Shown here one piece after another: positions 1-64,000 of a stretch of 64,000 nt of DNA. Made by a program: the position numbers and the translations under genes. Within the stretch, counting starts at the first letter, position 1. Every line of letters begins with the position of its first letter. The DNA is from an uncultured Roseburia sp. (GTDB lineage: Bacteria > Bacillota > Clostridia > Lachnospirales > Lachnospiraceae). The notes beneath the pieces are model-generated. The model made no database searches. It was given only the letters and a program-made list of their open reading frames with translations, and had not been told where the DNA came from. Where the stretch lies: positions 62,001 to 126,000 of the forward strand of contig CANRYS010000003.1 of NCBI GenBank assembly GCA_947644305.1, written 5' to 3'.

Positions 1-1311
1 AGCCTGCCGGATATCCTACATGAACTGCGTAACATTCTGCAGTCCGACATCCGCGCCAAACAGTTGGAACTGTACCTGGATGCTGTGGATGTTATAAATG
101 AAGAGATATACTGTGATAAGCTGCGGTTAAACCAGGTACTTTTGAATCTGCTGAGCAATGCAGTCAAGTATACAACAGCGGGTGGCATCGTCAGTGTGAG
201 GGTGACAGAAAAGCCGGGAGCGCCAGCCGGTTATGCCAATTATGAGTTTAATATAAAAGATACCGGCATCGGTATGAGTGAGGACTTTGTTTTACATATT
301 TTTGAGCCATTTGAGAGAGAGAGGACGACGACCATCAGCGGAATCGAGGGAGCCGGTCTGGGAATGGCGATCACGAAAAATATCGTAGATATGATGAACG
401 GTACGATTGATGTAAAGAGTGAGCAGGGAGTAGGGACTGAATTTACTGTTTCCTTTACATTCCGTCTCAGTTCCGAAACAAAAATCTATCAGGAAATCCC
501 AGAGCTCAAAAACTGCAGGGCGCTGGTGGTAGACGACGATTTTGATACGTGCGACAACGTATCCTTTATGCTGGGGCAGCTTGGGCTGCGGGCCGAATGG
601 ACCTTATCAGGGAAAGAAGCAGTGCTGCGCACCCGCCAGGCGTCTATGCGTGGAGACCGCTACAGCGTGTACATCATTGACTGGCTGCTTCCTGATATGA
701 ACGGTATCGAAGTCACTCGAAGAATTCGGAAGGAGATGGGGGAGGATGTGCCAGTTATTGTGCTGACGGCATATGACTGGTCGGAGATCGAGAGCGAGGC
801 GAAGGAAGCCGGTGTTACGGCATTTTGCAGTAAACCATTGTTTATGTCGGAGCTCAGCAGTTGCTTGAATTCTGTTATAAATGCAGAAGATATGGAAGAT
901 AGAGAAGAAGACGACGAGACAGAGGCTCTCCCGACAGGAAGGATACTTCTGGCCGAGGACAACGAGCTGAATCAGGAGATTGCCGTGGCGATATTGGAAG
1001 AGGCTGGAATCTGTGTTGAGGTGGCAGGAAATGGACAGATTGCCGTGGATATGCTGACAAACTCGGAACCAGATTATTATCAGTTGATTCTCATGGATGT
1101 CAAGATGCCAGTGATGAACGGCTACGAAGCTACGAAAGCGATTCGTAAGTTGGAAAATAAAAAACTGTCATCGATACCAATCTTTGCGATGACCGCCAAT
1201 GCCTTTGAAGAAGACAAAAGAGAGGCTTTAAATTGTGGGATGAACGGCCATTTAGCGAAACCGATCGATGTGGAGAAACTGTTTAATCTGATAAAAAAAG
1301 TATTAAGGTGA
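1..1311 (+). CDS. Hybrid sensor histidine kinase / response regulator, C-terminal part (5' end outside window)
   Basis: The frame is open from base 1, so the gene is cut by the window edge and its sensor and dimerisation parts are missing. What remains is a HATPase_c domain (N-box NQVLLNLLSNAVKYT, then DTGIGM and GAGLGMAI) followed by two receiver domains. The first receiver begins RALVVDDD and has its phosphoacceptor Asp in YIIDWLLPDMNG. The second begins RILLAEDNELNQE and has it in LILMDVKMPVMNG, with the Lys in HLAKPID. Two tandem receivers after the ATPase are typical of multi-step phosphorelay kinases. No Hpt or DNA-binding output domain is visible, so it probably acts by protein phosphotransfer. 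The gene ends 34 bp before a secreted SGNH hydrolase; whether it controls that gene is unknown. Confidence 0.93.
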   Translation, partial: SLPDILHELRNILQSDIRAKQLELYLDAVDVINEEIYCDKLRLNQVLLNLLSNAVKYTTAGGIVSVRVTEKPGAPAGYANYEFNIKDTGIGMSEDFVLHIFEPFERERTTTISGIEGAGLGMAITKNIVDMMNGTIDVKSEQGVGTEFTVSFTFRLSSETKIYQEIPELKNCRALVVDDDFDTCDNVSFMLGQLGLRAEWTLSGKEAVLRTRQASMRGDRYSVYIIDWLLPDMNGIEVTRRIRKEMGEDVPVIVLTAYDWSEIESEAKEAGVTAFCSKPLFMSELSSCLNSVINAEDMEDREEDDETEALPTGRILLAEDNELNQEIAVAILEEAGICVEVAGNGQIAVDMLTNSEPDYYQLILMDVKMPVMNGYEATKAIRKLENKKLSSIPIFAMTANAFEEDKREALNCGMNGHLAKPIDVEKLFNLIKKVLR

Positions 1312-1345
1312 AAGATATCATTTTAATAAAGGAGGAACACTGAAA

Positions 1346-3454
1346 ATGAAGGCAAAGAGACAAAAACGTCTGATTGGTCTTATTTGTGCACTGGTACTGA
1401 TCATTACCGGTGTTTCCGTATACTGGCATCAGGAGATGAGTTATGCGGAGATCAGCCAGATTGCAAACCAAGTCGAGGGGCATGCAGAACCCGTGGGGAT
1501 GATGGAAGATTCCGTGGTTCCACAAGGGGCTACCGGATTTCTTTATCATGAGTTGGGAAATATAAATTCGACGCTTCTTCGTTCTTATCGTGCATATGCC
1601 AGTGGAAAATTGGTGAATCAGTTAAAATCCATGCAGTATACATCGACTGTAGAAGATGAGACCAATGGAATTTCTATGAATATCACGGACTATGTGAAAA
1701 CCGGTAAGAGTGGAAATGTGTTTGGCGCTTCACTGATGATCAATGTAGAAGACTGGTCAACCACGGAAAATAAAAACAATAAAGCCTCTCTTTTCTTTGA
1801 GATCAGGGACGCAGAAGGTACGGTTAAAAAAAGTTATCCCTTGGAGAGCGATGGTCCAGACGAGACCGGTAGCAATCTTACCAACGCGACTTCTTCGCTG
1901 GGCGAGGGCTGGCTTGCTTCTCCGCTGGCAGGAGAAGCTGCCATAGATTTTGAAGAGGAAGATGAGATCTTCCTCTGTACCAATCAGAAAAATAAAGTTC
2001 ATTATTATACCAATGTATATCTTTGGGGATATGTAGATACTTTTGTAAATGCTTCGGAAGCCTTTGTAACGACACCGCTTATGAACCAATCCGGTGACCA
2101 GATTACCTTTGCGGTATCGAATCTGACAGATACGGATATGGAGTTTATCTTTGAAGTCACCGATCAGGTGGATGGTCAGCCGGTGGGAATCAACGAATAT
2201 ACGTTGGCTGTTCCTTCTGGAACCGAAGAGACACCTGTGGCATTAAAGGCTGACAGCGCCAGTGTGATTACGATCCGGGATACTTTTGGGAAGGTATATG
2301 TAGATTCCAGACAGGTAGGAACCTGTGAATGGGTGGGAACCTGGACCAGCGCCCAGTTGACCGCATCGGGAGATTCACTTCCGCCGAAGGAACTGAAAGA
2401 CAGCACATACCGTCAGATCATTCGGACCTCTACAGGGGGAAGCCGTGTCCGTCTCACATTTTCCAATGAAAACGGAGAGAGCGAACTGGAGATAAAATCG
2501 GCACATCTGGCGCGTCAGATCGATGCAAAAAGTTCAGAGATCGATCCATCCACCGACACAGTTCTCACTTTTGAGGGCAAAGAATCAGTAGTGATTCCGG
2601 CAGGTAGTACTGTTACCTCGGATGCTGTGGAGTATCCGGTGGAGGCATTGGAGCAGGTGGCAGTTACGACCTACTTTGGCAAAGTTCCGAATACCATCAC
2701 CAGCCATACCGGGGCAAGATGTCACAACTGGCTCGTTGCCGGTGACCATGTTTCCGACGTTATTTTGGGTGCTGCTGCGACTACTGTCAGTTGGTATTTT
2801 GTAGACAGCATGGATGTTCTTTCTCCAGAGAAAAATGACGCCATCGTATGTTTTGGTGATTCCATCACCGATGGTTACGGCTGTACGGCAAATAGATACG
2901 AGAGATGGACCGATGTGCTGGCACAGCTTCTCCAGCAGGAGGATGACACAAAGCATTTGTCGGTTCTGAACAAAGGAATCGGAGGAAACGCTATCTTCGG
3001 CGGTAGTGGAAAGCCGGGAAAAGACCGGTTTGACAACGACGTGCTCAAGAAGGCAGGTGTAAAATATCTGATCATATTGGAAGGTGTAAATGATATCGGG
3101 TATTCTTCAGATCTTGGTCTGGCAGATTCGATCATTGCGGAATACAAAACAATGATATCCAAAGCTCATGCTGCCGGGATTAAGGTATATGGTGGTACGA
3201 TCCTTCCATTTAAAGGACATAGTTATTATTCTGTAGTTAGAGAGCAGATCCGTAAGAAAGTGAATGAGTTTATTCTTTCAGAAGATTCGGGATTTGACGG
3301 CACGATTGATTTTGCAACTGCCATTGCAGACAGCAGCGATCCGGAGAAAATGCTTAAAAAGTATGCAAATGACAATCTTCATCCAAATCCTGCCGGTTAT
3401 AAATTAATGGGACAGTTAGTATATGACACAATATTTAAGGAAGGGGTGAACTAG
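1346..3454 (+). CDS. Secreted SGNH/GDSL-family esterase with large N-terminal region
   Basis: The 702-residue protein starts with a Lys/Arg-rich stretch and a hydrophobic segment (LIGLICALVLIITGVSVYW), a signal peptide or membrane anchor. The C-terminal ~210 residues carry the SGNH hydrolase blocks: FGDSITDGYG with the nucleophile Ser near residue 505, a Gly in NKGIGGNAI, the Asn in GVNDIG, and the Asp/His pair in DNLHPNPAGY. The ~480 residues before it are beta-rich by eye and could bind carbohydrate, but I do not recognise a named domain. Such enzymes commonly de-esterify acylated polysaccharides; the substrate here is not known. A good ribosome site (aaggagg) precedes the ATG. The Ig-like gene follows after one base, so the two are probably co-transcribed. 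Confidence 0.9.
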   Translation: MKAKRQKRLIGLICALVLIITGVSVYWHQEMSYAEISQIANQVEGHAEPVGMMEDSVVPQGATGFLYHELGNINSTLLRSYRAYASGKLVNQLKSMQYTSTVEDETNGISMNITDYVKTGKSGNVFGASLMINVEDWSTTENKNNKASLFFEIRDAEGTVKKSYPLESDGPDETGSNLTNATSSLGEGWLASPLAGEAAIDFEEEDEIFLCTNQKNKVHYYTNVYLWGYVDTFVNASEAFVTTPLMNQSGDQITFAVSNLTDTDMEFIFEVTDQVDGQPVGINEYTLAVPSGTEETPVALKADSASVITIRDTFGKVYVDSRQVGTCEWVGTWTSAQLTASGDSLPPKELKDSTYRQIIRTSTGGSRVRLTFSNENGESELEIKSAHLARQIDAKSSEIDPSTDTVLTFEGKESVVIPAGSTVTSDAVEYPVEALEQVAVTTYFGKVPNTITSHTGARCHNWLVAGDHVSDVILGAAATTVSWYFVDSMDVLSPEKNDAIVCFGDSITDGYGCTANRYERWTDVLAQLLQQEDDTKHLSVLNKGIGGNAIFGGSGKPGKDRFDNDVLKKAGVKYLIILEGVNDIGYSSDLGLADSIIAEYKTMISKAHAAGIKVYGGTILPFKGHSYYSVVREQIRKKVNEFILSEDSGFDGTIDFATAIADSSDPEKMLKKYANDNLHPNPAGYKLMGQLVYDTIFKEGVN

Positions 3455-3455
3455 A

Positions 3456-4718
3456 GTGAGGAAATCATATAAAAAACCGCTGGCGCTCTTCCTGGTCATG
3501 ACAATTACTGTGGCAGGGATGACAGATTATCAAAGGGTGGACGCGAAGGCAAAAAAGAAAGTGAAAGAGATCGCGGTACAAAAACCGGAGATTTCCTCCC
3601 TATATTTGAAAAAGGGAGAAAAGTTCCGAATTAAATATAAAGTTAAGCCGGCGAATGCCTCAAATCGCAAGGTAGCATTTGCTACCAGCAACAAGAAAGT
3701 GGCAACGATTTCTGCCAAAGGAGTGATCCAGGCAAAAAAGCCGGGTGCGGCGCGGATCACACTGAAAGCGAAGGATGGCAGCAGGAAAAAGGCATCAATA
3801 CAGATTAAAGTTGTGAAAAAACTGAAACCAGTAAAAAAACTTTCTCTTAATAAGAAGAAAGCAACATTGTATCTGAGTGGTTCTTCCAGCGAGAAGACAC
3901 TGTCTCTAAAAGCCAGTGTAGTTCCTGGAAATGCGACGGTGAAAAAGTTGGAATACCGTTCTTCGGACAACAAAGTTGCTTCGGTATCGAAGAAAGGGAT
4001 TATAACAGCGAAAAAGGCCGGCAAAGCTTCCATCACAGCGTTTGCCGCGGATGGAAGGGGAGCGAAGGCAGTTTGCCAGATTGTAGTAGAAAATTCTCCA
4101 TCCAATACCAATGCTCCTCAGCCTCCTGGAACCTCTTCTGTACCAGCTCCGACACCAGAAGAACCGGCTGTACGCATAGGTACAAAAGTAGTGGTCACTA
4201 CAGAAGACAATTTTAGGAGTTACGTAACCATTTCGATTCCTTTGCCTTCGGGTGTGAAAAAGAGTGATATCACTGGTTTCCGTATGGGTGTGGATTCTGG
4301 CACAGATCTGTCCCTGAGGCTGTATGCTGGAAGTCAGAAGCAGACAGAAAAGGAATTGACATCCCGCAGCACAGCTATCCAGGATGAAGTGACCGGAACC
4401 TCTTCTGTCAATGTGGATGGAAAAGTGATACCAAAGACCAGTCGTAGATTGTCGATCCAGGAATCCCAATCCTCCTGGGGCAAGGTAAAGGCAGGGCAGC
4501 TCAGACTGGTAAAGATCCCAATGGATGACAGGGCAAGAGCGCTTCTCTCAGATTCCACCGAAGAGGCGTTGACGGTATGTCTCTATGCTCATAACTGCCA
4601 GCCTCAATATGGCTTTTATACCTTCCAGATCGAAGCGGGCGGCCAGCTTCATACAATACAATTGGGGGCAGATAACGTAAAGGCTTCGGATGGAGCAAGC
4701 ATTACATTTGAGAATTAG
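3456..4718 (+). CDS. Secreted protein with two bacterial Ig-like (Big_2) domains
   Basis: The 420-residue product starts at GTG one base after the SGNH stop. An N-terminal signal peptide (LALFLVMTITVAGM) is followed by two Big_2-type repeats at about residues 40-120 and 125-210. Each has the characteristic core: ATSNKKVATISAKGVIQAKKPG in the first, shown here only to mark its position, and a SSDNKVASVSKKG version in the second. A Pro/Thr/Ser linker leads to a C-terminal beta-rich domain of about 180 residues that I do not recognise. Lys is very frequent in the Ig region, which suggests binding to an anionic wall or glycan. Tight linkage to the SGNH gene suggests the two act together at the cell surface. 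Confidence 0.85.
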   Translation: MRKSYKKPLALFLVMTITVAGMTDYQRVDAKAKKKVKEIAVQKPEISSLYLKKGEKFRIKYKVKPANASNRKVAFATSNKKVATISAKGVIQAKKPGAARITLKAKDGSRKKASIQIKVVKKLKPVKKLSLNKKKATLYLSGSSSEKTLSLKASVVPGNATVKKLEYRSSDNKVASVSKKGIITAKKAGKASITAFAADGRGAKAVCQIVVENSPSNTNAPQPPGTSSVPAPTPEEPAVRIGTKVVVTTEDNFRSYVTISIPLPSGVKKSDITGFRMGVDSGTDLSLRLYAGSQKQTEKELTSRSTAIQDEVTGTSSVNVDGKVIPKTSRRLSIQESQSSWGKVKAGQLRLVKIPMDDRARALLSDSTEEALTVCLYAHNCQPQYGFYTFQIEAGGQLHTIQLGADNVKASDGASITFEN

Positions 4719-4776
4719 CGTACCATTGCACCAACGAATAAAAATGTAAAAAATGGGAATAAAAAGGAAAAAAATG

Positions 4777-4805
4777 TTGCAAAGCCAATGAAAATATGTT
4801 ATACT
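4777..4805 (+). promoter_or_regulatory. Sigma-A-type promoter upstream of a short terminated leader
   Basis: TTGCAA at 4777-4782 and TATACT at 4800-4805 are separated by 17 bases. Transcription would begin near 4812 and hits a strong terminator (4843-4870) within about 60 nt, before the LytTR gene. Confidence 0.65.
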
Positions 4806-4811
4806 AACGAA

Positions 4812-4870
4812 GTATCTTATCAGCAGTGCCTTAGTACTGCCAGCTCCCTGTTCGCGCAGGGAGCATTTTT
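4812..4870 (+). ncRNA. Candidate short RNA or attenuator leader ahead of the LytTR gene
   Basis: A strong promoter is followed by a roughly 59-nt segment with two possible hairpins. One is GCAGT/ACTGC around 4824-4841. The other is a perfect 8-bp terminator stem (GCTCCCTG/CAGGGAGC, 4843-4864) with a T-run. No open reading frame fits. It could be a small RNA, or a leader in which read-through controls the LytTR regulator 57-78 bases downstream. The sequence alone does not decide between these. Confidence 0.45.
4843..4870 (+). terminator. Rho-independent terminator
   Basis: A perfect 8-bp GC-rich stem (4843-4850 with 4857-4864) has a 6-base loop and is followed by A then five Ts. Confidence 0.8.
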
Positions 4871-4947
4871 TAGGTTATTTTTTACCATAACTTACCACTT
4901 GTATTGCCACAGCACCTCTTTGTAAAATGGATATGGAGGTGTTAGAA

Positions 4948-5286
4948 ATGGAAGAGTTGGACTCGGTATTCTGGATTAGGATTAATGGCGTATTCTATGG
5001 AAAGACTATCGAAGAAATAGCATATTTTAAATCGATGTGGCCCTGGGTGAAAATGGTGGCTGTGGACGAAGAGTTCAGCTTCTGGGAATCACTGGCTCTG
5101 GTCCAGAAAAAAGTGGAAAAACAGTCACAGGATTTTATACGTGTAAGCAGACGTTATTACATAAATGTGTGCTATGTCAAAGATTATACTTCAAGGGAAA
5201 TCAGAATGATGGATGGTACCGTTATTCCAGTAAACAGAAAAAATATGGAGAATTTAAGAAAGAAGGTACATGAAAATAACGAATAA
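4948..5286 (+). CDS. Small LytTR-type DNA-binding protein
   Basis: The product is about 112 residues. The C-terminal half matches a LytTR DNA-binding domain in style: FIRVSRRYYINVCYVKDY, then a short strand pair, then GTVIPVNRKNMENLRKKV, as in LytR/AgrA regulators. There is no receiver domain, so it is a stand-alone LytTR protein. These often act as transcription factors or as regulators paired with membrane partners. An upstream in-frame ATG exists at 4927, but 4948 has GGAGG eight bases ahead and is preferred. The gene sits behind a terminated leader and before a hairpin terminator, so it is probably monocistronic. It belongs to the accessory patch with the recombinase. Confidence 0.75.
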   Translation: MEELDSVFWIRINGVFYGKTIEEIAYFKSMWPWVKMVAVDEEFSFWESLALVQKKVEKQSQDFIRVSRRYYINVCYVKDYTSREIRMMDGTVIPVNRKNMENLRKKVHENNE

Positions 5287-5302
5287 CCAAGAGCTTAATA
5301 CT

Positions 5303-5332
5303 GGCCAGGCTGTTGCCTGGTCTTACTTTATT
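5303..5332 (+). terminator. Hairpin terminator after the LytTR gene
   Basis: GGCCAGGC (5303-5310) pairs with GCCTGGTC (5315-5322) around a TGTT loop and is followed by a T-rich tract. Confidence 0.65.
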
Positions 5333-5411
5333 ATAAATCAGCCTAAGCAATAAGAACATGTAAAGAAAGATCCTGCATATGATATATAAAGCTGAAGCTG
5401 GATGGTTTACC

Positions 5412-5612
5412 ATGAAAAAGGAAACATTCGATCAGGCAATTATATTTCATGAAAACAGTACAATCTCGATAGAAATGAAACAGTCTATTCATAGGCTTTT
5501 GAAAAGGGGAGTTTATAAGGAACTGCATCGTAGAAAAATGCTATCAGACGAACAGCTTGACATGTTATTATCCTCCCGTGATATGATTGGAGGCGGCGTA
5601 GATGGAGAATAA
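5412..5612 (+). CDS. Small SHOCT-like protein paired with recombinase
   Basis: The protein has 66 residues from the chosen start (MKKETFDQA); an in-frame ATG at 5379 would add 11. Neither start has a strong ribosome site. The C-terminal part, VYKELHRRKMLSDEQLDMLL, has the short two-helix pattern of SHOCT-type modules (helix, KxxLSDEQ turn, helix). It overlaps the recombinase start by 11 bp, so the two are translationally coupled. I infer an accessory role, such as oligomerisation or directionality for the recombinase, but no function is shown by sequence. Confidence 0.65.
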   Translation: MKKETFDQAIIFHENSTISIEMKQSIHRLLKRGVYKELHRRKMLSDEQLDMLLSSRDMIGGGVDGE

Positions 5613-7224
5613 ACTGCGGGTTGCAGCATATGCCAGAGTATCTACAGAAAAGGACGATCAGATCAATTCTTTAACCAGCCAGAAAAGTTATTTTGCGGAT
5701 TATATCAGCAGCCAGAGCGATATGGAACTGAGTAAAGTGTATTTCGATGAGGGAATCAGCGGTACGCAGACAAGGAAACGAGCCGGATTCAATCAGATGA
5801 TAAAAGATGCGCTCAATGGCAAATTTAATCTTATTCTGACAAAAGAGGTTTCCCGTTTTGCAAGAAATACGGTAGATACCCTTTCTTATACAAGGAAGCT
5901 CAAAGAGGCGGGAGTCGGTGTGATTTTTACGATCGATCATATTGATACCCGCCAGAGTGACGGTGAACTGCGTCTGACAATTATGGCAAGTCTGGCACAG
6001 GAAGAGAGCAGAAAGACTTCAGAACGTGTCAAATGGGGACAGCAGAGACGAATGGAGCAGGGAGTGGTCTTTGGCAGGGATCTACTTGGCTATAAGGTAA
6101 AAAATGGCGTCCTGTCTGTGAATCTAGAAGAGGTTCCTGTTATCAAAGCTATATTTCATAAGTATACCAATGAGGGAAAAGGAACGCATGTCATCGCCAG
6201 GGAGTTGACGGAGGAAGGTCTTAGACCAAAAAAAATTTCTCTTTGGTCTGCCACAGTGATTCTCCGGATTTTGCGAAATGAAAAATACGTGGGGGATCTA
6301 TGTCAAAAGAAAACATTTACGCCAGATTATTTGACGCACAAAAAGAAATATAATTGTGGAGAAGAGGAAAAGATATATTTAAAAGATCACCATGAGGCGA
6401 TTATTGACCGCGATTTGTGGAAGCGCACGCAGGTAGAGTTGGAGCGGCGTTCTCTGTCGACAGCTCAGAAGGCCAGGCACAGCAGCCGCTACTGGTGCAG
6501 TGGTAAAATCTGCTGCGGGGAGTGTGGCAGCCGGTTTGTAAGCAGAACAAAGAAACAGCAGACAGGTATATATAAGGCATGGCGGTGTTATCAGACGGCA
6601 GTTCATGGTGCAAGGAAAATGGTCGCAGAAGGAGAACAAATTGGCTGTGATAACAATTCCATCAATGAAAAGGCATTGTTCGCCTGTATGAAATATTGTG
6701 TCAATCTCATATGCCAAAACCGGAAACAACTTCGGGGGGAGATTCTTTCTGGAATTCAGGCTGTTTGCGGAGAACTGGTTACTGCGATAGATGAAGATAA
6801 AATCCGGCAGAAGATAGGCGCTATTGAGGAAAAGAAACGGAAATCTTTTGATGCCATGCTAGAGGGAATACTTACGAAAGAAGATTTGAAGAAGCAGACA
6901 GAGTGGTATGACAACGAACTTTCGCGTTTGCAAACTCTGCTTGCAGACAACGAGCAGAATCAAAACCAGTATAGAAGACAAAAGGAACAAATGGACGAAT
7001 TGGAAAAAACGCTGGATGAAATTTTGTGCTTTAATGAGGACAATGAAATGCTGTATCGTGAGATGCTGAAAAAGGTTGTTGTTTGCCGGGAATCCCAACG
7101 GGGGTGCAACCGCCTTGTTGTATGGTTCGAATCCTTGCCTTTTGGCATACGCTTGAAGATAAAATCCACAGGTAAGGGGGAAGAATATCATACGGAGATA
7201 TTGGAGTGGGGATTTGTATCGTGA
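5602..7224 (+). CDS. Large serine recombinase (resolvase N-terminal, recombinase and zinc-ribbon domains)
   Basis: The 540-residue protein has the order expected of a large serine integrase/transposase. The resolvase catalytic domain comes first, with Ser14 in AAYARVSTEKDDQ and the Arg pair in SRFARN. A recombinase domain follows (FGRDLLGYKV, then VIARELTEEGLRPKK). Next is a zinc ribbon (CCGECGSRFVS, WRC, GC), and then a coiled coil at about residues 420-480. A good ribosome site (GGAGGCGG) precedes the ATG. The gene is followed directly by a terminator. The element it once mobilised is not evident: no conjugation or phage genes flank it. It may be a relic, or it may act on a short cassette. 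Confidence 0.93.
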   Translation: MENKLRVAAYARVSTEKDDQINSLTSQKSYFADYISSQSDMELSKVYFDEGISGTQTRKRAGFNQMIKDALNGKFNLILTKEVSRFARNTVDTLSYTRKLKEAGVGVIFTIDHIDTRQSDGELRLTIMASLAQEESRKTSERVKWGQQRRMEQGVVFGRDLLGYKVKNGVLSVNLEEVPVIKAIFHKYTNEGKGTHVIARELTEEGLRPKKISLWSATVILRILRNEKYVGDLCQKKTFTPDYLTHKKKYNCGEEEKIYLKDHHEAIIDRDLWKRTQVELERRSLSTAQKARHSSRYWCSGKICCGECGSRFVSRTKKQQTGIYKAWRCYQTAVHGARKMVAEGEQIGCDNNSINEKALFACMKYCVNLICQNRKQLRGEILSGIQAVCGELVTAIDEDKIRQKIGAIEEKKRKSFDAMLEGILTKEDLKKQTEWYDNELSRLQTLLADNEQNQNQYRRQKEQMDELEKTLDEILCFNEDNEMLYREMLKKVVVCRESQRGCNRLVVWFESLPFGIRLKIKSTGKGEEYHTEILEWGFVS

Positions 7225-7231
7225 ATCTATG

Positions 7232-7270
7232 TGCGGTGTTTTCAAGGAGACTTGAAGATACCGCATTTTT
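7232..7270 (+). terminator. Rho-independent terminator after the recombinase
   Basis: TGCGGT at 7232-7237 pairs with ACCGCA at 7260-7265. An inner TTTTCAAG/CTTGAAGA stem lies around a GAGA loop, and five Ts follow. Confidence 0.8.
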
Positions 7271-7362
7271 GGAGGATGGGGGAGTGACTTTCTTATAGTA
7301 ACTGTTTGAAATTCGTGATATACAAAGAAAAACAGTTTTTAGAATTTTTCGGAGGTGAGGAT

Positions 7363-7644
7363 ATGACGGAATCGATTCAAAATATATTAACTCTTTTTGT
7401 AAAGGAAGTAAAAAGAGTTTTGGGAGAGGACATGGATAAGGTTATTGTCTATGGCTCTTATGCAAGGGGAGACTATGATGAACATTCGGACATTGATATT
7501 ATGGTTTTGACTTCTTACCCGGAGGCACCCCCCACTCTATGTTTCTGCTCCACCCCCATACGCAATTTCACCACCGATATACCGATATCGGTCAATACCC
7601 CGGCAACTTTCCGGTTTGTATTGGAATACCGCTGGGACAGATAG
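7363..7644 (+). pseudogene. Truncated MNT-type nucleotidyltransferase
   Basis: A good start (GGAGGTGAGG, then ATG at 7363) opens a minimal nucleotidyltransferase domain with the signature VIVYGSYARGDYDEHSDID, including the metal-binding Asp pair. Homology stops around 7520-7530, after IMVLTSYPE. From there the frame runs into sequence whose other strand is the spore-coat gene cotJC. The remaining ~38 residues are read-through of antisense coat sequence and filler. Such nucleotidyltransferases normally have about 100-150 residues and often pair with a HEPN partner as a MenT- or MNT-HEPN-like toxin-antitoxin; no partner is left here. A deletion or insertion event has therefore destroyed both this gene and cotJC. 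Confidence 0.8.
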
Positions 7645-7766
7645 CGCATAGCAGCGCCGACTTCGCCGTCTGGACCTCCGAACTGACTGATAATCACCTT
7701 TGCGATCTCAGCATTTGGTCTCGATATATTAACCGGGTACTGTAGTCTTTTTTCATAATTCCACAT
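7515..7766 (-). pseudogene. cotJC: Truncated spore coat protein CotJC (manganese-catalase family)
   Basis: The first ~62 residues (MWNYEKRLQYPVNISRPN ... GGPDGEVGAAMRYLSQRYS ... VLTDIG) are clearly CotJC, a ferritin-like manganese-catalase homologue found in spore coats and normally about 190 residues long. After the Gly of LTDIG at about 7581 the sequence diverges and stops 21 codons later. Beyond that lies a broken nucleotidyltransferase on the opposite strand. The metal ligands of the later helices are missing, so the protein cannot be a catalase. It is the third gene of the cotJA-cotJB-cotJC operon, three bases after cotJB. Confidence 0.85.
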
Positions 7767-7769
7767 AGA

Positions 7770-8027
7770 TTAGCATCCCCCTTCCCATGGCCATGGTCCT
7801 TCTACCCAGGTCCAGCCATTGTCTACGTTAACATTTTCATTGACCAGGGGACCGAAGTAGCGGGTGTATTCCTCCGCTGCTTCTTTATATAGTTTTTTAT
7901 ACTTTTTATAATACATCAAAGCGTCTTCATCGGTGGGATGAGTGTCCAGATAGAGAACGACGTCGTCTATGGCAAAACCAAGTTCCTGGACGTAACGAAG
8001 CATTTTTTCTTTGTCTGCCTGATTCAT
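7770..8027 (-). CDS. cotJB: Spore coat protein CotJB
   Basis: This 85-residue protein is made of helices of the CotJB type: ML.YVQELGFAIDDVVLYLDTHP with DEDAL, then YKKLYKEAAEEYTRYFGPL, and ends in the usual Trp/Pro-rich tail (WTWVEGPWPWEGGC). CotJB is a small inner-coat protein made in the mother cell. The gene overlaps cotJA by 4 bp and precedes the truncated cotJC. Its presence supports a sporulating organism. Confidence 0.92.
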   Translation of the reverse strand: MNQADKEKMLRYVQELGFAIDDVVLYLDTHPTDEDALMYYKKYKKLYKEAAEEYTRYFGPLVNENVNVDNGWTWVEGPWPWEGGC

Positions 8028-8299
8028 CTCATACCCCTCCTGTAATGGTTGTTGTCATAATGATTCGCGTTTCTGCCGGCAAAATGGGAGCAGGCAGCTC
8101 TGGAACCCTCAAACGGTAAAACCAACTCTTCAAAGATGGTACCGTGTTTCAGTGCACTGCAGCCGTCCATTACGTTCTGCCACTTCTGCCAGGGAACATA
8201 CGCCATGGCAAGACTTTTTTTGTCTTTTGGCGGTTTGGGAGGCATAGGAGGCATATCTGGATGATCACAGCCACAGGAGTTCATGTAGCGGTTATTCAT
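8024..8299 (-). CDS. cotJA: Spore coat-associated protein CotJA
   Basis: The chosen start gives 91 residues (MNNRYMNSCGCDHPDMPP...). A GGAGA ribosome site lies just upstream, and the much longer frame to 8797 is not supported. The Pro-rich N-terminus (PPMPPKPPK) and the core SLAMAYVPWQKW followed by LKHGTIFEELVLPFEG are diagnostic of CotJA. It heads the cotJABC operon. A possible late-sporulation promoter lies at 8328-8354. Confidence 0.9.
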   Translation of the reverse strand: MNNRYMNSCGCDHPDMPPMPPKPPKDKKSLAMAYVPWQKWQNVMDGCSALKHGTIFEELVLPFEGSRAACSHFAGRNANHYDNNHYRRGMR

Positions 8300-8327
8300 A
8301 AAGAATCTCCTTGTTTGTCTTTTATAA

Positions 8328-8354
8328 TAATTTATGACAAAATTCGCGGCGGGT
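8328..8354 (-). promoter_or_regulatory. Possible mother-cell sigma (sigma-K-like) promoter for cotJ
   Basis: On the minus strand, AC (8353-8354), 16 bases and CATAAATTA (8328-8336) fit the AC-N16-CATAnnnTA pattern known for sigma-K. The elements are short and could be chance, but the position about 30 bases before the start and the coat function agree. Confidence 0.35.
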
Positions 8355-8384
8355 GAAAAAAATAAAAAAATTTTAAAAAAGATA

Positions 8385-8413
8385 TTGACAAAATGATAAG
8401 ATTCATTTATGAT
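8385..8413 (+). promoter_or_regulatory. Consensus sigma-A promoter of the Fur-family regulator gene
   Basis: TTGACA at 8385-8390, 17 bases, then TATGAT at 8408-8413. It overlaps the ATG at 8393, so the coding start must lie further downstream. Confidence 0.8.
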
Positions 8414-8439
8414 GATATCAGTAACAATTACTATTATCA
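8413..8439 (+). promoter_or_regulatory. Inverted-repeat operator at the start of perR/fur transcription
   Basis: Two 12-base arms (8413-8424 and 8428-8439) match at 10 of 12 positions as an inverted repeat with a 3-base centre. They sit from the -10 box through the start site. AT-rich dyads of this size are typical of Fur/PerR operators, so autoregulation is likely. Confidence 0.65.
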
Positions 8440-8455
8440 AAATGAGGTGGGTACC

Positions 8456-8842
8456 TTGGCTGGAATCAAGTACAGTAGACAGAGAGAAGCGATCCTTGCT
8501 TACCTGCATTCTACCAAAGAACATCCTACAGCAGAAAAGGTATATATGGAATTGAGAGCACAATTTCCAAAGCTTAGTCTTGGTACTGTGTACCGTAATC
8601 TGAATTTGCTGGCAGAATCCGGTGAAATTCTTCGACTGAGCTGCGGAGACAGTACAGATCATTTTGATGCTACTGTTACGCCGCATTACCATTTTGTTTG
8701 CAGGAAATGCGAAAAGATCCTGGACCTGGAGATGTCCTCTCTTGATTTTATCGAAGAAAGGGCAGCAGAGAACTTTCAGGGAAAGGTTCAGGGACACCAG
8801 GTATATTTTTATGGTGAGTGTGAGGACTGCATGTCGACATAA
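8456..8842 (+). CDS. perR: Fur-family metalloregulator, probably PerR
   Basis: The preferred start is TTG at 8456 (GAGGTGGG ribosome site), giving 128 residues. Earlier in-frame codons are ruled out because they overlap the promoter. The winged helix is clear (YSRQREAILAYLHSTKEHPTAEKVY, then LSLGTVYRNLNLLAESGEI). The dimerisation domain carries HYHFVCRKC and CEDC, the two CxxC pairs that hold structural zinc in Fur/PerR proteins. Reverse rubrerythrin lies immediately downstream, which favours a peroxide-sensing PerR role over iron or zinc control. An operator-like dyad sits in its own promoter. Confidence 0.85.
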   Translation: MAGIKYSRQREAILAYLHSTKEHPTAEKVYMELRAQFPKLSLGTVYRNLNLLAESGEILRLSCGDSTDHFDATVTPHYHFVCRKCEKILDLEMSSLDFIEERAAENFQGKVQGHQVYFYGECEDCMST

Positions 8843-8908
8843 AGTTTATGCTGACCCTTTGTCAGATGAACTTCAAAATAAAATTAAAAATTTAAAGGAG
8901 AGATAAGG

Positions 8909-9451
8909 ATGAAAAAATTTGTATGTAGTGTATGTGGTTATGTTCATGAGGGAGATTCTGCACCGGAGAAGTGTCCACAGTGTAACGCACCGGCAAGTAA
9001 GTTTACAGAGCAGGGCGGAGATAAGACATGGGCAGCAGAGCATGTAGTGGGAGTTGCTCAGGGAGTTCCGGAAGATATCATTGAGGATCTTCGTGCAAAC
9101 TTCAATGGTGAGTGCTCTGAGGTAGGTATGTATCTTGCTATGTCTCGCGTGGCGCACAGAGAAGGTTATCCTGAGATCGGTCTTTATTGGGAAAAAGCAG
9201 CATACGAAGAGGCTGAGCATGCAGCTAAGTTCGCAGAGCTTCTTGGTGAGGTTGTTACAGACAGCACAAAGAAGAATCTTGAAATGCGTGTAGAGGCAGA
9301 GAATGGCGCAACAGCAGGAAAAACGGACCTGGCAAAACGTGCAAAAGCTCTGAATCTGGATGCGATCCATGATACCGTGCATGAGATGGCTCGTGACGAG
9401 GCTAGACATGGAAAAGCATTCGAAGGTCTGTTGAAAAGATATTTTGGGTAA
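8909..9451 (+). CDS. rbr: Reverse rubrerythrin (rubredoxin domain N-terminal)
   Basis: The 180-residue protein starts with a rubredoxin-like iron site (CSVCGY ... CPQCNAP) and continues with a ferritin-like diiron four-helix domain ([23 protein letters not shown], then [15 protein letters not shown], and later [14 protein letters not shown]). The rubredoxin-first order defines reverse rubrerythrin, an NADH-linked peroxide and oxygen scavenging protein in strict anaerobes. It lies 66 bp after the PerR-like gene and is probably co-transcribed and peroxide-inducible. A terminator follows. Confidence 0.95.
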
Positions 9452-9488
9452 GACAAAAATAGCTTAAAAAAGGATTTGTAATATTTCC

Positions 9489-9524
9489 GGGGGTACGAGC
9501 GATAGCTTGTACCCCTATTTTTTG
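9489..9524 (+). terminator. Rho-independent terminator after rubrerythrin
   Basis: GGGGTAC ... GTACCCC, with an inner AGC/GCT extension (about 9490-9515), is followed by a T-run. Confidence 0.8.
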
Positions 9525-9556
9525 TGTAAATCGTTAGTGAAATCATACAGAAAATA

Positions 9557-9565
9557 TGTTATACT
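9557..9565 (+). promoter_or_regulatory. Extended -10 promoter for the DUF262 module
   Basis: TG-T-TATACT forms an extended -10 about 54 bases before the first gene of the three-gene module. No convincing -35 is present. Confidence 0.45.
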
Positions 9566-9618
9566 AAATTTCATAAACTGTTGTTAAAGAGATAAAAATT
9601 TGAAAAGGAGGGGGCAAT

Positions 9619-10737
9619 ATGGCTGAATTAATTCAAAAATATTTAGATGATATTAAGATACAGCAATATAAAACAGATATTGGTTTTAGAACATTGATGG
9701 AAGGAGTTAATGATAATAGATATATCATTCCCAAATACCAAAGGAAGTTTAAATGGAGTAAAGAAAAGTTAGAAGCACTGGTTCAGTCCTTGATCTGTGA
9801 TTTTCCAATCCCCCCAATTTACACATATCGCAATAAAAAAAATCAGTTGGAAATATTGGATGGGCAGCAAAGAATATTTAGTTTGTTTTTCTATTATATA
9901 GGAGAATATGCAGATTCAAAAAAGAATAGTGCCATTGACTATCAAAAACTTGATGTGACGGGAAAAAGTTTCAAGGAAGCTTTGAAAGATGCCTATACAC
10001 TTTCTCCGTTAGAAACTAAAATGGTACTTGATAACGGTAAAGAAGTAGATATCAGTTATGCAAATCTTCCTATTGAAGTACAAAGTGTGGTTGATTATGT
10101 GTCACTGACTGTTGTTGAAATCAGATGGGTTAATCAGGAAAAAAAGGCAGAGACGATACAGCAGATATTTAAAAATTTGAATAAAGGCGGTGTAAATCTT
10201 GAGCCGCAGGAAATCAGAGACGGGGTATATGACTGTAGATTTTATGATATGCTTCATAATATTAATGATAACAACCTGGCATGGAGAAAGCTGTGGGGAA
10301 AGGAGAGTGCAAATGGTAAAGATATGGAGACTCTGCTGACTTTATGTGCTTACCGTAAACATGTCACATTTGATGGTGAGAAATTTCATATAGAAAATTA
10401 TACAGGGAGACTGGCTAATTTTTTGGATTATTTTTCGGAATTTGTCTTCCAGATTGAAGATAATAAAATAATTGAAGAGTATAAAGATAGCATTGAGCGT
10501 TTTATTAGACAGATGAAGGTCGGAAAAGTAATGAATCAGAAGGTGACATTATTAACCAGTGCATATATCGTCTGTGAAAAGTGTAATATAAAGGATGAAA
10601 TTACAGACGAAATCCTGGATGAGATTAAGTGCTCAAAATCGTATAAGAAGAATACGGATCAGGGTACATTTGGAAAAGGGAAGATGACAGAAAGGTGGAA
10701 AGGTGTTTATGAAATTTTGTCAAAGCGTAGTAAATAA
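9619..10737 (+). CDS. DUF262 (ParB/GmrS-like) protein, first gene of putative defence module
   Basis: The 372-residue protein has the hallmark DUF262 motifs: IPKYQRKFKWSKEKLEALVQS near residue 38 and LDGQQRIFSLF near residue 76, then NKGGVNLEPQEIRDG. DUF262 is a ParB-like fold that binds or hydrolyses nucleotides. It forms the N-terminal half of the type IV restriction enzyme GmrSD and part of several phage-defence proteins. The DUF1524 HNH half usually fused to it is absent; a separate HNH protein lies two genes downstream. The module has markedly lower GC than its flanks. The next gene starts inside this one (35-bp overlap). GGAGG precedes the ATG. Confidence 0.85.
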   Translation: MAELIQKYLDDIKIQQYKTDIGFRTLMEGVNDNRYIIPKYQRKFKWSKEKLEALVQSLICDFPIPPIYTYRNKKNQLEILDGQQRIFSLFFYYIGEYADSKKNSAIDYQKLDVTGKSFKEALKDAYTLSPLETKMVLDNGKEVDISYANLPIEVQSVVDYVSLTVVEIRWVNQEKKAETIQQIFKNLNKGGVNLEPQEIRDGVYDCRFYDMLHNINDNNLAWRKLWGKESANGKDMETLLTLCAYRKHVTFDGEKFHIENYTGRLANFLDYFSEFVFQIEDNKIIEEYKDSIERFIRQMKVGKVMNQKVTLLTSAYIVCEKCNIKDEITDEILDEIKCSKSYKKNTDQGTFGKGKMTERWKGVYEILSKRSK

Positions 10738-11653
10738 TGCTACGAAAGTTTTGATACAGAAAAAAATGAAGCACACGCATACAATTCTAATTGGGGAAAA
10801 TGCAAGCGGCAAATCAGCAGTTATAAAGAAATATATTATAGAAATGCTGGATCGAGGCGAAGAAATTTATTATATTGATTCGGTAAATCGATATTTTGAT
10901 GTTTCTAAAGTGTCGACACCTTATTCTCAAATACAAAATTCAAGTAATGTGGATGTGGTTAAAACAAGGGTGGAGAAGGAGTATTTTAATTTAAAAGATA
11001 CATTTAGTTTATTTGGAACCTTAAATGATCAGATCGAATTAATTTATCTGGAATACGAGAAGGAATTGCAGGAGATATTAAAGAGTTTTCTTGGTGTTTC
11101 TTTTGAGTTGAAAGGAATTAAGGAGAAAGAAGTCCGGTTTGCTCCAGAATCAGAAGGAACCCTTTCAAGTGGGATCCAGGCTCTTGTGCGGATGTTTTTG
11201 GAATTATTATATCTAAATAATATGGTGGAAAATCATGTTATGGTAGTAGTAATTGATGAGATTGACGAATTTCTATCTCCTGCGAACGCGGGAAAAATAT
11301 TGAATTTTCTAATTGCTCGTTTTTCTAAAATGAAATTTCTTGTGTCGACCCATTCCAGTGAACTAGTAAAAAATTCAAGGCATTGTAATATTTTGATTTT
11401 ATATCATGAAGATATCGAAGTAATTGATTCAGACGATTTTTGTGACGAATATGATGTATCTGCACTTTTTGAAAAGGTATTTCCATATGTAATAACCCAA
11501 AAAGATAATGTGGAGGATAAATTGAGGATTTTGTTGAATAATAGGATATCAGGAGTTTGGACTAAGGATAATGCGATAGAATTATCCAGATTGGAAGGGA
11601 AGAATCTGACGAATTCACAAAAATTATTAGTGCAGCAGATAAAGGAGTGGTGA
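10703..11653 (+). CDS. AAA-family ATPase of the DUF262/HNH module
   Basis: Of about 316 residues, residues 26-37 hold a Walker A (LIGENASGKSAV). There is a Walker B in VVVIDEIDEFLSP and a downstream STHSSELV switch, the order seen in AAA_21/SMC-like ATPases of defence systems such as Septu PtuA and OLD. No TOPRIM nuclease domain follows. At 316 residues it is shorter than typical PtuA. GTG at 10703 or ATG at 10709 may be the start; both overlap the DUF262 gene. Coupled translation with its neighbours implies a complex in which the ATPase powers or gates the nuclease. Confidence 0.8.
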   Translation: MFMKFCQSVVNNATKVLIQKKMKHTHTILIGENASGKSAVIKKYIIEMLDRGEEIYYIDSVNRYFDVSKVSTPYSQIQNSSNVDVVKTRVEKEYFNLKDTFSLFGTLNDQIELIYLEYEKELQEILKSFLGVSFELKGIKEKEVRFAPESEGTLSSGIQALVRMFLELLYLNNMVENHVMVVVIDEIDEFLSPANAGKILNFLIARFSKMKFLVSTHSSELVKNSRHCNILILYHEDIEVIDSDDFCDEYDVSALFEKVFPYVITQKDNVEDKLRILLNNRISGVWTKDNAIELSRLEGKNLTNSQKLLVQQIKEW

Positions 11654-11657
11654 TGTA

Positions 11658-12440
11658 GTGGATAATTTGCCCATAATTGATATACCAGACTTTTTAGTTG
11701 AATATGAAGAAAATGTACAATATGGATATTCCTCAGAAAAAACGAAAGGGAATTTGAGAAGTGTTCTTGAAAGGGCCAGTAGAGGATATTGTATGTATTG
11801 TTACAGAAGAATAGTGATAGACGGGATTGGGACGGGACACTTGGAACACGCGGTAGAGAAGGATTATTCCCTGAAGTTGGAACAATGTACACCAAATATA
11901 GGGATTGCATGCAGTAAATGTAATTTAAGTTATAAAAAGAAGGAACAACAGTCTAGAATAATTTCTGATGATGAAATACGAGTTTTTGAGGAAGGAAACT
12001 GTAAACCCAACTGTACAGTTCCTTGTAGCAGATATTTGAGAATAAAATCTGTATATCTGAAAAATAGAACAGCACATATTATACTACAGCCTGGTGGGGT
12101 ACGAGGAGAGGATACTAGAAATCCATTAAGATTACAATATGATGTGTTACAGTCCAGGTTTCAGCCAAGTAATAAATATCAGTATTCGGAACAGGAAATA
12201 GAATTTATTGAAGATCATATAAAACGGTTTCGATTAAACGGAGAAAGAGAAAAAACAAAACAATTGGCTGTCTTTTTAAAAGATACCATTGATCATCAAG
12301 GCTATTATACAAATATGGAATATAATCATTATATTGTGGAATTATTTGTTAAACAGTTACAAGGAAAAACAAGAGAACAAATCCTTAAAATATGTGAGTC
12401 ATTATACATAAAAGCTGTAATGAAATTTCAGGTTGAATAG
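11658..12440 (+). CDS. HNH endonuclease-like protein of the DUF262/ATPase module
   Basis: The 260-residue protein starts at GTG, four bases after the ATPase stop and with AAAGGAG ahead of it. An HNH/zinc-finger core lies at about residues 35-95: GYCMYCYRR (first CxxC), GHLEHAVEKD (the catalytic-type His, with the HLEH pattern), then IACSKCNLSYKKK (second CxxC and the N/K end). This resembles PtuB/TIGR02646-type HNH proteins found with ATPases in phage defence. The C-terminal 130 residues are helical by eye and I do not recognise them. It is the likely DNA-cutting effector of the three-gene module. Confidence 0.75.
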   Translation: MDNLPIIDIPDFLVEYEENVQYGYSSEKTKGNLRSVLERASRGYCMYCYRRIVIDGIGTGHLEHAVEKDYSLKLEQCTPNIGIACSKCNLSYKKKEQQSRIISDDEIRVFEEGNCKPNCTVPCSRYLRIKSVYLKNRTAHIILQPGGVRGEDTRNPLRLQYDVLQSRFQPSNKYQYSEQEIEFIEDHIKRFRLNGEREKTKQLAVFLKDTIDHQGYYTNMEYNHYIVELFVKQLQGKTREQILKICESLYIKAVMKFQVE

Positions 12441-12537
12441 TCTACTATAATCCTATGAAACACTTTTGATACAAATATGTGATATTCTTTTCTCTCGATG
12501 CGTGATATAAGGAGAACGTTTTGGAATGGAGGGCAAG

Positions 12538-13191
12538 ATGATAAAAATACTGATTGTGGAAGATGAAGTGCCCATCTCCAATCTCATATCCATGAGTCTG
12601 GAGAAAGCGGGGTATCAATGTGAGTGCGTATTTGATGGCATGGAGGCAGCGGACAGGCTGGAAGAAGAGCACTACGATCTGGTTCTGCTGGATATCATGC
12701 TGCCCAAAGTAGATGGCTATGAGCTGATGGAGTACATTCAGCCAATGGGAATTCCAGTTATATTCTTGACAGCGAAATCGAATGTCGAGGATACGGTAAA
12801 GGGGCTTGAGATGGGGGCAGAGGATTATTTGACAAAGCCCTTTGAGATTGTGGAATTGCTGGCGCGGGTGGAGGTAGTGCTCCGACGATACGATAAAAAT
12901 GAACAATATTTACGTGTGGAGGAAGTGGAAGTTGATACCCGTTCCCGGACCGTAAAGAAAGATAAAAAGGTGGTGCGTCTGACCAATAAGGAGTATGAAC
13001 TTCTGCTTATGTTTATCAAGAATAAGAATATTGCATTGTTTCGAGATGTGATTTACGAAAGAATATGGGAAAAGGATTATACCGGGGAGAGCAGAACCGT
13101 AGATCTTCATGTGCAGCGTCTGAAAAGGAAACTGGGCTGGGAAGAAAAGATAAAAACTATCTATAAGATCGGTTACAGATTGGAGGTATAG
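12538..13191 (+). CDS. OmpR/PhoB-type response regulator
   Basis: The start at 12538 has GGAGGG four bases ahead; an in-frame ATG at 12526 is possible. The 217-residue protein has a receiver domain (KILIVEDEVPIS, phosphoacceptor Asp in LVLLDIMLPKVDG, Lys in YLTKPFE). A winged-helix DNA-binding domain follows (LTNKEYELLLMF, then YTGESRTVDLHVQRLKRKL). The cognate histidine kinase starts five bases after the stop. This is a classical two-component pair. The third gene, a secreted protein, may be its accessory sensor. The stimulus is not shown by sequence. Confidence 0.93.
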   Translation: MIKILIVEDEVPISNLISMSLEKAGYQCECVFDGMEAADRLEEEHYDLVLLDIMLPKVDGYELMEYIQPMGIPVIFLTAKSNVEDTVKGLEMGAEDYLTKPFEIVELLARVEVVLRRYDKNEQYLRVEEVEVDTRSRTVKKDKKVVRLTNKEYELLLMFIKNKNIALFRDVIYERIWEKDYTGESRTVDLHVQRLKRKLGWEEKIKTIYKIGYRLEV

Positions 13192-13195
13192 ATCT

Positions 13196-14620
13196 TTGAA
13201 AATAACATGGAAATTGTTTTTTTCAACCGTGATCACAATGATTGTAACATTTTGTCTGGCAGGGTATTTTTTGATCTCTGCCCTTTTTCAATCTGGGTAC
13301 GAACAGGCAGTGGACGGGGCCATCAACGTGGACCAGTTGTTTTTGCACGAGTTTGGAAATTATATGTTGGGTATTTCAAAGGAAGAAGATGCGAACCGAC
13401 ACATTGGTGCCCTCGCCGATGAATTGTTGATGGAAAATATACAGGTGAACATACAAAAAGAAGATGGCACCGTTTTATATTCCAACACATCGTTTCCGGA
13501 ACATAAGATAGATGTGAAGGCAGAAACAGAGGGGATGACAAGGCGGCTGGTAAATGATGAGGGGAACTACTACATTCAGGTAAAAAGCCAGGTCACAGTG
13601 GAGGATATGGTGTATCAGGCGGTGCTTTTCCATGATGTCACAGACCTTTTTACAAAAAGAGAAGAGGAGATACAGATCTATCATCGTTTTCTCATTCTTT
13701 TTCTGCTTTTGGACGGGCTGGTCAGCCTGATCCTGGCTGGGTGTATTGTCCGGCCGATCAAAAAGATTTCTCGTAGTGCAGGACGGATCGCCGGAGGGGA
13801 TCTGGATCATCGGATCCGCATCCGGGGAGGAGACGAGATCAGCCTTCTGGGAGCGGATTTCAACCGTATGGCGAACAGCCTGGCAGGCAAGATACAGGAG
13901 TTGGAGGACGCGGCAAAGAGACAGGAGGAGTTTATCGGAAGTTTTGCCCATGAATTGAAAACCCCCCTCACCTCCATTATTGGTTATGCGGATCTGCTGC
14001 GTTCCAATCGTCAGACAGAAGAACAGCAGTTTTTGTGTGCCAATTATATTTTTAAGGAGGGAAAGCGGTTAGAGACCTTGTCATTTCGTCTGTTGGACCT
14101 GATCGTTTTGGAAAAGAGTGAACTGCAGCTTTGTAAAATAAATGCGGTAGATTTTTTGAAGGAGATCCAGGGAATGCTGATGCCGGTCATGGAGAACAAA
14201 GGGAAAAAGCTGGTGGTTTCAGCCGAAGAGGGAATATTGTGGGGAGAACCGGAGCTGCTGCACTCGGTTTTTATTAATCTGGCAGATAATGCGGCGAAGA
14301 GTTCTGCAACAGTCATCGTGTTAAGCGGTAAAGCGATGGAAAATGGGTATGAGATCGAAGTGTGTGACAATGGACAAGGGATACCAGAAGAGGAACTGGT
14401 CAGAATCACCGAGGCATTTTATATGGTAGATAAGTCCAGAAGCCGCCGCCAGGGTGGTGCGGGGCTGGGACTTGCCATCTGTCAGAAGATTCTGGATCTG
14501 CATGAGGCGACGATGAATTTTGAGAGCCGTCAGGGAGAGGGGACCTGGGTAAAGATCCGGTTTCCTGCGGATGTGGCTGATCCTGCAGATACCATAGAAG
14601 CAGAGGAGGAAAAAGGTTGA
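13196..14620 (+). CDS. Membrane sensor histidine kinase
   Basis: The 474-residue protein starts at TTG after GGAGG. It has TM1 at about residues 7-29, an extracellular domain to about 155, and TM2 at about 158-182. A HAMP segment follows (RPIKKISRSAGRIAGGDLDHRI). HisKA has the phospho-His in FAHELKTPLTSIIGY, and HATPase_c has NLADNAAKSS, DNGQGI and GAGLGLAI. It pairs with the response regulator upstream and overlaps the following secreted-protein gene by 4 bp. The ~125-residue extracellular region would sense an envelope or small-molecule signal. Confidence 0.93.
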   Translation: MKITWKLFFSTVITMIVTFCLAGYFLISALFQSGYEQAVDGAINVDQLFLHEFGNYMLGISKEEDANRHIGALADELLMENIQVNIQKEDGTVLYSNTSFPEHKIDVKAETEGMTRRLVNDEGNYYIQVKSQVTVEDMVYQAVLFHDVTDLFTKREEEIQIYHRFLILFLLLDGLVSLILAGCIVRPIKKISRSAGRIAGGDLDHRIRIRGGDEISLLGADFNRMANSLAGKIQELEDAAKRQEEFIGSFAHELKTPLTSIIGYADLLRSNRQTEEQQFLCANYIFKEGKRLETLSFRLLDLIVLEKSELQLCKINAVDFLKEIQGMLMPVMENKGKKLVVSAEEGILWGEPELLHSVFINLADNAAKSSATVIVLSGKAMENGYEIEVCDNGQGIPEEELVRITEAFYMVDKSRSRRQGGAGLGLAICQKILDLHEATMNFESRQGEGTWVKIRFPADVADPADTIEAEEEKG

Positions 14621-15345
14621 AAAAATATGTTAAGTCCATCACAGCGTTTCTATTGTTCCTGGTAATAACAGCCGTGTGTTTTTATCTGCCTCCCAGGCTT
14701 TTTACGCTGAGTGATAACCAGAGGACCAAGGAGACTACGGTGGGGAAAGAGGAAATTGTGATTCAGGCAAATGCCCAAATCCCTTTTAAGAATAAACTGG
14801 AATTGATCTATTTTCAGCCGTCAAGTCTGGAATTGATTCCGGTGAGTCAGAACACGAACCAGAAAATTGATCTGGAGGAGGTGCTGCGGCAGGAGATTTC
14901 TTTGTTGAAAAAAGCAAAAGCTCTACCCAAAAAGTTTCGTCCTCATTATGATAGTCTGATCTTAGAGCGGAATTTTGTGATCAATACACTTAATCCAGAA
15001 GAATATATGTATATCTGGAAGATGGACATGCCTAGTAAAGACGGCAGCATGACGCTGCGGGCGGCCATCGAGGAAGAGAGCGGGAAAGTAGTTTATTTTA
15101 GCCTGTACAGTAAAGATACTGAACTTCCCATTGAGAGGATGCAAAAGGGATATTCTAATTATCTGGGGATGGATGGTCTTATAGATTCCATATATTTTTC
15201 TCAGCAGGATATGTTAGGAGTGTATGATTTTATCACGGGGATCTATGCCTATGAATACTTAGGCTATATGGGAAATATAGGTGTAGATGAAAGTTATAAA
15301 GGAAAAACCCAGCATAATGATTCTTCTAGCTCAAAAAGTTATTAA
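14617..15345 (+). CDS. Membrane-anchored extracytoplasmic protein linked to the two-component system
   Basis: The 242-residue protein starts at TTG, overlapping the kinase stop by 4 bp. An N-terminal hydrophobic segment (ITAFLLFLVITAVCFYLP) anchors an external domain. The stretch around residues 130-165 (YIWKMDMPSKDGSMTLRAAI followed by GKVVYFSLY) resembles PepSY/YcdB-like units, which sit outside the cell and often modulate enzymes or sensors. That resemblance is weak. The Ser-rich C-terminus (SSSSKSY) is low complexity. Overlap with the kinase gene suggests it is a sensor accessory protein. Confidence 0.6.
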   Translation: MKKYVKSITAFLLFLVITAVCFYLPPRLFTLSDNQRTKETTVGKEEIVIQANAQIPFKNKLELIYFQPSSLELIPVSQNTNQKIDLEEVLRQEISLLKKAKALPKKFRPHYDSLILERNFVINTLNPEEYMYIWKMDMPSKDGSMTLRAAIEEESGKVVYFSLYSKDTELPIERMQKGYSNYLGMDGLIDSIYFSQQDMLGVYDFITGIYAYEYLGYMGNIGVDESYKGKTQHNDSSSSKSY

Positions 15346-15396
15346 AAATATTACAGTATCATTGAATGAAACAATTATGATACAATGCCGGGTTAT

Positions 15397-15470
15397 CCTG
15401 TCTATATCAACAAAGCCTGATGATGCCAAATCGAACTCACCGTGATTGGCATCGTCAGGCTAAGGACAGG
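15397..15470 (+). promoter_or_regulatory. Long hairpin that could hide the ribosome site of the C39-like peptidase gene
   Basis: A stem of about 16 bp (15414-15431 with 15445-15461, one G-T pair and one bulge) is enclosed by a second pairing, CCTGTC (15397-15402) with GACAGG (15465-15470). The outer 3' arm overlaps the AGGAG ribosome site of the gene starting at 15481. It has no T-run, so translational control or RNA stabilisation fits better than termination. Confidence 0.5.
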
Positions 15471-15480
15471 AGTGGTCAGG

Positions 15481-16458
15481 ATGGGCAGAAAGAGATCAAA
15501 AAATATATATGGAAGGAGGTGTAATCGTATACGCTGGGGACGGATCCTATTCATTCTTCTGGTGCTGGTTGTCGTAGGAATCGCAGCCTGCACAAACCGG
15601 GCGGAATATGAGAGTGGAGCAGCCAGGGCGCAGGAGGGCAGAGATGAGGAAAGCAGGGAGGCGAAGGAGCACACGGGGAAGACTTTGACAAAAGCGGAAA
15701 AACCTGTGCAGAAAAATAAAGCTAGCGATATTCGCCAACTGCTTCGGAACGATCCCTATCAGAAAGAACTCCTTCAGCGGTATCAGAAGGATGAAAGAGT
15801 GTATGAGATCGCGAAGAATCGGAATGCTTATCCAGATAAATTGATCGAGACACTGATCCAGTATCCAGAGACGATGGATTTTGTGCTGGGCTACCCGGAG
15901 CGGAAAGCGTGGAAGAATAAAGAGATCGAGATCACAGAAGAGGTGGTTCGGGGAGAGATTCCGTTATTCATACAGTGGGACAAACGTTGGGGCTATATAC
16001 CTTATGGGAACAGTATCGTGGGAATCAGCGGCTGTGGGCCAGCCTGTCTATCCATGGTGCTCATGGGACTTACCGGAGATACCAAATACGATCCGGCGTG
16101 GATGGCTTCCTACAGTGAAATAAATGGTTTCTGGGTGGATGGAGTTGGCACCAGTTGGGAGCTTATGGGAAGGGGAGCAGAAGAACTCGGTCTCGCCGTG
16201 GAGCGTCTTCCGCTGCAGTGGGAGATGATTCGCAGCAGGCTGGACCGGGGAAATCCTGTCATCTGTAGTATGAGGCCCGGTGATTTCACATATAAGGGGC
16301 ACTTTATCGTGCTGACAGGTATCAGCAAGGAAGGAAAGATTACTCTGTGTGATCCCAACAGCCAGGTAAACAGCAGGAAGAAATGGGATCCCCAGCAAGT
16401 TGTAGCACAGATGAAAAGTGCGTGGTCGTACCAGTGGAGCGGGTGGAAAAAGGGATAA
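15481..16458 (+). CDS. Secreted C39-like (Peptidase_C39_2) cysteine peptidase
   Basis: The start at 15481 is chosen because AGGAG sits eight bases upstream; GTG at 15442 lies inside a hairpin. The 325-residue protein has an Arg-rich N-terminus and a TM or signal segment (ILFILLVLVVVGIAACTN) with a possible lipobox Cys. A charged linker leads to a papain-like Peptidase_C39_2 domain with GISGCGPACLSMVL (nucleophile Cys), KGHFIVLTGI (His) and LCDPNS (Asp/Asn). It acts outside the cell; the substrate may be wall or signalling peptides. It is not fused to a transporter, unlike bacteriocin-exporting C39 proteases. Confidence 0.88.
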   Translation: MGRKRSKNIYGRRCNRIRWGRILFILLVLVVVGIAACTNRAEYESGAARAQEGRDEESREAKEHTGKTLTKAEKPVQKNKASDIRQLLRNDPYQKELLQRYQKDERVYEIAKNRNAYPDKLIETLIQYPETMDFVLGYPERKAWKNKEIEITEEVVRGEIPLFIQWDKRWGYIPYGNSIVGISGCGPACLSMVLMGLTGDTKYDPAWMASYSEINGFWVDGVGTSWELMGRGAEELGLAVERLPLQWEMIRSRLDRGNPVICSMRPGDFTYKGHFIVLTGISKEGKITLCDPNSQVNSRKKWDPQQVVAQMKSAWSYQWSGWKKG

Positions 16459-16470
16459 TAATATAGATTT

Positions 16471-16492
16471 AGCTCGACGGCGCCATCGAGCT
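16471..16492. repeat. Perfect 7-bp hairpin (AGCTCGA/TCGAGCT)
   Basis: This palindrome follows the peptidase gene and has the loop CGGCGCCA. The sequence GACGGCGCC also occurs just after the symporter gene at about 43883. The true terminator is the next hairpin. Confidence 0.6.
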
Positions 16493-16508
16493 ATAGGCAA
16501 GTGTGCCG

Positions 16509-16549
16509 AAAAAAGATTCGTCATTCCAGACGGATCTTTTTGTTTTTTT
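16509..16549 (+). terminator. Rho-independent terminator after the C39-like peptidase
   Basis: AAGATTCGTC (16513-16522) pairs with GACGGATCTT (16529-16538), with one T-G pair. It is followed by a long T-rich tract. Confidence 0.8.
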
Positions 16550-16621
16550 CTTAGGCATATGGTAAAATAAATTTAGATTATGGAATTGGCGCCAATAGGC
16601 GAAAGAAAGGAAAAGGAAGGG

Positions 16622-18421
16622 ATGAAAAAACGTTGGATACTGCAGACAAAACCGGGGGATTTTCGTGGCATAGCAGAGCGCTATGGGATTTCACCGGTGA
16701 CGGCGCGATGTATGGTAAACCGAGGGATCTGCGGTGAAGAAGAAATGGATACATATCTAAAGGGAGGACTGGAAAAGCTGCATTCGCCCTGGCTGTTCGC
16801 CGATATGGATCAAGCGGTCCAGATTATTATGGAACATAAGACAGGCTGCGGAGCCATCGCCTCGGATTTTGACTGCGATGGGATTTTTTCCGCCTATATT
16901 TTAAAAAAAGGATTTGAGACCTGTGGCATCGAGAGTCAGATTTTTACCCCTGACCGGATCGAGGAGGGGTATGGGCTGAACCGGCGCATTGTGGATGAAG
17001 CGGTAGCAGAGAAGGCAGCGTTTCTTATCACCTGCGATAATGGCATTGCGGCACTGGAGGAGGTGAGATATGCCAGAGAACAGGGACTTTCTGTGATTGT
17101 TACGGATCATCATGAGGTGCAGAAAGAGCTGCCGGAGGCGGATGCCGTGGTGGACCCGAAACGGGAGGACTGTTTCTATCCTTTCAAGGGATTGTGCGGA
17201 GCCGGCGTGGCATTTCAACTGATCAGCGCTCTGTATGAAAAGATGGGGATTTCTCTGGAGAAAAGAGAAGAACTGCTGGAATATGTGGCGATCGCTACGG
17301 TGGCGGATGTGATGGAGTTGCAGGGAGAGAACCGGGTTCTGGTAAAGGCCGGTCTTAGAAAGCTAGTAGGGACAAGAAATGTTGGTTTGAGGGCGCTTTT
17401 AGATGTGCAGGGGCTTTCTGGCAGAGATATCAAGGCATACCATATCGGTTTTGTCCTTGGTCCCTGCTTCAATGCGGCAGGGCGTATCAACACGGTAGAG
17501 AAGGCTTTTGCTCTGTTGAAAGAGACCGATAGCGGAAAGGCACTGGAGCTGGCGGAGGAATTGAAGGAGATCAACGAGACGAGAAAGCAGATGACCGAAG
17601 AGGCGACCAGAGAGGCCTTTGAACTTCTAGAGCAGGGAGGGAAGACCGAAAAGTCAGTCTATATTCTGCATTTGCCGGGGTGCCATGAGAGCCTGGTGGG
17701 CATCGTGGCGGGAAGGATCAAGGAGGTATATCATCATCCGGTCATCGTGTTCACCTCCGTGGGAGAGGGGCTTGTGAAGGGGTCTGGGCGTTCTATCGAG
17801 AGCTATCACATGTTTGAGGGGCTGATGGCATGCAGTGATCTTATGGTACGGTTTGGTGGGCACCGGATGGCTGCGGGGATGACGCTGCGCCTGGAAGATT
17901 TGCCGGAGCTGGAACGGAGACTCAATGAAAATGCCCAGTTACGGACAGAGGATTTTCTTCCGGTGTTAGATATTGATGTTCCCCTTCCTGTAGGACATGT
18001 TTCGGAGAAGCTGATCGCGGATCTTGAAGTTCTGGAACCCTTTGGCTGCGGCAATCCGAAGCCGGTCTTTGCCGAGCAGCATTTTCGGATCTTGCGGGCG
18101 GCAAGGAGGGGAAAGCGTGCCAACGTGCTGACGATGAAGGTGGCGAATGAAGCGGGTACAACCATCGACGCTATCTGTTTTGATGATATAGATGGGTTTG
18201 AGAAGCTGGTCTGTCAGGAGTGGGGAGCTGAGGAACTGGAAAGACTCTATGCCGGAAAGGAAAATGCGGTGGATCTGGGACTGGCATATTATCCGTCGGT
18301 AAATGAATACGGCGGATTTCGCACACTGCAGATCGTGGTGACGGATTTTTGTCGGATTCGTCGGAAGACGGACATAGCGGCGTTAGACGCAGAAGAAAAA
18401 GAAAAGAGGGCAGGTAGATGA
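16622..18421 (+). CDS. recJ: Single-stranded-DNA-specific 5'-3' exonuclease RecJ
   Basis: The start at ATG 16622 (GGAAGGG just upstream) gives 599 residues, the normal RecJ length. DHH-family motifs are present in order: ASDFDCDGIFSAY (motif I), LITCDNGIAA (II), VIVTDHHEV (III), VVDPKR and FKGLCGAGVAFQL (IV). A DHHA1 domain follows with GRIKEVYHHPVIV, SGRSIESYHMFEGL and FGGHRMAAGMTL. RecJ degrades 5'-ended single strands in recombination and base-excision repair. The last codons overlap the ATG of the following glycosyltransferase (ATGA arrangement). Confidence 0.96.
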   Translation: MKKRWILQTKPGDFRGIAERYGISPVTARCMVNRGICGEEEMDTYLKGGLEKLHSPWLFADMDQAVQIIMEHKTGCGAIASDFDCDGIFSAYILKKGFETCGIESQIFTPDRIEEGYGLNRRIVDEAVAEKAAFLITCDNGIAALEEVRYAREQGLSVIVTDHHEVQKELPEADAVVDPKREDCFYPFKGLCGAGVAFQLISALYEKMGISLEKREELLEYVAIATVADVMELQGENRVLVKAGLRKLVGTRNVGLRALLDVQGLSGRDIKAYHIGFVLGPCFNAAGRINTVEKAFALLKETDSGKALELAEELKEINETRKQMTEEATREAFELLEQGGKTEKSVYILHLPGCHESLVGIVAGRIKEVYHHPVIVFTSVGEGLVKGSGRSIESYHMFEGLMACSDLMVRFGGHRMAAGMTLRLEDLPELERRLNENAQLRTEDFLPVLDIDVPLPVGHVSEKLIADLEVLEPFGCGNPKPVFAEQHFRILRAARRGKRANVLTMKVANEAGTTIDAICFDDIDGFEKLVCQEWGAEELERLYAGKENAVDLGLAYYPSVNEYGGFRTLQIVVTDFCRIRRKTDIAALDAEEKEKRAGR

Positions 18422-19389
18422 TAGAGATTAGTCTATGTATGATCGTAAAAAATGAGGAGAAAGTATTGGCAAGATGCCTTGACAGCATTGTTGACCTGAT
18501 GGACGAGATCATTATCGTGGACACAGGGTCCACGGATGCGACGAAAGAGATCGCGGCAAGGTATACCGATCGGATCTATGATTTTGAGTGGGTGGAGGAT
18601 TTTTCAGCGGCAAGAAACTTTTCCTTTTCCAAAGCCACCAGAGATTATATTTATGCGGCGGATGCCGATGAGGTTCTAGACGAGGAAAATCGGCAGAGAT
18701 TCCGGGAACTCAAAGAACTGCTTCTGCCGGAGATCGAAATCGTTCAGATGAAGTACTGTAACCAGTTGTCCCAGGGAACGGCATATAACTTTGATGAGGA
18801 ATACCGCCCGAAGCTCTATAAGAGACAGCGGGAATTTGTGTGGATCGAGCCGGTGCACGAGATGGTCCGCCTGGATCCGGTGGTATATGACAGTGAGATC
18901 TGCATTCAGCACATGCCGGAAAGCCTTCACAGCGGCAGAGATTTTCAGGTCTTTCAAAAGCAGATCAAAAAGGGGAAGCGGCTGTCAAAGCGTCTGCATC
19001 ATATGTATGCCATGGAGCTTTTCATATCAGGAGGAGATGCGGACATTCTGGAGGCGGAGACCTTTTTTGCAGCCTCGGTAGAAGATGCCTCCCGCAGCAT
19101 GGATGAGGTCCGGGAGGCGGCATGCGTTGCGGCGAAGGCGGCTAGGCTCCGGGGAGACAGCCATGGCATTTTGAAAATGTGCCTGAAGGATCTTCTGTCA
19201 GAAGGTTCCTCGGAGATGTGTTATGAGCTGGGAGAGTATTTCTTTGCCAGAAAAGATTACGTCGAGGCGGCGATGTGGTATTATAATGCGGTTCACGAGA
19301 CCGAGAGTGTTCTGGATATCCGCACGACGGAACTGGCAGAAAAAAAATATCAGGAGTGCTTGACTTTGAGCGGACTCCAGGATTTATAA
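18418..19389 (+). CDS. Family 2 glycosyltransferase with C-terminal helical (TPR-like) region
   Basis: The 323-residue protein begins ISLCMIVKNEEKVLARCLDS and continues IIIVDTGSTDAT, then YAADADEVLD (the DxD-type nucleotide-sugar/metal site) and WIEPVHEMV, a pattern of SunS-like GT2 enzymes. The C-terminal ~120 residues are helical and look like TPR repeats (YELGEYFFARKDYVEAAMWYYNA). This combination is common in Firmicute GT2 proteins that modify peptides or proteins, or act in surface glycans. The acceptor is unknown. It overlaps recJ by 4 bp. Confidence 0.88.
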   Translation: MIEISLCMIVKNEEKVLARCLDSIVDLMDEIIIVDTGSTDATKEIAARYTDRIYDFEWVEDFSAARNFSFSKATRDYIYAADADEVLDEENRQRFRELKELLLPEIEIVQMKYCNQLSQGTAYNFDEEYRPKLYKRQREFVWIEPVHEMVRLDPVVYDSEICIQHMPESLHSGRDFQVFQKQIKKGKRLSKRLHHMYAMELFISGGDADILEAETFFAASVEDASRSMDEVREAACVAAKAARLRGDSHGILKMCLKDLLSEGSSEMCYELGEYFFARKDYVEAAMWYYNAVHETESVLDIRTTELAEKKYQECLTLSGLQDL

Positions 19390-19420
19390 TAGAGAAAATA
19401 CCAGGAAATGAGGGAAATGG

Positions 19421-20347
19421 ATGTCAGAAAAATTAGATCATCTGCGGGGGGAGATCAATAAGGTAGTAAAGGGAAAAGCCGATGTGGTGGATAAAGTACT
19501 CTGTGCCATGCTGGCGGGAGGCCACATTTTGCTGGAAGACATTCCCGGTGTGGGGAAGACGACACTTGCGATGACTATCGCCAAAGCTATGGCGTTGACC
19601 TACCGTCGAGTCCAGTTTACACCGGATGTACTTCCCAGCGATATCGTGGGCTTTTCCATGTACAATGCACAGTCGAAAGAATTTGAGTACCGGGAAGGGG
19701 CGGTGTTTGCCAATCTGTTTCTCGCGGACGAGATCAACCGTACCTCGCCGAAGACACAGTCTGCGCTCTTAGAGGCGATGGAAGAGGAAAAGGTGACGGT
19801 GGATGGTGTGGAACACCCGCTGCCTGCGCCCTTTACGGTGATCGCCACGGAAAATCCGGTGGGTTCATCGGGAACCCAGATGCTTCCAGAGTCCCAGTTG
19901 GATCGCTTTATGGTATGCCTTTCCATGGGATATCCGGCCCACGAGGACGCGGTAAATATTTTGAAAAATGATGGTTCCAAACCTCTCCAGGATCTGCGGG
20001 AGATCCTGACGGTGTCGGAGTGGCAGGCATTGAAGGTGCGCGCAGAGAACTGCTACGTCAGTGATGAGATATACGATTATGTGGTCAGGCTCACCGAGCA
20101 GACCAGGGAAAATGTGTATATCCTGCTGGGGGCGAGTCCCCGTGCCAGCATTGCGCTGCTGCGCATGGCCAAGGCGATGGCGGTCATGAGAGGCAGGGAT
20201 TACGTTGTGCCGGAGGACGTCAGGGATGTATTTTATGATGTGTTTGGCCACCGTGTGAAGCTGGGGACGAAAGCAAAGGCGGAAGGAATGACCGTGATCG
20301 AAGTGCTGATGCAGGTATTTGACGGGGTTAAGGTGGTGAAGCCGTGA
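19421..20347 (+). CDS. MoxR-family AAA+ ATPase
   Basis: The 308-residue protein shows AAA_3 motifs: LEDIPGVGKTTLA (Walker A), FLADEINRTSPKTQSALLEAMEE (Walker B and following helix), VIATENPVGSSGTQMLPESQLDRF (sensor 1 and arginine finger region) and a C-terminal lid with LGASPRASIALLR. MoxR ATPases act as chaperones with DUF58 and membrane partners, usually in envelope stress or maturation. The DUF58 gene overlaps its end by 4 bp and a TgpA-like transglutaminase follows, which is the standard three-gene set. Confidence 0.95.
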   Translation: MSEKLDHLRGEINKVVKGKADVVDKVLCAMLAGGHILLEDIPGVGKTTLAMTIAKAMALTYRRVQFTPDVLPSDIVGFSMYNAQSKEFEYREGAVFANLFLADEINRTSPKTQSALLEAMEEEKVTVDGVEHPLPAPFTVIATENPVGSSGTQMLPESQLDRFMVCLSMGYPAHEDAVNILKNDGSKPLQDLREILTVSEWQALKVRAENCYVSDEIYDYVVRLTEQTRENVYILLGASPRASIALLRMAKAMAVMRGRDYVVPEDVRDVFYDVFGHRVKLGTKAKAEGMTVIEVLMQVFDGVKVVKP

Positions 20348-21351
20348 AACGCTTACGATACATGTTGGAATTTATATTTTTATTTGTGGCAAATGGGATC
20401 ATGCTCTGGTTCTTTCGGGGGTATCTGAATCTTTTGATCGCTGTGGCAATGATCCTGCTTTTTTTCTATGCCTTCTTTTCCGTACATCTGGTGAAAAAAT
20501 ATGTGTCGCTGGAACTAAAGGCACCGGCGGAGGAAATCCCTAAAAATACAGAATTCTTTATCCGGATTCGGCTGGGGAACCGCTGCTGGTTTCCCTTGGT
20601 GACGGCAAAAGTGTTTTTGCGGACAGGAAACACTTTCGTGGGCGCTCTGGCGGAGAACGTCCTTGCTCTGCCGCTGAGACCGGGAAAGGCAGTAGAGATA
20701 CAGTATCCGCTAAACTCAGCTTATGTGGGAAATGTGGAAGTTTGCTCTGAGAAGATTGTTTTGTATGATCTGCTGGGCTTTCACCGTGTGACAGTAAAAA
20801 AACAGGCGGCAGAAAGCGTATATATCCTTCCTGCAGGGGGGAGTGAGGAAGAATTTGTGCTGAATGATTATGAGACAGGTATGGATGAGGTAGAGGAGAG
20901 CAGGCTTTCCGGCAGCGATTTTTCCGACGTGAGCCAGGTCCGGGAGTACATTCCCGGTGATGCCATGAAAAATATTCATTGGAAACTCTCTGCCAAGAAG
21001 GATATTCTGATGGTGAAGGAACGTTTTCATATGTCCTCTCGCAAATTATTGGTGGTGCTGTCTCTCGATAAGGAGGAGGCGGAAAAGACCGATGCGGCAG
21101 TGGAGCGACTCTTTTCTTTCGGAACATTCTGCATCTCAAACCGCGTGCCGGTGACTCTGTTCTGGTGGAGCGACAGGTATCACGAGATCCGACAGGAGAC
21201 GGCGGAATCTGGGGATGATTGGAGACAGATGATGACCCGTCTGTTTCACGATCAGGCGGGAAACGGGTATGTGGAAGAACAGTTTCGATCGGGACATCCG
21301 GGGAAGGGATATATTCTTGTAAAAAATGACAAGATCCGAGCAGTAGTATAA
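20344..21351 (+). CDS. DUF58 membrane-linked protein
   Basis: The GTG start overlaps the MoxR stop. The 335-residue protein has two N-terminal TM segments (about residues 9-45) and then the DUF58 signature: SGSDFSDVSQVREYIPGDAMKNIHWKLSAKKD, spanning residues about 195-225, followed by LMVKE. A VWA-like fold is expected in this family. It works with the MoxR ATPase and the transglutaminase downstream; the exact biochemical role is not established for the family. Confidence 0.93.
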   Translation: MKRLRYMLEFIFLFVANGIMLWFFRGYLNLLIAVAMILLFFYAFFSVHLVKKYVSLELKAPAEEIPKNTEFFIRIRLGNRCWFPLVTAKVFLRTGNTFVGALAENVLALPLRPGKAVEIQYPLNSAYVGNVEVCSEKIVLYDLLGFHRVTVKKQAAESVYILPAGGSEEEFVLNDYETGMDEVEESRLSGSDFSDVSQVREYIPGDAMKNIHWKLSAKKDILMVKERFHMSSRKLLVVLSLDKEEAEKTDAAVERLFSFGTFCISNRVPVTLFWWSDRYHEIRQETAESGDDWRQMMTRLFHDQAGNGYVEEQFRSGHPGKGYILVKNDKIRAVV

Positions 21352-21393
21352 ACGATACGTGCTGTCGGCTTTGATGTGATGTGCAATAAGGCA

Positions 21394-21414
21394 AAGGTGA
21401 ACTGCGTTCACCTT
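21394..21414. repeat. Perfect 9-bp intercistronic hairpin
   Basis: AAGGTGAAC and GTTCACCTT surround a TGC loop, between the DUF58 gene and the transglutaminase gene. There is no T-run. It could stabilise the upstream message or modulate translation, since GGAGG of the next gene lies 6 bases after it. Confidence 0.6.
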
Positions 21415-21430
21415 GCGAATGGAGGAAGCT

Positions 21431-23854
21431 ATGGGGATTTTTAAGAAAAACGAACAAAAGGATCTGCAGATCACGATTTCCGAGGGAATCCGTATGGGAC
21501 GTCCTCTGGTTACAGGGCGCCAGAATGCCCTGTTTAGCTGTGTCCCCAAGGGGATTTTAGTATATATGGTGGTTTTTGGATCGCTGGGAGGCTTTCTGTC
21601 TGCCTTTAACGTGGAGTGCACCTACCTTCTTCCGGGAATCCTTCTGCTGATTTTCGCTCTGTATTTTAGCGGATTATTTGCCTTTCGCAAGAGCCGCTAT
21701 AAGGATATCGGATATATCGTATTTTTTGTGATTTATGTCATCGGGATCTATCTGTTTAAAGCCTACGTCAACAGCGGATTTGCGGCGATCGTTAATATGG
21801 TGAGGCAGAGGGGGGAGATGTATTTTGATCTGAATACCGGCAATGAGTTTGCGGAAAATATCGACAACCGGTACCTCACGGTTACGATTACTCTTATTTT
21901 TATCGGGATTTTTGAGGTTCTGTTGTTAAACATCTTTGTATCGAATTATATGAGCCTAAAATTGGCGGTATTTCTAGCGGTACCTATGTATGGCATTCCG
22001 CTGTATTTCGAGGTGGAGCCGGATCTTCCCTTTACTCTGTGTATGCTCGGTGGTCTGATGGGGATCTGGATCTTCAAGAACAGTGGACATTTTAGTGACG
22101 GCAGCAGCCGGAAGCGGTTTGAACAGGAGCAGAAGGGAAAGGTGCCTGAGCTGACCTATACCCAGGACAATCACGTATATGGTGGTGTTCTTCTGGCAGT
22201 TTTGTGCTGTGTGCTTTTGGTGGGTGTCTTTACTAGTTTTTACACGGAACATGATTTTGAAAAAAGGAAAGGGGTCAATTCTTATAAGGCGGCGACAGAG
22301 GATGGCGTATCCGGGTTTTTGATGATTGGATTCCGCATCTTTTTCCCGAATTATTATCAGTCCGGCGGCATGAGCGGCGGTTACCTGGGGAATATCTCTG
22401 CCCTCCGTCCCTCGAATGAAACCCATCTGATCGTGGAATTTGTACCTTATGATACGAATCCAGTCTATTTGAAAGCCTATACCGGAGTACAGTATACCGG
22501 AGACCGTTGGCTGAATGGTTATACTCTGACCGGGACGGAGTTTGGCAATTCTCCCTATTTTAGAGTGGAGAGCATGGAAGAAGAGGTGAAGCAGTTAGCA
22601 GGTCTATATAAGAAACAGCCAAAAAAATACGGAAAAGGGCTTATGAAGATCACTAACCGGGCGGCCAATCCCAATTATGTCTACTATCCCTATTTTACGA
22701 AGTTTGATGATTACAGCAAATATACCAACAACAAAGATCAGATATTTTTGCCGGGCAGCATCAATGAGACAAAGGAATTTACCTATTATCCCAATATCAA
22801 TTATGATGCAGAGATCCAGGAAGCGGCTTCTCTGGTTCCGGGGATGGAGATGGTTTCAGGCATGGCAGCGTATACACTTGTTCTCCCCAGTAGCGAGGCG
22901 GCTGTGGACCGGTTTATCCAGGAGGCAGGAATAGAACAGGGAGATGCGGATGCGGTACAGAAGGTAGTAGAGCATTTTCACAAAGAATATTCTTACAGCT
23001 ACAGTCCAGGAAGGGTGCCCAGAGGGGATGACTTTGTGAACTATTTTCTGGAGGAGAATAAAAAAGGGATCTGCTCCCATTTTGCCTCAGCGGCAACATT
23101 GATCTTCCGAAGACTGGGCATTCCTGCCAGGTATGTGGAGGGCTATGCCTTTGGCTATGGACAGATTATGGCTTCTGAGAAATCTGATCTAGAAGAAAAA
23201 TGGTATCGCGGTCACCGGCTTTTGAAAGAAGAGGCTGCCAGGATAGTAGAAGTAAAAGATTCCAATGCCCATGCCTGGGTGGAAATCTACCAGGAGGGGA
23301 AGGGTTGGATGATCGTGGACCCGACGCCGGCGGTATCCGATGAAGGCGTGGGCAGAAATGGCGGGCTGCTGAATTCTGTGAGAAATTTCTGGGAAAATTC
23401 TCCTGGGTTTAACATCGACGGTGATCTCTCTGGATTTAATCTTGGGTTCCTAAACTCCGGTGGCGTCCGTCTGGCTGCGGTCGGTGTAGTGGTATTGGCT
23501 CTTTGCCTGTTTTTTGTCAGATTTGTCGTGATCCGAATCAATCGCTTCAGCCGCTGGCACACACAGGATCTGAGAGGAAACCTGCTCTGGTATTATGGAG
23601 AATTCTGTCGGAAAAAGAGCCGCAGGGATAAGGAATTTGGGCGACTTTCGGTGCCCTCAGAACAGATTCATTACCTGATGGAAAAGTGTGATTCGGGGAA
23701 GAAAAAGAAATCAGTTCCGCTGGACACAGACCGGGTGGTGAGATTATTAGAAGAGATTTGTTTTGCGCCGGGAGAGCCGGACAGAGAAGATTATCAGTAT
23801 GTTATCGAGGCGCTGAAAAGGATGAAAAGAGGTACATTTAAAAACTCAAAATAG
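21431..23854 (+). CDS. TgpA-like membrane transglutaminase
   Basis: The start at ATG 21431 is supported by GGAGG five bases upstream. The ~807-residue protein has six or so N-terminal TM helices (to about residue 270) and an external transglutaminase-like domain with catalytic Cys in GICSHFASAATLIFRRLGIPARYV, His in NAHAWVEIY and Asp in MIVDPTPA. A further TM (VVVLALCLFFVRFVV) is followed by a cytoplasmic DUF4129-like tail. These proteins are thought to act on cell-surface proteins or peptidoglycan peptides. It ends the MoxR-DUF58 operon and is followed by a terminator. Confidence 0.92.
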   Translation: MGIFKKNEQKDLQITISEGIRMGRPLVTGRQNALFSCVPKGILVYMVVFGSLGGFLSAFNVECTYLLPGILLLIFALYFSGLFAFRKSRYKDIGYIVFFVIYVIGIYLFKAYVNSGFAAIVNMVRQRGEMYFDLNTGNEFAENIDNRYLTVTITLIFIGIFEVLLLNIFVSNYMSLKLAVFLAVPMYGIPLYFEVEPDLPFTLCMLGGLMGIWIFKNSGHFSDGSSRKRFEQEQKGKVPELTYTQDNHVYGGVLLAVLCCVLLVGVFTSFYTEHDFEKRKGVNSYKAATEDGVSGFLMIGFRIFFPNYYQSGGMSGGYLGNISALRPSNETHLIVEFVPYDTNPVYLKAYTGVQYTGDRWLNGYTLTGTEFGNSPYFRVESMEEEVKQLAGLYKKQPKKYGKGLMKITNRAANPNYVYYPYFTKFDDYSKYTNNKDQIFLPGSINETKEFTYYPNINYDAEIQEAASLVPGMEMVSGMAAYTLVLPSSEAAVDRFIQEAGIEQGDADAVQKVVEHFHKEYSYSYSPGRVPRGDDFVNYFLEENKKGICSHFASAATLIFRRLGIPARYVEGYAFGYGQIMASEKSDLEEKWYRGHRLLKEEAARIVEVKDSNAHAWVEIYQEGKGWMIVDPTPAVSDEGVGRNGGLLNSVRNFWENSPGFNIDGDLSGFNLGFLNSGGVRLAAVGVVVLALCLFFVRFVVIRINRFSRWHTQDLRGNLLWYYGEFCRKKSRRDKEFGRLSVPSEQIHYLMEKCDSGKKKKSVPLDTDRVVRLLEEICFAPGEPDREDYQYVIEALKRMKRGTFKNSK

Positions 23855-23863
23855 CAGCATATG

Positions 23864-23899
23864 GAGCTGTCTTAATTACAGAGGCAGTTCTATTTTTTT
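23864..23899 (+). terminator. Rho-independent terminator ending the MoxR operon
   Basis: A 9-bp stem (23864-23872 with 23882-23890, two G-T pairs) is followed by seven Ts. Confidence 0.75.
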
Positions 23900-23969
23900 G
23901 TCTTTTACAGGGACAAAATATCTGTGATTTGTCGTTTTATGTCGAAAATTGCGATGAAAAGTTCTAGAC

Positions 23970-24000
23970 TTTAATTGATGTATCAGATACTATTTATAAT
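23970..24000 (+). promoter_or_regulatory. Possible promoter of the RiPP cluster
   Basis: A perfect -10 box TATAAT (23995-24000) lies 56 bases before the likely first start. The -35 is weak: TTTAAT at 19-base spacing, or TTGATG at a 14-base spacing that is too short. A specific regulator may be needed. Confidence 0.4.
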
Positions 24001-24040
24001 ATAAAGAATTAGAAAATATATTATAAATTTTAAAGGAAGA

Positions 24041-25342
24041 TTGAGTGAAATTATTATGGATTCTAATGAAAAGGTGGGTTTTAATTCCAGAGTACGTTTA
24101 TTAAAAGGTGAGAATTGCACTTTATTAGCAAATATGGATAATGGCGAGTGTCTGTTTTTGTCTAATGAGTGTGTAAATATAATAGAAAAGTCAATAGAGG
24201 AAGATCTAACATATTATCAGTTAATTGAAGCCATAGAGGATAAAGCGTCGAAAAATTATATGGCTAAACTTATATTAAAGCTAGAGCAATTGTGTATGTG
24301 GAACGACATGGATATAGAAAATATGAAATCAGAGTTTTTAAATTTCTCTATAGACATTACAAACAATTGTAATTTGAGATGTAAACATTGCTGTGTTAGT
24401 GCTGGTGATCAAAAAAACGGATCGGATTTATCAACTGAGAAAATGCTTACGATCGTAAAAAGTATTGCCCGGTTAAAGCCGGCAAGTATAACAGTTTCCG
24501 GAGGGGAACCCTTATATCGGGAAGACTTTATAACAATTACGGATCAAATCAGGCAATATTATAAAGGGACCCTTATATTGATGACAAATGCTACTTTGAT
24601 CACAGAGTCCCTGGCAAAATACATATCAGAAAAATATGATGCAGTAGATATTAGTATCGATGGAATTGACGAGGAAACTTGCAGCATCTTAAGAGGAAAA
24701 GGAGTTTTTGAAAAAGCTTTAAAAGGGCTTAAATTGTTGAAAGCATATAATATGAGAATTTCTGCCTCCATGGTCTTATCTAAAGAAACCAAAGAATTAG
24801 GTAATCAATTTTTAGATTATTGTAAAAATACATTACATGTGAAAGGAATTATTCGATGTTTTGAGGATACCGGCAGAGGAAATGATAATAAAAAAATGCT
24901 TGAAATCGATGATAATGATTGCAAATATAAAAATAAAGAAGATCTGGAAAAATATTTTCTTGATCATAAAATCTCTCGTGTGCAACCTCAAATTTTTGCA
25001 TGTAAGGGGGCCAGAACAGAATTTCAGATAAACCATTTAGGAGAAATATTCCCTTGCGCATCTTTTATGGAAAATGAGTTTAGTTTGGGAAATATATTAG
25101 AAATTGAAGATTTAAGATTATATTTTGACAGGGGAGAATATAAAAAAACAGAGGGATATAAAAGATTTTATTCCTGGATGCCATTTAATCAAAAGGAGTG
25201 CGGTGAATGCAATAAACAATTACTATGTTTTAGTTGCGCAAATACAGTAAGAAAAACTGTAAATCATAAGGATTTTAAAAAATGGTGTAAGTATAATAAC
25301 GAATATTTTGATATGTATTGGAGATGTCATGGGACTATTTAA
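24041..25342 (+). CDS. Radical SAM/SPASM peptide maturase 1
   Basis: Up to 433 residues. Residues 16-90 look like a PqqD/RRE-type precursor-binding domain (LLANMDNGECLFLSNECVNI with a downstream helix). The radical SAM core has C110, C114 and C117 in NCNLRCKHC, then VSGGEPLY and LMTNATLI. The SPASM region has FACKGARTEFQINHLGEIFPC and CGECNKQLLCFSC, the auxiliary [4Fe-4S] ligands. Together these are the features of enzymes that install thioether or C-C links in ribosomal peptides. TTG at 24041 is very close to AAAGGAAG; ATG at 24056 is an alternative. GC is far below that of flanking genes. It overlaps the second radical SAM gene by 14 bp. Confidence 0.88.
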   Translation: MSEIIMDSNEKVGFNSRVRLLKGENCTLLANMDNGECLFLSNECVNIIEKSIEEDLTYYQLIEAIEDKASKNYMAKLILKLEQLCMWNDMDIENMKSEFLNFSIDITNNCNLRCKHCCVSAGDQKNGSDLSTEKMLTIVKSIARLKPASITVSGGEPLYREDFITITDQIRQYYKGTLILMTNATLITESLAKYISEKYDAVDISIDGIDEETCSILRGKGVFEKALKGLKLLKAYNMRISASMVLSKETKELGNQFLDYCKNTLHVKGIIRCFEDTGRGNDNKKMLEIDDNDCKYKNKEDLEKYFLDHKISRVQPQIFACKGARTEFQINHLGEIFPCASFMENEFSLGNILEIEDLRLYFDRGEYKKTEGYKRFYSWMPFNQKECGECNKQLLCFSCANTVRKTVNHKDFKKWCKYNNEYFDMYWRCHGTI

Positions 25343-26315
25343 TATATGGGTTACACATAGTTGTAATTTAAATTGCAGTTATTGTTATGAATCTGAAATA
25401 CGAGAAGAGATGAGCTTTGATCAAAAGCTATTTGATGATTTAATACTTTTTATTGTAGAAACCAGTAAAGATTGGGAAGAAGTGATGATAAATTTTCACG
25501 GCGGAGAACCATTGATGAATTTTGAATTTATCAAGAGGGTTGTTTGCAAATTGGAAGATATCAATCTCAATTGTTTTTATTCTCTTACTACGAATGGAAT
25601 ATTATTAAATGATTCGATTATAAATTTTTTTAGTAAATATGGTGTTTCTTTATCTGTTAGTATTGATGGGGACAGAACAAGTAATGATATAAGCAGAAGG
25701 GACTGGAAGGGAAAAAGTGTGTATGACATAGTAGTAAAAAAAATATCTTTATGTTTAGAAAAAGGTATTGAGCCCAGAATCCGGATGACGGTAGTTCCTG
25801 AAAATGTACAGTACTTATCTCAGGGGGTTAAGAACCTTTGGGAAATGGGGTGTATAACATTGGTGGCAGCACCCGATTTATTTTCTCCCAGGTGGTCGGT
25901 GGAGAATATCTCTCTATTGGAACGGGAACTGAAAAAAATTAGAAATTTTAAAAATAATGGACAAAATACTTTTGATTTTTTTGATCATGATCCCTACAGG
26001 AAAAAGGGAAAATGTTGTGGAGGGGTTTATGAATACAGCATTTCGCCCACAGGTGATTTATATCCATGTACTTTTGTATATGGAAAAAAAGAACACTGTA
26101 TAGGAAATGTTAAGACAGGAATTGACGATAAGAAAATAAAAAATCTCAGGGCTGTTTACTCCAAATATAACTACAACTGTATAAATTGTAAAGACAAAGA
26201 TTATTGCATTGGGAACAGATGTAAATATATAAATATGGCAGTATGCAATAATTTTCTGGAAGCGCCTAAACTGGTCTGCCAGCTGGTTAATTTATTGAAG
26301 TCGGTTAAAAAGTAA
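25329..26315 (+). CDS. Radical SAM/SPASM peptide maturase 2
   Basis: The start at ATG 25329 (GGAG nine bases ahead) is preferred over 25308, giving 328 residues. Cysteines C12, C16 and C19 in HSCNLNCSYCYE bind the radical SAM cluster, and NFHGGEPLMNFEF and LTTNGILL continue the core. The C-terminal SPASM part has KCCGGVYEYSISPTGDLYPC and CINCKDKDYCIGNRC. There is no N-terminal recognition domain, so it may rely on the first enzyme's domain. Two different SPASM enzymes in one operon suggest two separate modifications of one peptide, or an obligate pair. Confidence 0.88.
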   Translation: MGLFNIWVTHSCNLNCSYCYESEIREEMSFDQKLFDDLILFIVETSKDWEEVMINFHGGEPLMNFEFIKRVVCKLEDINLNCFYSLTTNGILLNDSIINFFSKYGVSLSVSIDGDRTSNDISRRDWKGKSVYDIVVKKISLCLEKGIEPRIRMTVVPENVQYLSQGVKNLWEMGCITLVAAPDLFSPRWSVENISLLERELKKIRNFKNNGQNTFDFFDHDPYRKKGKCCGGVYEYSISPTGDLYPCTFVYGKKEHCIGNVKTGIDDKKIKNLRAVYSKYNYNCINCKDKDYCIGNRCKYINMAVCNNFLEAPKLVCQLVNLLKSVKK

Positions 26316-26344
26316 ATCTATTATAGAGCATAAAGGAGGTACAT

Positions 26345-26590
26345 ATGAAGGTTGATAATATTATGGACCAATTAGAATTGGAAGATCAATTTGATATTGA
26401 GACACAGGGATGTCTGGACGACTGTGAGGAGTTTTTCCAAAAAACTAATGGGGATTGGGCAGTAATAACAAGAACCGGAGAGTTTAAAGCTAATGGCAAA
26501 GAGAGTATCGCTGAAATAAGAAGAATTAAAAATATTTTTGGTGTCTATTGTTATCGCAAATTTACGGCTAAAACTACTGCCTTATGGTAG
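26345..26590 (+). CDS. Candidate RiPP precursor peptide (81 residues)
   Basis: An excellent ribosome site (AAAGGAGG) precedes ATG. The protein is acidic in its first 30 residues (MDQLELEDQFDIE ... LDDCEEFF), which looks like a leader. It becomes basic and ends in a short FGVYCYRKFTAKTTALW tail. Cysteines are at positions 23, 27 and 69 only, so it is not a Cys-rich thioether precursor of the usual kind; Tyr, Lys, Trp or Thr could be the modified residues. Position and size, directly after two maturases and before a protease and exporter, make it the best precursor candidate. I do not recognise the family. Confidence 0.6.
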   Translation: MKVDNIMDQLELEDQFDIETQGCLDDCEEFFQKTNGDWAVITRTGEFKANGKESIAEIRRIKNIFGVYCYRKFTAKTTALW

Positions 26591-26664
26591 TATAATTTTT
26601 GAAACTAATTAATTTGAAATTATAATAGGTTTACTTTTTAATATTATTGTATGAATAGCTAAAT

Positions 26665-27576
26665 ATGAATATAGTTGTAATGGATGATTTTGGAGAAAGA
26701 AATAAGAATTCACATGGTGAAAGAGTGGTACGTACCTTTTATAAATATAATAAGTCAAGTGTAACGATTCAGATCATCTCTGTCAGGGCGATGGGAATCA
26801 TAGAATCTTTTCAATGCCTTTTAAATATGAGCTTTGATATCCTTTTATTGTGTTTTACAATTAAAGATAAATCTATTTATAATCAAATAGCGGAATGGAT
26901 TGAATTATTAGTAAGCAAAAGAGCTATTGTTATATGTTCCTGTTCCAATAATACAAAAGGAGAAGATTTTGGATTTCCAGCAAATCATCCAGCAGTGCTT
27001 GGAGTCGTCCAAGGGGCTTTTTTAGCTGCTGACCAATTTTATTTTGATAACAATAGTAAAAATAGCAAAGGTAAATGTTATATACATGCAGATGCAGCGC
27101 CGGAGTTTATAAAAATTTCGGAAAATCAATATTGTATTTTTGGCGGCACAAGTAAAGCAGTCCCTAAATTTGCCGCAGGTTTGGTGAATGCATTAGAGCT
27201 GGGAAAGGCTGATAAAAGGAATATTGCAGATTATTTAAGAAATTACTCCAGTTTTAAAGACGACATTTTGTTTAAACAATGTAAGGAAGGAAAGATTTGG
27301 GATGTAGAAAAGACGGAAGTAAAAACTTTGATGAAAATAGTAAATGTTTTAAATGAATATCTTACTGAACCTATTAATGCAATTGAGTTTAAAGATGTCA
27401 GCATAAATGACATATGGATTGCAGAAGACAATTTTGCAGAAATATTAATAAATTTGTTTGAACGTTTTGATTTGCAGCTTCAAATTGAGGACTTGCATTT
27501 TTGCGAGTTTATGTCTGTGCATAGTTTAGCAAGATTTATAGAAAAACAGGGAGTACATTATAAAAATGAGATGTAG
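26665..27576 (+). CDS. Cytoplasmic subtilisin-like protease fused to an acyl-carrier-like domain
   Basis: The 303-residue protein has no signal peptide. The S8 family triad is visible: Asp near 7-8 (VVMDDFG), His17 in NSHGERV, and Ser163 in FGGTSKAVPKFAAGLVN. SCSNN (about 92-96) supplies the oxyanion Asn and PANHPAVLGV is also typical. At about 200 residues the catalytic part is short. Residues ~218-303 look like an acyl carrier protein, with a four-helix pattern ending FERFDLQLQIEDLHFCEFMSVHSLARFI, but the position of the phosphopantetheine Ser (DSL) reads DNF. It probably removes the leader of the modified peptide. The ribosome site is weak. The following ABC gene overlaps its end by 11 bp. 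Confidence 0.75.
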   Translation: MNIVVMDDFGERNKNSHGERVVRTFYKYNKSSVTIQIISVRAMGIIESFQCLLNMSFDILLLCFTIKDKSIYNQIAEWIELLVSKRAIVICSCSNNTKGEDFGFPANHPAVLGVVQGAFLAADQFYFDNNSKNSKGKCYIHADAAPEFIKISENQYCIFGGTSKAVPKFAAGLVNALELGKADKRNIADYLRNYSSFKDDILFKQCKEGKIWDVEKTEVKTLMKIVNVLNEYLTEPINAIEFKDVSINDIWIAEDNFAEILINLFERFDLQLQIEDLHFCEFMSVHSLARFIEKQGVHYKNEM

Positions 27577-29233
27577 CATTGGTAATATTAAATTAAAAGC
27601 TGGACTTACATTTTTGTGGAAATATAAAATTAATTTTTTGTTACTAATTATAATTTCTATTTTAGGATCCTCAATTTCTTATATTAATCCATATTTGAAC
27701 ATGTTGATTTTTGATGTTGGAATTGGTGAAAAAAATATTAAACTTTTTCTCATTGCTATAGATGGTATATGTATCGTATATGTTATACAAAACGTCTTTT
27801 CCATTATTAAAACGCTTTATAGTAAAAAAATAAATTATAAAATGGAGAAGGCGCTTAAGAACAGTGTTTTGGATTATGTATTGTTTACATCTAAAGAATT
27901 AAAAGAGGGGGAGATCAATGCACTTTTTAATCATGATGTAAATATTTTTTTGACACTTGTAACTTCAGTTGGACAAGAAGTATTTACTGATATGGCGGGA
28001 ATTATACTGGCAGCCAGCTTTTTGATAAAAATAAATTTTAAGATGGCTGTTTTAGTAATGTTTTTGGAAGCGGTTATTTTGATGATCCGGCTTAAGAGTA
28101 ATAAGATCCTTGGTAAAAAAAGTGAAAAGACCAGGAATAGTTTTATCGATACAGCAGGAGTAGAAAATGAAATAATCTTAAATTACAAAAGCATATGCAG
28201 TCTTGGGGCGGAAAAATATATTGTATCAAGGTACAATAGAGTTTTAAAGGCTAATTTTCGTGAAGAATATGAAAAAAGCAGATTTTGTAGTTATTTAGGA
28301 GCTGGATTATCGATTTTGTCAAATATAATCAGTAGTACTATATTATTGCTTGGTGGTTTAGGAGTGATAAGAGGTCATATGACGATAGGTCAACTGGTAT
28401 CATTTTTCCAATACACGTCGATGTTTATAAGCTCATTGACGTCATTAACCGGAATACCATCCGAACTGTCTGCTAATATTGCTTCTATAGAAAACGTTCT
28501 GGAGATATTGGGGATTGAGAGAGAAAAAGGTATTGCTGAGGAGAAAGGATTAAGAAAAATTGATCAGATAGAGATTAAGGATTTAACTTTTTCATATACG
28601 GATAAGAGTTTGATTTTTAATGGTTTAAATGTTATCTTTAAGAAGAATACAATAAATTATATAATTGGTAAAAGTGGGATTGGTAAAACCACGTTAGCAA
28701 ATTTATTGCTGAAAAAGATAGAAACAAAAGAAAATTATATCTGGTTTGATGAAGAAGAATTAAATTCATTTGGAAAGAGACAACTGGCAAAATATATATC
28801 CTGGGTTTCCCAGGACTCCATTATTTTTAATGATACAATATGGAATAACATTACTTTAGGGGAAGCGGCAGAAATGGAGGAAATAATACCAATTTGTAAA
28901 GAAAGCATGATATGGGAAGATATACAAACTATGGAAAATGGCTTAAATACCGTTATACATGGTTTTGGTGATAATTTATCTGGAGGCCAGATAAATCGGA
29001 TATGTCTGGCAAGAGCGATCTTTATGAAAAAACCTATCATAATTATAGATGAAGGAACGTCGGGGGTGGATAAGGCTACAGAAACAAAATTAAAATTAAA
29101 TCTTAATTCTTTTTTTAAGGATAAGATTGTTATTATAATTACACATAGTGAAAATTTTATTTCAGAGACAGGTAATATATATGAAATAAAAAATCATAGG
29201 ATATATTTAAAAAACAGAGGTGACAGCAATTGA
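27566..29233 (+). CDS. ABC exporter (fused TM and ATPase domains) of the RiPP cluster
   Basis: The 555-residue half-transporter has about six TM helices in residues 1-290. Its nucleotide-binding domain has Walker A IGKSGIGKTTLA, signature LSGGQINR, Walker B IIIIDEGTSGVDKAT and the His switch IITHSEN. No C39 leader-peptidase domain is present, which agrees with a separate protease just upstream. It most likely exports the mature peptide as a homodimer. Very AT-rich. Its stop overlaps the start of the FtsX-type permease by 4 bp, linking the cluster to the next three genes. Confidence 0.9.
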   Translation: MRCSIGNIKLKAGLTFLWKYKINFLLLIIISILGSSISYINPYLNMLIFDVGIGEKNIKLFLIAIDGICIVYVIQNVFSIIKTLYSKKINYKMEKALKNSVLDYVLFTSKELKEGEINALFNHDVNIFLTLVTSVGQEVFTDMAGIILAASFLIKINFKMAVLVMFLEAVILMIRLKSNKILGKKSEKTRNSFIDTAGVENEIILNYKSICSLGAEKYIVSRYNRVLKANFREEYEKSRFCSYLGAGLSILSNIISSTILLLGGLGVIRGHMTIGQLVSFFQYTSMFISSLTSLTGIPSELSANIASIENVLEILGIEREKGIAEEKGLRKIDQIEIKDLTFSYTDKSLIFNGLNVIFKKNTINYIIGKSGIGKTTLANLLLKKIETKENYIWFDEEELNSFGKRQLAKYISWVSQDSIIFNDTIWNNITLGEAAEMEEIIPICKESMIWEDIQTMENGLNTVIHGFGDNLSGGQINRICLARAIFMKKPIIIIDEGTSGVDKATETKLKLNLNSFFKDKIVIIITHSENFISETGNIYEIKNHRIYLKNRGDSN

Positions 29234-31602
29234 AGATCATAGGTAGATATCTATTGCGGAATAAAAAAAGAACCAGCAAAACGATCTTGTGTATCGCGTT
29301 TTCTGTGATGCTGATGTTCTCCCTTATGCAGATGGGGGACGCATTGCTGAAAGAGTTTTATAATCTGGCTTTAAACGGACTGCATCGTGACGTAAGTATT
29401 ACCCGGATCACGTTATCTGAGATTGAAAAGATACATAAAATTGCGGATAGGCAGGCAGCAGCACAGATGTATACGATCTGGGTGGGTGATGTGGATCTGG
29501 AACAAAGGGCGAAAGCAGGCCGGATACTTGGATTAGAGGGGGATCTGGAATATTTTAAAGATTGTGAAATAATAGCCGGCAGGAAACCGGAAGAGACAGG
29601 GGAGATTATCGTTTCCCAAAGCCTGATGGAGTCACAGCCGGATTATTATAAGCCGGGAAACAGGGTGGAATTAAGCATATTTGATGAAAAGAACAGTAAT
29701 CACAAAGAAGCATTTACCGTATGCGGCGTGTTCTCTAATATAAAGGACGAAGGGGATATGATCTTTTCCAGCGTTCTGACGGCGGACCAACTGAGGAAGC
29801 GGTGGGGGCTTTCCGAAGCATCGGACAGTAATGCGGCGGCGGTAACGATCCATAAAGAAGAATATAAAGCGGATAAGATCGCGGATTTTTTATATGAAAT
29901 ACAGGAGGTCCTTTATCCAGAAGAGTCGGAAGAGAAAACCTATTTTTTCAAAGACCGGGTTCTTTGGAATGAACAAAAAAGCGCTCTCTATGAAGAAGAG
30001 GGGACCTTTACATCGGTGTCACAAACCCTTAAGCTCCTGACGATCATCATAGCGGCTGGGATGATGATATATGTTTATGGGGTTTTTCATATCAATGTAT
30101 TCCAGAAGATCCGATACCTTGGGATCATGAGATGTCTGGGCGGCGATAAGAAGACGCTGGCAGGAAATATTTTTGGAGAGAGCATGCTGATCTCCCACGC
30201 AGGTATTCTACTTGGAATCCTGGGAGGAAATGTACTGAACCAGTTTGTCGCAGACAAGGTGCTAAATGCGCTGATGAAGGTGGATTATTCTGTTCAGCTA
30301 AGACAGATGTGGGTTACCTATGCAGAAGTGTATCTGGTTGCCATTCTGCCCATCCTGATGGCGACCTTAAAGGTATGGCTGGGGGTAATAAAGATCTCAC
30401 CTGTTCAGGCGATGAACTTTGAGGAGAACTCAAAGTTCAGAAAACCTTCCCATGAAAGAAAGCAGACAAAACAAAAAAACATCCTACGGTATCTGGCAGG
30501 GAGAAATATATGGCGTAACCGCTCCCAGAGCTTTACGGTCATAGCGGTGATCAGTGTTACGCTCACTCTTCTGCTGATCATAGCAAATACTTTTTCTGTC
30601 GTCGACTTCACTCCCCAGAAGGGAAGACAGGATTTTTGCCGGTATGAAATAATTTTCGACTATGGGACAGCAGATTATTTCTGTGATCAGGATGTAGAGA
30701 ATTTCAAAGAGTTAGATGGTGTGGAAGAGGTCTATTCCCAATTTATAGCCAGGGAAATTAAAATACAGACAGAGAGGGACAGCCTTCTCGTGGTGTACAG
30801 CGATTCTTTATGGGAAAAGCTTCTGGAATACAATCCGGAGCTAAAGAACCTGGACTATGAGAACAAACCTGTATCCGTGGCATATAGCAGCACTGAATTT
30901 GATCTGGCGTCTTCGGTTACACTGGAGGGGGAAGACCAGGAAGAAAAAATAAAGATGCCAGTGACCCAGAAGTACGTGGGAACGCAGAGTCTGTTAGGTG
31001 AATTGACAGAAAACGATGATACGATCAAACTTATCCTGAATGAGAAAATGGCTGAAAAGACAGGAATTGGCACAGGGCAGTATTCCAGCATGTCTCTGGA
31101 GACCAACAGCCGGTTTGACAACGCACATTTTGAGGAATTTGTAAAAGAAAATCTAAAAAATGCATTGATTGTCCCGCTGAATGCTGAGAGTTCCGATGAA
31201 GATCAGTTACTGGCCATCATTTTTCTGGCATCTTACATATGCATCGCCTTCTTTGTATTTGTATTTTCTATGATAGAAAGTATGGTAGAATTTAATATGT
31301 TAAACAGAAGAAGTGAATACGGGATTATGAGGGCTCTTGGAATGAACCGCAGATTATATAAAAAAATGATCTGCCTGGAGAGTATCCGCTTAGGGTTTTA
31401 TGCAGTGATCATTGCAGTAATGGTATCTCTTTTTGCAAACTATTATTTTACTTCCCAGATCTTTCAGCAGGCAGAATTCAGTATCCTGGCGTACATTGTT
31501 ACGATTGTTATGCTGATGTCACTCATATTGGGAAAAAGCTACAGGACTGTCCACAAAAACATGAATACCAGTATCGTGGCAATGATCCAAAATAGAGAAT
31601 AA
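29230..31602 (+). CDS. FtsX/MacB-type ABC transporter permease
   Basis: The TTG start overlaps the preceding stop, with GAGGTG upstream. The 790-residue protein has an N-terminal TM (TILCIAFSVMLMFSLMQ), a large external domain, three TMs around residues 270-395, a second external domain, and three C-terminal TMs. It is thus a duplicated FtsX unit as in BceB/MacB-like permeases. IRYLGIMRCLGGDKK and RSEYGIMRALGMNRRLYKK are the conserved cytoplasmic loops. It pairs with the ATPase 98 bp downstream. Linkage to a peptide cluster suggests self-protection or peptide removal. GC is clearly higher than in the preceding genes. Confidence 0.9.
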   Translation: MKIIGRYLLRNKKRTSKTILCIAFSVMLMFSLMQMGDALLKEFYNLALNGLHRDVSITRITLSEIEKIHKIADRQAAAQMYTIWVGDVDLEQRAKAGRILGLEGDLEYFKDCEIIAGRKPEETGEIIVSQSLMESQPDYYKPGNRVELSIFDEKNSNHKEAFTVCGVFSNIKDEGDMIFSSVLTADQLRKRWGLSEASDSNAAAVTIHKEEYKADKIADFLYEIQEVLYPEESEEKTYFFKDRVLWNEQKSALYEEEGTFTSVSQTLKLLTIIIAAGMMIYVYGVFHINVFQKIRYLGIMRCLGGDKKTLAGNIFGESMLISHAGILLGILGGNVLNQFVADKVLNALMKVDYSVQLRQMWVTYAEVYLVAILPILMATLKVWLGVIKISPVQAMNFEENSKFRKPSHERKQTKQKNILRYLAGRNIWRNRSQSFTVIAVISVTLTLLLIIANTFSVVDFTPQKGRQDFCRYEIIFDYGTADYFCDQDVENFKELDGVEEVYSQFIAREIKIQTERDSLLVVYSDSLWEKLLEYNPELKNLDYENKPVSVAYSSTEFDLASSVTLEGEDQEEKIKMPVTQKYVGTQSLLGELTENDDTIKLILNEKMAEKTGIGTGQYSSMSLETNSRFDNAHFEEFVKENLKNALIVPLNAESSDEDQLLAIIFLASYICIAFFVFVFSMIESMVEFNMLNRRSEYGIMRALGMNRRLYKKMICLESIRLGFYAVIIAVMVSLFANYYFTSQIFQQAEFSILAYIVTIVMLMSLILGKSYRTVHKNMNTSIVAMIQNRE

Positions 31603-31609
31603 GGTGCTA

Positions 31610-31674
31610 AGGTTGAAAGAAATCTTTCAACCTATCAAGTTTGTGCGCCCACGCCCAAACTTGTGTGAGGCGCA
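31610..31674 (+). promoter_or_regulatory. Two consecutive intercistronic hairpins before the ABC ATPase gene
   Basis: The first is a perfect 11-bp inverted repeat (31610-31620 / 31623-31633). The second is 8 bp (31636-31643 / 31656-31663), and its loop (TGCGCC, 31644-31649) can alternatively pair with GGCGCA at 31669-31674. There is no clean T-run. The pattern allows competing folds just before the ribosome site at 31691, so it may adjust expression between permease and ATPase. Confidence 0.5.
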
Positions 31675-31700
31675 AAAAACATGCGCAAATGGAGGAAAAA

Positions 31701-32381
31701 ATGAAAGAAGTTATTTTAGAAAATGTCTCAAAAACCTATGGGACAGGTGTTAAAAAGCAGGAAGTCCTAAAAGGGGTTAATCTGGAGGTGGAAACCGGAG
31801 AATTCGTGACGATCTATGGTCCCAGTGGCGCAGGCAAAACTACGATTATGAATATTGTGGGAGGGCTGGATGACTTTGATGCGGGTGAGGTGATTGTAAA
31901 TGGTGAGAACATTTCCAATCTGTCAGAAACAAAACTTGCCCGGTACAGACGCAGGCATGTGGGATATATTTTTCAGATGTTTCATCTGATCCCGGTACTG
32001 ACGGTGTATGAGAATATTGTCTACCCCCTGCTGCTGGATAAATCTAAGATCGATGATGAGTATGTGGAGGAATTAATGAAGGATCTGGGTATCCTTGAAA
32101 AACGAAGTGCTTTTCCCAATGAATTGTCAGGGGGACAGCAGCAGAGGGTGGCGATCGCAAGGGCATTGGTAAACCAGCCCAATGTAATCCTCGCCGACGA
32201 GCCGACGGGAAATCTGGATGAAAAGACGGGGAATGCGGTGATCGATCTGCTGCTTTCGGGAGTTAAAAAATATCATCGAACTTTGATCATGATAACCCAT
32301 AACATGGAAATTGCCCGACGGTCGGATCGGATCTATCAATTAAGAGAAGGTAATTTGTATGAAATTTCGGTTGATGTGTAG
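31701..32381 (+). CDS. ABC transporter ATPase (MacB/LolD type)
   Basis: The start at ATG 31701 with GGAGG gives 226 residues; the longer frame upstream runs through hairpins and is rejected. Walker A is GPSGAGKTTIMNIVGGL, the Q-loop is YIFQMFHLIPVLTVYENI, the signature is LSGGQQQRVAIARAL and Walker B is VILADEPTGNLDE. This is the standard partner of FtsX-type permeases. Together with 29230-31602 it forms one transporter; the membrane protein overlapping its 3' end by 23 bp may be an additional component. Confidence 0.95.
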   Translation: MKEVILENVSKTYGTGVKKQEVLKGVNLEVETGEFVTIYGPSGAGKTTIMNIVGGLDDFDAGEVIVNGENISNLSETKLARYRRRHVGYIFQMFHLIPVLTVYENIVYPLLLDKSKIDDEYVEELMKDLGILEKRSAFPNELSGGQQQRVAIARALVNQPNVILADEPTGNLDEKTGNAVIDLLLSGVKKYHRTLIMITHNMEIARRSDRIYQLREGNLYEISVDV

Positions 32382-33780
32382 ATATATCTACAATAAGAAA
32401 AAACTTGCGATGATAGGTTTTGTCATTCTTCTCTCTCTGACAGGCATGTATGCGTTTTATGGTTTACTATTTTATCAGGCAAATGCGAATAAATGGCATC
32501 CTCTGGAGAGGATGGGGGATGGCTGGTATTATTATCTCAGCGATATTTCTTCGATGGAAGAAGATCCAGGGCTGGCTTACATCGAACATGATTTTAAAAC
32601 GCTGGACACAAAGTGGATTCATTCTTTTGATGGATATGATGTTTATCATTGTTCTGAGGAAGCTTGGGAAATGTATGATTACCAGTTAAAAAAGGGAGAG
32701 GATTTTTCCAAATCAGATCCTAATCAAGTCGTCATTTCCCAGGATCTGGAAAGAGAGCATCCCGTTGGCAGTACCATGCAGGTCAGGATATGGAATACAA
32801 ATTCATTTTATGGAAAACCCAAACCAATAAAAACGATCGAATGTACAGTGGCAGGAGTTATGAGACAGGATAAGATATTATTCAGTCAGACACCGGATAG
32901 TCCGGCGTTTAGTCACCGTATTTCAGAATCTATGTTTTCAGAAGCACGTGACGGAAGGCTGGATCCAACGATGGTCAGCCAGCTCTTTTTGAATCCCGCC
33001 TTTAAACTAGAGGATCTAAGCTGGTATCAACGCTCTTCTGGAATCTTCTTTCAGGCAGATGAGACTGAAATGATTAAAGTGAAGGAAAAATGTAATGATT
33101 ATGGGACGATTTATAAAGTCCGTGACATTCTTACACAGAATAACCCGATTTATTGGAAGGGAAGATATAAAAGTATAATTACAAGTGCATTTTTTTCATT
33201 ATTTTGTGTGATTTATCTGGTAGTGTGGCTTACCTGTGTACTGCGGGCAAACGAAAAAGATTTTGCTTACCTGACATATATCAATGGACATTTGACAGGA
33301 CGTCAGCGGAAGAAAAAAACCAATCAATACTGCAGCAAGATTTTTGCAACTGTCTTTTTGTTCATTCCACCAATCTTTTTTCTCTCTTTCATGGCATGGT
33401 TTCTGCCCAATGAACTGGATGGCTTTTGGGAGATGGAATTATTTATGCCTTTGATCGTTCTGGGGATTCAGTGTACGGTGTGCGTTCTGGGAGTCTTGTG
33501 TCTAAAGCTTGTGAACAGAAAATATGCACAAAAAGCCGCAGAATATCTTGAGAATTGTCCGCTTCAAAAATTATATATAGATGATCTGTCTGTGAAAGAT
33601 AATCTTGTTTTGGTTTTGGCCGCGCAGGGGTATAAATTCAGATGGTCAGAAGAATATGTGACATCGGTGTTGGAAGAACGGGAAGTCAGCTATTGTAAGA
33701 ACAGGCGGGCAGATATGCTTTCCCATGAAGAACGCATGATTATTAATAAGATAAGAGATGAATTATTGCAGAGGATATAA
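32359..33780 (+). CDS. Multi-pass membrane protein, FtsX-permease-like
   Basis: The 473-residue protein overlaps the ATPase gene by 23 bp. TM1 is near the N-terminus (LAMIGFVILLSLTGMYAFYG), followed by an external domain of about 230 residues and three further TMs (around 277-297, 328-350 and 363-385). A cytoplasmic tail of ~85 residues follows. The one-TM/external/three-TM layout is that of a single FtsX unit, but I do not see the usual conserved loop, so it is divergent. Its stop lies two bases from the end of the convergent flavodoxin gene, with no terminator between. Confidence 0.65.
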   Translation: MKFRLMCRYIYNKKKLAMIGFVILLSLTGMYAFYGLLFYQANANKWHPLERMGDGWYYYLSDISSMEEDPGLAYIEHDFKTLDTKWIHSFDGYDVYHCSEEAWEMYDYQLKKGEDFSKSDPNQVVISQDLEREHPVGSTMQVRIWNTNSFYGKPKPIKTIECTVAGVMRQDKILFSQTPDSPAFSHRISESMFSEARDGRLDPTMVSQLFLNPAFKLEDLSWYQRSSGIFFQADETEMIKVKEKCNDYGTIYKVRDILTQNNPIYWKGRYKSIITSAFFSLFCVIYLVVWLTCVLRANEKDFAYLTYINGHLTGRQRKKKTNQYCSKIFATVFLFIPPIFFLSFMAWFLPNELDGFWEMELFMPLIVLGIQCTVCVLGVLCLKLVNRKYAQKAAEYLENCPLQKLYIDDLSVKDNLVLVLAAQGYKFRWSEEYVTSVLEEREVSYCKNRRADMLSHEERMIINKIRDELLQRI

Positions 33781-33781
33781 T

Positions 33782-34321
33782 TCATTCTCTTAAATAATCC
33801 AATAAAGGGGTCAGATACTTCTTATCTGTCCAATCGCAGGTCTGCCCTGCAGCGCACATAAGAGCTTTCATCCACGGCTCATAGGTACTGGGGTCTTTTT
33901 TGGCTACAGATTTTTGCAACAGTCTGCACAAAGTTCGGTCTATGAATTTCATATTGCTCTCGTCCCATGCTCCCCGCCCATAAAAAAGAGGAATTTCTTT
34001 GAGATCGCCGGTTAGATTGTGCGCCTTGATCTCATTTAGGGCATCCTCGTCATAGGGAGACGCACCCACGCACAAGATGGCTGTTTTTTTATCCTTTAAT
34101 TTTCCGAAGTTTTTCTTTAAAAAGGATAATCCTGCTATGCCGGAGGCATAAATCCCGCCACACAGAAGGAATGTCTCGTATTGAACGGCATCATCTATGA
34201 CCGCTTTTGGTGTTTCAACACAGTCAAAAGCGGTCATTTCCTTAAGCCATTCGGCATATTTCTTTGTTGCTCCATATTTGGATTGATATAGGATGATTCC
34301 TTTATTATTGTTTATTATCAT
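33782..34321 (-). CDS. Flavodoxin-domain protein
   Basis: The 179-residue protein starts with the FMN phosphate loop [19 protein letters not shown] and has [18 protein letters not shown], matching flavodoxin_5/HemG-like proteins. Short Clostridial versions are often annotated as protoporphyrinogen-oxidase-like, but no heme genes are near, so the substrate is open. It overlaps the pyrG stop by 4 bp and is probably co-transcribed with it. Confidence 0.85.
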
Positions 34322-35931
34322 CGGTTCTCCTCGTCCAATGCCAGTGCCGCTCCTACGAAACCTTTAAACAACGGATGCGGGCGGTTTGGCCGGCTCTTGA
34401 ATTCCGGATGCGCCTGGGTGGCGATAAACCATGGGTGATCTGGCAGTTCCATCATTTCAACGATACGTCCGTCCGGGGAGAGACCGGAGAACTTCATGCC
34501 GTTTCGTGCCAGATCGTCCCTGTAATAATTATTTACTTCATAGCGGTGACGGTGCCGTTCCTGAATGGTGTCGGTGCCGTACAGTTGGTATGCCTTGCTG
34601 GATTTGTCCAGAGTACAGGGATAGGAGCCGAGACGCAGCGTACCGCCGATATCTTCGATTCCGTCCTGCTCCGGCATAAGATGGATCACCGGATGAGTGG
34701 TGGAAGGCGCCAGTTCTGCACTGTGGGCGTCGCCCCAACCGATGACATTTCTTGCAAACTCCACGATGGCCAGCTGCATACCGAGACAAAGTCCCAGGAA
34801 TGGTATGTTATGTTCACGGGCATACTGAATGGCAAAGATTTTTCCGTCTATGCCGCGGTCCCCAAATCCGCCGGGAACAAGGACGCCGCTGACATCGCTC
34901 AACAGCTCTTCTACATTTTCCTGTGTTACCTCTTCGGAATTGATCCACTTGATGTTTACCTGGGCATTGTGGGCAAATCCCCCGTGTTTCAGCGACTCTA
35001 CCACGCTGATATAAGCGTCGTGGAGGGCGGTATATTTTCCTACCAGTGCTACGGTAACTTCTTTCGAAAGATTTTTAATGGAATAGACCATATTCTCCCA
35101 CTCAGCCAGGTCTGGCTTCGGACATTCCAGTTTTAGGCACTTACAGGCGATATCTGCGAGATGTTCTTCCTCCATGGCGAGGGGAACTTCATATAACGTG
35201 TCAACATCCAAATTCTGAATGACCTGGTCGCTCGGTACATTACAGAATAAAGATATTTTGTCCTTGATCGATTTTTCCAGCGGAATCTCCGTGCGGCACA
35301 CGATGATGTTCGGCTGGATTCCCATACCCTGTAATTCTTTTACACTGCTCTGGGTCGGTTTTGTCTTCAGTTCATCGGAGGCTCTCAGATATGGGATCAG
35401 TGTGACATGGATCAGGATCGCATTTTCATGTCCCACATCCAGTTGGAACTGGCGGATGGCCTCTAAAAAGGGCTGGCTTTCGATATCTCCCACGGTGCCG
35501 CCGACTTCGATAATCGCGATCTGTGTCTCGTCGCATCCGTCATTCCGGTAAAAACGACTCTTCAATTCATTCGTAATATGAGGGATGACCTGCACCGTAC
35601 CACCGCCGTAATCGCCGCGGCGTTCCTTTGACAGCACCGACCAGTAAACTTTTCCTGTGGTCACGTTGCTCTGTTTGGTCAGGCTCTCGTCGATAAAACG
35701 CTCGTAGTGGCCCAGGTCAAGATCGGTCTCTGCCCCATCGTCGGTCACGAATACCTCACCGTGCTGGATCGGGTTCATGGTACCGGGATCGATGTTGATA
35801 TAGGGGTCAAATTTCTGCATCGTCACACGATAGCCTCGCATTTTCAGCAGACGCCCCAGCGATGCCGCGGTGATCCCCTTTCCAAGACCAGAAACAACTC
35901 CTCCTGTTACAAATACATATTTTACAGCCAT
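34318..35931 (-). CDS. pyrG: CTP synthase
   Basis: The 537-residue protein is full length. The amidoligase domain starts [21 protein letters not shown] and has [20 protein letters not shown]. The glutaminase domain has [14 protein letters not shown], then [18 protein letters not shown] with the catalytic Cys, and a C-terminal His/Glu pair in [11 protein letters not shown]. It makes CTP from UTP, glutamine and ATP. AAGGAGGAGG precedes the start, and a strong promoter lies at 36069-36097 with a ~130-base leader. Divergent from ftsH. Confidence 0.98.
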
Positions 35932-36068
35932 TTTTCCTCCTCCTTGCCGCCCTGTCTGTGGAAAGCGGCATCTATGTGTATATAAATTATGATCGGTTGG
36001 GTAAAAATACTTACTATATATGATGCTATGGATTGCTCCGCATTTTGTCCTTTTGACCCTATCGTCAT

Positions 36069-36097
36069 ATTATACTATTTTTGCAATGTTGTTTCAA
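36069..36097 (-). promoter_or_regulatory. Sigma-A promoter of pyrG
   Basis: On the minus strand, TTGAAA (36092-36097), 17 bases, TATAAT (36069-36074). The transcript does not start with the GGG run used for reiterative attenuation of Bacillus pyrG. Confidence 0.8.
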
Positions 36098-36139
36098 TAG
36101 GGAAAAATTTTTTTTCACGAATTCTTCACATCTATAGCA

Positions 36140-36168
36140 TTGATTTATGGGGGGAAATCCATTATACT
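36140..36168 (+). promoter_or_regulatory. Sigma-A promoter of ftsH
   Basis: TTGATT at 36140-36145, 17 bases, TATACT at 36163-36168, 38 bases before the ftsH start. Confidence 0.75.
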
Positions 36169-36206
36169 AAAATGAGTGTGTAATTACTAGGAAAGGAAAG
36201 GGTTAA

Positions 36207-38132
36207 ATGGAAAATAACAGTAATCGCAAGCAGCCTGGCAATCCGAAAAAAAATAAAACCAATATTATTATTTGCATTGCAGCGGCATTTTTTGCCTTCG
36301 GACTGATCTTGTTTTTAAATTCTGAGATTCAACGAAATACAAAAAAGGAGATATCCTATACCAAGTTTATCGAGATGCTCAAGGAGGGAAAGGTAGAAAA
36401 AGTAACCTTTGGCTCCAATGTGATCCATATTGAGCCCAAGACGGAAGAGCGGGTGGCGATGTTTAAAGTCACTTATTATACCGGTTATGTCAATGATACG
36501 GCGCTGGTCCAGGACATGCTCAACAAATATAACGTAGAGTTTTCGGCGAAGATCGAGGATACCAGCTCCGGTGTGCTGGAATTTTTCCTGGCGTATATCC
36601 TTCCCTTTGTGGGGATGTGGGTGGTTCTCTGGCTTCTCATGCGCTTTATGGCGAGAAGCGGCGGGGGCGGCGGCCTGATGGGTGTGGGCAAGTCCACCGC
36701 AAAAATGTATGTGGAAAAAGAGACAGGGGTTACCTTTAAGGATGTGGCAGGTGAAGAGGAGGCGAAGGAGTCTCTGACGGAGCTGGTGGACTTCCTAAAG
36801 AACCCGGATAAATACCGGAAGATCGGGGCGAGACTTCCGAAAGGAGCGCTTCTGGTAGGCCCTCCAGGAACTGGTAAGACCCTGCTGGCAAAGGCGCTTG
36901 CCGGAGAGGCCAGCGTACCTTTCTTTTCCCTGTCCGGTTCGGATTTTGTGGAAATGTTTGTAGGAGTGGGTGCTTCCCGTGTCCGGGATCTTTTTAAACA
37001 GGCGCAGTCCATGGCGCCCTGTATCATATTCATCGATGAGATCGACGCCATCGGTAAGAGCAGGGATACCCAGTATGGCGGCGGCAATGACGAGCGGGAG
37101 CAGACGCTGAACCAGTTGCTCTCGGAGATGGATGGTTTTGATTCCTCCAAGGGTATCGTCATTCTAGGGGCTACCAACCGACCAGAGGTGCTGGATAAGG
37201 CATTGTTGCGTCCGGGGCGTTTTGACCGGAGGATCATTGTGGAGAAACCGGATCTCAAAGGAAGGATCGATGTGCTTAAGGTGCATTCCCATGATGTGCT
37301 GATGGATGATTCCGTGGATCTGGAGGAGATTGCTCTTGCGACTTCTGGTGCAGTGGGTGCAGACCTTGCCAATATGGTCAACGAGGCGGCGATTATGGCG
37401 GTCAAGGATGGCAGAAAGGTAGTCAGCCAGAAGGATCTCTTCGAGGCAGTGGAGGTTGTCTTTGCCGGAAAAGAGAAAAAAGACCGGATACTGGGCGAAG
37501 AAGAGAAGAAGATCGTGGCGTACCATGAAGTGGGGCATGCCTTGATCACCACTCTGTTGAAAAATGCGGAGCCGGTGCAGAAGATCACCATCGTGCCCCG
37601 TACAATGGGAGCGCTGGGCTACGTGATGCAGGTGCCGGAGGAAGAAAAATATCTACGGAAAAAAGAAGAACTTATTTCTAAGATCGTGACGCTCTATGGT
37701 GGGCGGGCTGCCGAAGAGATCATATTTGGCGATGTGACCACTGGCGCTTCCAATGATATCGAACAGGCCACCTCCATTGCCAGAGCCATGATCACCCAGT
37801 ACGGAATGAGTGAGAAATTTGGCATGATCGGACTGGAGTCCATTCAGAACCGCTATCTGGACGGACGAACTGTCATGAACTGCGGCGACCGGACGGAGAG
37901 TGAAGTAGATCAAGAGGTAATGGCATTCTTGAAAGAATGTTATGAAAAGGCCTACAAGATGATCGATGAAAATAAAGAAGTTCTTCATAAGCTGGCGGCA
38001 CATCTGGTAGAGCGGGAGACCATCACCGGAAAAGAGTTTGTCAGGATCTATGAGGAGGAGACGGGAACTGTTCTGAAAAAGGACGATAACAAGGATAAAC
38101 CGGAGATTGAGGAGAACACGGATGGCGTATGA
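36207..38132 (+). CDS. ftsH: ATP-dependent zinc metalloprotease FtsH
   Basis: The 641-residue membrane AAA protease has TM1 at about 19-38, an external FtsH_ext domain and TM2 at about 126-148. Walker A is GPPGTGKT (218-225), Walker B is [12 protein letters not shown], and the second region of homology follows. The zinc site HEVGH is at 440-444, followed by the M41 peptidase domain. It degrades membrane and regulatory proteins. The acidic/Lys tail overlaps the HAD gene by 11 bp. Confidence 0.98.
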
Positions 38133-38925
38133 AGTATTGGTACTGGATGTAGACGGAACATTGATGCGGACGGATAAGACGATCTCAAAGAAGACCATCG
38201 ATGCTATCGTGGATTTGCAGCAGTCCGGGGTGAAGGTGGCCATCGCCTCCGGCAGATGTACGGCGGGGATTCTTCCCACTGCCCGGATGATCCGGTTGGA
38301 TGAATTTGGCGGCTATATTGTTTCCTATAATGGGGGATGTATCAGTAACTGTCAGACCGGAGAGATCATTTACAATATCAATCTTCCTGAAGGAATCGTA
38401 CAGGAGATCTATGAATTTTCCAAGAAGGAAAAGACCGGGATCATGACCTATCATGGAAATGACATTATCGCAGAAAATGACGCCGACCAGTATATACAGA
38501 TCGATGCGAAGGGCTGTGGTATCGATATTCATGTGGTGGAGGATTTCGGTAAAGAGGTTGTCTATCCAGTGAACAAGTGCCTGCTGACGGGAGACCCGGA
38601 TTATATGGCTGGTGTCGAACCAAGAGCTGCTGCGGCTTTTGAGGGACGGTTGAGTGTGTACCGGTCTGAGGATTTTTATGTGGAAATGATGCCTCTGGGC
38701 ATCGATAAGGCATATGGACTGTCCAGGCTGTTAGACCGGCTGGGTTATTCGAGAAAGCAGATGATCTGCTGCGGCGACGGTTTCAATGACATCTCCATGA
38801 TCGAATACGCCGGCGTCGGCGTGGCGATGGCAAATGCCAGTGAGGAAGTGAGGGCAAAGGCGGATTATATCGCGCCCCACTGTGATGAAGATGGGCTGGT
38901 GGATGTGATCAAGAAATATTTTTAG
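38122..38925 (+). CDS. Cof-type HAD-superfamily hydrolase
   Basis: The start at ATG 38122 (GAGGAG seven bases ahead) gives 267 residues. Motif I is [14 protein letters not shown], motif II lies in VAIASGR, the motif III Lys is present, and motif IV is [24 protein letters not shown]. This is the Cof subfamily (type IIB cap) of sugar-phosphate/FMN/pyridoxal-phosphate phosphatases. The substrate cannot be assigned by sequence. It lies in an operon between ftsH and uvrC. Confidence 0.93.
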
Positions 38926-38938
38926 AGGAGGCGGCACG

Positions 38939-40777
38939 GTGTTTGACTTAGAGGCGGAGTTGAAAAAACTTCCGGATAAGCCGGGAGTATATCTGATGCA
39001 TGACAAAGAGGATCATATTATTTATGTGGGAAAGGCTGTTGTGCTGAAAAACCGGGTGAGGCAGTATTTTCAGAAGAGCCGCAACGTGTCCCCCAAGATC
39101 GCCAGAATGATCGAACAGATCGCCTGGTTTGAATATATCGTGACGGACAGTGAGTTAGAAGCCCTGGTGCTGGAGTGCAACCTGATCAAAGAACACAATC
39201 CCAAATATAACACGATGCTGAAGGATGGCAAGAGCTATCCTTTTTTGAAAGCTACGATTCAGGAAGATTTTCCTCGGTTTGTCCTCTCCAGGCAGATGAA
39301 ACGGGATGGCGCCAAATATTTTGGACCATTCACCAGTGGAGCAGCGATCCGGGATACCATCGAGCTTCTGAATAAACTGTTTCATCTGAGAAACTGCCGG
39401 AAAGTTCTCCCGCGGGATGTAGGGAAGGAGAGACCCTGTCTGTACCATCAGATGGGGCAGTGTCCAGCGCCCTGTCAAGGCAGTGTGGACCGAGAAGAAT
39501 ATAGGGAAAATTTCCAGAAGGCAATTTCCTTTCTGAATGGAAATACGAAAGAAGTTATGAAGGATTTGCAGCAAAAAATGGAACAGTTGGCGCAGAATAT
39601 GCAGTTTGAGGAGGCAGCGGTTTACCGGGATCTCATCGACAGCGTCAGGCAGGTGACAGAACGCCAGAAGATCACCAGCGATGACCAGGAGGACAGGGAT
39701 ATCATCGCCATCGCCAGAAAGGAGGACGAGGCAGTGGTACAGGTATTCTTCATCCGTGGCGGAAAGCTGATCGGTAGGGAGCACTATTATTTGTCGGGAG
39801 TGCTGGAAGAGGACGAGGGGCACATATTAAGCGCCTTCATCAAGCAGATGTATGCGGGGACGCCCTATGTGCCGCGGGAACTCTGGACCGAGTGCGAGCC
39901 GGAAGACAGTGGGGCGATCCTGGAGTGGCTGGCGAAAAAGCGGGGGCATAAAGTCTTTTTCAGACATCCCAAGAGGGGAGAAAAGGTGCGGCTGCTGGAT
40001 CTGGCAAAGCGCAATGCCCATATGGTTCTTTCCCAGGATGCCGAGAAGCTTAAGCAGGAGAGGGAAAAGACACTGGGAGCCATGGAAGAGATCGAGAGGC
40101 TTCTTGGTCTTCAGGGGCTGAACCGGGTCGAATCTTATGACATTTCTAATATCAATGGCTTTGAGACGGTGGGTTCCATGGTGGTATTTGAGAAAGGGCG
40201 CGCCAAGAAAAATGATTACCGGAAGTTTCGTATCCGAACAGTGACAGGCCCCGATGATTATCACTCCATGGAAGAGCTTCTGATGAGGCGTTTTACCCAT
40301 GGCCAGAGACAGGAGCTGGCAGAGATGGATTCCTTCCGACTGTTTCCAGACGTGATTTTTATGGATGGGGGAAAGGGACAGGTCAATGTGGCGGAGAGAG
40401 TTCTCCAGGAATTAAAGATCGATATTCCAGTATGCGGCATGGTAAAGGACGACCATCACCGGACAAGGGGATTATTTTTCAGAAACGAAGAGATACCCAT
40501 CGATATCCATGGCCAGGGCTTCCGGCTCATCACCAGAATTCAGGATGAAACCCACCGTTTTGCCATCGAGTACCACCGGCAGATCCGGGGAAAGGCACAG
40601 GTGCATTCGATCCTGGATGACATTCCTACCATTGGTACCGCGAGGCGAAAGGCGCTGATGAAGTACTATGAATCCCTGGACGACATCAAGAAAGCCACGA
40701 TAGAGGAATTAAAGGAAGTGCCGGGGATGAACGAGCGGTCAGCGAAAGCTGTAGTGGAGTTTTTCAGGGAAGGGTGA
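38939..40777 (+). CDS. uvrC: Excinuclease ABC subunit C
   Basis: The GTG start follows GAGGAGGCGG. The 612-residue protein has the GIY-YIG nuclease ([19 protein letters not shown]), a UVR motif near residue 200-235, the C-terminal RNase H-like nuclease ([20 protein letters not shown], then [12 protein letters not shown]) and a final helix-hairpin-helix ([16 protein letters not shown]). UvrC makes both incisions in nucleotide-excision repair with UvrAB, which are not in this window. Confidence 0.97.
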
Positions 40778-40834
40778 GACTATTAAGAGAAATTATCCTG
40801 GTTTAATTAAGAAAATATTATAGATAAGTTTAAG

Positions 40835-40863
40835 TTGTAATGGTTTGTCGAATGTGCTAAAAT
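40835..40863 (+). promoter_or_regulatory. Promoter of the putative type I toxin mRNA
   Basis: TTGTAA at 40835-40840, 17 bases, TAAAAT at 40858-40863. The leader from about 40870 can fold CATTCT/AGAATG (40903-40918) so that the GGGGG ribosome site is masked. Confidence 0.6.
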
Positions 40864-40930
40864 ACCAATATGGAGTAATCGTGTTACAGGGTGTGTTGAC
40901 CTCATTCTGCAAAGAATGGGGGTGATGTCT

Positions 40931-41020
40931 ATGAAAATTCATTTTGATTTTAAGGATCTAATGACGTTTGGTCTATTCCTTTTGGCATTACTTACATTCG
41001 TATTTTCGTTTTGTAAGTAG
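40931..41020 (+). CDS. Putative type I toxin: 29-residue hydrophobic peptide
   Basis: The reading frame MKIHFDFKDLMTFGLFLLAL followed by LTFVFSFCK encodes a short single-TM peptide with GGGGGTG eight bases before ATG. The pattern of a short polar start, a FGLFLLALLTFVF helix and a basic end resembles the 'putative holin-like toxin' peptides of Firmicutes, which are repressed by antisense RNA. The ribosome site can pair with the upstream ACCTCATTCT segment, a typical feature of such mRNAs. A convergent promoter and a shared hairpin lie downstream. Toxicity is inferred only. Confidence 0.65.
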   Translation: MKIHFDFKDLMTFGLFLLALLTFVFSFCK

Positions 41021-41031
41021 TAATACATAGT

Positions 41032-41067
41032 AAAGCCACCCTGAACTTGACGGAGATGGGTGGCTTT
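41032..41067. terminator. Hairpin shared by the toxin mRNA and antisense RNA
   Basis: A perfect 10-bp stem, AAAGCCACCC (41032-41041) with GGGTGGCTTT (41058-41067), is symmetrical and can serve both strands. T-runs are short on both sides. Confidence 0.65.
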
Positions 41068-41114
41068 GCTATCTAAACTAATTGGTCAACCCCTTGTGGG
41101 CAGTTGCTCCTATA
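41032..41114 (-). ncRNA. Putative antisense antitoxin RNA (~83 nt)
   Basis: It would start near 41114 from the minus-strand promoter at 41122-41150 and end at the shared hairpin. A 5' hairpin CAACTGCCC/GGGGTTG (41087-41106) fits an antisense RNA with a kissing loop. It overlaps the 3' end of the toxin message rather than its coding part, as in TxpA/RatA-type systems. Confidence 0.5.
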
Positions 41115-41121
41115 TAAATTT

Positions 41122-41150
41122 ATTCTAACATAATAAATCTAAAAAGTAAA
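41122..41150 (-). promoter_or_regulatory. Promoter of the antisense RNA
   Basis: On the minus strand, TTTACT (41145-41150), 17 bases, TAGAAT (41122-41127). There is no coding sequence downstream on this strand before the hairpin, so it serves an RNA. Confidence 0.55.
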
Positions 41151-41185
41151 TGTTATAATTTTTTAATGAAGGTTTTTGTATCACC

Positions 41186-42535
41186 TCACCGGAATTTCGG
41201 ATAGTCATATGTATACAGCGCCTTTGTGGAATAACATCTGCTGAACAACAAGATTCGCTGGGCGATTTTTTCCGAGTACCATGGATCTGTGGCGTACTGG
41301 TGATTCAGATTCGATGGGTTAAATCGGAATTTAAATATTGTGTTCTGGCTTGGCTTTGCCTCAAAGTAGTTTTCCCGGATGAATTTGGCGGCGCCGTAGA
41401 TCGCCTTATCCACGGTGGTCCATCCCTTATAGTAGGCATGGGAGGTGGCGCCGGTCTTCGGATCGCTGTCATATGCCTTGATTCCGTAAAGATTGTAGAC
41501 CATGGCGGATTTGGGGATCTTTTTTGTGATAAATTTGCCCCCGGAACGGGCATAGGAAGGCAGCGCAACGCGGGTGATCCGGTTGCCCCGGGCGAGGGAA
41601 CTTGTGCCATAGGCGGACTCCAGAAATGTCTGGGACACAAAGTACATCGGATCGATGCCCTCTTTTTTCGCAGCGGCGAGCATTACCTTACCTTTCCCGT
41701 ACAACACGCTGTAGGAGGGTCCGCGCCCTTTGTTTTCACAGGCGTTCTTGATGTAATAATTATAGGTAGATAAAAATTTCTCTTCATTTACAGGACGGTA
41801 TTTATCCAGCCGAAGGAACTGAAATCCATAGGAGGTATCCTTTTTATAATTCACCAGCCGTTTGTATTCTGCCAGAGAGGCGCGGCCGGAACGGTTCTTC
41901 TGGATGGCGGCATAATTGTTTAGAGTCCAGTTGTACCGGGTAAAGATCTTCTTTCCCACAAAATTCAGAACCGGTTTGGAGAGCTGCGCTACGCCCAGGG
42001 CTTCGTCCCAGAGATAATTGATGCCCAGCGCCTGTACCACTTCCCGGAAGGGGACAAGGATGGTCTTAATCTCTGATTTACTGTAGGTGACGGACACAGG
42101 TGCCTGAGGAAGAGCGCTGGTGTTCTGGTTTACCGTGATGGAAGGCTGGTTCAGATGCATGACGATAAATTTGTCATTTTTAGAAATGGTTATTTTCTTT
42201 AATTTCTTATAGTATTTATATCGAACTTTTATTCCCTGGCTGGCAAAGGTTTCTTTCAAAGGAACCATAACGGTTCCGTTTATCTTTACCGCTGGTGTCT
42301 TCTGTAGGTTGAGCTGTTTGGACTCATAGACCACTGTGATTTTTTCTCCACGGTAGCTAGTCTCCTGGCCGCCGACGGTGTAAGGCACAGTGATGGCATT
42401 TTTGCTGCTGGCTGGCGCCGGAGTGGAAGAATTCGGAATCTCCCAGACCGAGATGGCCTCAGCGCCTTCAGACAGGATATTTGTGCCGAGGCACATACAC
42501 AGGAATAGGGCAAATAATGATCTCAAACGTCTCAT
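41186..42535 (-). CDS. Secreted N-acetylglucosaminidase with stalk domain
   Basis: The 449-residue protein has a signal peptide (SLFALFLCMCLGTNILSEGAEA). A copper-amine-oxidase-N-like stalk domain follows (about residues 60-190: VKINGTVMVPLKETFASQGI and ILVPFREVVQALGINYLWD). The C-terminal glucosaminidase domain has FVSQTFLESAYGTSSLARGN with the catalytic Glu, then YNLYGIKAYDSDP and AIYGAAKFI. It cleaves the glycan chain of peptidoglycan, probably in wall turnover or daughter-cell separation. Divergent from the symporter gene, 54 bp apart. Confidence 0.92.
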   Translation of the reverse strand: MRRLRSLFALFLCMCLGTNILSEGAEAISVWEIPNSSTPAPASSKNAITVPYTVGGQETSYRGEKITVVYESKQLNLQKTPAVKINGTVMVPLKETFASQGIKVRYKYYKKLKKITISKNDKFIVMHLNQPSITVNQNTSALPQAPVSVTYSKSEIKTILVPFREVVQALGINYLWDEALGVAQLSKPVLNFVGKKIFTRYNWTLNNYAAIQKNRSGRASLAEYKRLVNYKKDTSYGFQFLRLDKYRPVNEEKFLSTYNYYIKNACENKGRGPSYSVLYGKGKVMLAAAKKEGIDPMYFVSQTFLESAYGTSSLARGNRITRVALPSYARSGGKFITKKIPKSAMVYNLYGIKAYDSDPKTGATSHAYYKGWTTVDKAIYGAAKFIRENYFEAKPSQNTIFKFRFNPSNLNHQYATDPWYSEKIAQRILLFSRCYSTKALYTYDYPKFR

Positions 42536-42589
42536 AATCGGATTTCCTTTCTCATAGACTATTTAAAAAAGCGGAGTTCCGTGTAGAAA

Positions 42590-43876
42590 ATGAAGATTAT
42601 ATCAGGAATTAACAATGTGATGTGGGGTGGACCTCTGCTGATTCTTCTACTAGGGATACATATTTATTTTACTATAAGGACAGGATTTGTCCAGCGGAAA
42701 ATAAAAAAGGCGGTGAAATACTCAGTGAAGGGAGATGCCTCCGAGGGGATGAGCGCCTTTGGCACATTGACTACGACGCTGGCTGCGACGCTGGGTACTG
42801 GGAATATCATCGGCGTATCCACAGCAGTTTATCTCGGAGGGCCGGGCGGAGTGTTCTGGTGCTGGGTCACCGGGCTGCTGGGGATGGCGACTACCTATGC
42901 GGAAACTCTTCTCTCCTGTCGGTATCGAAGCAAGGCTGCAGAGGGGCACAATGTGGGTGGAGTGATGTATGTTCTGGAGCGTGGGCTGGGAAAAAAGAGA
43001 CTTGCTTTTTTTTATAGTTTCCTCATCTGCCTGTCTGCCTTTTGCGCCGGTTGCACCACCCAGTCCAATGCGATCTCGGAGACTTGTATGGACGTGTGGG
43101 GGATACCTAAGTGGGCGGCGGGGATCGCGGTGGCACTTCCGGTTGGTCTGGTGATTCTTCAGGGGGTCAAGTGGATCGAACAGGTCTGTATGGCGCTGGT
43201 GCCAGCGATGGCCTTTCTATTTCTGGGGGGGTGCATCGCATTTATCTTTTTGCATGCGTCTTTGCTTCCAGAGGCTGTTCTTGTGGTTGTCAAATCTGCT
43301 TTTAGCTCCAGCGCTTTTCTTGGAGGAGCGGTGGGCTTTTCTGTGGGAAGGGCAGTGAGATATGGGGTGGCCAGAGGACTATTCACCAATGAGGCGGGTC
43401 TGGGAACCTCTGGTATCGCTGCGGCATCGGGGTCGGATCAGATCCCTCCAGAACGGCAGGGATTGATCTCCATGACGGCGACGTTCTGGGATACGGTGGT
43501 GATGTGCGCCATTACGGGGATCGTAGTGGTCATGTTTGTAATTATGAACGAACAGGCGCTGGTGGAGCTGCCCGCCGGACTTCTCGTCAAGGGAGCATTT
43601 GATACCCTACCTCTGCTGGGAGAGGAACTGATCGCGGTAGCTACGGTCTGCTTTGCGGTGGCTACGCTGATCGGCTGGTCCTATTTTGGCCAGGTGGCGG
43701 CAGATTATATGGGAGGAAAATCTCTGGTGAGAAGCTACCAGTATATCTATGTGATCATGATCTTTGCCGGTGCGGTGATGCCGATGGGGATCGTGTGGGA
43801 GATTACAGACTTTATCAACATTTTCATCCTGGTTCCGGCGGTATATGCGTTGATAAAGTGCAGGAAGAGTATATGA
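42590..43876 (+). CDS. Alanine/glycine:cation symporter (AGCS family)
   Basis: The 428-residue protein has about 11 TM helices and AGCS signatures: SAFGTLTTTLAATLGTGNIIGVSTA near the N-terminus (residues 56-80), GGPGGVFWCWVTGLLGMATTYAE, and GVARGLFTNEAGLGTSGIAAA. It imports alanine or glycine with Na+ or H+. No strong ribosome site is visible near the ATG. It is followed by a terminator and then ddl and dapF, so local genes link to D-Ala and cell-wall precursor supply. Confidence 0.95.
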   Translation: MKIISGINNVMWGGPLLILLLGIHIYFTIRTGFVQRKIKKAVKYSVKGDASEGMSAFGTLTTTLAATLGTGNIIGVSTAVYLGGPGGVFWCWVTGLLGMATTYAETLLSCRYRSKAAEGHNVGGVMYVLERGLGKKRLAFFYSFLICLSAFCAGCTTQSNAISETCMDVWGIPKWAAGIAVALPVGLVILQGVKWIEQVCMALVPAMAFLFLGGCIAFIFLHASLLPEAVLVVVKSAFSSSAFLGGAVGFSVGRAVRYGVARGLFTNEAGLGTSGIAAASGSDQIPPERQGLISMTATFWDTVVMCAITGIVVVMFVIMNEQALVELPAGLLVKGAFDTLPLLGEELIAVATVCFAVATLIGWSYFGQVAADYMGGKSLVRSYQYIYVIMIFAGAVMPMGIVWEITDFINIFILVPAVYALIKCRKSI

Positions 43877-43930
43877 TGCTAGCTTGACGGCGCCCAAATG
43901 CCTTTTGACATCACATATGGGGGCATTGAA

Positions 43931-43957
43931 GAGGGGCGTCTTCCAGTCGCCCCTTTT
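43931..43957 (+). terminator. Rho-independent terminator after the symporter
   Basis: GGGGCG (43933-43938) pairs with CGCCCC (43948-43953), followed by TTTT. Another hairpin AATGCC/GGCATT (43903-43927) lies just before it. Confidence 0.7.
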
Positions 43958-43986
43958 CAAAATATTCATAAATATAAGGAAAAAAC

Positions 43987-44015
43987 TTGTGATATAAGGA
44001 ATATCATAGTAAAAT
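43987..44015 (+). promoter_or_regulatory. Promoter of ddl
   Basis: TTGTGA at 43987-43992, 17 bases, TAAAAT at 44010-44015. A palindrome at 44028-44049 lies at the start of the transcript. Confidence 0.6.
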
Positions 44016-44027
44016 ATAAAGATACCA

Positions 44028-44049
44028 GGGTCAAAATGCCTTTTGACCC
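44028..44049. repeat. Palindrome GGGTCAAAA-TGCC-TTTTGACCC
   Basis: A perfect 9-bp inverted repeat. The half-site AGGGTCAAAA recurs at about 45647 (before dapF) and, on the minus strand, near 36050 in the pyrG leader. It may be a dispersed small palindrome of this genome or an operator. Confidence 0.6.
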
Positions 44050-44106
44050 CAACATCATATAAAATATATGGGATAAGATTGCAGTAGAAAGGCATGGTGT
44101 AGAACA

Positions 44107-45162
44107 TTGAAAAAACAGGCAGCAGTAATATTTGGAGGAGTTTCTTCGGAGCACGAGGTATCCTGTGTCTCTGTTGTGAATGTAGTGAGTGGATTTGACA
44201 AAGATAAATATGAGCTGACATTGATCGGTATTACGAAGGAAGGAAGATGGGTACTCACAGATTCGACAGTCAGTATCGAAGATGGTACCTGGAAAAATGG
44301 TACCCAGACGGCTATTTTGTCCCCTGACAGGAGCAGGCCCGGGGTACTGGTTCTGGGAGAAGATACTTATACCTATAAGAAAATAGACGTGATCTTTCCA
44401 GTGCTTCACGGCAGATTTGGCGAGGATGGTACGATCCAGGGATTGTTCGAGATGTCAGGCATACCATATGTGGGCTGTGGGGTATTGAGTTCTGCGGTGA
44501 GTATGGATAAGATCTCCACGAAAATATTTGTGGATCAACTGGGCATCCGACAGGCGGGATATGTGACGGATATCGCTAAGGATCTGAGTGAGCTGGAGCA
44601 CACAGTGGAACAGGTGGAAGAGAAACTGGGGTATCCAGTATTTGTAAAACCATCGAATGCAGGATCTTCCTGTGGCGTCAGCAAGGCCTGCGACAGAGAG
44701 GAACTAAAGCGGGCCCTACAACTGGCAAAGGAGCATGACACCCGTGTCCTGATCGAAGAAATGATATGCGGCCATGAGGTGGAATGTGCGGTGCTGGGCG
44801 GCAATGACCTGCGGGCTTCCAAAATAGGAGAGGTGCAGGCGGCAGCAGAATTTTATGACTACGAAGCCAAGTATCACAATGCCGAGTCAAAAACAGTGAT
44901 CGATCCCCCGGAGATTCCGGCAGAGGCAAAGGAAATGGTCAGAGAAAATGCAGTGAGAATATTTAAAGCAGTCAGCGGTTTTGGACTGTCCCGGGTGGAC
45001 TTTTTTATCGAAAATGATACCAATGAAGTAGTGTTTAATGAGATCAATACGCTTCCAGGATTTACCAATATCAGCATGTATCCCATGCTCTGCAATGACA
45101 TGGGACTATCCATATCGGAACTGATCGATCGTCTGATCGAGACTGCTTTTGAGAGAGAATAG
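44107..45162 (+). CDS. ddl: D-alanine--D-alanine ligase
   Basis: The TTG start gives 351 residues. ATP-grasp motifs: VIFGGVSSEHEVSCVSVVNV at the N-terminus, FPVLHGRFGEDGTIQGLFEM, PVFVKPSNAGSSCGVSK, LIEEMICGHEVECAVLG, and VFNEINTLPGFTNISMYP. It joins two D-Ala for peptidoglycan precursors. TTG as start and the palindrome in the leader may limit expression. Followed by DUF1934 and dapF in the same direction. Confidence 0.96.
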   Translation: MKKQAAVIFGGVSSEHEVSCVSVVNVVSGFDKDKYELTLIGITKEGRWVLTDSTVSIEDGTWKNGTQTAILSPDRSRPGVLVLGEDTYTYKKIDVIFPVLHGRFGEDGTIQGLFEMSGIPYVGCGVLSSAVSMDKISTKIFVDQLGIRQAGYVTDIAKDLSELEHTVEQVEEKLGYPVFVKPSNAGSSCGVSKACDREELKRALQLAKEHDTRVLIEEMICGHEVECAVLGGNDLRASKIGEVQAAAEFYDYEAKYHNAESKTVIDPPEIPAEAKEMVRENAVRIFKAVSGFGLSRVDFFIENDTNEVVFNEINTLPGFTNISMYPMLCNDMGLSISELIDRLIETAFERE

Positions 45163-45208
45163 TCAGCCGTGGAGCACAGCATAAAATAACAGGATAAGGG
45201 GAAGACTA

Positions 45209-45640
45209 ATGAAAAAGAATGTAAAAGTTTCCATTAGCGGGATTCAGAATAATGACAATGAAGAGACGGTGGAGGTAGTGTCCGTGGGAGAGATGCTGCA
45301 GAGGGATGACCATATCTGCGTCTCTTACGAAGAGGCGGCGGATAATGCATCTGGCGTGGACTGCCAGCTAGTAAAGAGTATGCTGAAAGTAAAGCCGGAC
45401 CAGATCGAGATCATCAAAAAAGGTGCTGCGCAGACCCATATGGTCTTTATCGAAGACAGGGATACCATTTCCTATTATTCTACTCCTTTCGGGGAGCTGG
45501 AGGTGGCGATCCACACGGATCGACTGGAGCGGAAAGAGCGTGACAATGGATTTCAGATCCTGTTGGAATACGCTCTGGAGATCAATGCCTCCCATATGTC
45601 GAACTGCAATGTGGATATCCGGGTGGACTACTTGTCTTAA
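45209..45640 (+). CDS. DUF1934 beta-barrel protein
   Basis: The 143-residue protein has the DUF1934 pattern: VSISGIQ..., then ISYEEAAD-like strands, LKVKPDQIEIIKKGAAQTHMVF, YYSTPFGELEVAIHT, and a C-terminal LLEYALEINASHMSNCNVDIRV. Members fold as calycin-like barrels and occur next to cell-wall or arginyl-tRNA synthetase genes in Firmicutes. No reaction is established. It lies in a run with ddl and dapF. Confidence 0.85.
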   Translation: MKKNVKVSISGIQNNDNEETVEVVSVGEMLQRDDHICVSYEEAADNASGVDCQLVKSMLKVKPDQIEIIKKGAAQTHMVFIEDRDTISYYSTPFGELEVAIHTDRLERKERDNGFQILLEYALEINASHMSNCNVDIRVDYLS

Positions 45641-45682
45641 CGCCAGGGTCAAAATACCTATCAGAGGAGAGGAGATGGCAGC

Positions 45683-46525
45683 TTGAAATTTTCGTTTACA
45701 AAGATGCATGGTACCGGGAATGACTATGTATACGTAGATCTTTTCCGGCAAAAACTGGAGAATCAGGCAGAAGTGGCAAGAGTGGTCAGCGACCGGCATT
45801 TTGGCATCGGCGCAGACGGTCTGATCTGCATTGCTCCGTCAGAGACAGCGGACTGCCGGATGATCATGTATAATGCCGATGGCTCCGAGGGGGCGATGTG
45901 TGGCAATGGAATCCGGTGTGTGGCAAAGTATGTCTATGATCATGGTATTGTACGAAAAGATCATATGTCTGTGGAGACAAAAAGCGGGATCAAACAGTTG
46001 GAACTGACTGTGGAGGACGGAAAGGCCGTATATGTCAAGGTAAATATGGGAGAAGCGGTACTGAAGCCATCGGAGATTCCGGTCCAGGCGGAGGGAGAGG
46101 ATTTTATCGCTCGCCAGATAGAGGCAGGGGGGAAAACCTACACCGTAACCTGCGTCTCCATGGGAAATCCCCATTGTGTGGTTTTTACAGAGGGGATCGA
46201 CGGGATGGATCTGGAAAAGACCGGTCCCCTGTTTGAAAACCATCCTTTGTTTCCAGACCGCATCAACACAGAATTTGTGGAAGTCTTAGACGATCACACG
46301 TTGAAGATGAGGGTTTGGGAGAGAGGTTCTGGCGAGACGATCTCCTGTGGTACGGGAACCTGCGCGGCTACGGTAGCGGCTGTTCTGAACGGGCACTGTC
46401 CACGGGGAGAAGAGATCGAAGTGAGGATACGCGGTGGTGCGCTCTATGATACATACCTGGAAAATGGTGAGGTGCTTATGAAAGGACCGGCAACCGAGGT
46501 TTTTCAGGGTGAAATAGAGATTTAA
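45683..46525 (+). CDS. dapF: Diaminopimelate epimerase
   Basis: The TTG start follows GAGGAGAGGAG. The 280-residue protein has FTKMHGTGNDYVYVD, then the first catalytic Cys in EGAMCGNGIRCVAKY and the second in ERGSGETISCGTGTCAATVAA. It converts LL- to meso-diaminopimelate for lysine and peptidoglycan. Neighbouring ddl gives a wall-precursor theme. Confidence 0.97.
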   Translation: MKFSFTKMHGTGNDYVYVDLFRQKLENQAEVARVVSDRHFGIGADGLICIAPSETADCRMIMYNADGSEGAMCGNGIRCVAKYVYDHGIVRKDHMSVETKSGIKQLELTVEDGKAVYVKVNMGEAVLKPSEIPVQAEGEDFIARQIEAGGKTYTVTCVSMGNPHCVVFTEGIDGMDLEKTGPLFENHPLFPDRINTEFVEVLDDHTLKMRVWERGSGETISCGTGTCAATVAAVLNGHCPRGEEIEVRIRGGALYDTYLENGEVLMKGPATEVFQGEIEI

Positions 46526-46593
46526 CCGTTGGTCCAGATGGTGCTGGCGTTGTGGCACGATTATTTATAAACAGCGCAGAAAAGAGGGAAATT

Positions 46594-46794
46594 ATGGCGA
46601 TTCGGTTAAATGAGGACGAGGCAGTGGTTCAACAGGTTCAGGAAGGACTCAAGGCGAGAGACGGTCATTGTCCCTGTGTCCTGCAGAAGAGTGAGGACAC
46701 AAAATGTATGTGCCGGGAATTTCGGGAGCAGATCGCAGATCCCGAGTTTGAGGGCTATTGTCACTGTATGTTATATTATAAGGAAAAAGATTAA
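46594..46794 (+). CDS. Ferredoxin-thioredoxin reductase catalytic subunit-like protein
   Basis: The start at ATG 46594 gives 66 residues; the longer frame from 46552 lacks support. The three Cys pairs CPC, CMC and CHC, in HCPCVLQKSEDTKCMCREF and GYCHCMLY, are the [4Fe-4S] and redox-disulfide ligands of the FTR catalytic chain. It would pass electrons from ferredoxin to thioredoxin, whose gene starts 17 bp downstream. No variable (beta) subunit is adjacent, as in the short archaeal and bacterial forms. Confidence 0.87.
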   Translation: MAIRLNEDEAVVQQVQEGLKARDGHCPCVLQKSEDTKCMCREFREQIADPEFEGYCHCMLYYKEKD

Positions 46795-46811
46795 AAAAAT
46801 GAGGTGATCGT

Positions 46812-47132
46812 ATGGCAGCGATAGAATTAAATGCAGCAAATTTTGAAGAAAAGGTTTTACAATCGGATAAGCCCGTGCTGGTGGACTTTTGGGCAGTGTG
46901 GTGTGGACCCTGTAAGATGATGTCTCCCAGAGTGGATGAGATCGCGGATGAGCAGAAAGACCGCCTGATCGTGGGCAAATTAAACTGTGATGAAAACATG
47001 GAGATTGCCCAGAATTATGGAATCACAGGAATCCCGGCATTTTTCCTCTTTAAAGGAGGAGAAGTGGTGGAGAAGGTAATGGGGGCGATGCCCAAAGGAG
47101 AGCTTCTGGCCGCCATTGAAAAGCATCTTTAA
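46812..47132 (+). CDS. trxA: Thioredoxin
   Basis: The 106-residue protein has the active site FWAVWCGPCKMMSP, the cis-Pro in GITGIPAFFLF and the end-motif KGGEVVEKVMGAMPKGEL. It is probably reduced by the FTR-like subunit encoded just before it rather than by NADPH reductase. Spacing of 17 bp and GAGGTGAT ahead of ATG indicate one operon. A bidirectional terminator follows. Confidence 0.96.
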   Translation: MAAIELNAANFEEKVLQSDKPVLVDFWAVWCGPCKMMSPRVDEIADEQKDRLIVGKLNCDENMEIAQNYGITGIPAFFLFKGGEVVEKVMGAMPKGELLAAIEKHL

Positions 47133-47154
47133 AAATGAAGACAGCGCAATGTAT

Positions 47155-47206
47155 AAAATCCCGGTCTGGCAGAGAAATGATAAAACCTGTCACACCGGGA
47201 TTTTTT
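47155..47206. terminator. Terminator between trxA and trpS (bidirectional)
   Basis: AATCCCGGT (47157-47165) pairs with ACCGGGATT (47194-47202), with A-run and T-run on the two sides, so it serves both convergent genes. Confidence 0.75.
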
Positions 47207-47213
47207 AGAAAAA

Positions 47214-48257
47214 TCATTCAAAATAATCGATCTTCATCGCATGTTTTACCTCGGAAAGAGTCTGGGCAGCAACTTCTCTGGCTTTCTGACTCCCTTTGTG
47301 AAGAATCTCCATCACAGCGGGAATATCTTTTTCCAGCTCATGGCGTCTCGCCTGAATCGGCTCTAATTCTTCCATGAGAACTGCATAGAGGAATTTTTTT
47401 ACTTTGACATCCCCTAAGCCGCCTTTCGTGTAGTGGGATTTCAGCTCTTCCAAAGAGGCGTATTCTGGTAAATGATGTTCAAAATGTTCCTCACGGCAGA
47501 AGGCGTCCAGATAAGTAAATACACAGTTACCCTCCAATTTACCGGGATCTTCCACGCGGATATGGTCGGGATCGGTGTACATGCTCATTACTTTTTTGCG
47601 GATGTCCTCCGGTGTGTCAGAGAGATAGATACAATTTCCCAGGGACTTGCTCATTTTGGCTTTGCCGTCTGTACCTGGAAGGCGCATACAAGCTTCGTTG
47701 TCGGGAAGAAGAGCTTTAGGCTCCACCAGAACCTCATCATAGGTGGAGTTGAAGCTGCGGACAATCTCCCTCGCCTGTTCCAGCATGGGCAGTTGGTCGT
47801 CCCCCACGGGAACGGTGGTTGCCTTGAAGGCAGTGATATCCGCCGCCTGGCTGATGGGATAGGTAAAAAAGCCTACTGGGATACTGGTGTGGAATCCGCG
47901 CATGCCGATCTCGGTCTTTACTGTGGGGTTTCGTTTCAGCCGTGAAACCGTCACAAGATTCATATAGTAAAAGGTGAGCTCTGTCAGTTCCGAGATGTAG
48001 GATTGGACCAGAAGGGTAGATTTTTCCGGATCGAGTCCGCAGGACATATAGTCCAGAGCTACTTCTGAGATATTATTGCGGACCTTATCTGGGTTGTCAA
48101 AGTTATCCGTCAGCGCCTGGGCGTCTGCAATCATGATGTATATGTCATCGAATTCTCCAGAATTCTGGAGTTCCACCCTCCGCCTCAGAGATCCTACATA
48201 GTGTCCCACATGAAGTCTTCCTGTGGGCCGGTCACCAGTCAAAATTATTTTCTTCAT
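47214..48257 (-). CDS. trpS: Tryptophanyl-tRNA synthetase
   Basis: The 347-residue class I synthetase has the HIGH region in [17 protein letters not shown] and KMSKS in [17 protein letters not shown]. It charges tRNA-Trp. The leader contains a promoter at 48312-48340 and a small hairpin but no T-box-like structure that I can recognise. Confidence 0.97.
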
Positions 48258-48311
48258 ATATGTTAATCCTTTCCTGCTAGTGTGCTGACCACTAGATACA
48301 TTTCAATGACA

Positions 48312-48340
48312 ATTTTATCGGTTTTCTGGCGAAAAGTCAA
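48312..48340 (-). promoter_or_regulatory. Promoter of trpS
   Basis: On the minus strand, TTGACT (48335-48340), 17 bases, TAAAAT (48312-48317). The leader is about 50 bases and contains a CTAGTG/CACTAG hairpin (about 48276-48294). Confidence 0.7.
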
Positions 48341-48390
48341 CCGAAGGAAAAAATTCTCCTGTGATCTCCTTCAATTCGCTGGGATGCCAA

Positions 48391-48553
48391 TGCGCGAACT
48401 GTGCGATTTCGTGTCTGAAATCACTTGACAGGGGGAAATGTAATTTTATGTAAACATATAAATGTAGCGTTTTTCCGTGGTTTGCGACAATTTTTATGGA
48501 AATGATGCGGAAACAGGCCGAAATTTCAGACACGAAATCACAGCATTCGCGCA
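48391..48553. repeat. Inverted repeat flanking a promoter in the trpS/subtilase intergenic region
   Basis: A 16-base unit at 48406-48421 (ATTTCGTGTCTGAAAT) is repeated inverted at 48523-48538, and TGCGCGAA (48391-48398) is repeated inverted as TTCGCGCA (48546-48553). Each 16-mer is itself a near-palindrome. TTGACA (48425-48430) with TATGTA (48447-48452) lies between them, so the units could be paired operators. A second promoter-like pair, TTGAAA (48561) and TATGTT (48584), sits closer to the gene. The rest of this 379-base gap holds only the trpS leader. Confidence 0.6.
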
Positions 48554-48636
48554 CAAGGGGTTGAAATGGAGGTTGTTTTGTGATATGTTGCAGATGACAC
48601 TTAAAAATTGTAAATAAAAGGAGGGAATGTAAAAAA

Positions 48637-51600
48637 ATGCACACATCAGGGAAAAGGAAGACGAAGGGATGGGGAAATGCATCCAGGACAAGATTTATGT
48701 CACTGATATTGATCCTGTGTCTGGTTATGAGTTCTGTCCTACCTGCACCAGCGAGTAGGGCGGACAGCCAGAATGTCGATGAGAAAACATGGGAAGACGA
48801 GGGGGCTGGTTACCGGCTGGAGGCATCCCAGTCCTCCGCCTGGGAAGGCGGCTATGTGGCGGAGGTCACGGTACGGAACACGGGAAAGGAAGATCTCAGG
48901 AACTGGTCTGTTGCAGCGGTGCTGCGGGAGGGGGATATCGAGAATTCATGCAATGCCAGATCTAAGAAGATTGGAAAGCAGGAAGTGGTCCTGGAATCGG
49001 AACAGCACAACATGGTCATTCCATCTGGGGAAAAAGCGGTCTTTGGTTTTAAGGTGACAGGAGGAAGTTTTCGTGATCTTGTCTCACTGAAGCTGATTCC
49101 CGGAAAGATCCTCAGTACCAGCCGGGCAGACATGACCTTTAAGGAGACCGGGAGCTGGGACGGCCACAAGATCATGGAGGGCACCATAACAAATCAGAGC
49201 GGAAAGACCATCCGAGACTGGTCCCTCTCCTTTGAGATGGAAGGCAGAATAGTAAATATATGGAATGCAGAGCTGATAGAGGAATGCGGCAGTACCTTCT
49301 ATCTCAAAAACGGTGGGTACAATGGGGTTCTCGATGCGGGAGAACGCGCCGTATTCGGCTTTGAGGTCGCCTATGACACAGAATCTTTCAGTGGCATCCA
49401 CAATGTCAGAATATTTGTCGGCGAACAGGGAACGGCAGGAGAGGATGTAAAACCGGCAGAGACGCAGGAGCCGACACCGACAGCTATTGCCACTGCGGTT
49501 CCTGCCACGGAAGCGCCCACCACGACAGCCACGCCAGAGCCCACAGCGACGCCGTCGGTGACGGAGGAGCCGGAAGAAGAGGTTTCCGAAGATGATATCC
49601 AGTTTATCCAGGTGGAGAACCGGGACTGGAATATGGATATGATCCACGCTAACGATCCAGCGGTGCAGGCGGCAAAAAGAAAAGCCGACAGAAAGATCCG
49701 GGTCACGATGCTGGACTCCGGCATTAACTATAGTGATGAGGTTGAGGTGGTGCAGCGGAGAAATTTTGTGGAGGGGCAGGATGAGATGAGCTGTCTCTTT
49801 GAAGATGGCAGCGGCCACGGAACCGCCATCGCCGAAATACTGGCATCCGATCCGAAGGAGGACTATGACGATGACAGCGGGGAAAATGATTTTGGAACCT
49901 ATACCTATTACGGTGAGCCAGACGACGAGGAAGATGATGATGACGGAGAGGTCATCGATGCGGGGGAGGCAGGGAAGGTTTCTATGTTAGATCTGCTGGA
50001 CAGCGGATACGAATGGACCGAGGGCGTGAACCCCAACATCGAATTGTTTTCGGGCAAGGTACTGGACGAGGAAAATGAGACCACTGTGGACCGTGTGGTG
50101 GAAGGCATCGAGTGGGCCATCGAAAATGAGACGGATATACTCAGCCTGAGTCTGGGCATGGACAAGGGTTCTGAGAAGCTGCACAGGGCGGTCAAAAAAG
50201 CAGCAGAGAGCGGAATACTGATCATCGCTGCTGTGGGAGAGGACGAGAAGGTGGACTATCCGGCGGCATACCCGGAGGTTATGGCTGTGGGCATGGTGAA
50301 CAGCATGGGAGAATCCGCCGGCGTCAGGTCAGAAGTGTCCGCCCCCGGAGATTTCATCGTGTCCCGCGGTGTATTTGACAGCATGCAGGTCTTCTCCGGC
50401 AGCAGTATGGCGGTTCCCCATGTGGCGGGGCTGGCGAGCATCCTCTGGCAGCAGGACACCACAAAGGATGCGGCCTTTATCCGCGGTCTGATCGACGTGT
50501 CCGCCAACCGACGTCCAGAGGAGGAAGGCGGATATGGTCTCATCGACTGCCGTTACGCGCTGGAGTCCTATGAGGAATTTGAGGAACAGGTTCGGAAAGA
50601 ACCTGGTCTGTTGGACCGGATCTCCAGGAACCGGAATCCAGAGAAGGTCAAGGAAGAGGTGGCGGGAACCATCGATAACGAGACAGAGGTGGAAACCGAT
50701 GAGGAGATGGAAAAGCTTCATGGGAGCTGGGAATCGGGTCTTCATAAGCAGTTTGTCAGTAAAAAGTATAGAGACAAATGGACAAATGGCACAAAGTATG
50801 TGGCGGTATTACAAAGTGGGTTATCCTTTGTGGATAATGAAAGACTTAACCCAGACTGTTACGGTATGCGGGACCATCCCTGGTTCCACGGCTTTTATGG
50901 CGGGGTAGAGAAGACCGACGGCTCTGGTGGAAAGACGCCGAGATCCAATTATATGACCAGCTTCCGCACGCTGCTGGAGCTGGCGGACGGTATGCGGCGC
51001 CAGGGAGAGATCAAAGACATCAGCACACAAAGTTCATATCCAGCGGTGGAAAGTGCCCTGAAGGGAATTAAAAAAGCTTTCCGGGACAAGGATAAGGTGG
51101 GAAGCCAGAGCTGGAAAGATATTGATGAAAATTGTGGGAAACAGGGGGGCTCGATCCCTAAGGACTGCCGGAGCCTGCTGATCTATGGAATGGCGCTGCA
51201 TACCCTGGGGGATACCTTCTCCCACAGCAGTTTTGGTCTGGAAAAGGTTGTCACTCAGAAGAAGTCCCAGAATAAAGATAAGGCGATCGCCGGGAAGGTG
51301 AAGTGGAAGAGATATGCCCACGGTTCGGATAAGAAGGGTGAGTGGTATGCCGACAATACGAAGAGCAGAAAACTCCGGTACCAGTCTGCTAAGGCAGCTA
51401 CCACGGCGGCGATAAAAAAGATAGAGGTAGATCCCGGAAAAGGGCTGGCCGGTTATAAGAATTACGGTTCAGCAGTAGAAGCTTTTTGCCCCAAAAAGAA
51501 ATTTAGTAAGCTGAAAGGGATGTTTGTCACAGTGAAGGACAAAGAGGGTAAAAAAGTAAAAATTCCAAAGATAGAATATCTCGAAGAGGGGTATGCCTTA

Positions 51601-52632
51601 GGAGATTTTGCAAATAGCTACGAAAAGGAAGTGAAGATCACGGGCAGGACATCCAAAGATATGGAGAAATATGTAACCTATGTGGATCAGGAACAACTGA
51701 AGGACCGTTTAAAAAAGTGCGGGCTGCTCAAGATCAAGCGGGATCAGAAAATGGGCATGGATAAGAATTCTACACTCAAGGTAAAGGTGGGGGGCGAAAA
51801 CATCCTGGATCTGAAGCCAAAAGGAGACAGCATATTCCTTCTGCTGCCGGAAGATCTGGAGTGTCAGGTGGAGAATACCAGACCTCAGGGATCTAACACC
51901 ATCTGTACCATCGAGGAAGGTGACTTATACGATGAGATCGGCAGAAGGATGCGATATCACGTGCTGGAGGATACCGGAGAGCTTGACGAAGAGGAGGAAA
52001 TGAAGCTGTGTGATCTGAGGGAATATGAGATGTCCACGGATTGTCTCGTCAAGGGTAAGGTAGTCTATTTTGATTATACTGTGGGATCGGCTTCTAAAGA
52101 GAATATGCCCGGACTGGGGGGAGTGAATATCCGCTTCCGGTCGCGGGACACCGGAGATGTGTACAACACAAAATCCAAAATAGACGGCGCCTATCAGATC
52201 GAGGTGCCTGCCGGAAGATATGACGTCACCTATGAGAAAGGCGAGAAGTATACCGTTGTGAACCAGTCTGTCACCATAACTCCTGTTATGGATCTGTATA
52301 AAAATACTACGGTTGAGCTTATCGATGAGGAATGGTTTGGCGAGGGATATCTGGACGCCTATTTGTATGACGGGTCAACAGGAGGTCCCCTGACGGGGGC
52401 AGAGGTGCGGATCTATGAAGGTGTAGAATGTTATCATAAAGCTCCTGTACACTCTGTGAAGACGGATGTAAAGGGATATTTTTCCACTGGTTTCCTGAGT
52501 GCGGGCGCTTATACCCTTGTGATCAGCAAGGAGGGCTACAGGCCCCTGTCTATCTATGGAACGGTCATAGGAAATATCAGAGGGTTTATGTCTAAAATCG
52601 TATTATACAAAAAGGAGGGGCAGATATGGTAA
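48637..52632 (+). CDS. Large secreted subtilase with two CBM2-like domains and PLC-like and carboxypeptidase-regulatory-like regions
   Basis: The 1331-residue protein has a signal peptide (RFMSLILILCLVMSSVLPAPA). Two carbohydrate-binding CBM2-like domains follow (about 50-165 and 166-270; pattern W.GGYVAEVTVRNTGKEDLRNW and IPSGEKAVFGF). A Thr/Pro linker (270-320) leads to a peptidase S8 domain with Asp near 359 (MLDSGI), His near 393 (GSGHGTAIAE) and Ser near 589 (SGSSMAVPHVAG). The S8 domain is interrupted by a very acidic insert. Residues ~830-960 contain ALHTLGDTFSHSSFG, like zinc phospholipase C/S1-P1 folds. Two CarboxypepD_reg-like beta domains end the protein. It overlaps the first LRR gene by 7 bp. 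Confidence 0.85.
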   Translation: MHTSGKRKTKGWGNASRTRFMSLILILCLVMSSVLPAPASRADSQNVDEKTWEDEGAGYRLEASQSSAWEGGYVAEVTVRNTGKEDLRNWSVAAVLREGDIENSCNARSKKIGKQEVVLESEQHNMVIPSGEKAVFGFKVTGGSFRDLVSLKLIPGKILSTSRADMTFKETGSWDGHKIMEGTITNQSGKTIRDWSLSFEMEGRIVNIWNAELIEECGSTFYLKNGGYNGVLDAGERAVFGFEVAYDTESFSGIHNVRIFVGEQGTAGEDVKPAETQEPTPTAIATAVPATEAPTTTATPEPTATPSVTEEPEEEVSEDDIQFIQVENRDWNMDMIHANDPAVQAAKRKADRKIRVTMLDSGINYSDEVEVVQRRNFVEGQDEMSCLFEDGSGHGTAIAEILASDPKEDYDDDSGENDFGTYTYYGEPDDEEDDDDGEVIDAGEAGKVSMLDLLDSGYEWTEGVNPNIELFSGKVLDEENETTVDRVVEGIEWAIENETDILSLSLGMDKGSEKLHRAVKKAAESGILIIAAVGEDEKVDYPAAYPEVMAVGMVNSMGESAGVRSEVSAPGDFIVSRGVFDSMQVFSGSSMAVPHVAGLASILWQQDTTKDAAFIRGLIDVSANRRPEEEGGYGLIDCRYALESYEEFEEQVRKEPGLLDRISRNRNPEKVKEEVAGTIDNETEVETDEEMEKLHGSWESGLHKQFVSKKYRDKWTNGTKYVAVLQSGLSFVDNERLNPDCYGMRDHPWFHGFYGGVEKTDGSGGKTPRSNYMTSFRTLLELADGMRRQGEIKDISTQSSYPAVESALKGIKKAFRDKDKVGSQSWKDIDENCGKQGGSIPKDCRSLLIYGMALHTLGDTFSHSSFGLEKVVTQKKSQNKDKAIAGKVKWKRYAHGSDKKGEWYADNTKSRKLRYQSAKAATTAAIKKIEVDPGKGLAGYKNYGSAVEAFCPKKKFSKLKGMFVTVKDKEGKKVKIPKIEYLEEGYALGDFANSYEKEVKITGRTSKDMEKYVTYVDQEQLKDRLKKCGLLKIKRDQKMGMDKNSTLKVKVGGENILDLKPKGDSIFLLLPEDLECQVENTRPQGSNTICTIEEGDLYDEIGRRMRYHVLEDTGELDEEEEMKLCDLREYEMSTDCLVKGKVVYFDYTVGSASKENMPGLGGVNIRFRSRDTGDVYNTKSKIDGAYQIEVPAGRYDVTYEKGEKYTVVNQSVTITPVMDLYKNTTVELIDEEWFGEGYLDAYLYDGSTGGPLTGAEVRIYEGVECYHKAPVHSVKTDVKGYFSTGFLSAGAYTLVISKEGYRPLSIYGTVIGNIRGFMSKIVLYKKEGQIW

Positions 52633-53507
52633 GAATCCTGAAACGGGCATGCTGTCTCACTATCACTGTTTTGGCTGTTATGCTGCTGTACACCTACAGC
52701 AGCGGCAGCGCGAAGGTACACAGTGGAACCTTTGAGGGGAATACCAGATGGTACTATGACACCCGGACGAAGACAGTCACCATCGACTGTAAAGGGCGGA
52801 TGGAGGACGGCGGCCAGCACGGGGTATCCATGGACTGGCAGGAATGGTACCTAAAGGCGGAAAGGTTGGTGTTTAAAAAGGGAATCACCTATATCGGGAA
52901 GTTTGCCTTTGATAATTTCCAGAATATAAAGGAGGTGGTACTGCCGGAGGGACTGGAATCCATCGGATATTCAGCCTTCTGGAAGACCTATCATTTAAAA
53001 AAGATCAACTTTCCCTCCACCCTGAAAAAGATCGGAGAAGATGCCTTTGATGTATCAGGAATCGCTTCCGTGTCCTTAAGACACGTAAAAAAGGTTGGGA
53101 GCGGGGCATTTTCCGGAACAAAATTGAAACATGTTACTATCCCTGCTAGAACATCCTTTGGGAGCTATGCCTTTTCATCCTGTACAAATTTAAAAAGCGT
53201 GAGGATCGAGGCGGGGGTAAAGACGCTTAGTAGTGGTATGTTTTCCCAGTGTGGATTTAAAACGGTTACCATCCCCGCCAGCGTGACAGAAATCGGAGAG
53301 CATGCCTTTTTTGCCTTTTCGCCGGAAGAGGGAAAGCTGAAGAAGGTCACCATCCGTTCCACCCGGATCAAAAAGTGGGGGAAGGGAATCTTTGGGAAGG
53401 CGAGGAAGGACCTGGTGATCCGGGTGCCGAAGAGAAAGAAGGAAGAGTATACGAAAGCACTGCGGAAGGGAGGACTTCCAGAGTATGTGAAGATCGTGGG
53501 AATGTAG
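52626..53507 (+). CDS. BspA-like leucine-rich-repeat surface protein, copy 1
   Basis: The 293-residue protein starts inside the subtilase stop region with AAGGAGG ahead. An N-terminal TM or signal (LTITVLAVMLLYTYSSG) is followed by a short conserved region (GNTRWYYDTRTKTVTIDCKG). About seven LRR_5 repeats of the type LPEGLESIGYSAFWKT and IPASVTEIGEHAF follow, then a basic tail. BspA-type repeats mediate binding to host or bacterial surfaces. The next gene is a close paralogue. Confidence 0.88.
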   Translation: MVRILKRACCLTITVLAVMLLYTYSSGSAKVHSGTFEGNTRWYYDTRTKTVTIDCKGRMEDGGQHGVSMDWQEWYLKAERLVFKKGITYIGKFAFDNFQNIKEVVLPEGLESIGYSAFWKTYHLKKINFPSTLKKIGEDAFDVSGIASVSLRHVKKVGSGAFSGTKLKHVTIPARTSFGSYAFSSCTNLKSVRIEAGVKTLSSGMFSQCGFKTVTIPASVTEIGEHAFFAFSPEEGKLKKVTIRSTRIKKWGKGIFGKARKDLVIRVPKRKKEEYTKALRKGGLPEYVKIVGM

Positions 53508-53565
53508 ATTTCTGATGTGATGTAGATAATAAGATGTTTGAAATATTGAAAGAAGGGGGAATTTT

Positions 53566-54480
53566 ATGATGGATATTGTGGCCGGCCTGTTAAATGCAAG
53601 AATCCTGAAACGGGCATGCTGTCTCACTATCACTGTTCTGGCTGTTATGCTGCTGTACAACCACAGTAGTGGCAGTGCGAAGGTACACAGTGGAATCTTT
53701 GAGGGCAATACCAGATGGTACTATGACACCCGGACGAAAACAGTCACCATCGACTGTAAAGGGCGGATGGAGGACGGCGGCCAGCATGGGGTATCTATGG
53801 ACTGGAGAGGAAATGAAAGGTATTGGAAAACTCAAAAAGTTGTGTTTAAAAAGGGCATAACATATATTGGGAAAATGACTTTTAATAATTTCCAGAATAT
53901 GAAGGAAATGGTGTTGCCGGAGGGATTGGTCTCGATCGGGAATTCAGCTTTCTGGCAGACCTCCCATTTAAAAAAGATCAGCTTCCCCTCCACCCTGAAA
54001 AAGATCGGAAAAGATGCCTTTGATGGATCGGGTATCGAATCTGTGTCCCTGAAACACGTAAAAAAGGTTGGAAGCGGAGCATTTTCTGGAACTAAATTGA
54101 AACATGTCACCATTCCTTCCGGCACATCTTTCGGGAGTTATGCCTTTTGCGGCTGTGATGAATTAGAAAGTGTGCGGATCGAGGCGGGGGTAAAGACCAT
54201 CAGCCACAGTATGTTTGCAGTAAGTGGTCTTAAAACGGTTATTATCCCCGCTAGCGTCACGGAGATTGGTCAAGATGCCTTTTATGCCTTTTCTCCAGAG
54301 GAGGGAAAGTTGAAGAAGGTCACCATCCGCTCTACACGGATCAAAAAGTGGGGGAAGGAGATCTTTGGGAAGGCGAGAAAGGACCTGGTGATCCGAGTGC
54401 CGAAGAGAAAGAAGAAAGAGTATACGAAAGCGCTGCGGAAGGGAGGACTTCCAGAGTATGTCAAGATTGTGGGGATGTGA
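53566..54480 (+). CDS. BspA-like leucine-rich-repeat surface protein, copy 2
   Basis: The 304-residue protein is clearly a tandem duplicate of the gene before it: about four residues in five are identical by eye, with near-identity at both ends. It has an 11-residue N-terminal extension (MMDIVAGLLNA) before the shared RILKRACCLTITVLAV. Differences cluster in the exposed parts of the central repeats (for example FSSCTNLKS against FCGCDELES), as expected for diversifying binding surfaces. The 58-bp gap contains GAAAGAAGGGGG upstream of ATG. Confidence 0.88.
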   Translation: MMDIVAGLLNARILKRACCLTITVLAVMLLYNHSSGSAKVHSGIFEGNTRWYYDTRTKTVTIDCKGRMEDGGQHGVSMDWRGNERYWKTQKVVFKKGITYIGKMTFNNFQNMKEMVLPEGLVSIGNSAFWQTSHLKKISFPSTLKKIGKDAFDGSGIESVSLKHVKKVGSGAFSGTKLKHVTIPSGTSFGSYAFCGCDELESVRIEAGVKTISHSMFAVSGLKTVIIPASVTEIGQDAFYAFSPEEGKLKKVTIRSTRIKKWGKEIFGKARKDLVIRVPKRKKKEYTKALRKGGLPEYVKIVGM

Positions 54481-54540
54481 TGGTTTTAGTATATTGGTTA
54501 TGTGATAGTTAAAGACTGGAAAGAAGGGAGAGACATATAT

Positions 54541-54739
54541 GATGTACAGCTTGGATACATACACCAATTTTCTCACAAGCGGCAGGCTCAATTCTTACCT
54601 TGCCAACGTTGACAGGCAGGCACAGTTCGTAAACAGAGACAGAATAGCTAAGGGGTGAGAATGCTTTAGATGGACAGGAAAGCTCAATAATATAATGGCT
54701 TGTGATATCATTGCAAACGCCTGTTATTTTAATTTATAG
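54541..54739 (+). pseudogene. Decayed tnpV fragment (transposon-encoded protein)
   Basis: The frame at 54541 reads YTNFLTSGRLNSYLANVDRQAQ, matching the middle of TnpV-type proteins of Tn4451-like elements (LLTSGKL.SYL.DIE.QA). It then breaks. About 90 bases later another frame reads ENAL, and with a shift WTGKLNNIM, which corresponds to the usual EWVGRMNNI ending. So both an internal deletion and frameshifts are present. It is a relic of a mobile element inserted between the LRR genes and hxlR. It converges with hxlR and overlaps its last codons. Confidence 0.7.
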
Positions 54740-55064
54740 ATGCCTTGTATTCTTCGCCCCAATTCTGTAATGCGTTAAGAATTGGTTTCAGACTGTGTCC
54801 AAGGTCAGTAAGTGAATACTCTACCTTTGGCGGCACTTCTGCATATACTTTGCGATGAACCAGACCATTGTCCTCCATGTCACGAAGTTGTGCTGTCAGC
54901 ACTTTTTGAGAGACACCACCAATAGATTTTTTTAGTTCCCCAAAACGTTTTGTGCCAGGTAATAAATCACGCAAAATTAGCACCTTCCATTTATTTCCGA
55001 TTAGAGTAAGTGTCGTTTCTACAGGACAGGCAGGTAATTCTTTTACGGCAGTTTGTGTTTTCAT
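54729..55064 (-). CDS. HxlR-family transcriptional regulator
   Basis: The start at 55064 (GGAGG upstream) gives 111 residues; an in-frame ATG at 55094 is less likely. HxlR signature: CPVETTLTLIGNKWKVLILRDLLPG, KRFGELKKSIGGVSQKVLTAQLRDMEDNGLV (residues about 45-75) and PKVEYSLTDLG. Only one Cys is near the N-terminus (PACPVE), as in redox- or aldehyde-sensing members. Divergent from the SnoaL-like gene, which it probably controls. Confidence 0.93.
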   Translation of the reverse strand: MKTQTAVKELPACPVETTLTLIGNKWKVLILRDLLPGTKRFGELKKSIGGVSQKVLTAQLRDMEDNGLVHRKVYAEVPPKVEYSLTDLGHSLKPILNALQNWGEEYKASIN

Positions 55065-55085
55065 AATCCCATACCTCCATATAAT

Positions 55086-55102
55086 AGTTTCCATTTGAAA
55101 CT
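55086..55102. promoter_or_regulatory. Inverted repeat AGTTTC-CATTT-GAAACT, candidate HxlR operator
   Basis: A perfect 6-bp dyad with a 5-base centre, located between the -10 box and start codon of hxlR, is suited to autoregulation. Confidence 0.5.
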
Positions 55103-55111
55103 TACAGCCTA

Positions 55112-55140
55112 ATTATACTGTATTGCCAAAATAGTGTCAA
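55112..55140 (-). promoter_or_regulatory. Consensus promoter of hxlR
   Basis: On the minus strand, TTGACA (55135-55140), 17 bases, TATAAT (55112-55117): a perfect sigma-A match, so repression is likely needed. Confidence 0.85.
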
Positions 55141-55221
55141 GGTATCTTAGAATAAGAACTTAGAACTCCGATAACACACATTAGTTTCCTTTAAGTGCCT
55201 ATACCACAATATTGTGCGTTC

Positions 55222-55250
55222 TTTACAGTAAAAGGAACCACCCATATAAT
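55222..55250 (+). promoter_or_regulatory. Promoter of the SnoaL-like gene
   Basis: TTTACA (55222-55227), 17 bases, TATAAT (55245-55250), followed by an ~75-base leader. Confidence 0.75.
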
Positions 55251-55330
55251 ATAGTCAAGAGGTACGGAGGACGGCCGCCGCGGTATTTCGGAAACAATAA
55301 TAAAACCGATATTATTAAGGAGGTAGCAAA

Positions 55331-56104
55331 ATGACAAACACACAGAAAGCACTTACGCTTATCAACACTTTTGCAAATGGCGATACAAAACAGGCAGAAA
55401 ACCTGCTTGCTTTAGATTATATCCAACATAATTTGGCATATGGAACAGGGCGGGATGCTTTTGTCAGATCAGTAGCTTATCTTGCCTCTGCCCCTGTAAA
55501 GACAATTGTAAAAAATATTCGTGCATTTGAGGATGGCGACAAGGTATTTTTACAGACTATATATAACTTTGCGGGTGCGGGTGAACAGGTCGCTTTTGAC
55601 ATTTTCCGTTTTGACAAAGACGGAAAAATTGCAGAGCATTGGGATAATCTTGCGGCGATTTCTGCACCCAATCCTTCAGGAAGGACACAGATTGACGGAG
55701 CTATGAAGATAACGGGTACGGATAAGACCGAGGAAAACAGGGAGATTGTAAAGAACTTCCTTTATGATGTAATGCAGGGGAATCACGCCGAGAAAACGCC
55801 CGACTACTTTGATGGGGATATTTACATCCAGCATAATACAGGCATTGCAGACGGGTTGTCTGGTCTGGGGACGGCGCTGGCAGCTTTGGCGGAGCAGGGG
55901 ATACAGATGGTCTATACTACGGTGCATCAGATACTGGCACAGGGCAATTTTGTTTTGGCTGTAAGCGAGGGAACTTTTGGCGGCGCGCCTACGGCTTACT
56001 ATGATTTATGGCGTGTAGAGAATGGTAAGATTACAGAGCATTGGGATGTGATGGAAACGATAGCCGACAAATCAACATGGCAGAACCAGAACGGAAAGTT
56101 CTAA
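55331..56104 (+). CDS. Tandem SnoaL-like (NTF2-fold) protein
   Basis: The 257-residue protein consists of two similar NTF2-fold halves: residues 1-115 with YIQHNLAYGTGRD, FDIFRFDKDGKIAEHWDNL, and 135-257 with YIQHNTGIADGL, YYDLWRVENGKITEHWDVM. The repeated QHN...H-W-D set is that of predicted SnoaL-like aldol-condensation-type proteins. Paired with a divergent HxlR regulator, it probably responds to a reactive small molecule. AAGGAGG precedes ATG. Confidence 0.88.
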   Translation: MTNTQKALTLINTFANGDTKQAENLLALDYIQHNLAYGTGRDAFVRSVAYLASAPVKTIVKNIRAFEDGDKVFLQTIYNFAGAGEQVAFDIFRFDKDGKIAEHWDNLAAISAPNPSGRTQIDGAMKITGTDKTEENREIVKNFLYDVMQGNHAEKTPDYFDGDIYIQHNTGIADGLSGLGTALAALAEQGIQMVYTTVHQILAQGNFVLAVSEGTFGGAPTAYYDLWRVENGKITEHWDVMETIADKSTWQNQNGKF

Positions 56105-56152
56105 ACATCTAACAGCGCAACTCTGAATGCTATTATTCGGAAAGGATAAGAA

Positions 56153-56239
56153 ATGACAAATGTAGAGAAGCAGCTTATGCTCCAGATGAAATCAAAGACA
56201 GATCCATTTGCATTCATGCGGATATCGGGGACGTACTAA
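56153..56239 (+). CDS. Possible 28-residue peptide or gene remnant
   Basis: The frame MTNVEKQLMLQMKSKTDPFA plus eight residues has GGAAAGGAT ahead of ATG and ends just before a strong hairpin. It does not match any family I know and may be the 5' stump of a lost gene or a leader. Little supports it beyond the ribosome site. Confidence 0.3.
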   Translation: MTNVEKQLMLQMKSKTDPFAFMRISGTY

Positions 56240-56256
56240 AGCAATTATGAAACGCT

Positions 56257-56306
56257 GCTGGCCCGTTGGCGCGAAACAGGGTTCAGATTCGCGTCAACGG
56301 GCCAGC
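56257..56306. terminator. 19-bp hairpin between the SnoaL-like gene and cheD
   Basis: 56257-56275 pairs with 56288-56306 with a single G-T pair. It is very stable but has a weak T-tract. It probably terminates transcripts from the left and may block the convergent cheD transcript. Confidence 0.65.
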
Positions 56307-56359
56307 TTTAAATCTAATTTTATTCGGCAGCAGGGCAAAACAGGACTTTCACCGTCGTG

Positions 56360-56845
56360 TTAGATAATCTTAACCGGTTTTTTGATCGCTTTGATATGAA
56401 AATCGCCGTTATCACAGTGTAGTTCTACCGTGCGTCCATAATTCAGTCCGGTATCTTCTGCGATCAGCCGAATATTTAGTTTGCTCAGCATTTGTTTTGC
56501 GGCCTGGGCATTTCTGTCACCAATACTTCCGATATTTGATAGCTGGGCGACACCGAACATTTTTGCACCGCCTGCTATTTTGGCCACAAGGCGGCTTCGG
56601 CTGGCGCCGGCCCGCGTAACCTGTTTTAATAATTCTTCGATACCTGTGTCTGCAAACTTTGCAATATTTCCGTTGTTTTCTGTGGCGGTACTGTCAGGCA
56701 GCATATAATGGACCATTCCACCTATTTTTGTTACAGGATCATAAAGAGTGAGTCCAATACATGAACCCAGTCCGATCGTCATAATAACATCTGGTGCTTT
56801 ACAAATATTTAAATCTGCCATTCCGACTCTTATTACATTACTCAT
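56360..56845 (-). CDS. cheD: Chemoreceptor glutamine deamidase CheD
   Basis: The start at 56845 (GAGG seven bases ahead) gives 161 residues. CheD motifs: VIMTIGLGSCIGLTLYD with the catalytic Cys, IGGMVHYMLPD with the His, then AKIAGGAKMF and NYGRTVELHCDNGDF. CheD deamidates chemoreceptors and is regulated by CheC, encoded immediately upstream. No other che or flagellar genes are in the window. Confidence 0.95.
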   Translation of the reverse strand: MSNVIRVGMADLNICKAPDVIMTIGLGSCIGLTLYDPVTKIGGMVHYMLPDSTATENNGNIAKFADTGIEELLKQVTRAGASRSRLVAKIAGGAKMFGVAQLSNIGSIGDRNAQAAKQMLSKLNIRLIAEDTGLNYGRTVELHCDNGDFHIKAIKKPVKII

Positions 56846-56855
56846 TTTTTTACCT

Positions 56856-57476
56856 CTACATCTCAAGTCCTAATCCTTTTAATATTTTATCATAGGATTG
56901 TTGTTCCGGCATAAGGATAAAATAACCGTTGATCATAACTTCATCGCCAAATTCTGTCTGAATCAGCAAAGCGTGGTCGCCGTACTGACCAAATTCTATC
57001 GCTGGTACGCTTAGTACCGAGGCGGCCATATCGACAGCCAGATACGGAATTGATGGTGAAATAACAAGATTTGTCATGGTAGACAATGCTGACAGATAAG
57101 ATCCTGCGATAATATTGCCGATCTCCTTCAGGGCAGAGAGATCCATCTCGTCAAATTCCCCTTGATAGGAGGCATCCCGCATCATAAGTTTGTTTACAAG
57201 ATATTGGGCAGAATCTAGCCTCATCAAAAACATCATGCTTCCCTCGATATCCATTTGTATCTCCAGAAAGATGCCGACTATGATCTCATCTTCTGGACAG
57301 ATGGAAGCACCCAGTTTTGAAACCTCCAGCAGCTCTACTTTAGGCACATTCATGTTTACTCGGATTGAGAGCATGGACGCGATCGCTGTGGTTGCATTTC
57401 CTGCGCCAATATTTCCGAGTTCTTGAAGAACATCAACATATTTTTCATTGATCTCTACTAATGAATAATTGCTCAT
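56856..57476 (-). CDS. cheC: CheY-P phosphatase CheC
   Basis: The start at 57476 (GGAGG five bases ahead) gives 206 residues. Two copies of the phosphatase motif are present: LQELGNIGAGNATTAIASM and LKEIGNIIAGSYLSALSTM, each with the Glu/Asn pair. It dephosphorylates CheY and binds CheD. Ten bases separate it from cheD. A structured leader and a promoter precede it. Confidence 0.95.
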   Translation of the reverse strand: MSNYSLVEINEKYVDVLQELGNIGAGNATTAIASMLSIRVNMNVPKVELLEVSKLGASICPEDEIIVGIFLEIQMDIEGSMMFLMRLDSAQYLVNKLMMRDASYQGEFDEMDLSALKEIGNIIAGSYLSALSTMTNLVISPSIPYLAVDMAASVLSVPAIEFGQYGDHALLIQTEFGDEVMINGYFILMPEQQSYDKILKGLGLEM

Positions 57477-57499
57477 TAAATCCTCCATTTAAAATTAAG

Positions 57500-57581
57500 T
57501 TATAGTCCGGCAGTTTCGCCGGGCATAGTTAAGCCGATCATGAAACCGGCTGGGGACAGCGGCGTACTCGTGCAGCCATAA
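57500..57581 (-). promoter_or_regulatory. Structured leader of cheC-cheD, possible riboswitch-like element
   Basis: On the minus strand, the ~110-base leader can close with TTATGG (57576-57581) pairing CTATAA (57500-57505) and contains two GC hairpins: AGCCG/CGGCT (57551-57547 with 57536-57532) and CCGGC/GCCGG (57522-57507). There are conserved-looking single-stranded linkers (TAACTATG). I do not recognise a known riboswitch class; it lacks the GEMM cyclic-di-GMP core. Confidence 0.4.
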
Positions 57582-57593
57582 TTCTTTGTTCTT

Positions 57594-57622
57594 ATTTTAA
57601 TACATTTTTTCCTTCTTGACAA
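57594..57622 (-). promoter_or_regulatory. Promoter of cheC-cheD
   Basis: On the minus strand, TTGTCA (57617-57622), 17 bases, TAAAAT (57594-57599). Confidence 0.65.
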
Positions 57623-57704
57623 GTCTGGTATTTTTTCTGCTTTTTGATAAAATAGTATCATGACAATGTAAGTTTAGATTCTAATTTCAGAGATGGAGGA
57701 GGTT

Positions 57705-58241
57705 ATGGAGCATAGAATTGCTGTGATTGGGTACAGTGGAAGTGGAAAATCGACCTTGGCGAGAAAACTGGCAGATCAATATGGATGTGAAGTACTGCAT
57801 TTGGACTGCGTGCATTGGCTACCCGGCTGGAAGGAACGGGACAATGCAGAAAAAGAAGAGATTGTATCCGCATTTATGGATTCTCATAAAAGCTGGGTGA
57901 TGGATGGAAATTATAAATCCACCTGTTATGAGAGAAGGATGGAGACAGCCACACAGATTATTTTTCTGGATTTTCCAGTACATATCTGCCTGTACCGGGC
58001 ATGGAAGAGATATTTCACCTACCGGGGCAAATCCCGGGAATCCATCACAGAGGGCTGTGAAGAAAAGATCGACCGGGAATTTCTTTGGTGGATACTGCAC
58101 GAGGGAAGAGATAAAAACCACAAAGCATGGTATCAGAAGATTTACAAAAAATATTCTCATAAGATGGTAGTGCTGAAGAGTCCCAGAGAGGTGAGGGCAT
58201 TCCAGAGCAGGCGGCAGGAGAAGCCAGAGAGGCAGAAATAG
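57705..58241 (+). CDS. P-loop kinase-like protein (adenylate-kinase/FlaR-like)
   Basis: The start at ATG 57705 has GGAGGAGG ahead; ATG at 57693 is inside that ribosome site. The 178-residue protein has Walker A IGYSGSGKSTLARKLA, then HLDCVHWLPGW and WVMDGNYKSTCYERRMETA, and the lid-like Arg pattern RAWKRYFTYRGKSR. These are the features of 'DNA topology modulation' FlaR-type small kinases. The substrate is unknown. Confidence 0.85.
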   Translation: MEHRIAVIGYSGSGKSTLARKLADQYGCEVLHLDCVHWLPGWKERDNAEKEEIVSAFMDSHKSWVMDGNYKSTCYERRMETATQIIFLDFPVHICLYRAWKRYFTYRGKSRESITEGCEEKIDREFLWWILHEGRDKNHKAWYQKIYKKYSHKMVVLKSPREVRAFQSRRQEKPERQK

Positions 58242-58270
58242 GCTTTGCATTTGAAAAGGAGGTTTAAAAT

Positions 58271-59440
58271 ATGAAGTTAAAAAAGTGGATGATAATAGGA
58301 GGAGTCACTATGTTGACAGCGTTTGCAGCGGCTGGCTGCGGCAAAGAGAGGGAGGTAAAAGATGAACAAAACCTTTCGGTCTCGCCGGCAGCAGTGGAGC
58401 AAAAGGGAAGTGGGATATTAAAAGAAGCATTTGCAGAGGATTTTACTGTGGGGGTAGCGGTCAATATGGGAGCGTTGAACGATTCCGACAGGATAAAATC
58501 CGTATGCAATCATTTTAGCAGTATCACCATGGAAAATGAGATGAAGCCGGATAGTCTGCTGGATGGGGCAGCTTCGGAAAAGAGCAGCGACGGAATGCCG
58601 GAGATCAATACGAAAAGACTGGACCAGATCTTAAGTACGGCAAAAGAAAATAATATTCCTCTGCGGGGGCATACGCTGGTGTGGCATAACCAGACTCCGG
58701 ACTGGTTCTTTGCCAAAGATTATGAGCCATCCAAGGGGCTGGCAGGCAAGGGTGAGATGCGGAAAAGAATGGAAGCGTACATTAAGAAGGTACTGACTTA
58801 CTGCCAGGAGAACTATCCAGGAGTGGTATATGCCTGGGATGTTGTGAATGAGGCGATGGCAGACGAGGGCGGCTACCGCACCAAAAGCCGATGGTATGAG
58901 ATTTATGGAGATGAGAGCTATATCGAGGATGCCTTTACCTTCGCCAGAAAATACGCGGACCCGGAAGTGAAATTATTTTACAATGATTATAACGAATATA
59001 TGCCGGCGAAGCGGGAGATGATCACGGCGACGGTAAAGAAATTAAAAGAAAAGGGCGTTTTGGATGGCGTCGGCATGCAGAGCCACTGGGATATGGATTA
59101 TCCCACCACAGATCTCATTGACGCGGCGCTGGAAAAATACGGTGCCATCGATGGGTTAGAGATCCAACTGACAGAGATCGATATGCACAATACCGATGAT
59201 TCAGAAGAGGGTCTGAGAGCACAGGCGGACCGTTATAAACAATTTTTCCAGACGATACTCCGGGCAGACCGGACACGAAAGGCCAATATTACAAATGTTA
59301 CTTTCTGGGGCGTCACTGATGAGGATTCCTGGCTGACGAATTTTAAGGGGGAGACCAGTTATCCGCTGCTATTTGAGGGAGAGATGGAAAAGAAGCCCTG
59401 TTATGACAGTATACTGGAGGCGGCGCAGGAGAAGTATTGA
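58271..59440 (+). CDS. GH10 endo-1,4-beta-xylanase lipoprotein
   Basis: The 389-residue protein has a signal peptide with a lipobox ending at C23 (TAFAAAGC). The GH10 catalytic barrel shows ENEMKPD, HTLVWHNQTPDWFF, acid/base Glu194 in WDVVNEAM and nucleophile Glu302 in IQLTEIDMH, plus WGVTDEDSW. It cleaves xylan at the cell surface, in keeping with a plant-fibre-using gut bacterium. No transporter or other xylan gene is adjacent. AAAGGAGG precedes ATG. Confidence 0.96.
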   Translation: MKLKKWMIIGGVTMLTAFAAAGCGKEREVKDEQNLSVSPAAVEQKGSGILKEAFAEDFTVGVAVNMGALNDSDRIKSVCNHFSSITMENEMKPDSLLDGAASEKSSDGMPEINTKRLDQILSTAKENNIPLRGHTLVWHNQTPDWFFAKDYEPSKGLAGKGEMRKRMEAYIKKVLTYCQENYPGVVYAWDVVNEAMADEGGYRTKSRWYEIYGDESYIEDAFTFARKYADPEVKLFYNDYNEYMPAKREMITATVKKLKEKGVLDGVGMQSHWDMDYPTTDLIDAALEKYGAIDGLEIQLTEIDMHNTDDSEEGLRAQADRYKQFFQTILRADRTRKANITNVTFWGVTDEDSWLTNFKGETSYPLLFEGEMEKKPCYDSILEAAQEKY

Positions 59441-59454
59441 TCCCCAAAAGAATT

Positions 59455-59475
59455 TTACTGTCTTGTCAGTTGTAA
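59455..59475. promoter_or_regulatory. Candidate NiaR operator at the nad promoter
   Basis: TTACTG-TCTTGT-CAGT(T)GTAA forms a dyad that overlaps the -35 box. The repressor gene niaR is the last gene of the same operon. Confidence 0.5.
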
Positions 59476-59491
59476 AGTTTTGTGTTAAGAT
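59463..59491 (+). promoter_or_regulatory. Promoter of the nadABC-niaR operon
   Basis: TTGTCA (59463-59468), 17 bases, TAAGAT (59486-59491). Confidence 0.65.
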
Positions 59492-59570
59492 AGGGATTAA
59501 ATAATAACTGGGGCGACGCCGTCCCACCCAATCATGTGTGTCGGAAAACGGCACAGAAACGAGGAAGATT

Positions 59571-60479
59571 GTGAAAGAACTGAAAGACAAGATTAACCGG
59601 TTGAAGAAAGAAAAAAATGCGGTAATCCTGGCGCATTACTACGTGAGTGATGAGGTTCAGGATGTGGCGGATTACATAGGGGATTCTTTTTATCTGAGCC
59701 AGATCGCTAAGAAAGCGGATGCAAACACCATTGTGTTCTGTGGCGTGTCCTTTATGGGGGAAAGTGCCAAGATACTGAGTCCCGAAAAGACTGTGCTTAT
59801 GCCGGACGCGTCGGCGGATTGTCCCATGGCACACATGGCGCAAAAAGAAAAGATCCAGAGCATCAGGGAAGAATATGGAGATCTGGCGGTGGTGTGTTAT
59901 ATCAATTCAACGGCGGAACTCAAGGAGCTCTCGGACGTCTGCGTGACCTCTTCCAATGCGGTGAAGATCGTCAAGGCGCTTCCCAATAAAAATATTTTCT
60001 TTATCCCTGACGGGAATCTGGGACGGTTTGTGGCGAAGCAGGTTCCGGAAAAAAATGTGATATTAAACGACGGGTATTGTCCGGTTCATGCGAAGATGAC
60101 AGCGGCAGCGGTGAGAGAAGCCAGACAACAGCATCCTAAGGCGGAAGTTCTTTCCCACCCGGAATGTATCGAAGAGGTGCTGGAACTGTCAGATTATATC
60201 GGAAGTACCTCTGGAATCATTGATTATGCAGGGCAGAGCAGCGGGAAAGAATTTATTGTGTGTACCGAGACCGGTGTCTTTTACGAACTGGTAAAGAACA
60301 ATCCAGGCAAATCTTTTTATCCGGTTATGGAACATCAGGTGTGTGAAGATATGAAGAGGATCACCCTTGAAAAGGTGGCGGATGTTCTGGAATATGGTAA
60401 AAATGAAGTGTTTGTGAGTGAGGAATTGCGAAAGGGTGCCAATGCACCTCTGACAAACATGCTGAAACTTGGCAAATGA
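59571..60479 (+). CDS. nadA: Quinolinate synthase A
   Basis: The GTG start at 59571 has GAGGAAG upstream; a GTG at 59538 is possible. About 302 residues: AVILAHYYVSDEVQDVADYIGDSF, FCGVSFMGESAKILSPEK with the first cluster Cys, MPDASADCPMA, SSNAVKIV, HPECIEEV and GSTSGII. The [4Fe-4S] enzyme condenses iminoaspartate with dihydroxyacetone phosphate. First gene of the NAD operon. Confidence 0.97.
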   Translation: MKELKDKINRLKKEKNAVILAHYYVSDEVQDVADYIGDSFYLSQIAKKADANTIVFCGVSFMGESAKILSPEKTVLMPDASADCPMAHMAQKEKIQSIREEYGDLAVVCYINSTAELKELSDVCVTSSNAVKIVKALPNKNIFFIPDGNLGRFVAKQVPEKNVILNDGYCPVHAKMTAAAVREARQQHPKAEVLSHPECIEEVLELSDYIGSTSGIIDYAGQSSGKEFIVCTETGVFYELVKNNPGKSFYPVMEHQVCEDMKRITLEKVADVLEYGKNEVFVSEELRKGANAPLTNMLKLGK

Positions 60480-60497
60480 TACGGCAAAGGCGGCAGT

Positions 60498-61799
60498 ATG
60501 AAGAAAAAAGCAGATATTTTAATTGTGGGAAGCGGAGCAGCGGGGCTGTTCTGCGCATTGAATTTGCCCAGGGATAAAAAGATCATTATGATCACCAAGG
60601 ATGAGGTGGAGAACAGCGATTCTTATCTGGCTCAGGGAGGGATCTGCGTTCTTAAGTCAGAAGAGGATTATGATAACTATTATGAGGATACGATGCGGGC
60701 AGGACATCATGAGAACCGCAGGGAGTCTGTGGATATCATGATCCGTTCCTCGCGGAATATCATTGACGACCTGATCCTGTATGGCGTGGACTTTAAAAAT
60801 GACCACGGTTCTCTTGTCTTCACCAGGGAAGGAGGGCACTCCACGCCGAGGATTCTGTTCCATGAGGACATCACTGGCAAAGAGATCACCAGTAAGCTTC
60901 TGGCAGCGGTTCAGAAACTTGACAACGTAAAAATATATGAACATACAGCGATGATCGATCTGGTGACAGAGAAAAACACCTGTTTCGGCGCGGTGGTAAC
61001 CGATGAGCACGGAGAGCTTCTGACGATCCGGGCAGATTATACCGTACTTGCCTGCGGCGGTCTCGGAGGACTGTATGAGCATTCTACCAATTTCCGGCAT
61101 ATGACAGGAGATGCACTGGCCATCGCCTTGAAACACGGAATAGAGCTGGAAAATATTGACTATATTCAGATCCATCCAACCACTTTGTATTCAAAGAAGC
61201 CGGGAAGGAGATTTCTCATCTCAGAATCGGTGAGAGGGGAAGGGGCTGTACTTCTGAACAAAGACGGACAGCGGTTTGTGGACGAGCTGCTGCCGCGGGA
61301 CGTATTGACGGAGAAGGTATATGAACAGATGGAACGAGACCAGATGCCTTATGTGCGGTTGAGCCTGGCTCCTATTTCCGAGGAGGAGATCAAAGGGCAT
61401 TTTCCGAACATTTATAAACGCTGTCTAGAAGAGGGTTACGATGTGACCAAAGAGCCGGTGCCTGTTGTGCCGGCACAGCACTATTTTATGGGAGGGATCT
61501 GGGTGGATTGTGACAGCAGGACTTCCATGAATCAGCTCTATGCCATCGGAGAGACCAGTTGCAACGGTGTACATGGGGCGAACCGCCTCGCCAGTAATTC
61601 GCTGCTGGAAAGCCTGGTCTTTGCCAAACGGGCGGCGAACCGGATCATGAAGAACTATACCCATATTTCCCATGACCCCTCAGTGGATACCAGAACATAT
61701 GATGATCTGGAACGTCTCTGGAAAGAGTATGGGAACATGGTACTGGCAGAGATCGAGAGACAAAAAGGGAAAAGAAAGGAACAGAAAAGACATGAATGA
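60498..61799 (+). CDS. nadB: L-aspartate oxidase
   Basis: The 433-residue flavoprotein has an N-terminal FAD site (ILIVGSGAAGLFCALNLP) and conserved stretches SYLAQGGICV, HSTPRILFHEDITGKEIT, and HYFMGGIWVDCDSRTSMNQLYAIGE (residues about 330-355), ending HGANRLASNSLLE. It oxidises aspartate to iminoaspartate for NadA, using fumarate in anaerobes. It is shorter than the E. coli enzyme (540), lacking much of the C-terminal domain, as is usual in Clostridia. Confidence 0.96.
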   Translation: MKKKADILIVGSGAAGLFCALNLPRDKKIIMITKDEVENSDSYLAQGGICVLKSEEDYDNYYEDTMRAGHHENRRESVDIMIRSSRNIIDDLILYGVDFKNDHGSLVFTREGGHSTPRILFHEDITGKEITSKLLAAVQKLDNVKIYEHTAMIDLVTEKNTCFGAVVTDEHGELLTIRADYTVLACGGLGGLYEHSTNFRHMTGDALAIALKHGIELENIDYIQIHPTTLYSKKPGRRFLISESVRGEGAVLLNKDGQRFVDELLPRDVLTEKVYEQMERDQMPYVRLSLAPISEEEIKGHFPNIYKRCLEEGYDVTKEPVPVVPAQHYFMGGIWVDCDSRTSMNQLYAIGETSCNGVHGANRLASNSLLESLVFAKRAANRIMKNYTHISHDPSVDTRTYDDLERLWKEYGNMVLAEIERQKGKRKEQKRHE

Positions 61800-62646
61800 G
61801 ATAACTATGCAGTTAAATGCGGATAAATTGATACAGATGGCGCTTCAGGAGGACATTACCAGCGAGGATATCACTACCAATGCGGTGATGCCAGGGGCCC
61901 GAAAGGGAGAAGTACAGCTAATTTGCAAACAGGATGGTATCGTTGCAGGGCTGGGAATATTTTCTAGAGTGTTTGAGCTGCTGGATGATGCCGTGGAGGT
62001 CGACTTGAAATGCCAGGATGGAGATATGGTGAAGGAAGGGCAGCTTATGGCTGTTCTGACGGGAGATATCCGGGTGCTTCTCTCCGGTGAACGCGTGGCA
62101 TTAAACTATCTCCAGCGGATGAGCGGCATCGCTACCTATACCGCTTCTATTGCTAAGCTTTTAGAGGGTTCCAGGACAAAGCTTCTCGATACCCGCAAGA
62201 CAACCCCAAACATGCGGGTTTTTGAAAAATATGCGGTGAAGGTGGGCGGCGGTTATAATCACCGCTACAATCTGTCCGATGGCGTACTGTTGAAGGACAA
62301 TCATATCGGCGCTGCCGGCGGAGTAAAGCAGGCGGTGCGGATGGCGAAGGAATATGCACCTTTTGTGCGCAAGATCGAGGTGGAGGTGGAAAACCTTGAC
62401 ATGGTCAGAGAGGCAGTCGATGCCGGAGCAGACATCATTATGCTGGATAATATGTCACCAGAAGAGATGAAAGAGGCCGTTCGCATAATCGATGGAAGGG
62501 CAGAGACAGAGTGTTCTGGCAATGTTACCAAAGAGAATGTGGAGCGTCTGGTGGACATAGGAGTGGACTACATATCCAGCGGGGCATTGACTCATTCCGC
62601 TCCGATCCTGGATATTTCATTGAAAAATCTTCATCCAGTGGAGTAG
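61792..62646 (+). CDS. nadC: Nicotinate-nucleotide pyrophosphorylase (quinolinate phosphoribosyltransferase)
   Basis: The start at ATG 61792 overlaps the nadB stop by 8 bp and gives 284 residues; the longer frame from 61672 lies inside nadB. QPRTase motifs: ALQEDITSEDITTNA, SGERVALNYLQRMSGIAT, LLDTRKTTPNMRVFEKYAV, VGGGYNHRYNLSDGVLLKDNHI, and VEVENLDMVREAVDAGAD. It makes nicotinate mononucleotide. Confidence 0.97.
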   Translation: MNEITMQLNADKLIQMALQEDITSEDITTNAVMPGARKGEVQLICKQDGIVAGLGIFSRVFELLDDAVEVDLKCQDGDMVKEGQLMAVLTGDIRVLLSGERVALNYLQRMSGIATYTASIAKLLEGSRTKLLDTRKTTPNMRVFEKYAVKVGGGYNHRYNLSDGVLLKDNHIGAAGGVKQAVRMAKEYAPFVRKIEVEVENLDMVREAVDAGADIIMLDNMSPEEMKEAVRIIDGRAETECSGNVTKENVERLVDIGVDYISSGALTHSAPILDISLKNLHPVE

Positions 62647-62719
62647 GTTATCTTAAGAAGTCTGCCGAAATTATGATAAGACAGAAACGTCTAAGAACAG
62701 AGGAAAGGTATGGTAGAAG

Positions 62720-63241
62720 ATGAGCGGTAAGGAACGTCGGGATTTGATCTTGCGTGAATTGCGTGAGACGAAGGTTCCTGTGTCGGGAACCAGGCTTGCC
62801 AGCGAATTTCATGTCAGCCGTCAGGTGATTGTTCAGGACATTGCGATACTTCGTGCTGCCCATATGAACATATTGTCCACGAACCGGGGATATATGCTTC
62901 AGAGCGATGTGGAGACAGGCGCCACACGAATTTTTAAGATGTGTAATACCGACGAGCAGACGGAAGATGAGCTGCGGACCATCGTGTATTACGGCGGCGT
63001 GGTAGAGAATGACTTTGTGAACCACAAGGTATATGGAAGGGTTCAGGTGGATCTGAATATCCGTTCTAGCCGGGATGTGACGGAGTTTATTAAAGGAATC
63101 CGCAGCGGGAAATCCACGCCGCTGAAAAATATTACCTCGGATTACCATTATCATACGGTATCGGCAGATTCGGAAGAGACGCTGGATCTTATTGAAGAGG
63201 CATTGAAGGAAAAAAATTATTTGATCATAAAGAAGTCATAA
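62720..63241 (+). CDS. niaR: NiaR-type niacin-responsive repressor
   Basis: The 173-residue protein has an HTH_11 domain (KERRDLILRELRETKVPVSG, then LASEFHVSRQVIVQDIAILRA) followed by a 3H domain with conserved His in NHKVYGRVQVDL and YHYHTVSADSEE. NiaR represses NAD synthesis and niacin uptake genes when nicotinic acid is bound. Here it is the last gene of the operon it probably represses, 73 bp after nadC. Confidence 0.93.
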   Translation: MSGKERRDLILRELRETKVPVSGTRLASEFHVSRQVIVQDIAILRAAHMNILSTNRGYMLQSDVETGATRIFKMCNTDEQTEDELRTIVYYGGVVENDFVNHKVYGRVQVDLNIRSSRDVTEFIKGIRSGKSTPLKNITSDYHYHTVSADSEETLDLIEEALKEKNYLIIKKS

Positions 63242-63285
63242 CCTTATGGCCGGATTGGAGCCGCCAAGTTAGATCTTAGAAATGT

Positions 63286-63315
63286 GATAAAGGACTGCTA
63301 ATGCAGTCCTTTATC
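63286..63315 (+). terminator. Terminator after niaR
   Basis: A perfect 13-bp stem, GATAAAGGACTGC and GCAGTCCTTTATC, lies around TAAT. The T-tract is within the stem end. Confidence 0.7.
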
Positions 63316-63570
63316 TGAAAGAGGAGTTTTATGAAAAAATATCAAAAATAAGAAAATTGCCAAAAATTATAGGTTTGTATAAGTTGTTGTCTTGCTTAAC
63401 TTATGAACTTAGTATAAATCAGAAATGTGAATAAACCATGTTCAAATTGACTAAAAAATGTGAACGTTCTGTAACAAAATTGTGGAGGATGCTGTTCAAT
63501 GGGTGTAAATTGTATCTTCCGTGGGTGCCATAAGAACAGGTTATAAAAGAACCGTGTATACAGAAACATA

Positions 63571-63599
63571 TTGTATCCATGGGGAAAATATGATAAAAT
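63571..63599 (+). promoter_or_regulatory. Promoter of the last gene
   Basis: TTGTAT (63571-63576), 17 bases, TAAAAT (63594-63599), 45 bases before the start. Apart from this and the terminator, the 402-base gap after niaR (63242-63643) is AT-rich and shows no gene or RNA I can recognise. Confidence 0.6.
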
Positions 63600-63643
63600 T
63601 AAGACATTAAAGTTGAGGTCAAAAGAAAGGAGGAACAAAGGTA

Positions 63644-64000
63644 GTGAGTGTGGGAACAAATTCAGTGCGTAGTGAATTGAAGAGTCAAAAGGAAAAGGTA
63701 GTAAAGCAGTTGACGATTCATAAATATATGCACATACAATTTATCAAACTTGGGTTTGTTGTTGGGTTAGCTCTAGTACTGTTGGGTGCTTTTGCTGCTT
63801 TTGAGGGAATTAAACTGACGCAGTATGAAGCGGGGAAGTATAACACCAGTCAGGGGCTCCAGATTACGCTAACCATTGCATTTGTCAGTGTGGTGGTGAT
63901 CGCCATCATTATTTTGATCGACAGAGTACTGAGCCGGGTTGTGAAGAAGATATTACAGAGGATCGGGGAGCCGGTACAGATCATGGATGAGGTGATGAGC
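63644..64000 (+). CDS. Two-TM membrane signalling protein, N-terminal part (3' end outside window)
   Basis: The GTG start follows AAGGAGG by nine bases, and the frame stays open to the window end (119 codons). A ~35-residue cytoplasmic start is followed by two TM helices (FIKLGFVVGLALVLLGAFAA and ITLTIAFVSVVVIAIIILI), a short outside loop between them, and then RIGEPVQIMDEVMS, which resembles a HAMP start. It is probably a sensor kinase, a chemoreceptor-like protein or a nucleotide cyclase. It could resemble the hybrid kinase at the other window end, but the output domain is not visible. Confidence 0.65.
   Translation, partial: MSVGTNSVRSELKSQKEKVVKQLTIHKYMHIQFIKLGFVVGLALVLLGAFAAFEGIKLTQYEAGKYNTSQGLQITLTIAFVSVVVIAIIILIDRVLSRVVKKILQRIGEPVQIMDEVMS

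Follow-up and report, generated by a model that had tools for sequence, protein, structure and literature searches.

The question raised by this locus is what is made by five genes that form one AT-rich block, 24041–29233, of the window (the whole 64,000-nucleotide stretch of DNA that was analysed). A sequence-only reading had described them as a single peptide pathway, and the five open reading frames are indeed found where it placed them. The features discussed below are as follows.

24041..25342, plus strand: rSAM1, radical SAM/SPASM enzyme with an N-terminal domain of about 95 residues, possibly a leader-binding RRE (PF04055, 2.1e-24)
25329..26315, plus strand: rSAM2, radical SAM/SPASM enzyme, PapB/CcpM/SCIFF/QhpD-like, opening directly with the radical SAM core
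26345..26590, plus strand: precursor peptide of 81 residues, with a leader ending in DIETQG followed by CLDDCEEF; CYRKFTAKTTALW
26665..27576, plus strand: QhpE-like S8 (subtilisin) protease with a C-terminal ACP-like domain (QhpE model NF049966, 1e-5)
27566..29233, plus strand: ABC exporter with membrane and ATPase domains, without C39 peptidase (PF00664, 1.9e-19; PF00005, 4.2e-22)
29230..31602, plus strand: FtsX-type permease, probably serving immunity or as a second exporter (Pfam PF02687, 5.9e-19)
31698..32381, plus strand: LolD-type ATPase, partner of the FtsX permease (LolD model 6.5e-66, under the cut-off)
32359..33780, plus strand: membrane protein of unknown family, overlapping the LolD frame and retained in sister genomes without the cluster
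23830..29215, no strand: segment missing at the equivalent site of the sister genomes G659 and G654 (flank alignment; left edge approximate)

The start of the FtsX-type frame at 29230 lies within the stop of the ABC gene, and the unit therefore extends to 33780. The GC content of the block is 0.310, compared with 0.483 in both flanks (14000–23900 and 33782–43000), a difference that had earlier been taken to indicate transfer. The block is common to two sister species, and when the left and right window flanks are aligned to the sites in G659 and G654, these two other sister genomes are seen to have the same site without the block, while retaining FtsX/LolD. This supports, short of strict proof, gain of the block by transfer. 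No Rfam element is found at gathering score in 23500–34400; promoter-like sites (52, compared with 39.9 in shuffles) and terminator-like sites (10, compared with 5.0) are given no weight in the interpretation.

The precursor is 88 and 93% identical in the sister species and 39–49% identical in L028, L072 and L074. In the 28-row alignment of relatives, Cys23, Cys27 and Cys69 are invariant and Asp26 is nearly so, and comparison with about thirty relatives from other bacteria indicates three residues on which the enzymes most likely act. The earlier statement that the peptide is not Cys-rich, so that sactipeptide or ranthipeptide chemistry is not obvious, needs correction: it is the three cysteines that are conserved, and the CxxD spacing is within the PapB range. 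None of the 28 precursors scanned is recognised by an NCBIfam or Pfam model, including TIGR04065 (CLI_3235 precursor) for the window peptide. Another small frame as the substrate was considered and rejected, as the plus-strand gaps in 23855–26700 hold no ORF of at least 20 residues save two 24-residue frames that overlap the precursor. Precursor homologues widespread outside radical SAM loci were not found: in 392 genomes from the order, the precursor profile A8 has matches in 3, each inside a cluster, although the reach of this profile is limited, as all of these matched genomes had fed it and the clusters of G608 and G620, which hold more distant precursors, are missed. Among 299 genomes of the family, the P0003 query has one clear match beyond its own, in G131, where the locus is decayed and the genome is without rSAM1 at E 1e-40. 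A tblastn search of plasmids with the precursor gave no match.

The genes for rSAM1, rSAM2, S8 and ABC occur together in 29 of 80 related loci, and because of this recurrence the gene set is more than a chance neighbourhood. A small same-strand peptide with CxxD/EC, counted within the fetched stretch of each locus, is present in all 29 complete loci and in 9 of the 51 others. When only the two enzymes are considered (rSAM1 at E<1e-20), they are found together in 36 loci, 33 of which have such an ORF, compared with 5 of the remaining 44, where it occurs by chance or otherwise (Fisher 9e-14, for loci that are related, so that the draws are not independent); on the opposite strand the pattern is found in 6 of 80 loci (1/36 and 5/44). 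The enzyme rSAM1 is absent at E 1e-20 in 27 loci. Since the ORFs were selected with CxxD/EC as the query motif, they necessarily all carry it; the unbiased parts of this result are the strand control, the loci without rSAM2 and the choice between D and E, both of which the pattern permitted and of which D is found in 43 of 44 tabulated precursors. The leader is Cys-free in all 44. This table is hand-picked, with some rows trimmed at a hand-chosen residue near the start; it omits paralogues in L078, L080, L097, L100 and L101, the peptides of L081, L095 and L096, L115, and the double-glycine-type peptides of L105, L106 and L108. Judged by their length, four contigs carry two labels (L087 is G556, L089 is G568, L090 is G620 and L097 is G608). 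The peptide was not found in L098, which has both enzymes; the other two such loci, L073 and L085, are short contigs.

Some loci lie at the edge of the family. L103 and L104 are excluded, having an rSAM1-like gene and S8 without rSAM2 or a CxxD/EC ORF. L079 looks decayed, with an ORF that by eye begins like rSAM2 and then continues into the ABC gene. L109, a single suggestive case, lacks rSAM2, and CxxDC is missing from its leader-like small ORF.

In L105, L106 and L108 the S8 gene is absent, the exporters are of the C39 type and the leaders of the double-glycine type, while CxxDC is kept. This replacement points to S8 as the leader protease and to CxxDC as the site on which the radical SAM pair acts. 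Of these three loci, only L108 has a whole rSAM1, the gene being split in L106 and reduced to the core (313 residues) in L105. Natural fusions are also found, between rSAM1 and rSAM2 (a single ORF of 753 residues), S8 and ABC (884 residues) and S8 and LolD (470 residues). Such swaps (S8 for C39, split or fused enzymes, differing tails) make a division of labour between the two enzymes testable.

That both enzymes are SPASM maturases, as first read, is borne out. The Radical_SAM domain is over the Pfam cut-off in both, SPASM is just under it (18.5 and 18.8 versus 21.5 bits), and the cysteines of both domains show little or no variation among 30 rSAM1 and 29 rSAM2 homologues, with the CxxxCxxC and SPASM cysteines invariant in the 30-row rSAM1 alignment. 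The start of rSAM1 is TTG 24041 or ATG 24056; the latter may be the true start, because the sister ORF of L070 starts at the equivalent ATG, whereas that of L071 retains the longer frame. The ATG of rSAM2 at 25329 overlaps the end of rSAM1. The MftC, StsB and WgkB models match all 30 rSAM1 homologues at E 1e-10, the best single model for the window copy being StsB (102.5 bits, versus a cut-off of 625). The rSAM1 profile aligns to PDB entry 5wgg, which we take to be CteB, the alignment beginning at residue 16; the N-terminal domain alone gave nothing convincing in direct family and PDB searches. For rSAM2, the nearest model is PapB, which matches all 29 homologues (best 3.2e-69, window copy 5.7e-46), and other thioether-forming enzymes come next; the window copy stays under the cut-offs of the PapB equivalog (157.3 versus 340 bits), CcpM (TIGR04068; 128.6 versus 500 bits) and QhpD (117.7 versus 453 bits). 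PapB, a ranthipeptide enzyme, links CXnD motifs with n from 0 to 6 (PMC9413430).

The assignment of the S8 protease also stands: the Pfam S8 match of the window copy is sub-threshold (16.7 versus 21.8 bits), but the family profile matches subtilisin-type proteases of the PDB (best 1.9e-32), and the triad of Asp7, His17 and Ser163 is invariant in 27 sequences. Neither signal peptide nor propeptide is seen by eye. Of the NCBIfam models, QhpE fits the scanned S8 proteins best, with homologues reaching 3.4e-33, under the cut-off; the window copy scores 25 versus 165 bits. The proposed fusion of protease and ACP holds in outline, as a C-terminal ACP-like domain that is weakly supported: TIGR04069 (ACP-related) matches 4 of 27 such domains at E <=1 (best 3e-4), the window domain not among them, and a conserved carrier serine is absent. 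The viral contigs searched with the protease hold no relative. In the exporter, only the membrane and ATPase domains are over the Pfam cut-off, in agreement with an exporter lacking C39.

Downstream, the FtsX protein of L075 is 30% identical (1e-110) and in the same position, and about half of the complete loci outside the sister species have LolD ORFs that are 44–54% identical. The retention of FtsX/LolD in the two sister genomes without the five genes looks like that of an immunity cassette; FtsX/LolD could also be an older neighbour, because its third-position GC is near that of the upstream gene.

It appears reasonably likely that the locus is a RiPP pathway in which the radical SAM pair acts on CxxDC, the S8 protease removes the leader, the ABC protein serves as exporter and FtsX/LolD confers immunity, the product probably being a bacteriocin. 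As in RiPP clusters generally, a precursor with a conserved leader, a modifying enzyme and export are found together; we infer the leader removal. The precursor would bind the enzyme pair through this leader, most likely by the N-terminal domain of rSAM1, as suggested by the one structure-profile alignment and because rSAM2 is without such a domain. Then rSAM2, a PapB/QhpD-type enzyme, would join a Cys of C23-L-D-D-C27-E-E to a side-chain carbon of Asp or Glu, with Asp26 or Glu29 favoured; the relatives of rSAM2 and the CxxD spacing suggest that this is probably a thioether to a non-alpha carbon. The role of rSAM1 may be that of a partner in a complex with rSAM2, or it may make a second change, perhaps on Cys69 and the TAKTTALW tail. 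The cytoplasmic QhpE-like protease would next remove the leader near DIETQ|G, the ABC protein would carry the product out, and the FtsX/LolD genes would shield the producer. A point against this explanation is that the enzymes closest to rSAM1 (MftC, StsB and WgkB) carry out quite different chemistry.

WgkB makes a Lys-Trp bond and MftC changes a terminal Tyr. It is possible, though rather unlikely, that the roles are split accordingly between the Cys-Asp thioether, made by rSAM2, and the TAKTTxxW tail, in which rSAM1 would form a Lys-Trp bond or change the terminal Trp. The match of both models to every rSAM1 homologue fits this, as do the tails, since 27 of 44 precursors have a loose [TS]xK pattern after CxxDC, 19 a terminal W and 28 a terminal W, F or Y; however, [TS]xK is missing in 17 and the terminal aromatic residue in 16, including L082 and L093, both with rSAM1. 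Somewhat more doubtful is a new RiPP class, in which two dissimilar radical SAM enzymes would share one leader-binding domain and make two kinds of bond, the Cys-Asp/Glu thioether of CxxDC and a second, carbon-centred change in the TAKxTxxW tail, while a subtilisin would take the place of C39 as leader protease; its scope would be a spread over Clostridia and Paenibacillus, and in one relative, through the S8-ABC fusion, the leader protease would be built into the exporter.

We consider it unlikely that the product is a sactipeptide, with one or both enzymes joining Cys to alpha-carbons, like the two-enzyme complex of thuricin CD. The sactipeptide maturase StsB matches all 30 rSAM1 homologues, the natural rSAM1–rSAM2 fusion fits a complex, and in thuricin CD either TrnC or TrnD alone modifies the precursors ineffectively, binding being mainly by the RRE domains (PMC12093266). 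Nevertheless, rSAM2 is nearest to PapB, CcpM, SCIFF and QhpD, the sactipeptide model RumMC (28 of 29 homologues) reaching 3.1e-27 where PapB reaches 3.2e-69, and the most conserved non-Cys residue of the core is an aspartate, at a distance that falls within the PapB range. A signal or metal-binding peptide instead of a bacteriocin seems improbable to the same degree: of the 29 complete loci, 11 have LytTR or histidine-kinase genes within the fetched stretch, and up to 8 precursor-like ORFs occur in one locus, but FtsX/LolD is retained without the cluster, as immunity genes would be, and SacP23, the product of a related gene set, acts against several Gram-positive bacteria (PMC10731318). Least likely, the window copy is decaying and its peptide unprocessed: compared with the sister species L070 and L071, about 20 codons are missing between Asp7 and His17, so close to the active site that the protease could be impaired, but the reading frame is preserved across the deletion, the triad is intact and the remaining genes are open.

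As the related SacP23 gene set yields a peptide against Gram-positive bacteria, the product of the proposed RiPP pathway may be an unexplored antibacterial. A description of this family was not found in the literature searched, whose reach mostly excluded subscription papers. One paper lists Rumal_0164 of Ruminococcus albus 7 as a putative sactipeptide enzyme (PMC4289311).

Among known systems, thuricin CD also has two radical SAM/SPASM enzymes acting on precursors, but its bonds are those of a sactipeptide and both Trn enzymes have an RRE (that of TrnD non-canonical), which rSAM2 does not (PMC12093266). The CLI_3235/CcpM system, including SacP23 of Paenibacillus polymyxa (TIGR04065, TIGR04066, TIGR04068 and TIGR04069), shares a radical SAM/SPASM maturase, a subtilase, an ABC exporter and perhaps an ACP-related protein (PMC10731318). 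It differs in having a single radical SAM enzyme, a TIGR04066 protein, an ACP-related protein that is free-standing, where this locus has an ACP-like domain fused to the protease, and a Cys-rich precursor of another family. In L066, a CcpM locus, a QhpE-like S8 gene and an ABC gene are also present, with CcpM and TIGR04066 over and TIGR04065 and TIGR04069 under the cut-off.

In the qhp operon, QhpD forms Cys-Asp/Glu thioethers, QhpE, a subtilisin-like protease, removes the leader and QhpF is the exporter (PMC7876137), so that Qhp maturation (QhpC/D/E/F) resembles this locus in its radical SAM thioether enzyme, cytoplasmic leader protease and ABC exporter. Its product is a subunit of a periplasmic enzyme and it has the monooxygenase QhpG, and the accessible text of that report mentions no second radical SAM enzyme; neither QHNDH subunits nor QhpG are recognised by eye among the window ORFs listed. 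The freyrasin system (PapA/PapB) differs in the six CX3D motifs of PapA, absent from the precursor here, and in the second radical SAM enzyme of this locus, but its maturase is the nearest to rSAM2, with an almost end-to-end alignment of the model, and its substrate likewise carries Cys-Xn-Asp (PMC9413430).

All five genes that the sequence-only reading had placed at 24041-29233 are located there, together with FtsX (permease) and LolD (ATPase) genes downstream. The cluster belongs to a new family of RiPP pathways that has no name yet; its plan can be recognised, and its chemistry is putative.

24041-25342: rSAM1, a SPASM radical SAM enzyme; overlaps rSAM2
25329-26315: rSAM2, the second SPASM enzyme; overlaps rSAM1
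26345-26590: peptide gene (precursor), between rSAM2 and S8
26665-27576: S8, subtilisin-type protease; overlaps ABC
27566-29233: ABC, exporter; overlaps S8 and the FtsX gene
29230-31602: FtsX gene; overlaps ABC
Downstream of the FtsX gene, as far as 33780: LolD and a membrane gene

The GC content is, as claimed, far below that of the flanks (0.310 for 24041-29233, compared with 0.483 on each side), and the third-position GC is 0.26-0.32 for the five genes versus 0.40-0.50 for the FtsX, LolD and membrane genes. A second AT-rich island (9619-12440, GC 0.34-0.39) has genes that by eye encode a DUF262-like protein, an ATPase and an HNH-type endonuclease, possibly a phage-defence set; a large serine recombinase is seen, also by eye, at 5602-7224.

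In the contigs of two sister species, L070 (Eubacteriaceae) and L071 (Eubacterium), the block recurs in the corresponding setting, with a DNA identity to the window of 88-94% in matching stretches over 2 kb. In two sister genomes, G659 and G654, the FtsX gene comes immediately after the upstream gene, which by eye is transglutaminase-like, and the FtsX, LolD and membrane genes are retained (DNA identity 89-93%). These sites without the block show that the five genes are gained or lost as one block and that FtsX/LolD can remain; another genome, G658, retains only the LolD end and part of the membrane gene. The protease is found at E 1e-10 in 3 of 39 genomes of the genus, its own genome counted. 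The earlier proposal of transfer stands in so far as the composition favours gain of the five-gene block rather than its loss in this lineage, a choice that needs a dated tree. In other hosts, the cluster GC is at least 0.04 lower than that of the flanks in 7 of 12 measured loci (L065 and L087 being on one contig), and there is no such drop in L078, L080, L082, L086 and L097.

Genome contigs were scanned with the rSAM1 alignment, and the best 80 of 157 loci were kept. In 29 of them, the genes for rSAM1, rSAM2, S8 and ABC share a strand and lie no more than 9.5 kb apart in all. At least one same-strand peptide ORF of 38-125 residues, outside the large genes and having a C-x-x-D/E-C motif, is present in all 29 of these loci versus 9 of the 51 others. 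Such an ORF occurs in 33/36 loci with both radical SAM genes versus 5/44 others (32/36 versus 5/44 when within 6.5 kb of rSAM1), and on the opposite strand in 6/80. Since the motif was itself the search criterion, only three results are free of bias: whether D or E is used, the opposite-strand count and the contrast with loci lacking rSAM2. Hosts, as annotated, include Lachnospiraceae, Ruminococcus, Butyrivibrio, Blautia, Acetivibrio, Clostridium, Clostridioides mangenotii, Tissierella and Paenibacillus.

In a table of 44 precursors picked by hand, the leader is always without cysteine, a loose [VIAG]..[QE] pattern precedes the motif in 44/44, and the motif has D in 43 and E in one; 39 have an additional cysteine, and the last residue is W, F or Y in 28. 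The closest relatives of the window peptide, aligning over the full length, are those of loci L072, L074 and L075, which share with it ..KT. close to the end. None of the NCBIfam and Pfam models recognises the 28 precursors scanned, the best, chance-level matches being 0.0026 and 0.01. In genome G131, a precursor homologue adjoins a protease fragment fused to LolD, and rSAM1 is not found in this genome at E 1e-40; this locus is decayed. About 3 kb upstream of it (L028, 403-8828), two LanM-like lanthipeptide synthetase genes and a C39-type ABC gene are seen by eye.

The models ranking highest for rSAM2 are PapB, then CcpM, SCIFF and QhpD. According to PMC9413430, PapB acts on Cys-Xn-Asp for n from 0 to 6 and refuses the reversed order; this spacing range fits C23 to D26 (n = 2) or C27 to E29 (n = 1) of the window peptide. 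For rSAM1, the matches are MftC, StsB and WgkB, and its profile aligns with PDB entry 5wgg, which we take to be CteB, from residue 16 onward, the N-terminal part weakly; direct searches with the rSAM1 N-terminal domain were negative. In genome G276, rSAM1 and rSAM2 are fused in a single 753-residue ORF (34 and 33% identity to the window enzymes), in a cluster also holding a 62-residue peptide, FtsX, LolD, S8 and ABC. This natural fusion suggests that rSAM1 and rSAM2 form a complex. In thuricin CD biosynthesis, two radical SAM enzymes are in one complex, mainly via RRE domains (PMC12093266).

The best NCBIfam model for S8 is QhpE, with a score below the cut-off. In the qhp operon, QhpE cuts a 28-residue leader off cross-linked QhpC in the cytoplasm, and export is by QhpF (PMC7876137). 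The catalytic triad of S8 does not vary among 27 homologues. Within 26665-26760, the window protease gene is about 20 codons shorter than in the sister species, the missing stretch falling between catalytic residues D7 and H17. Elsewhere in the window, at 48637-54480, the gene of a 1331-residue protein of S8 type, which by eye is secreted, precedes those of two leucine-rich-like proteins that are near-duplicates of each other (52626-53507 and 53566-54480). The protease had been read as an ACP fusion, and its C-terminal domain is weakly ACP-like by profile: carrier proteins account for 16 of the 32 matches to PDB profiles up to E 10 (best 0.0043), the ACP model PRK07081 and TIGR04069 each match 4 of 27 such domains (best 3.6e-5 and 3e-4, respectively), and hhalign with an ACP-related protein of locus L066 gives a probability of 53. 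However, the homologue alignment has no conserved serine in this domain, and therefore a carrier role is unlikely; our guess is that it serves docking.

In three loci, L105, L106 and L108, both radical SAM enzymes are present, no S8 match at E 1e-6 is found near them, and the exporters are of the C39 type, with N-terminal C39-like sequence by eye in 3/3. The L105 exporter aligns from residue 6 with PDB entry 4ry2, an ABC-type bacteriocin transporter, presumably PCAT1. The leaders are of the double-glycine type (EEELNDYYGG, EEELNAYYGG and, in L106, EEEMDTAYGK), and the precursors retain CxxDC (CCWHDC, CCMHDC and CCRHDC). In these loci, leader and protease change in step, and CxxDC remains together with the two radical SAM enzymes. 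The rSAM1 of L105 is a 313-residue core and that of L106 is two separate ORFs, so that L108 is the clean case of a swap. Fusions also involve the protease: in L098 (11487-12899), a LolD-type ATPase and the S8 protease form one protein of 470 residues. In L121 (11677-14331), the S8 protease, an ACP-like domain (assigned by profile coverage and by eye) and the ABC exporter are one 884-residue ORF, which resembles a peptidase-containing exporter in which subtilisin replaces the C39 domain.
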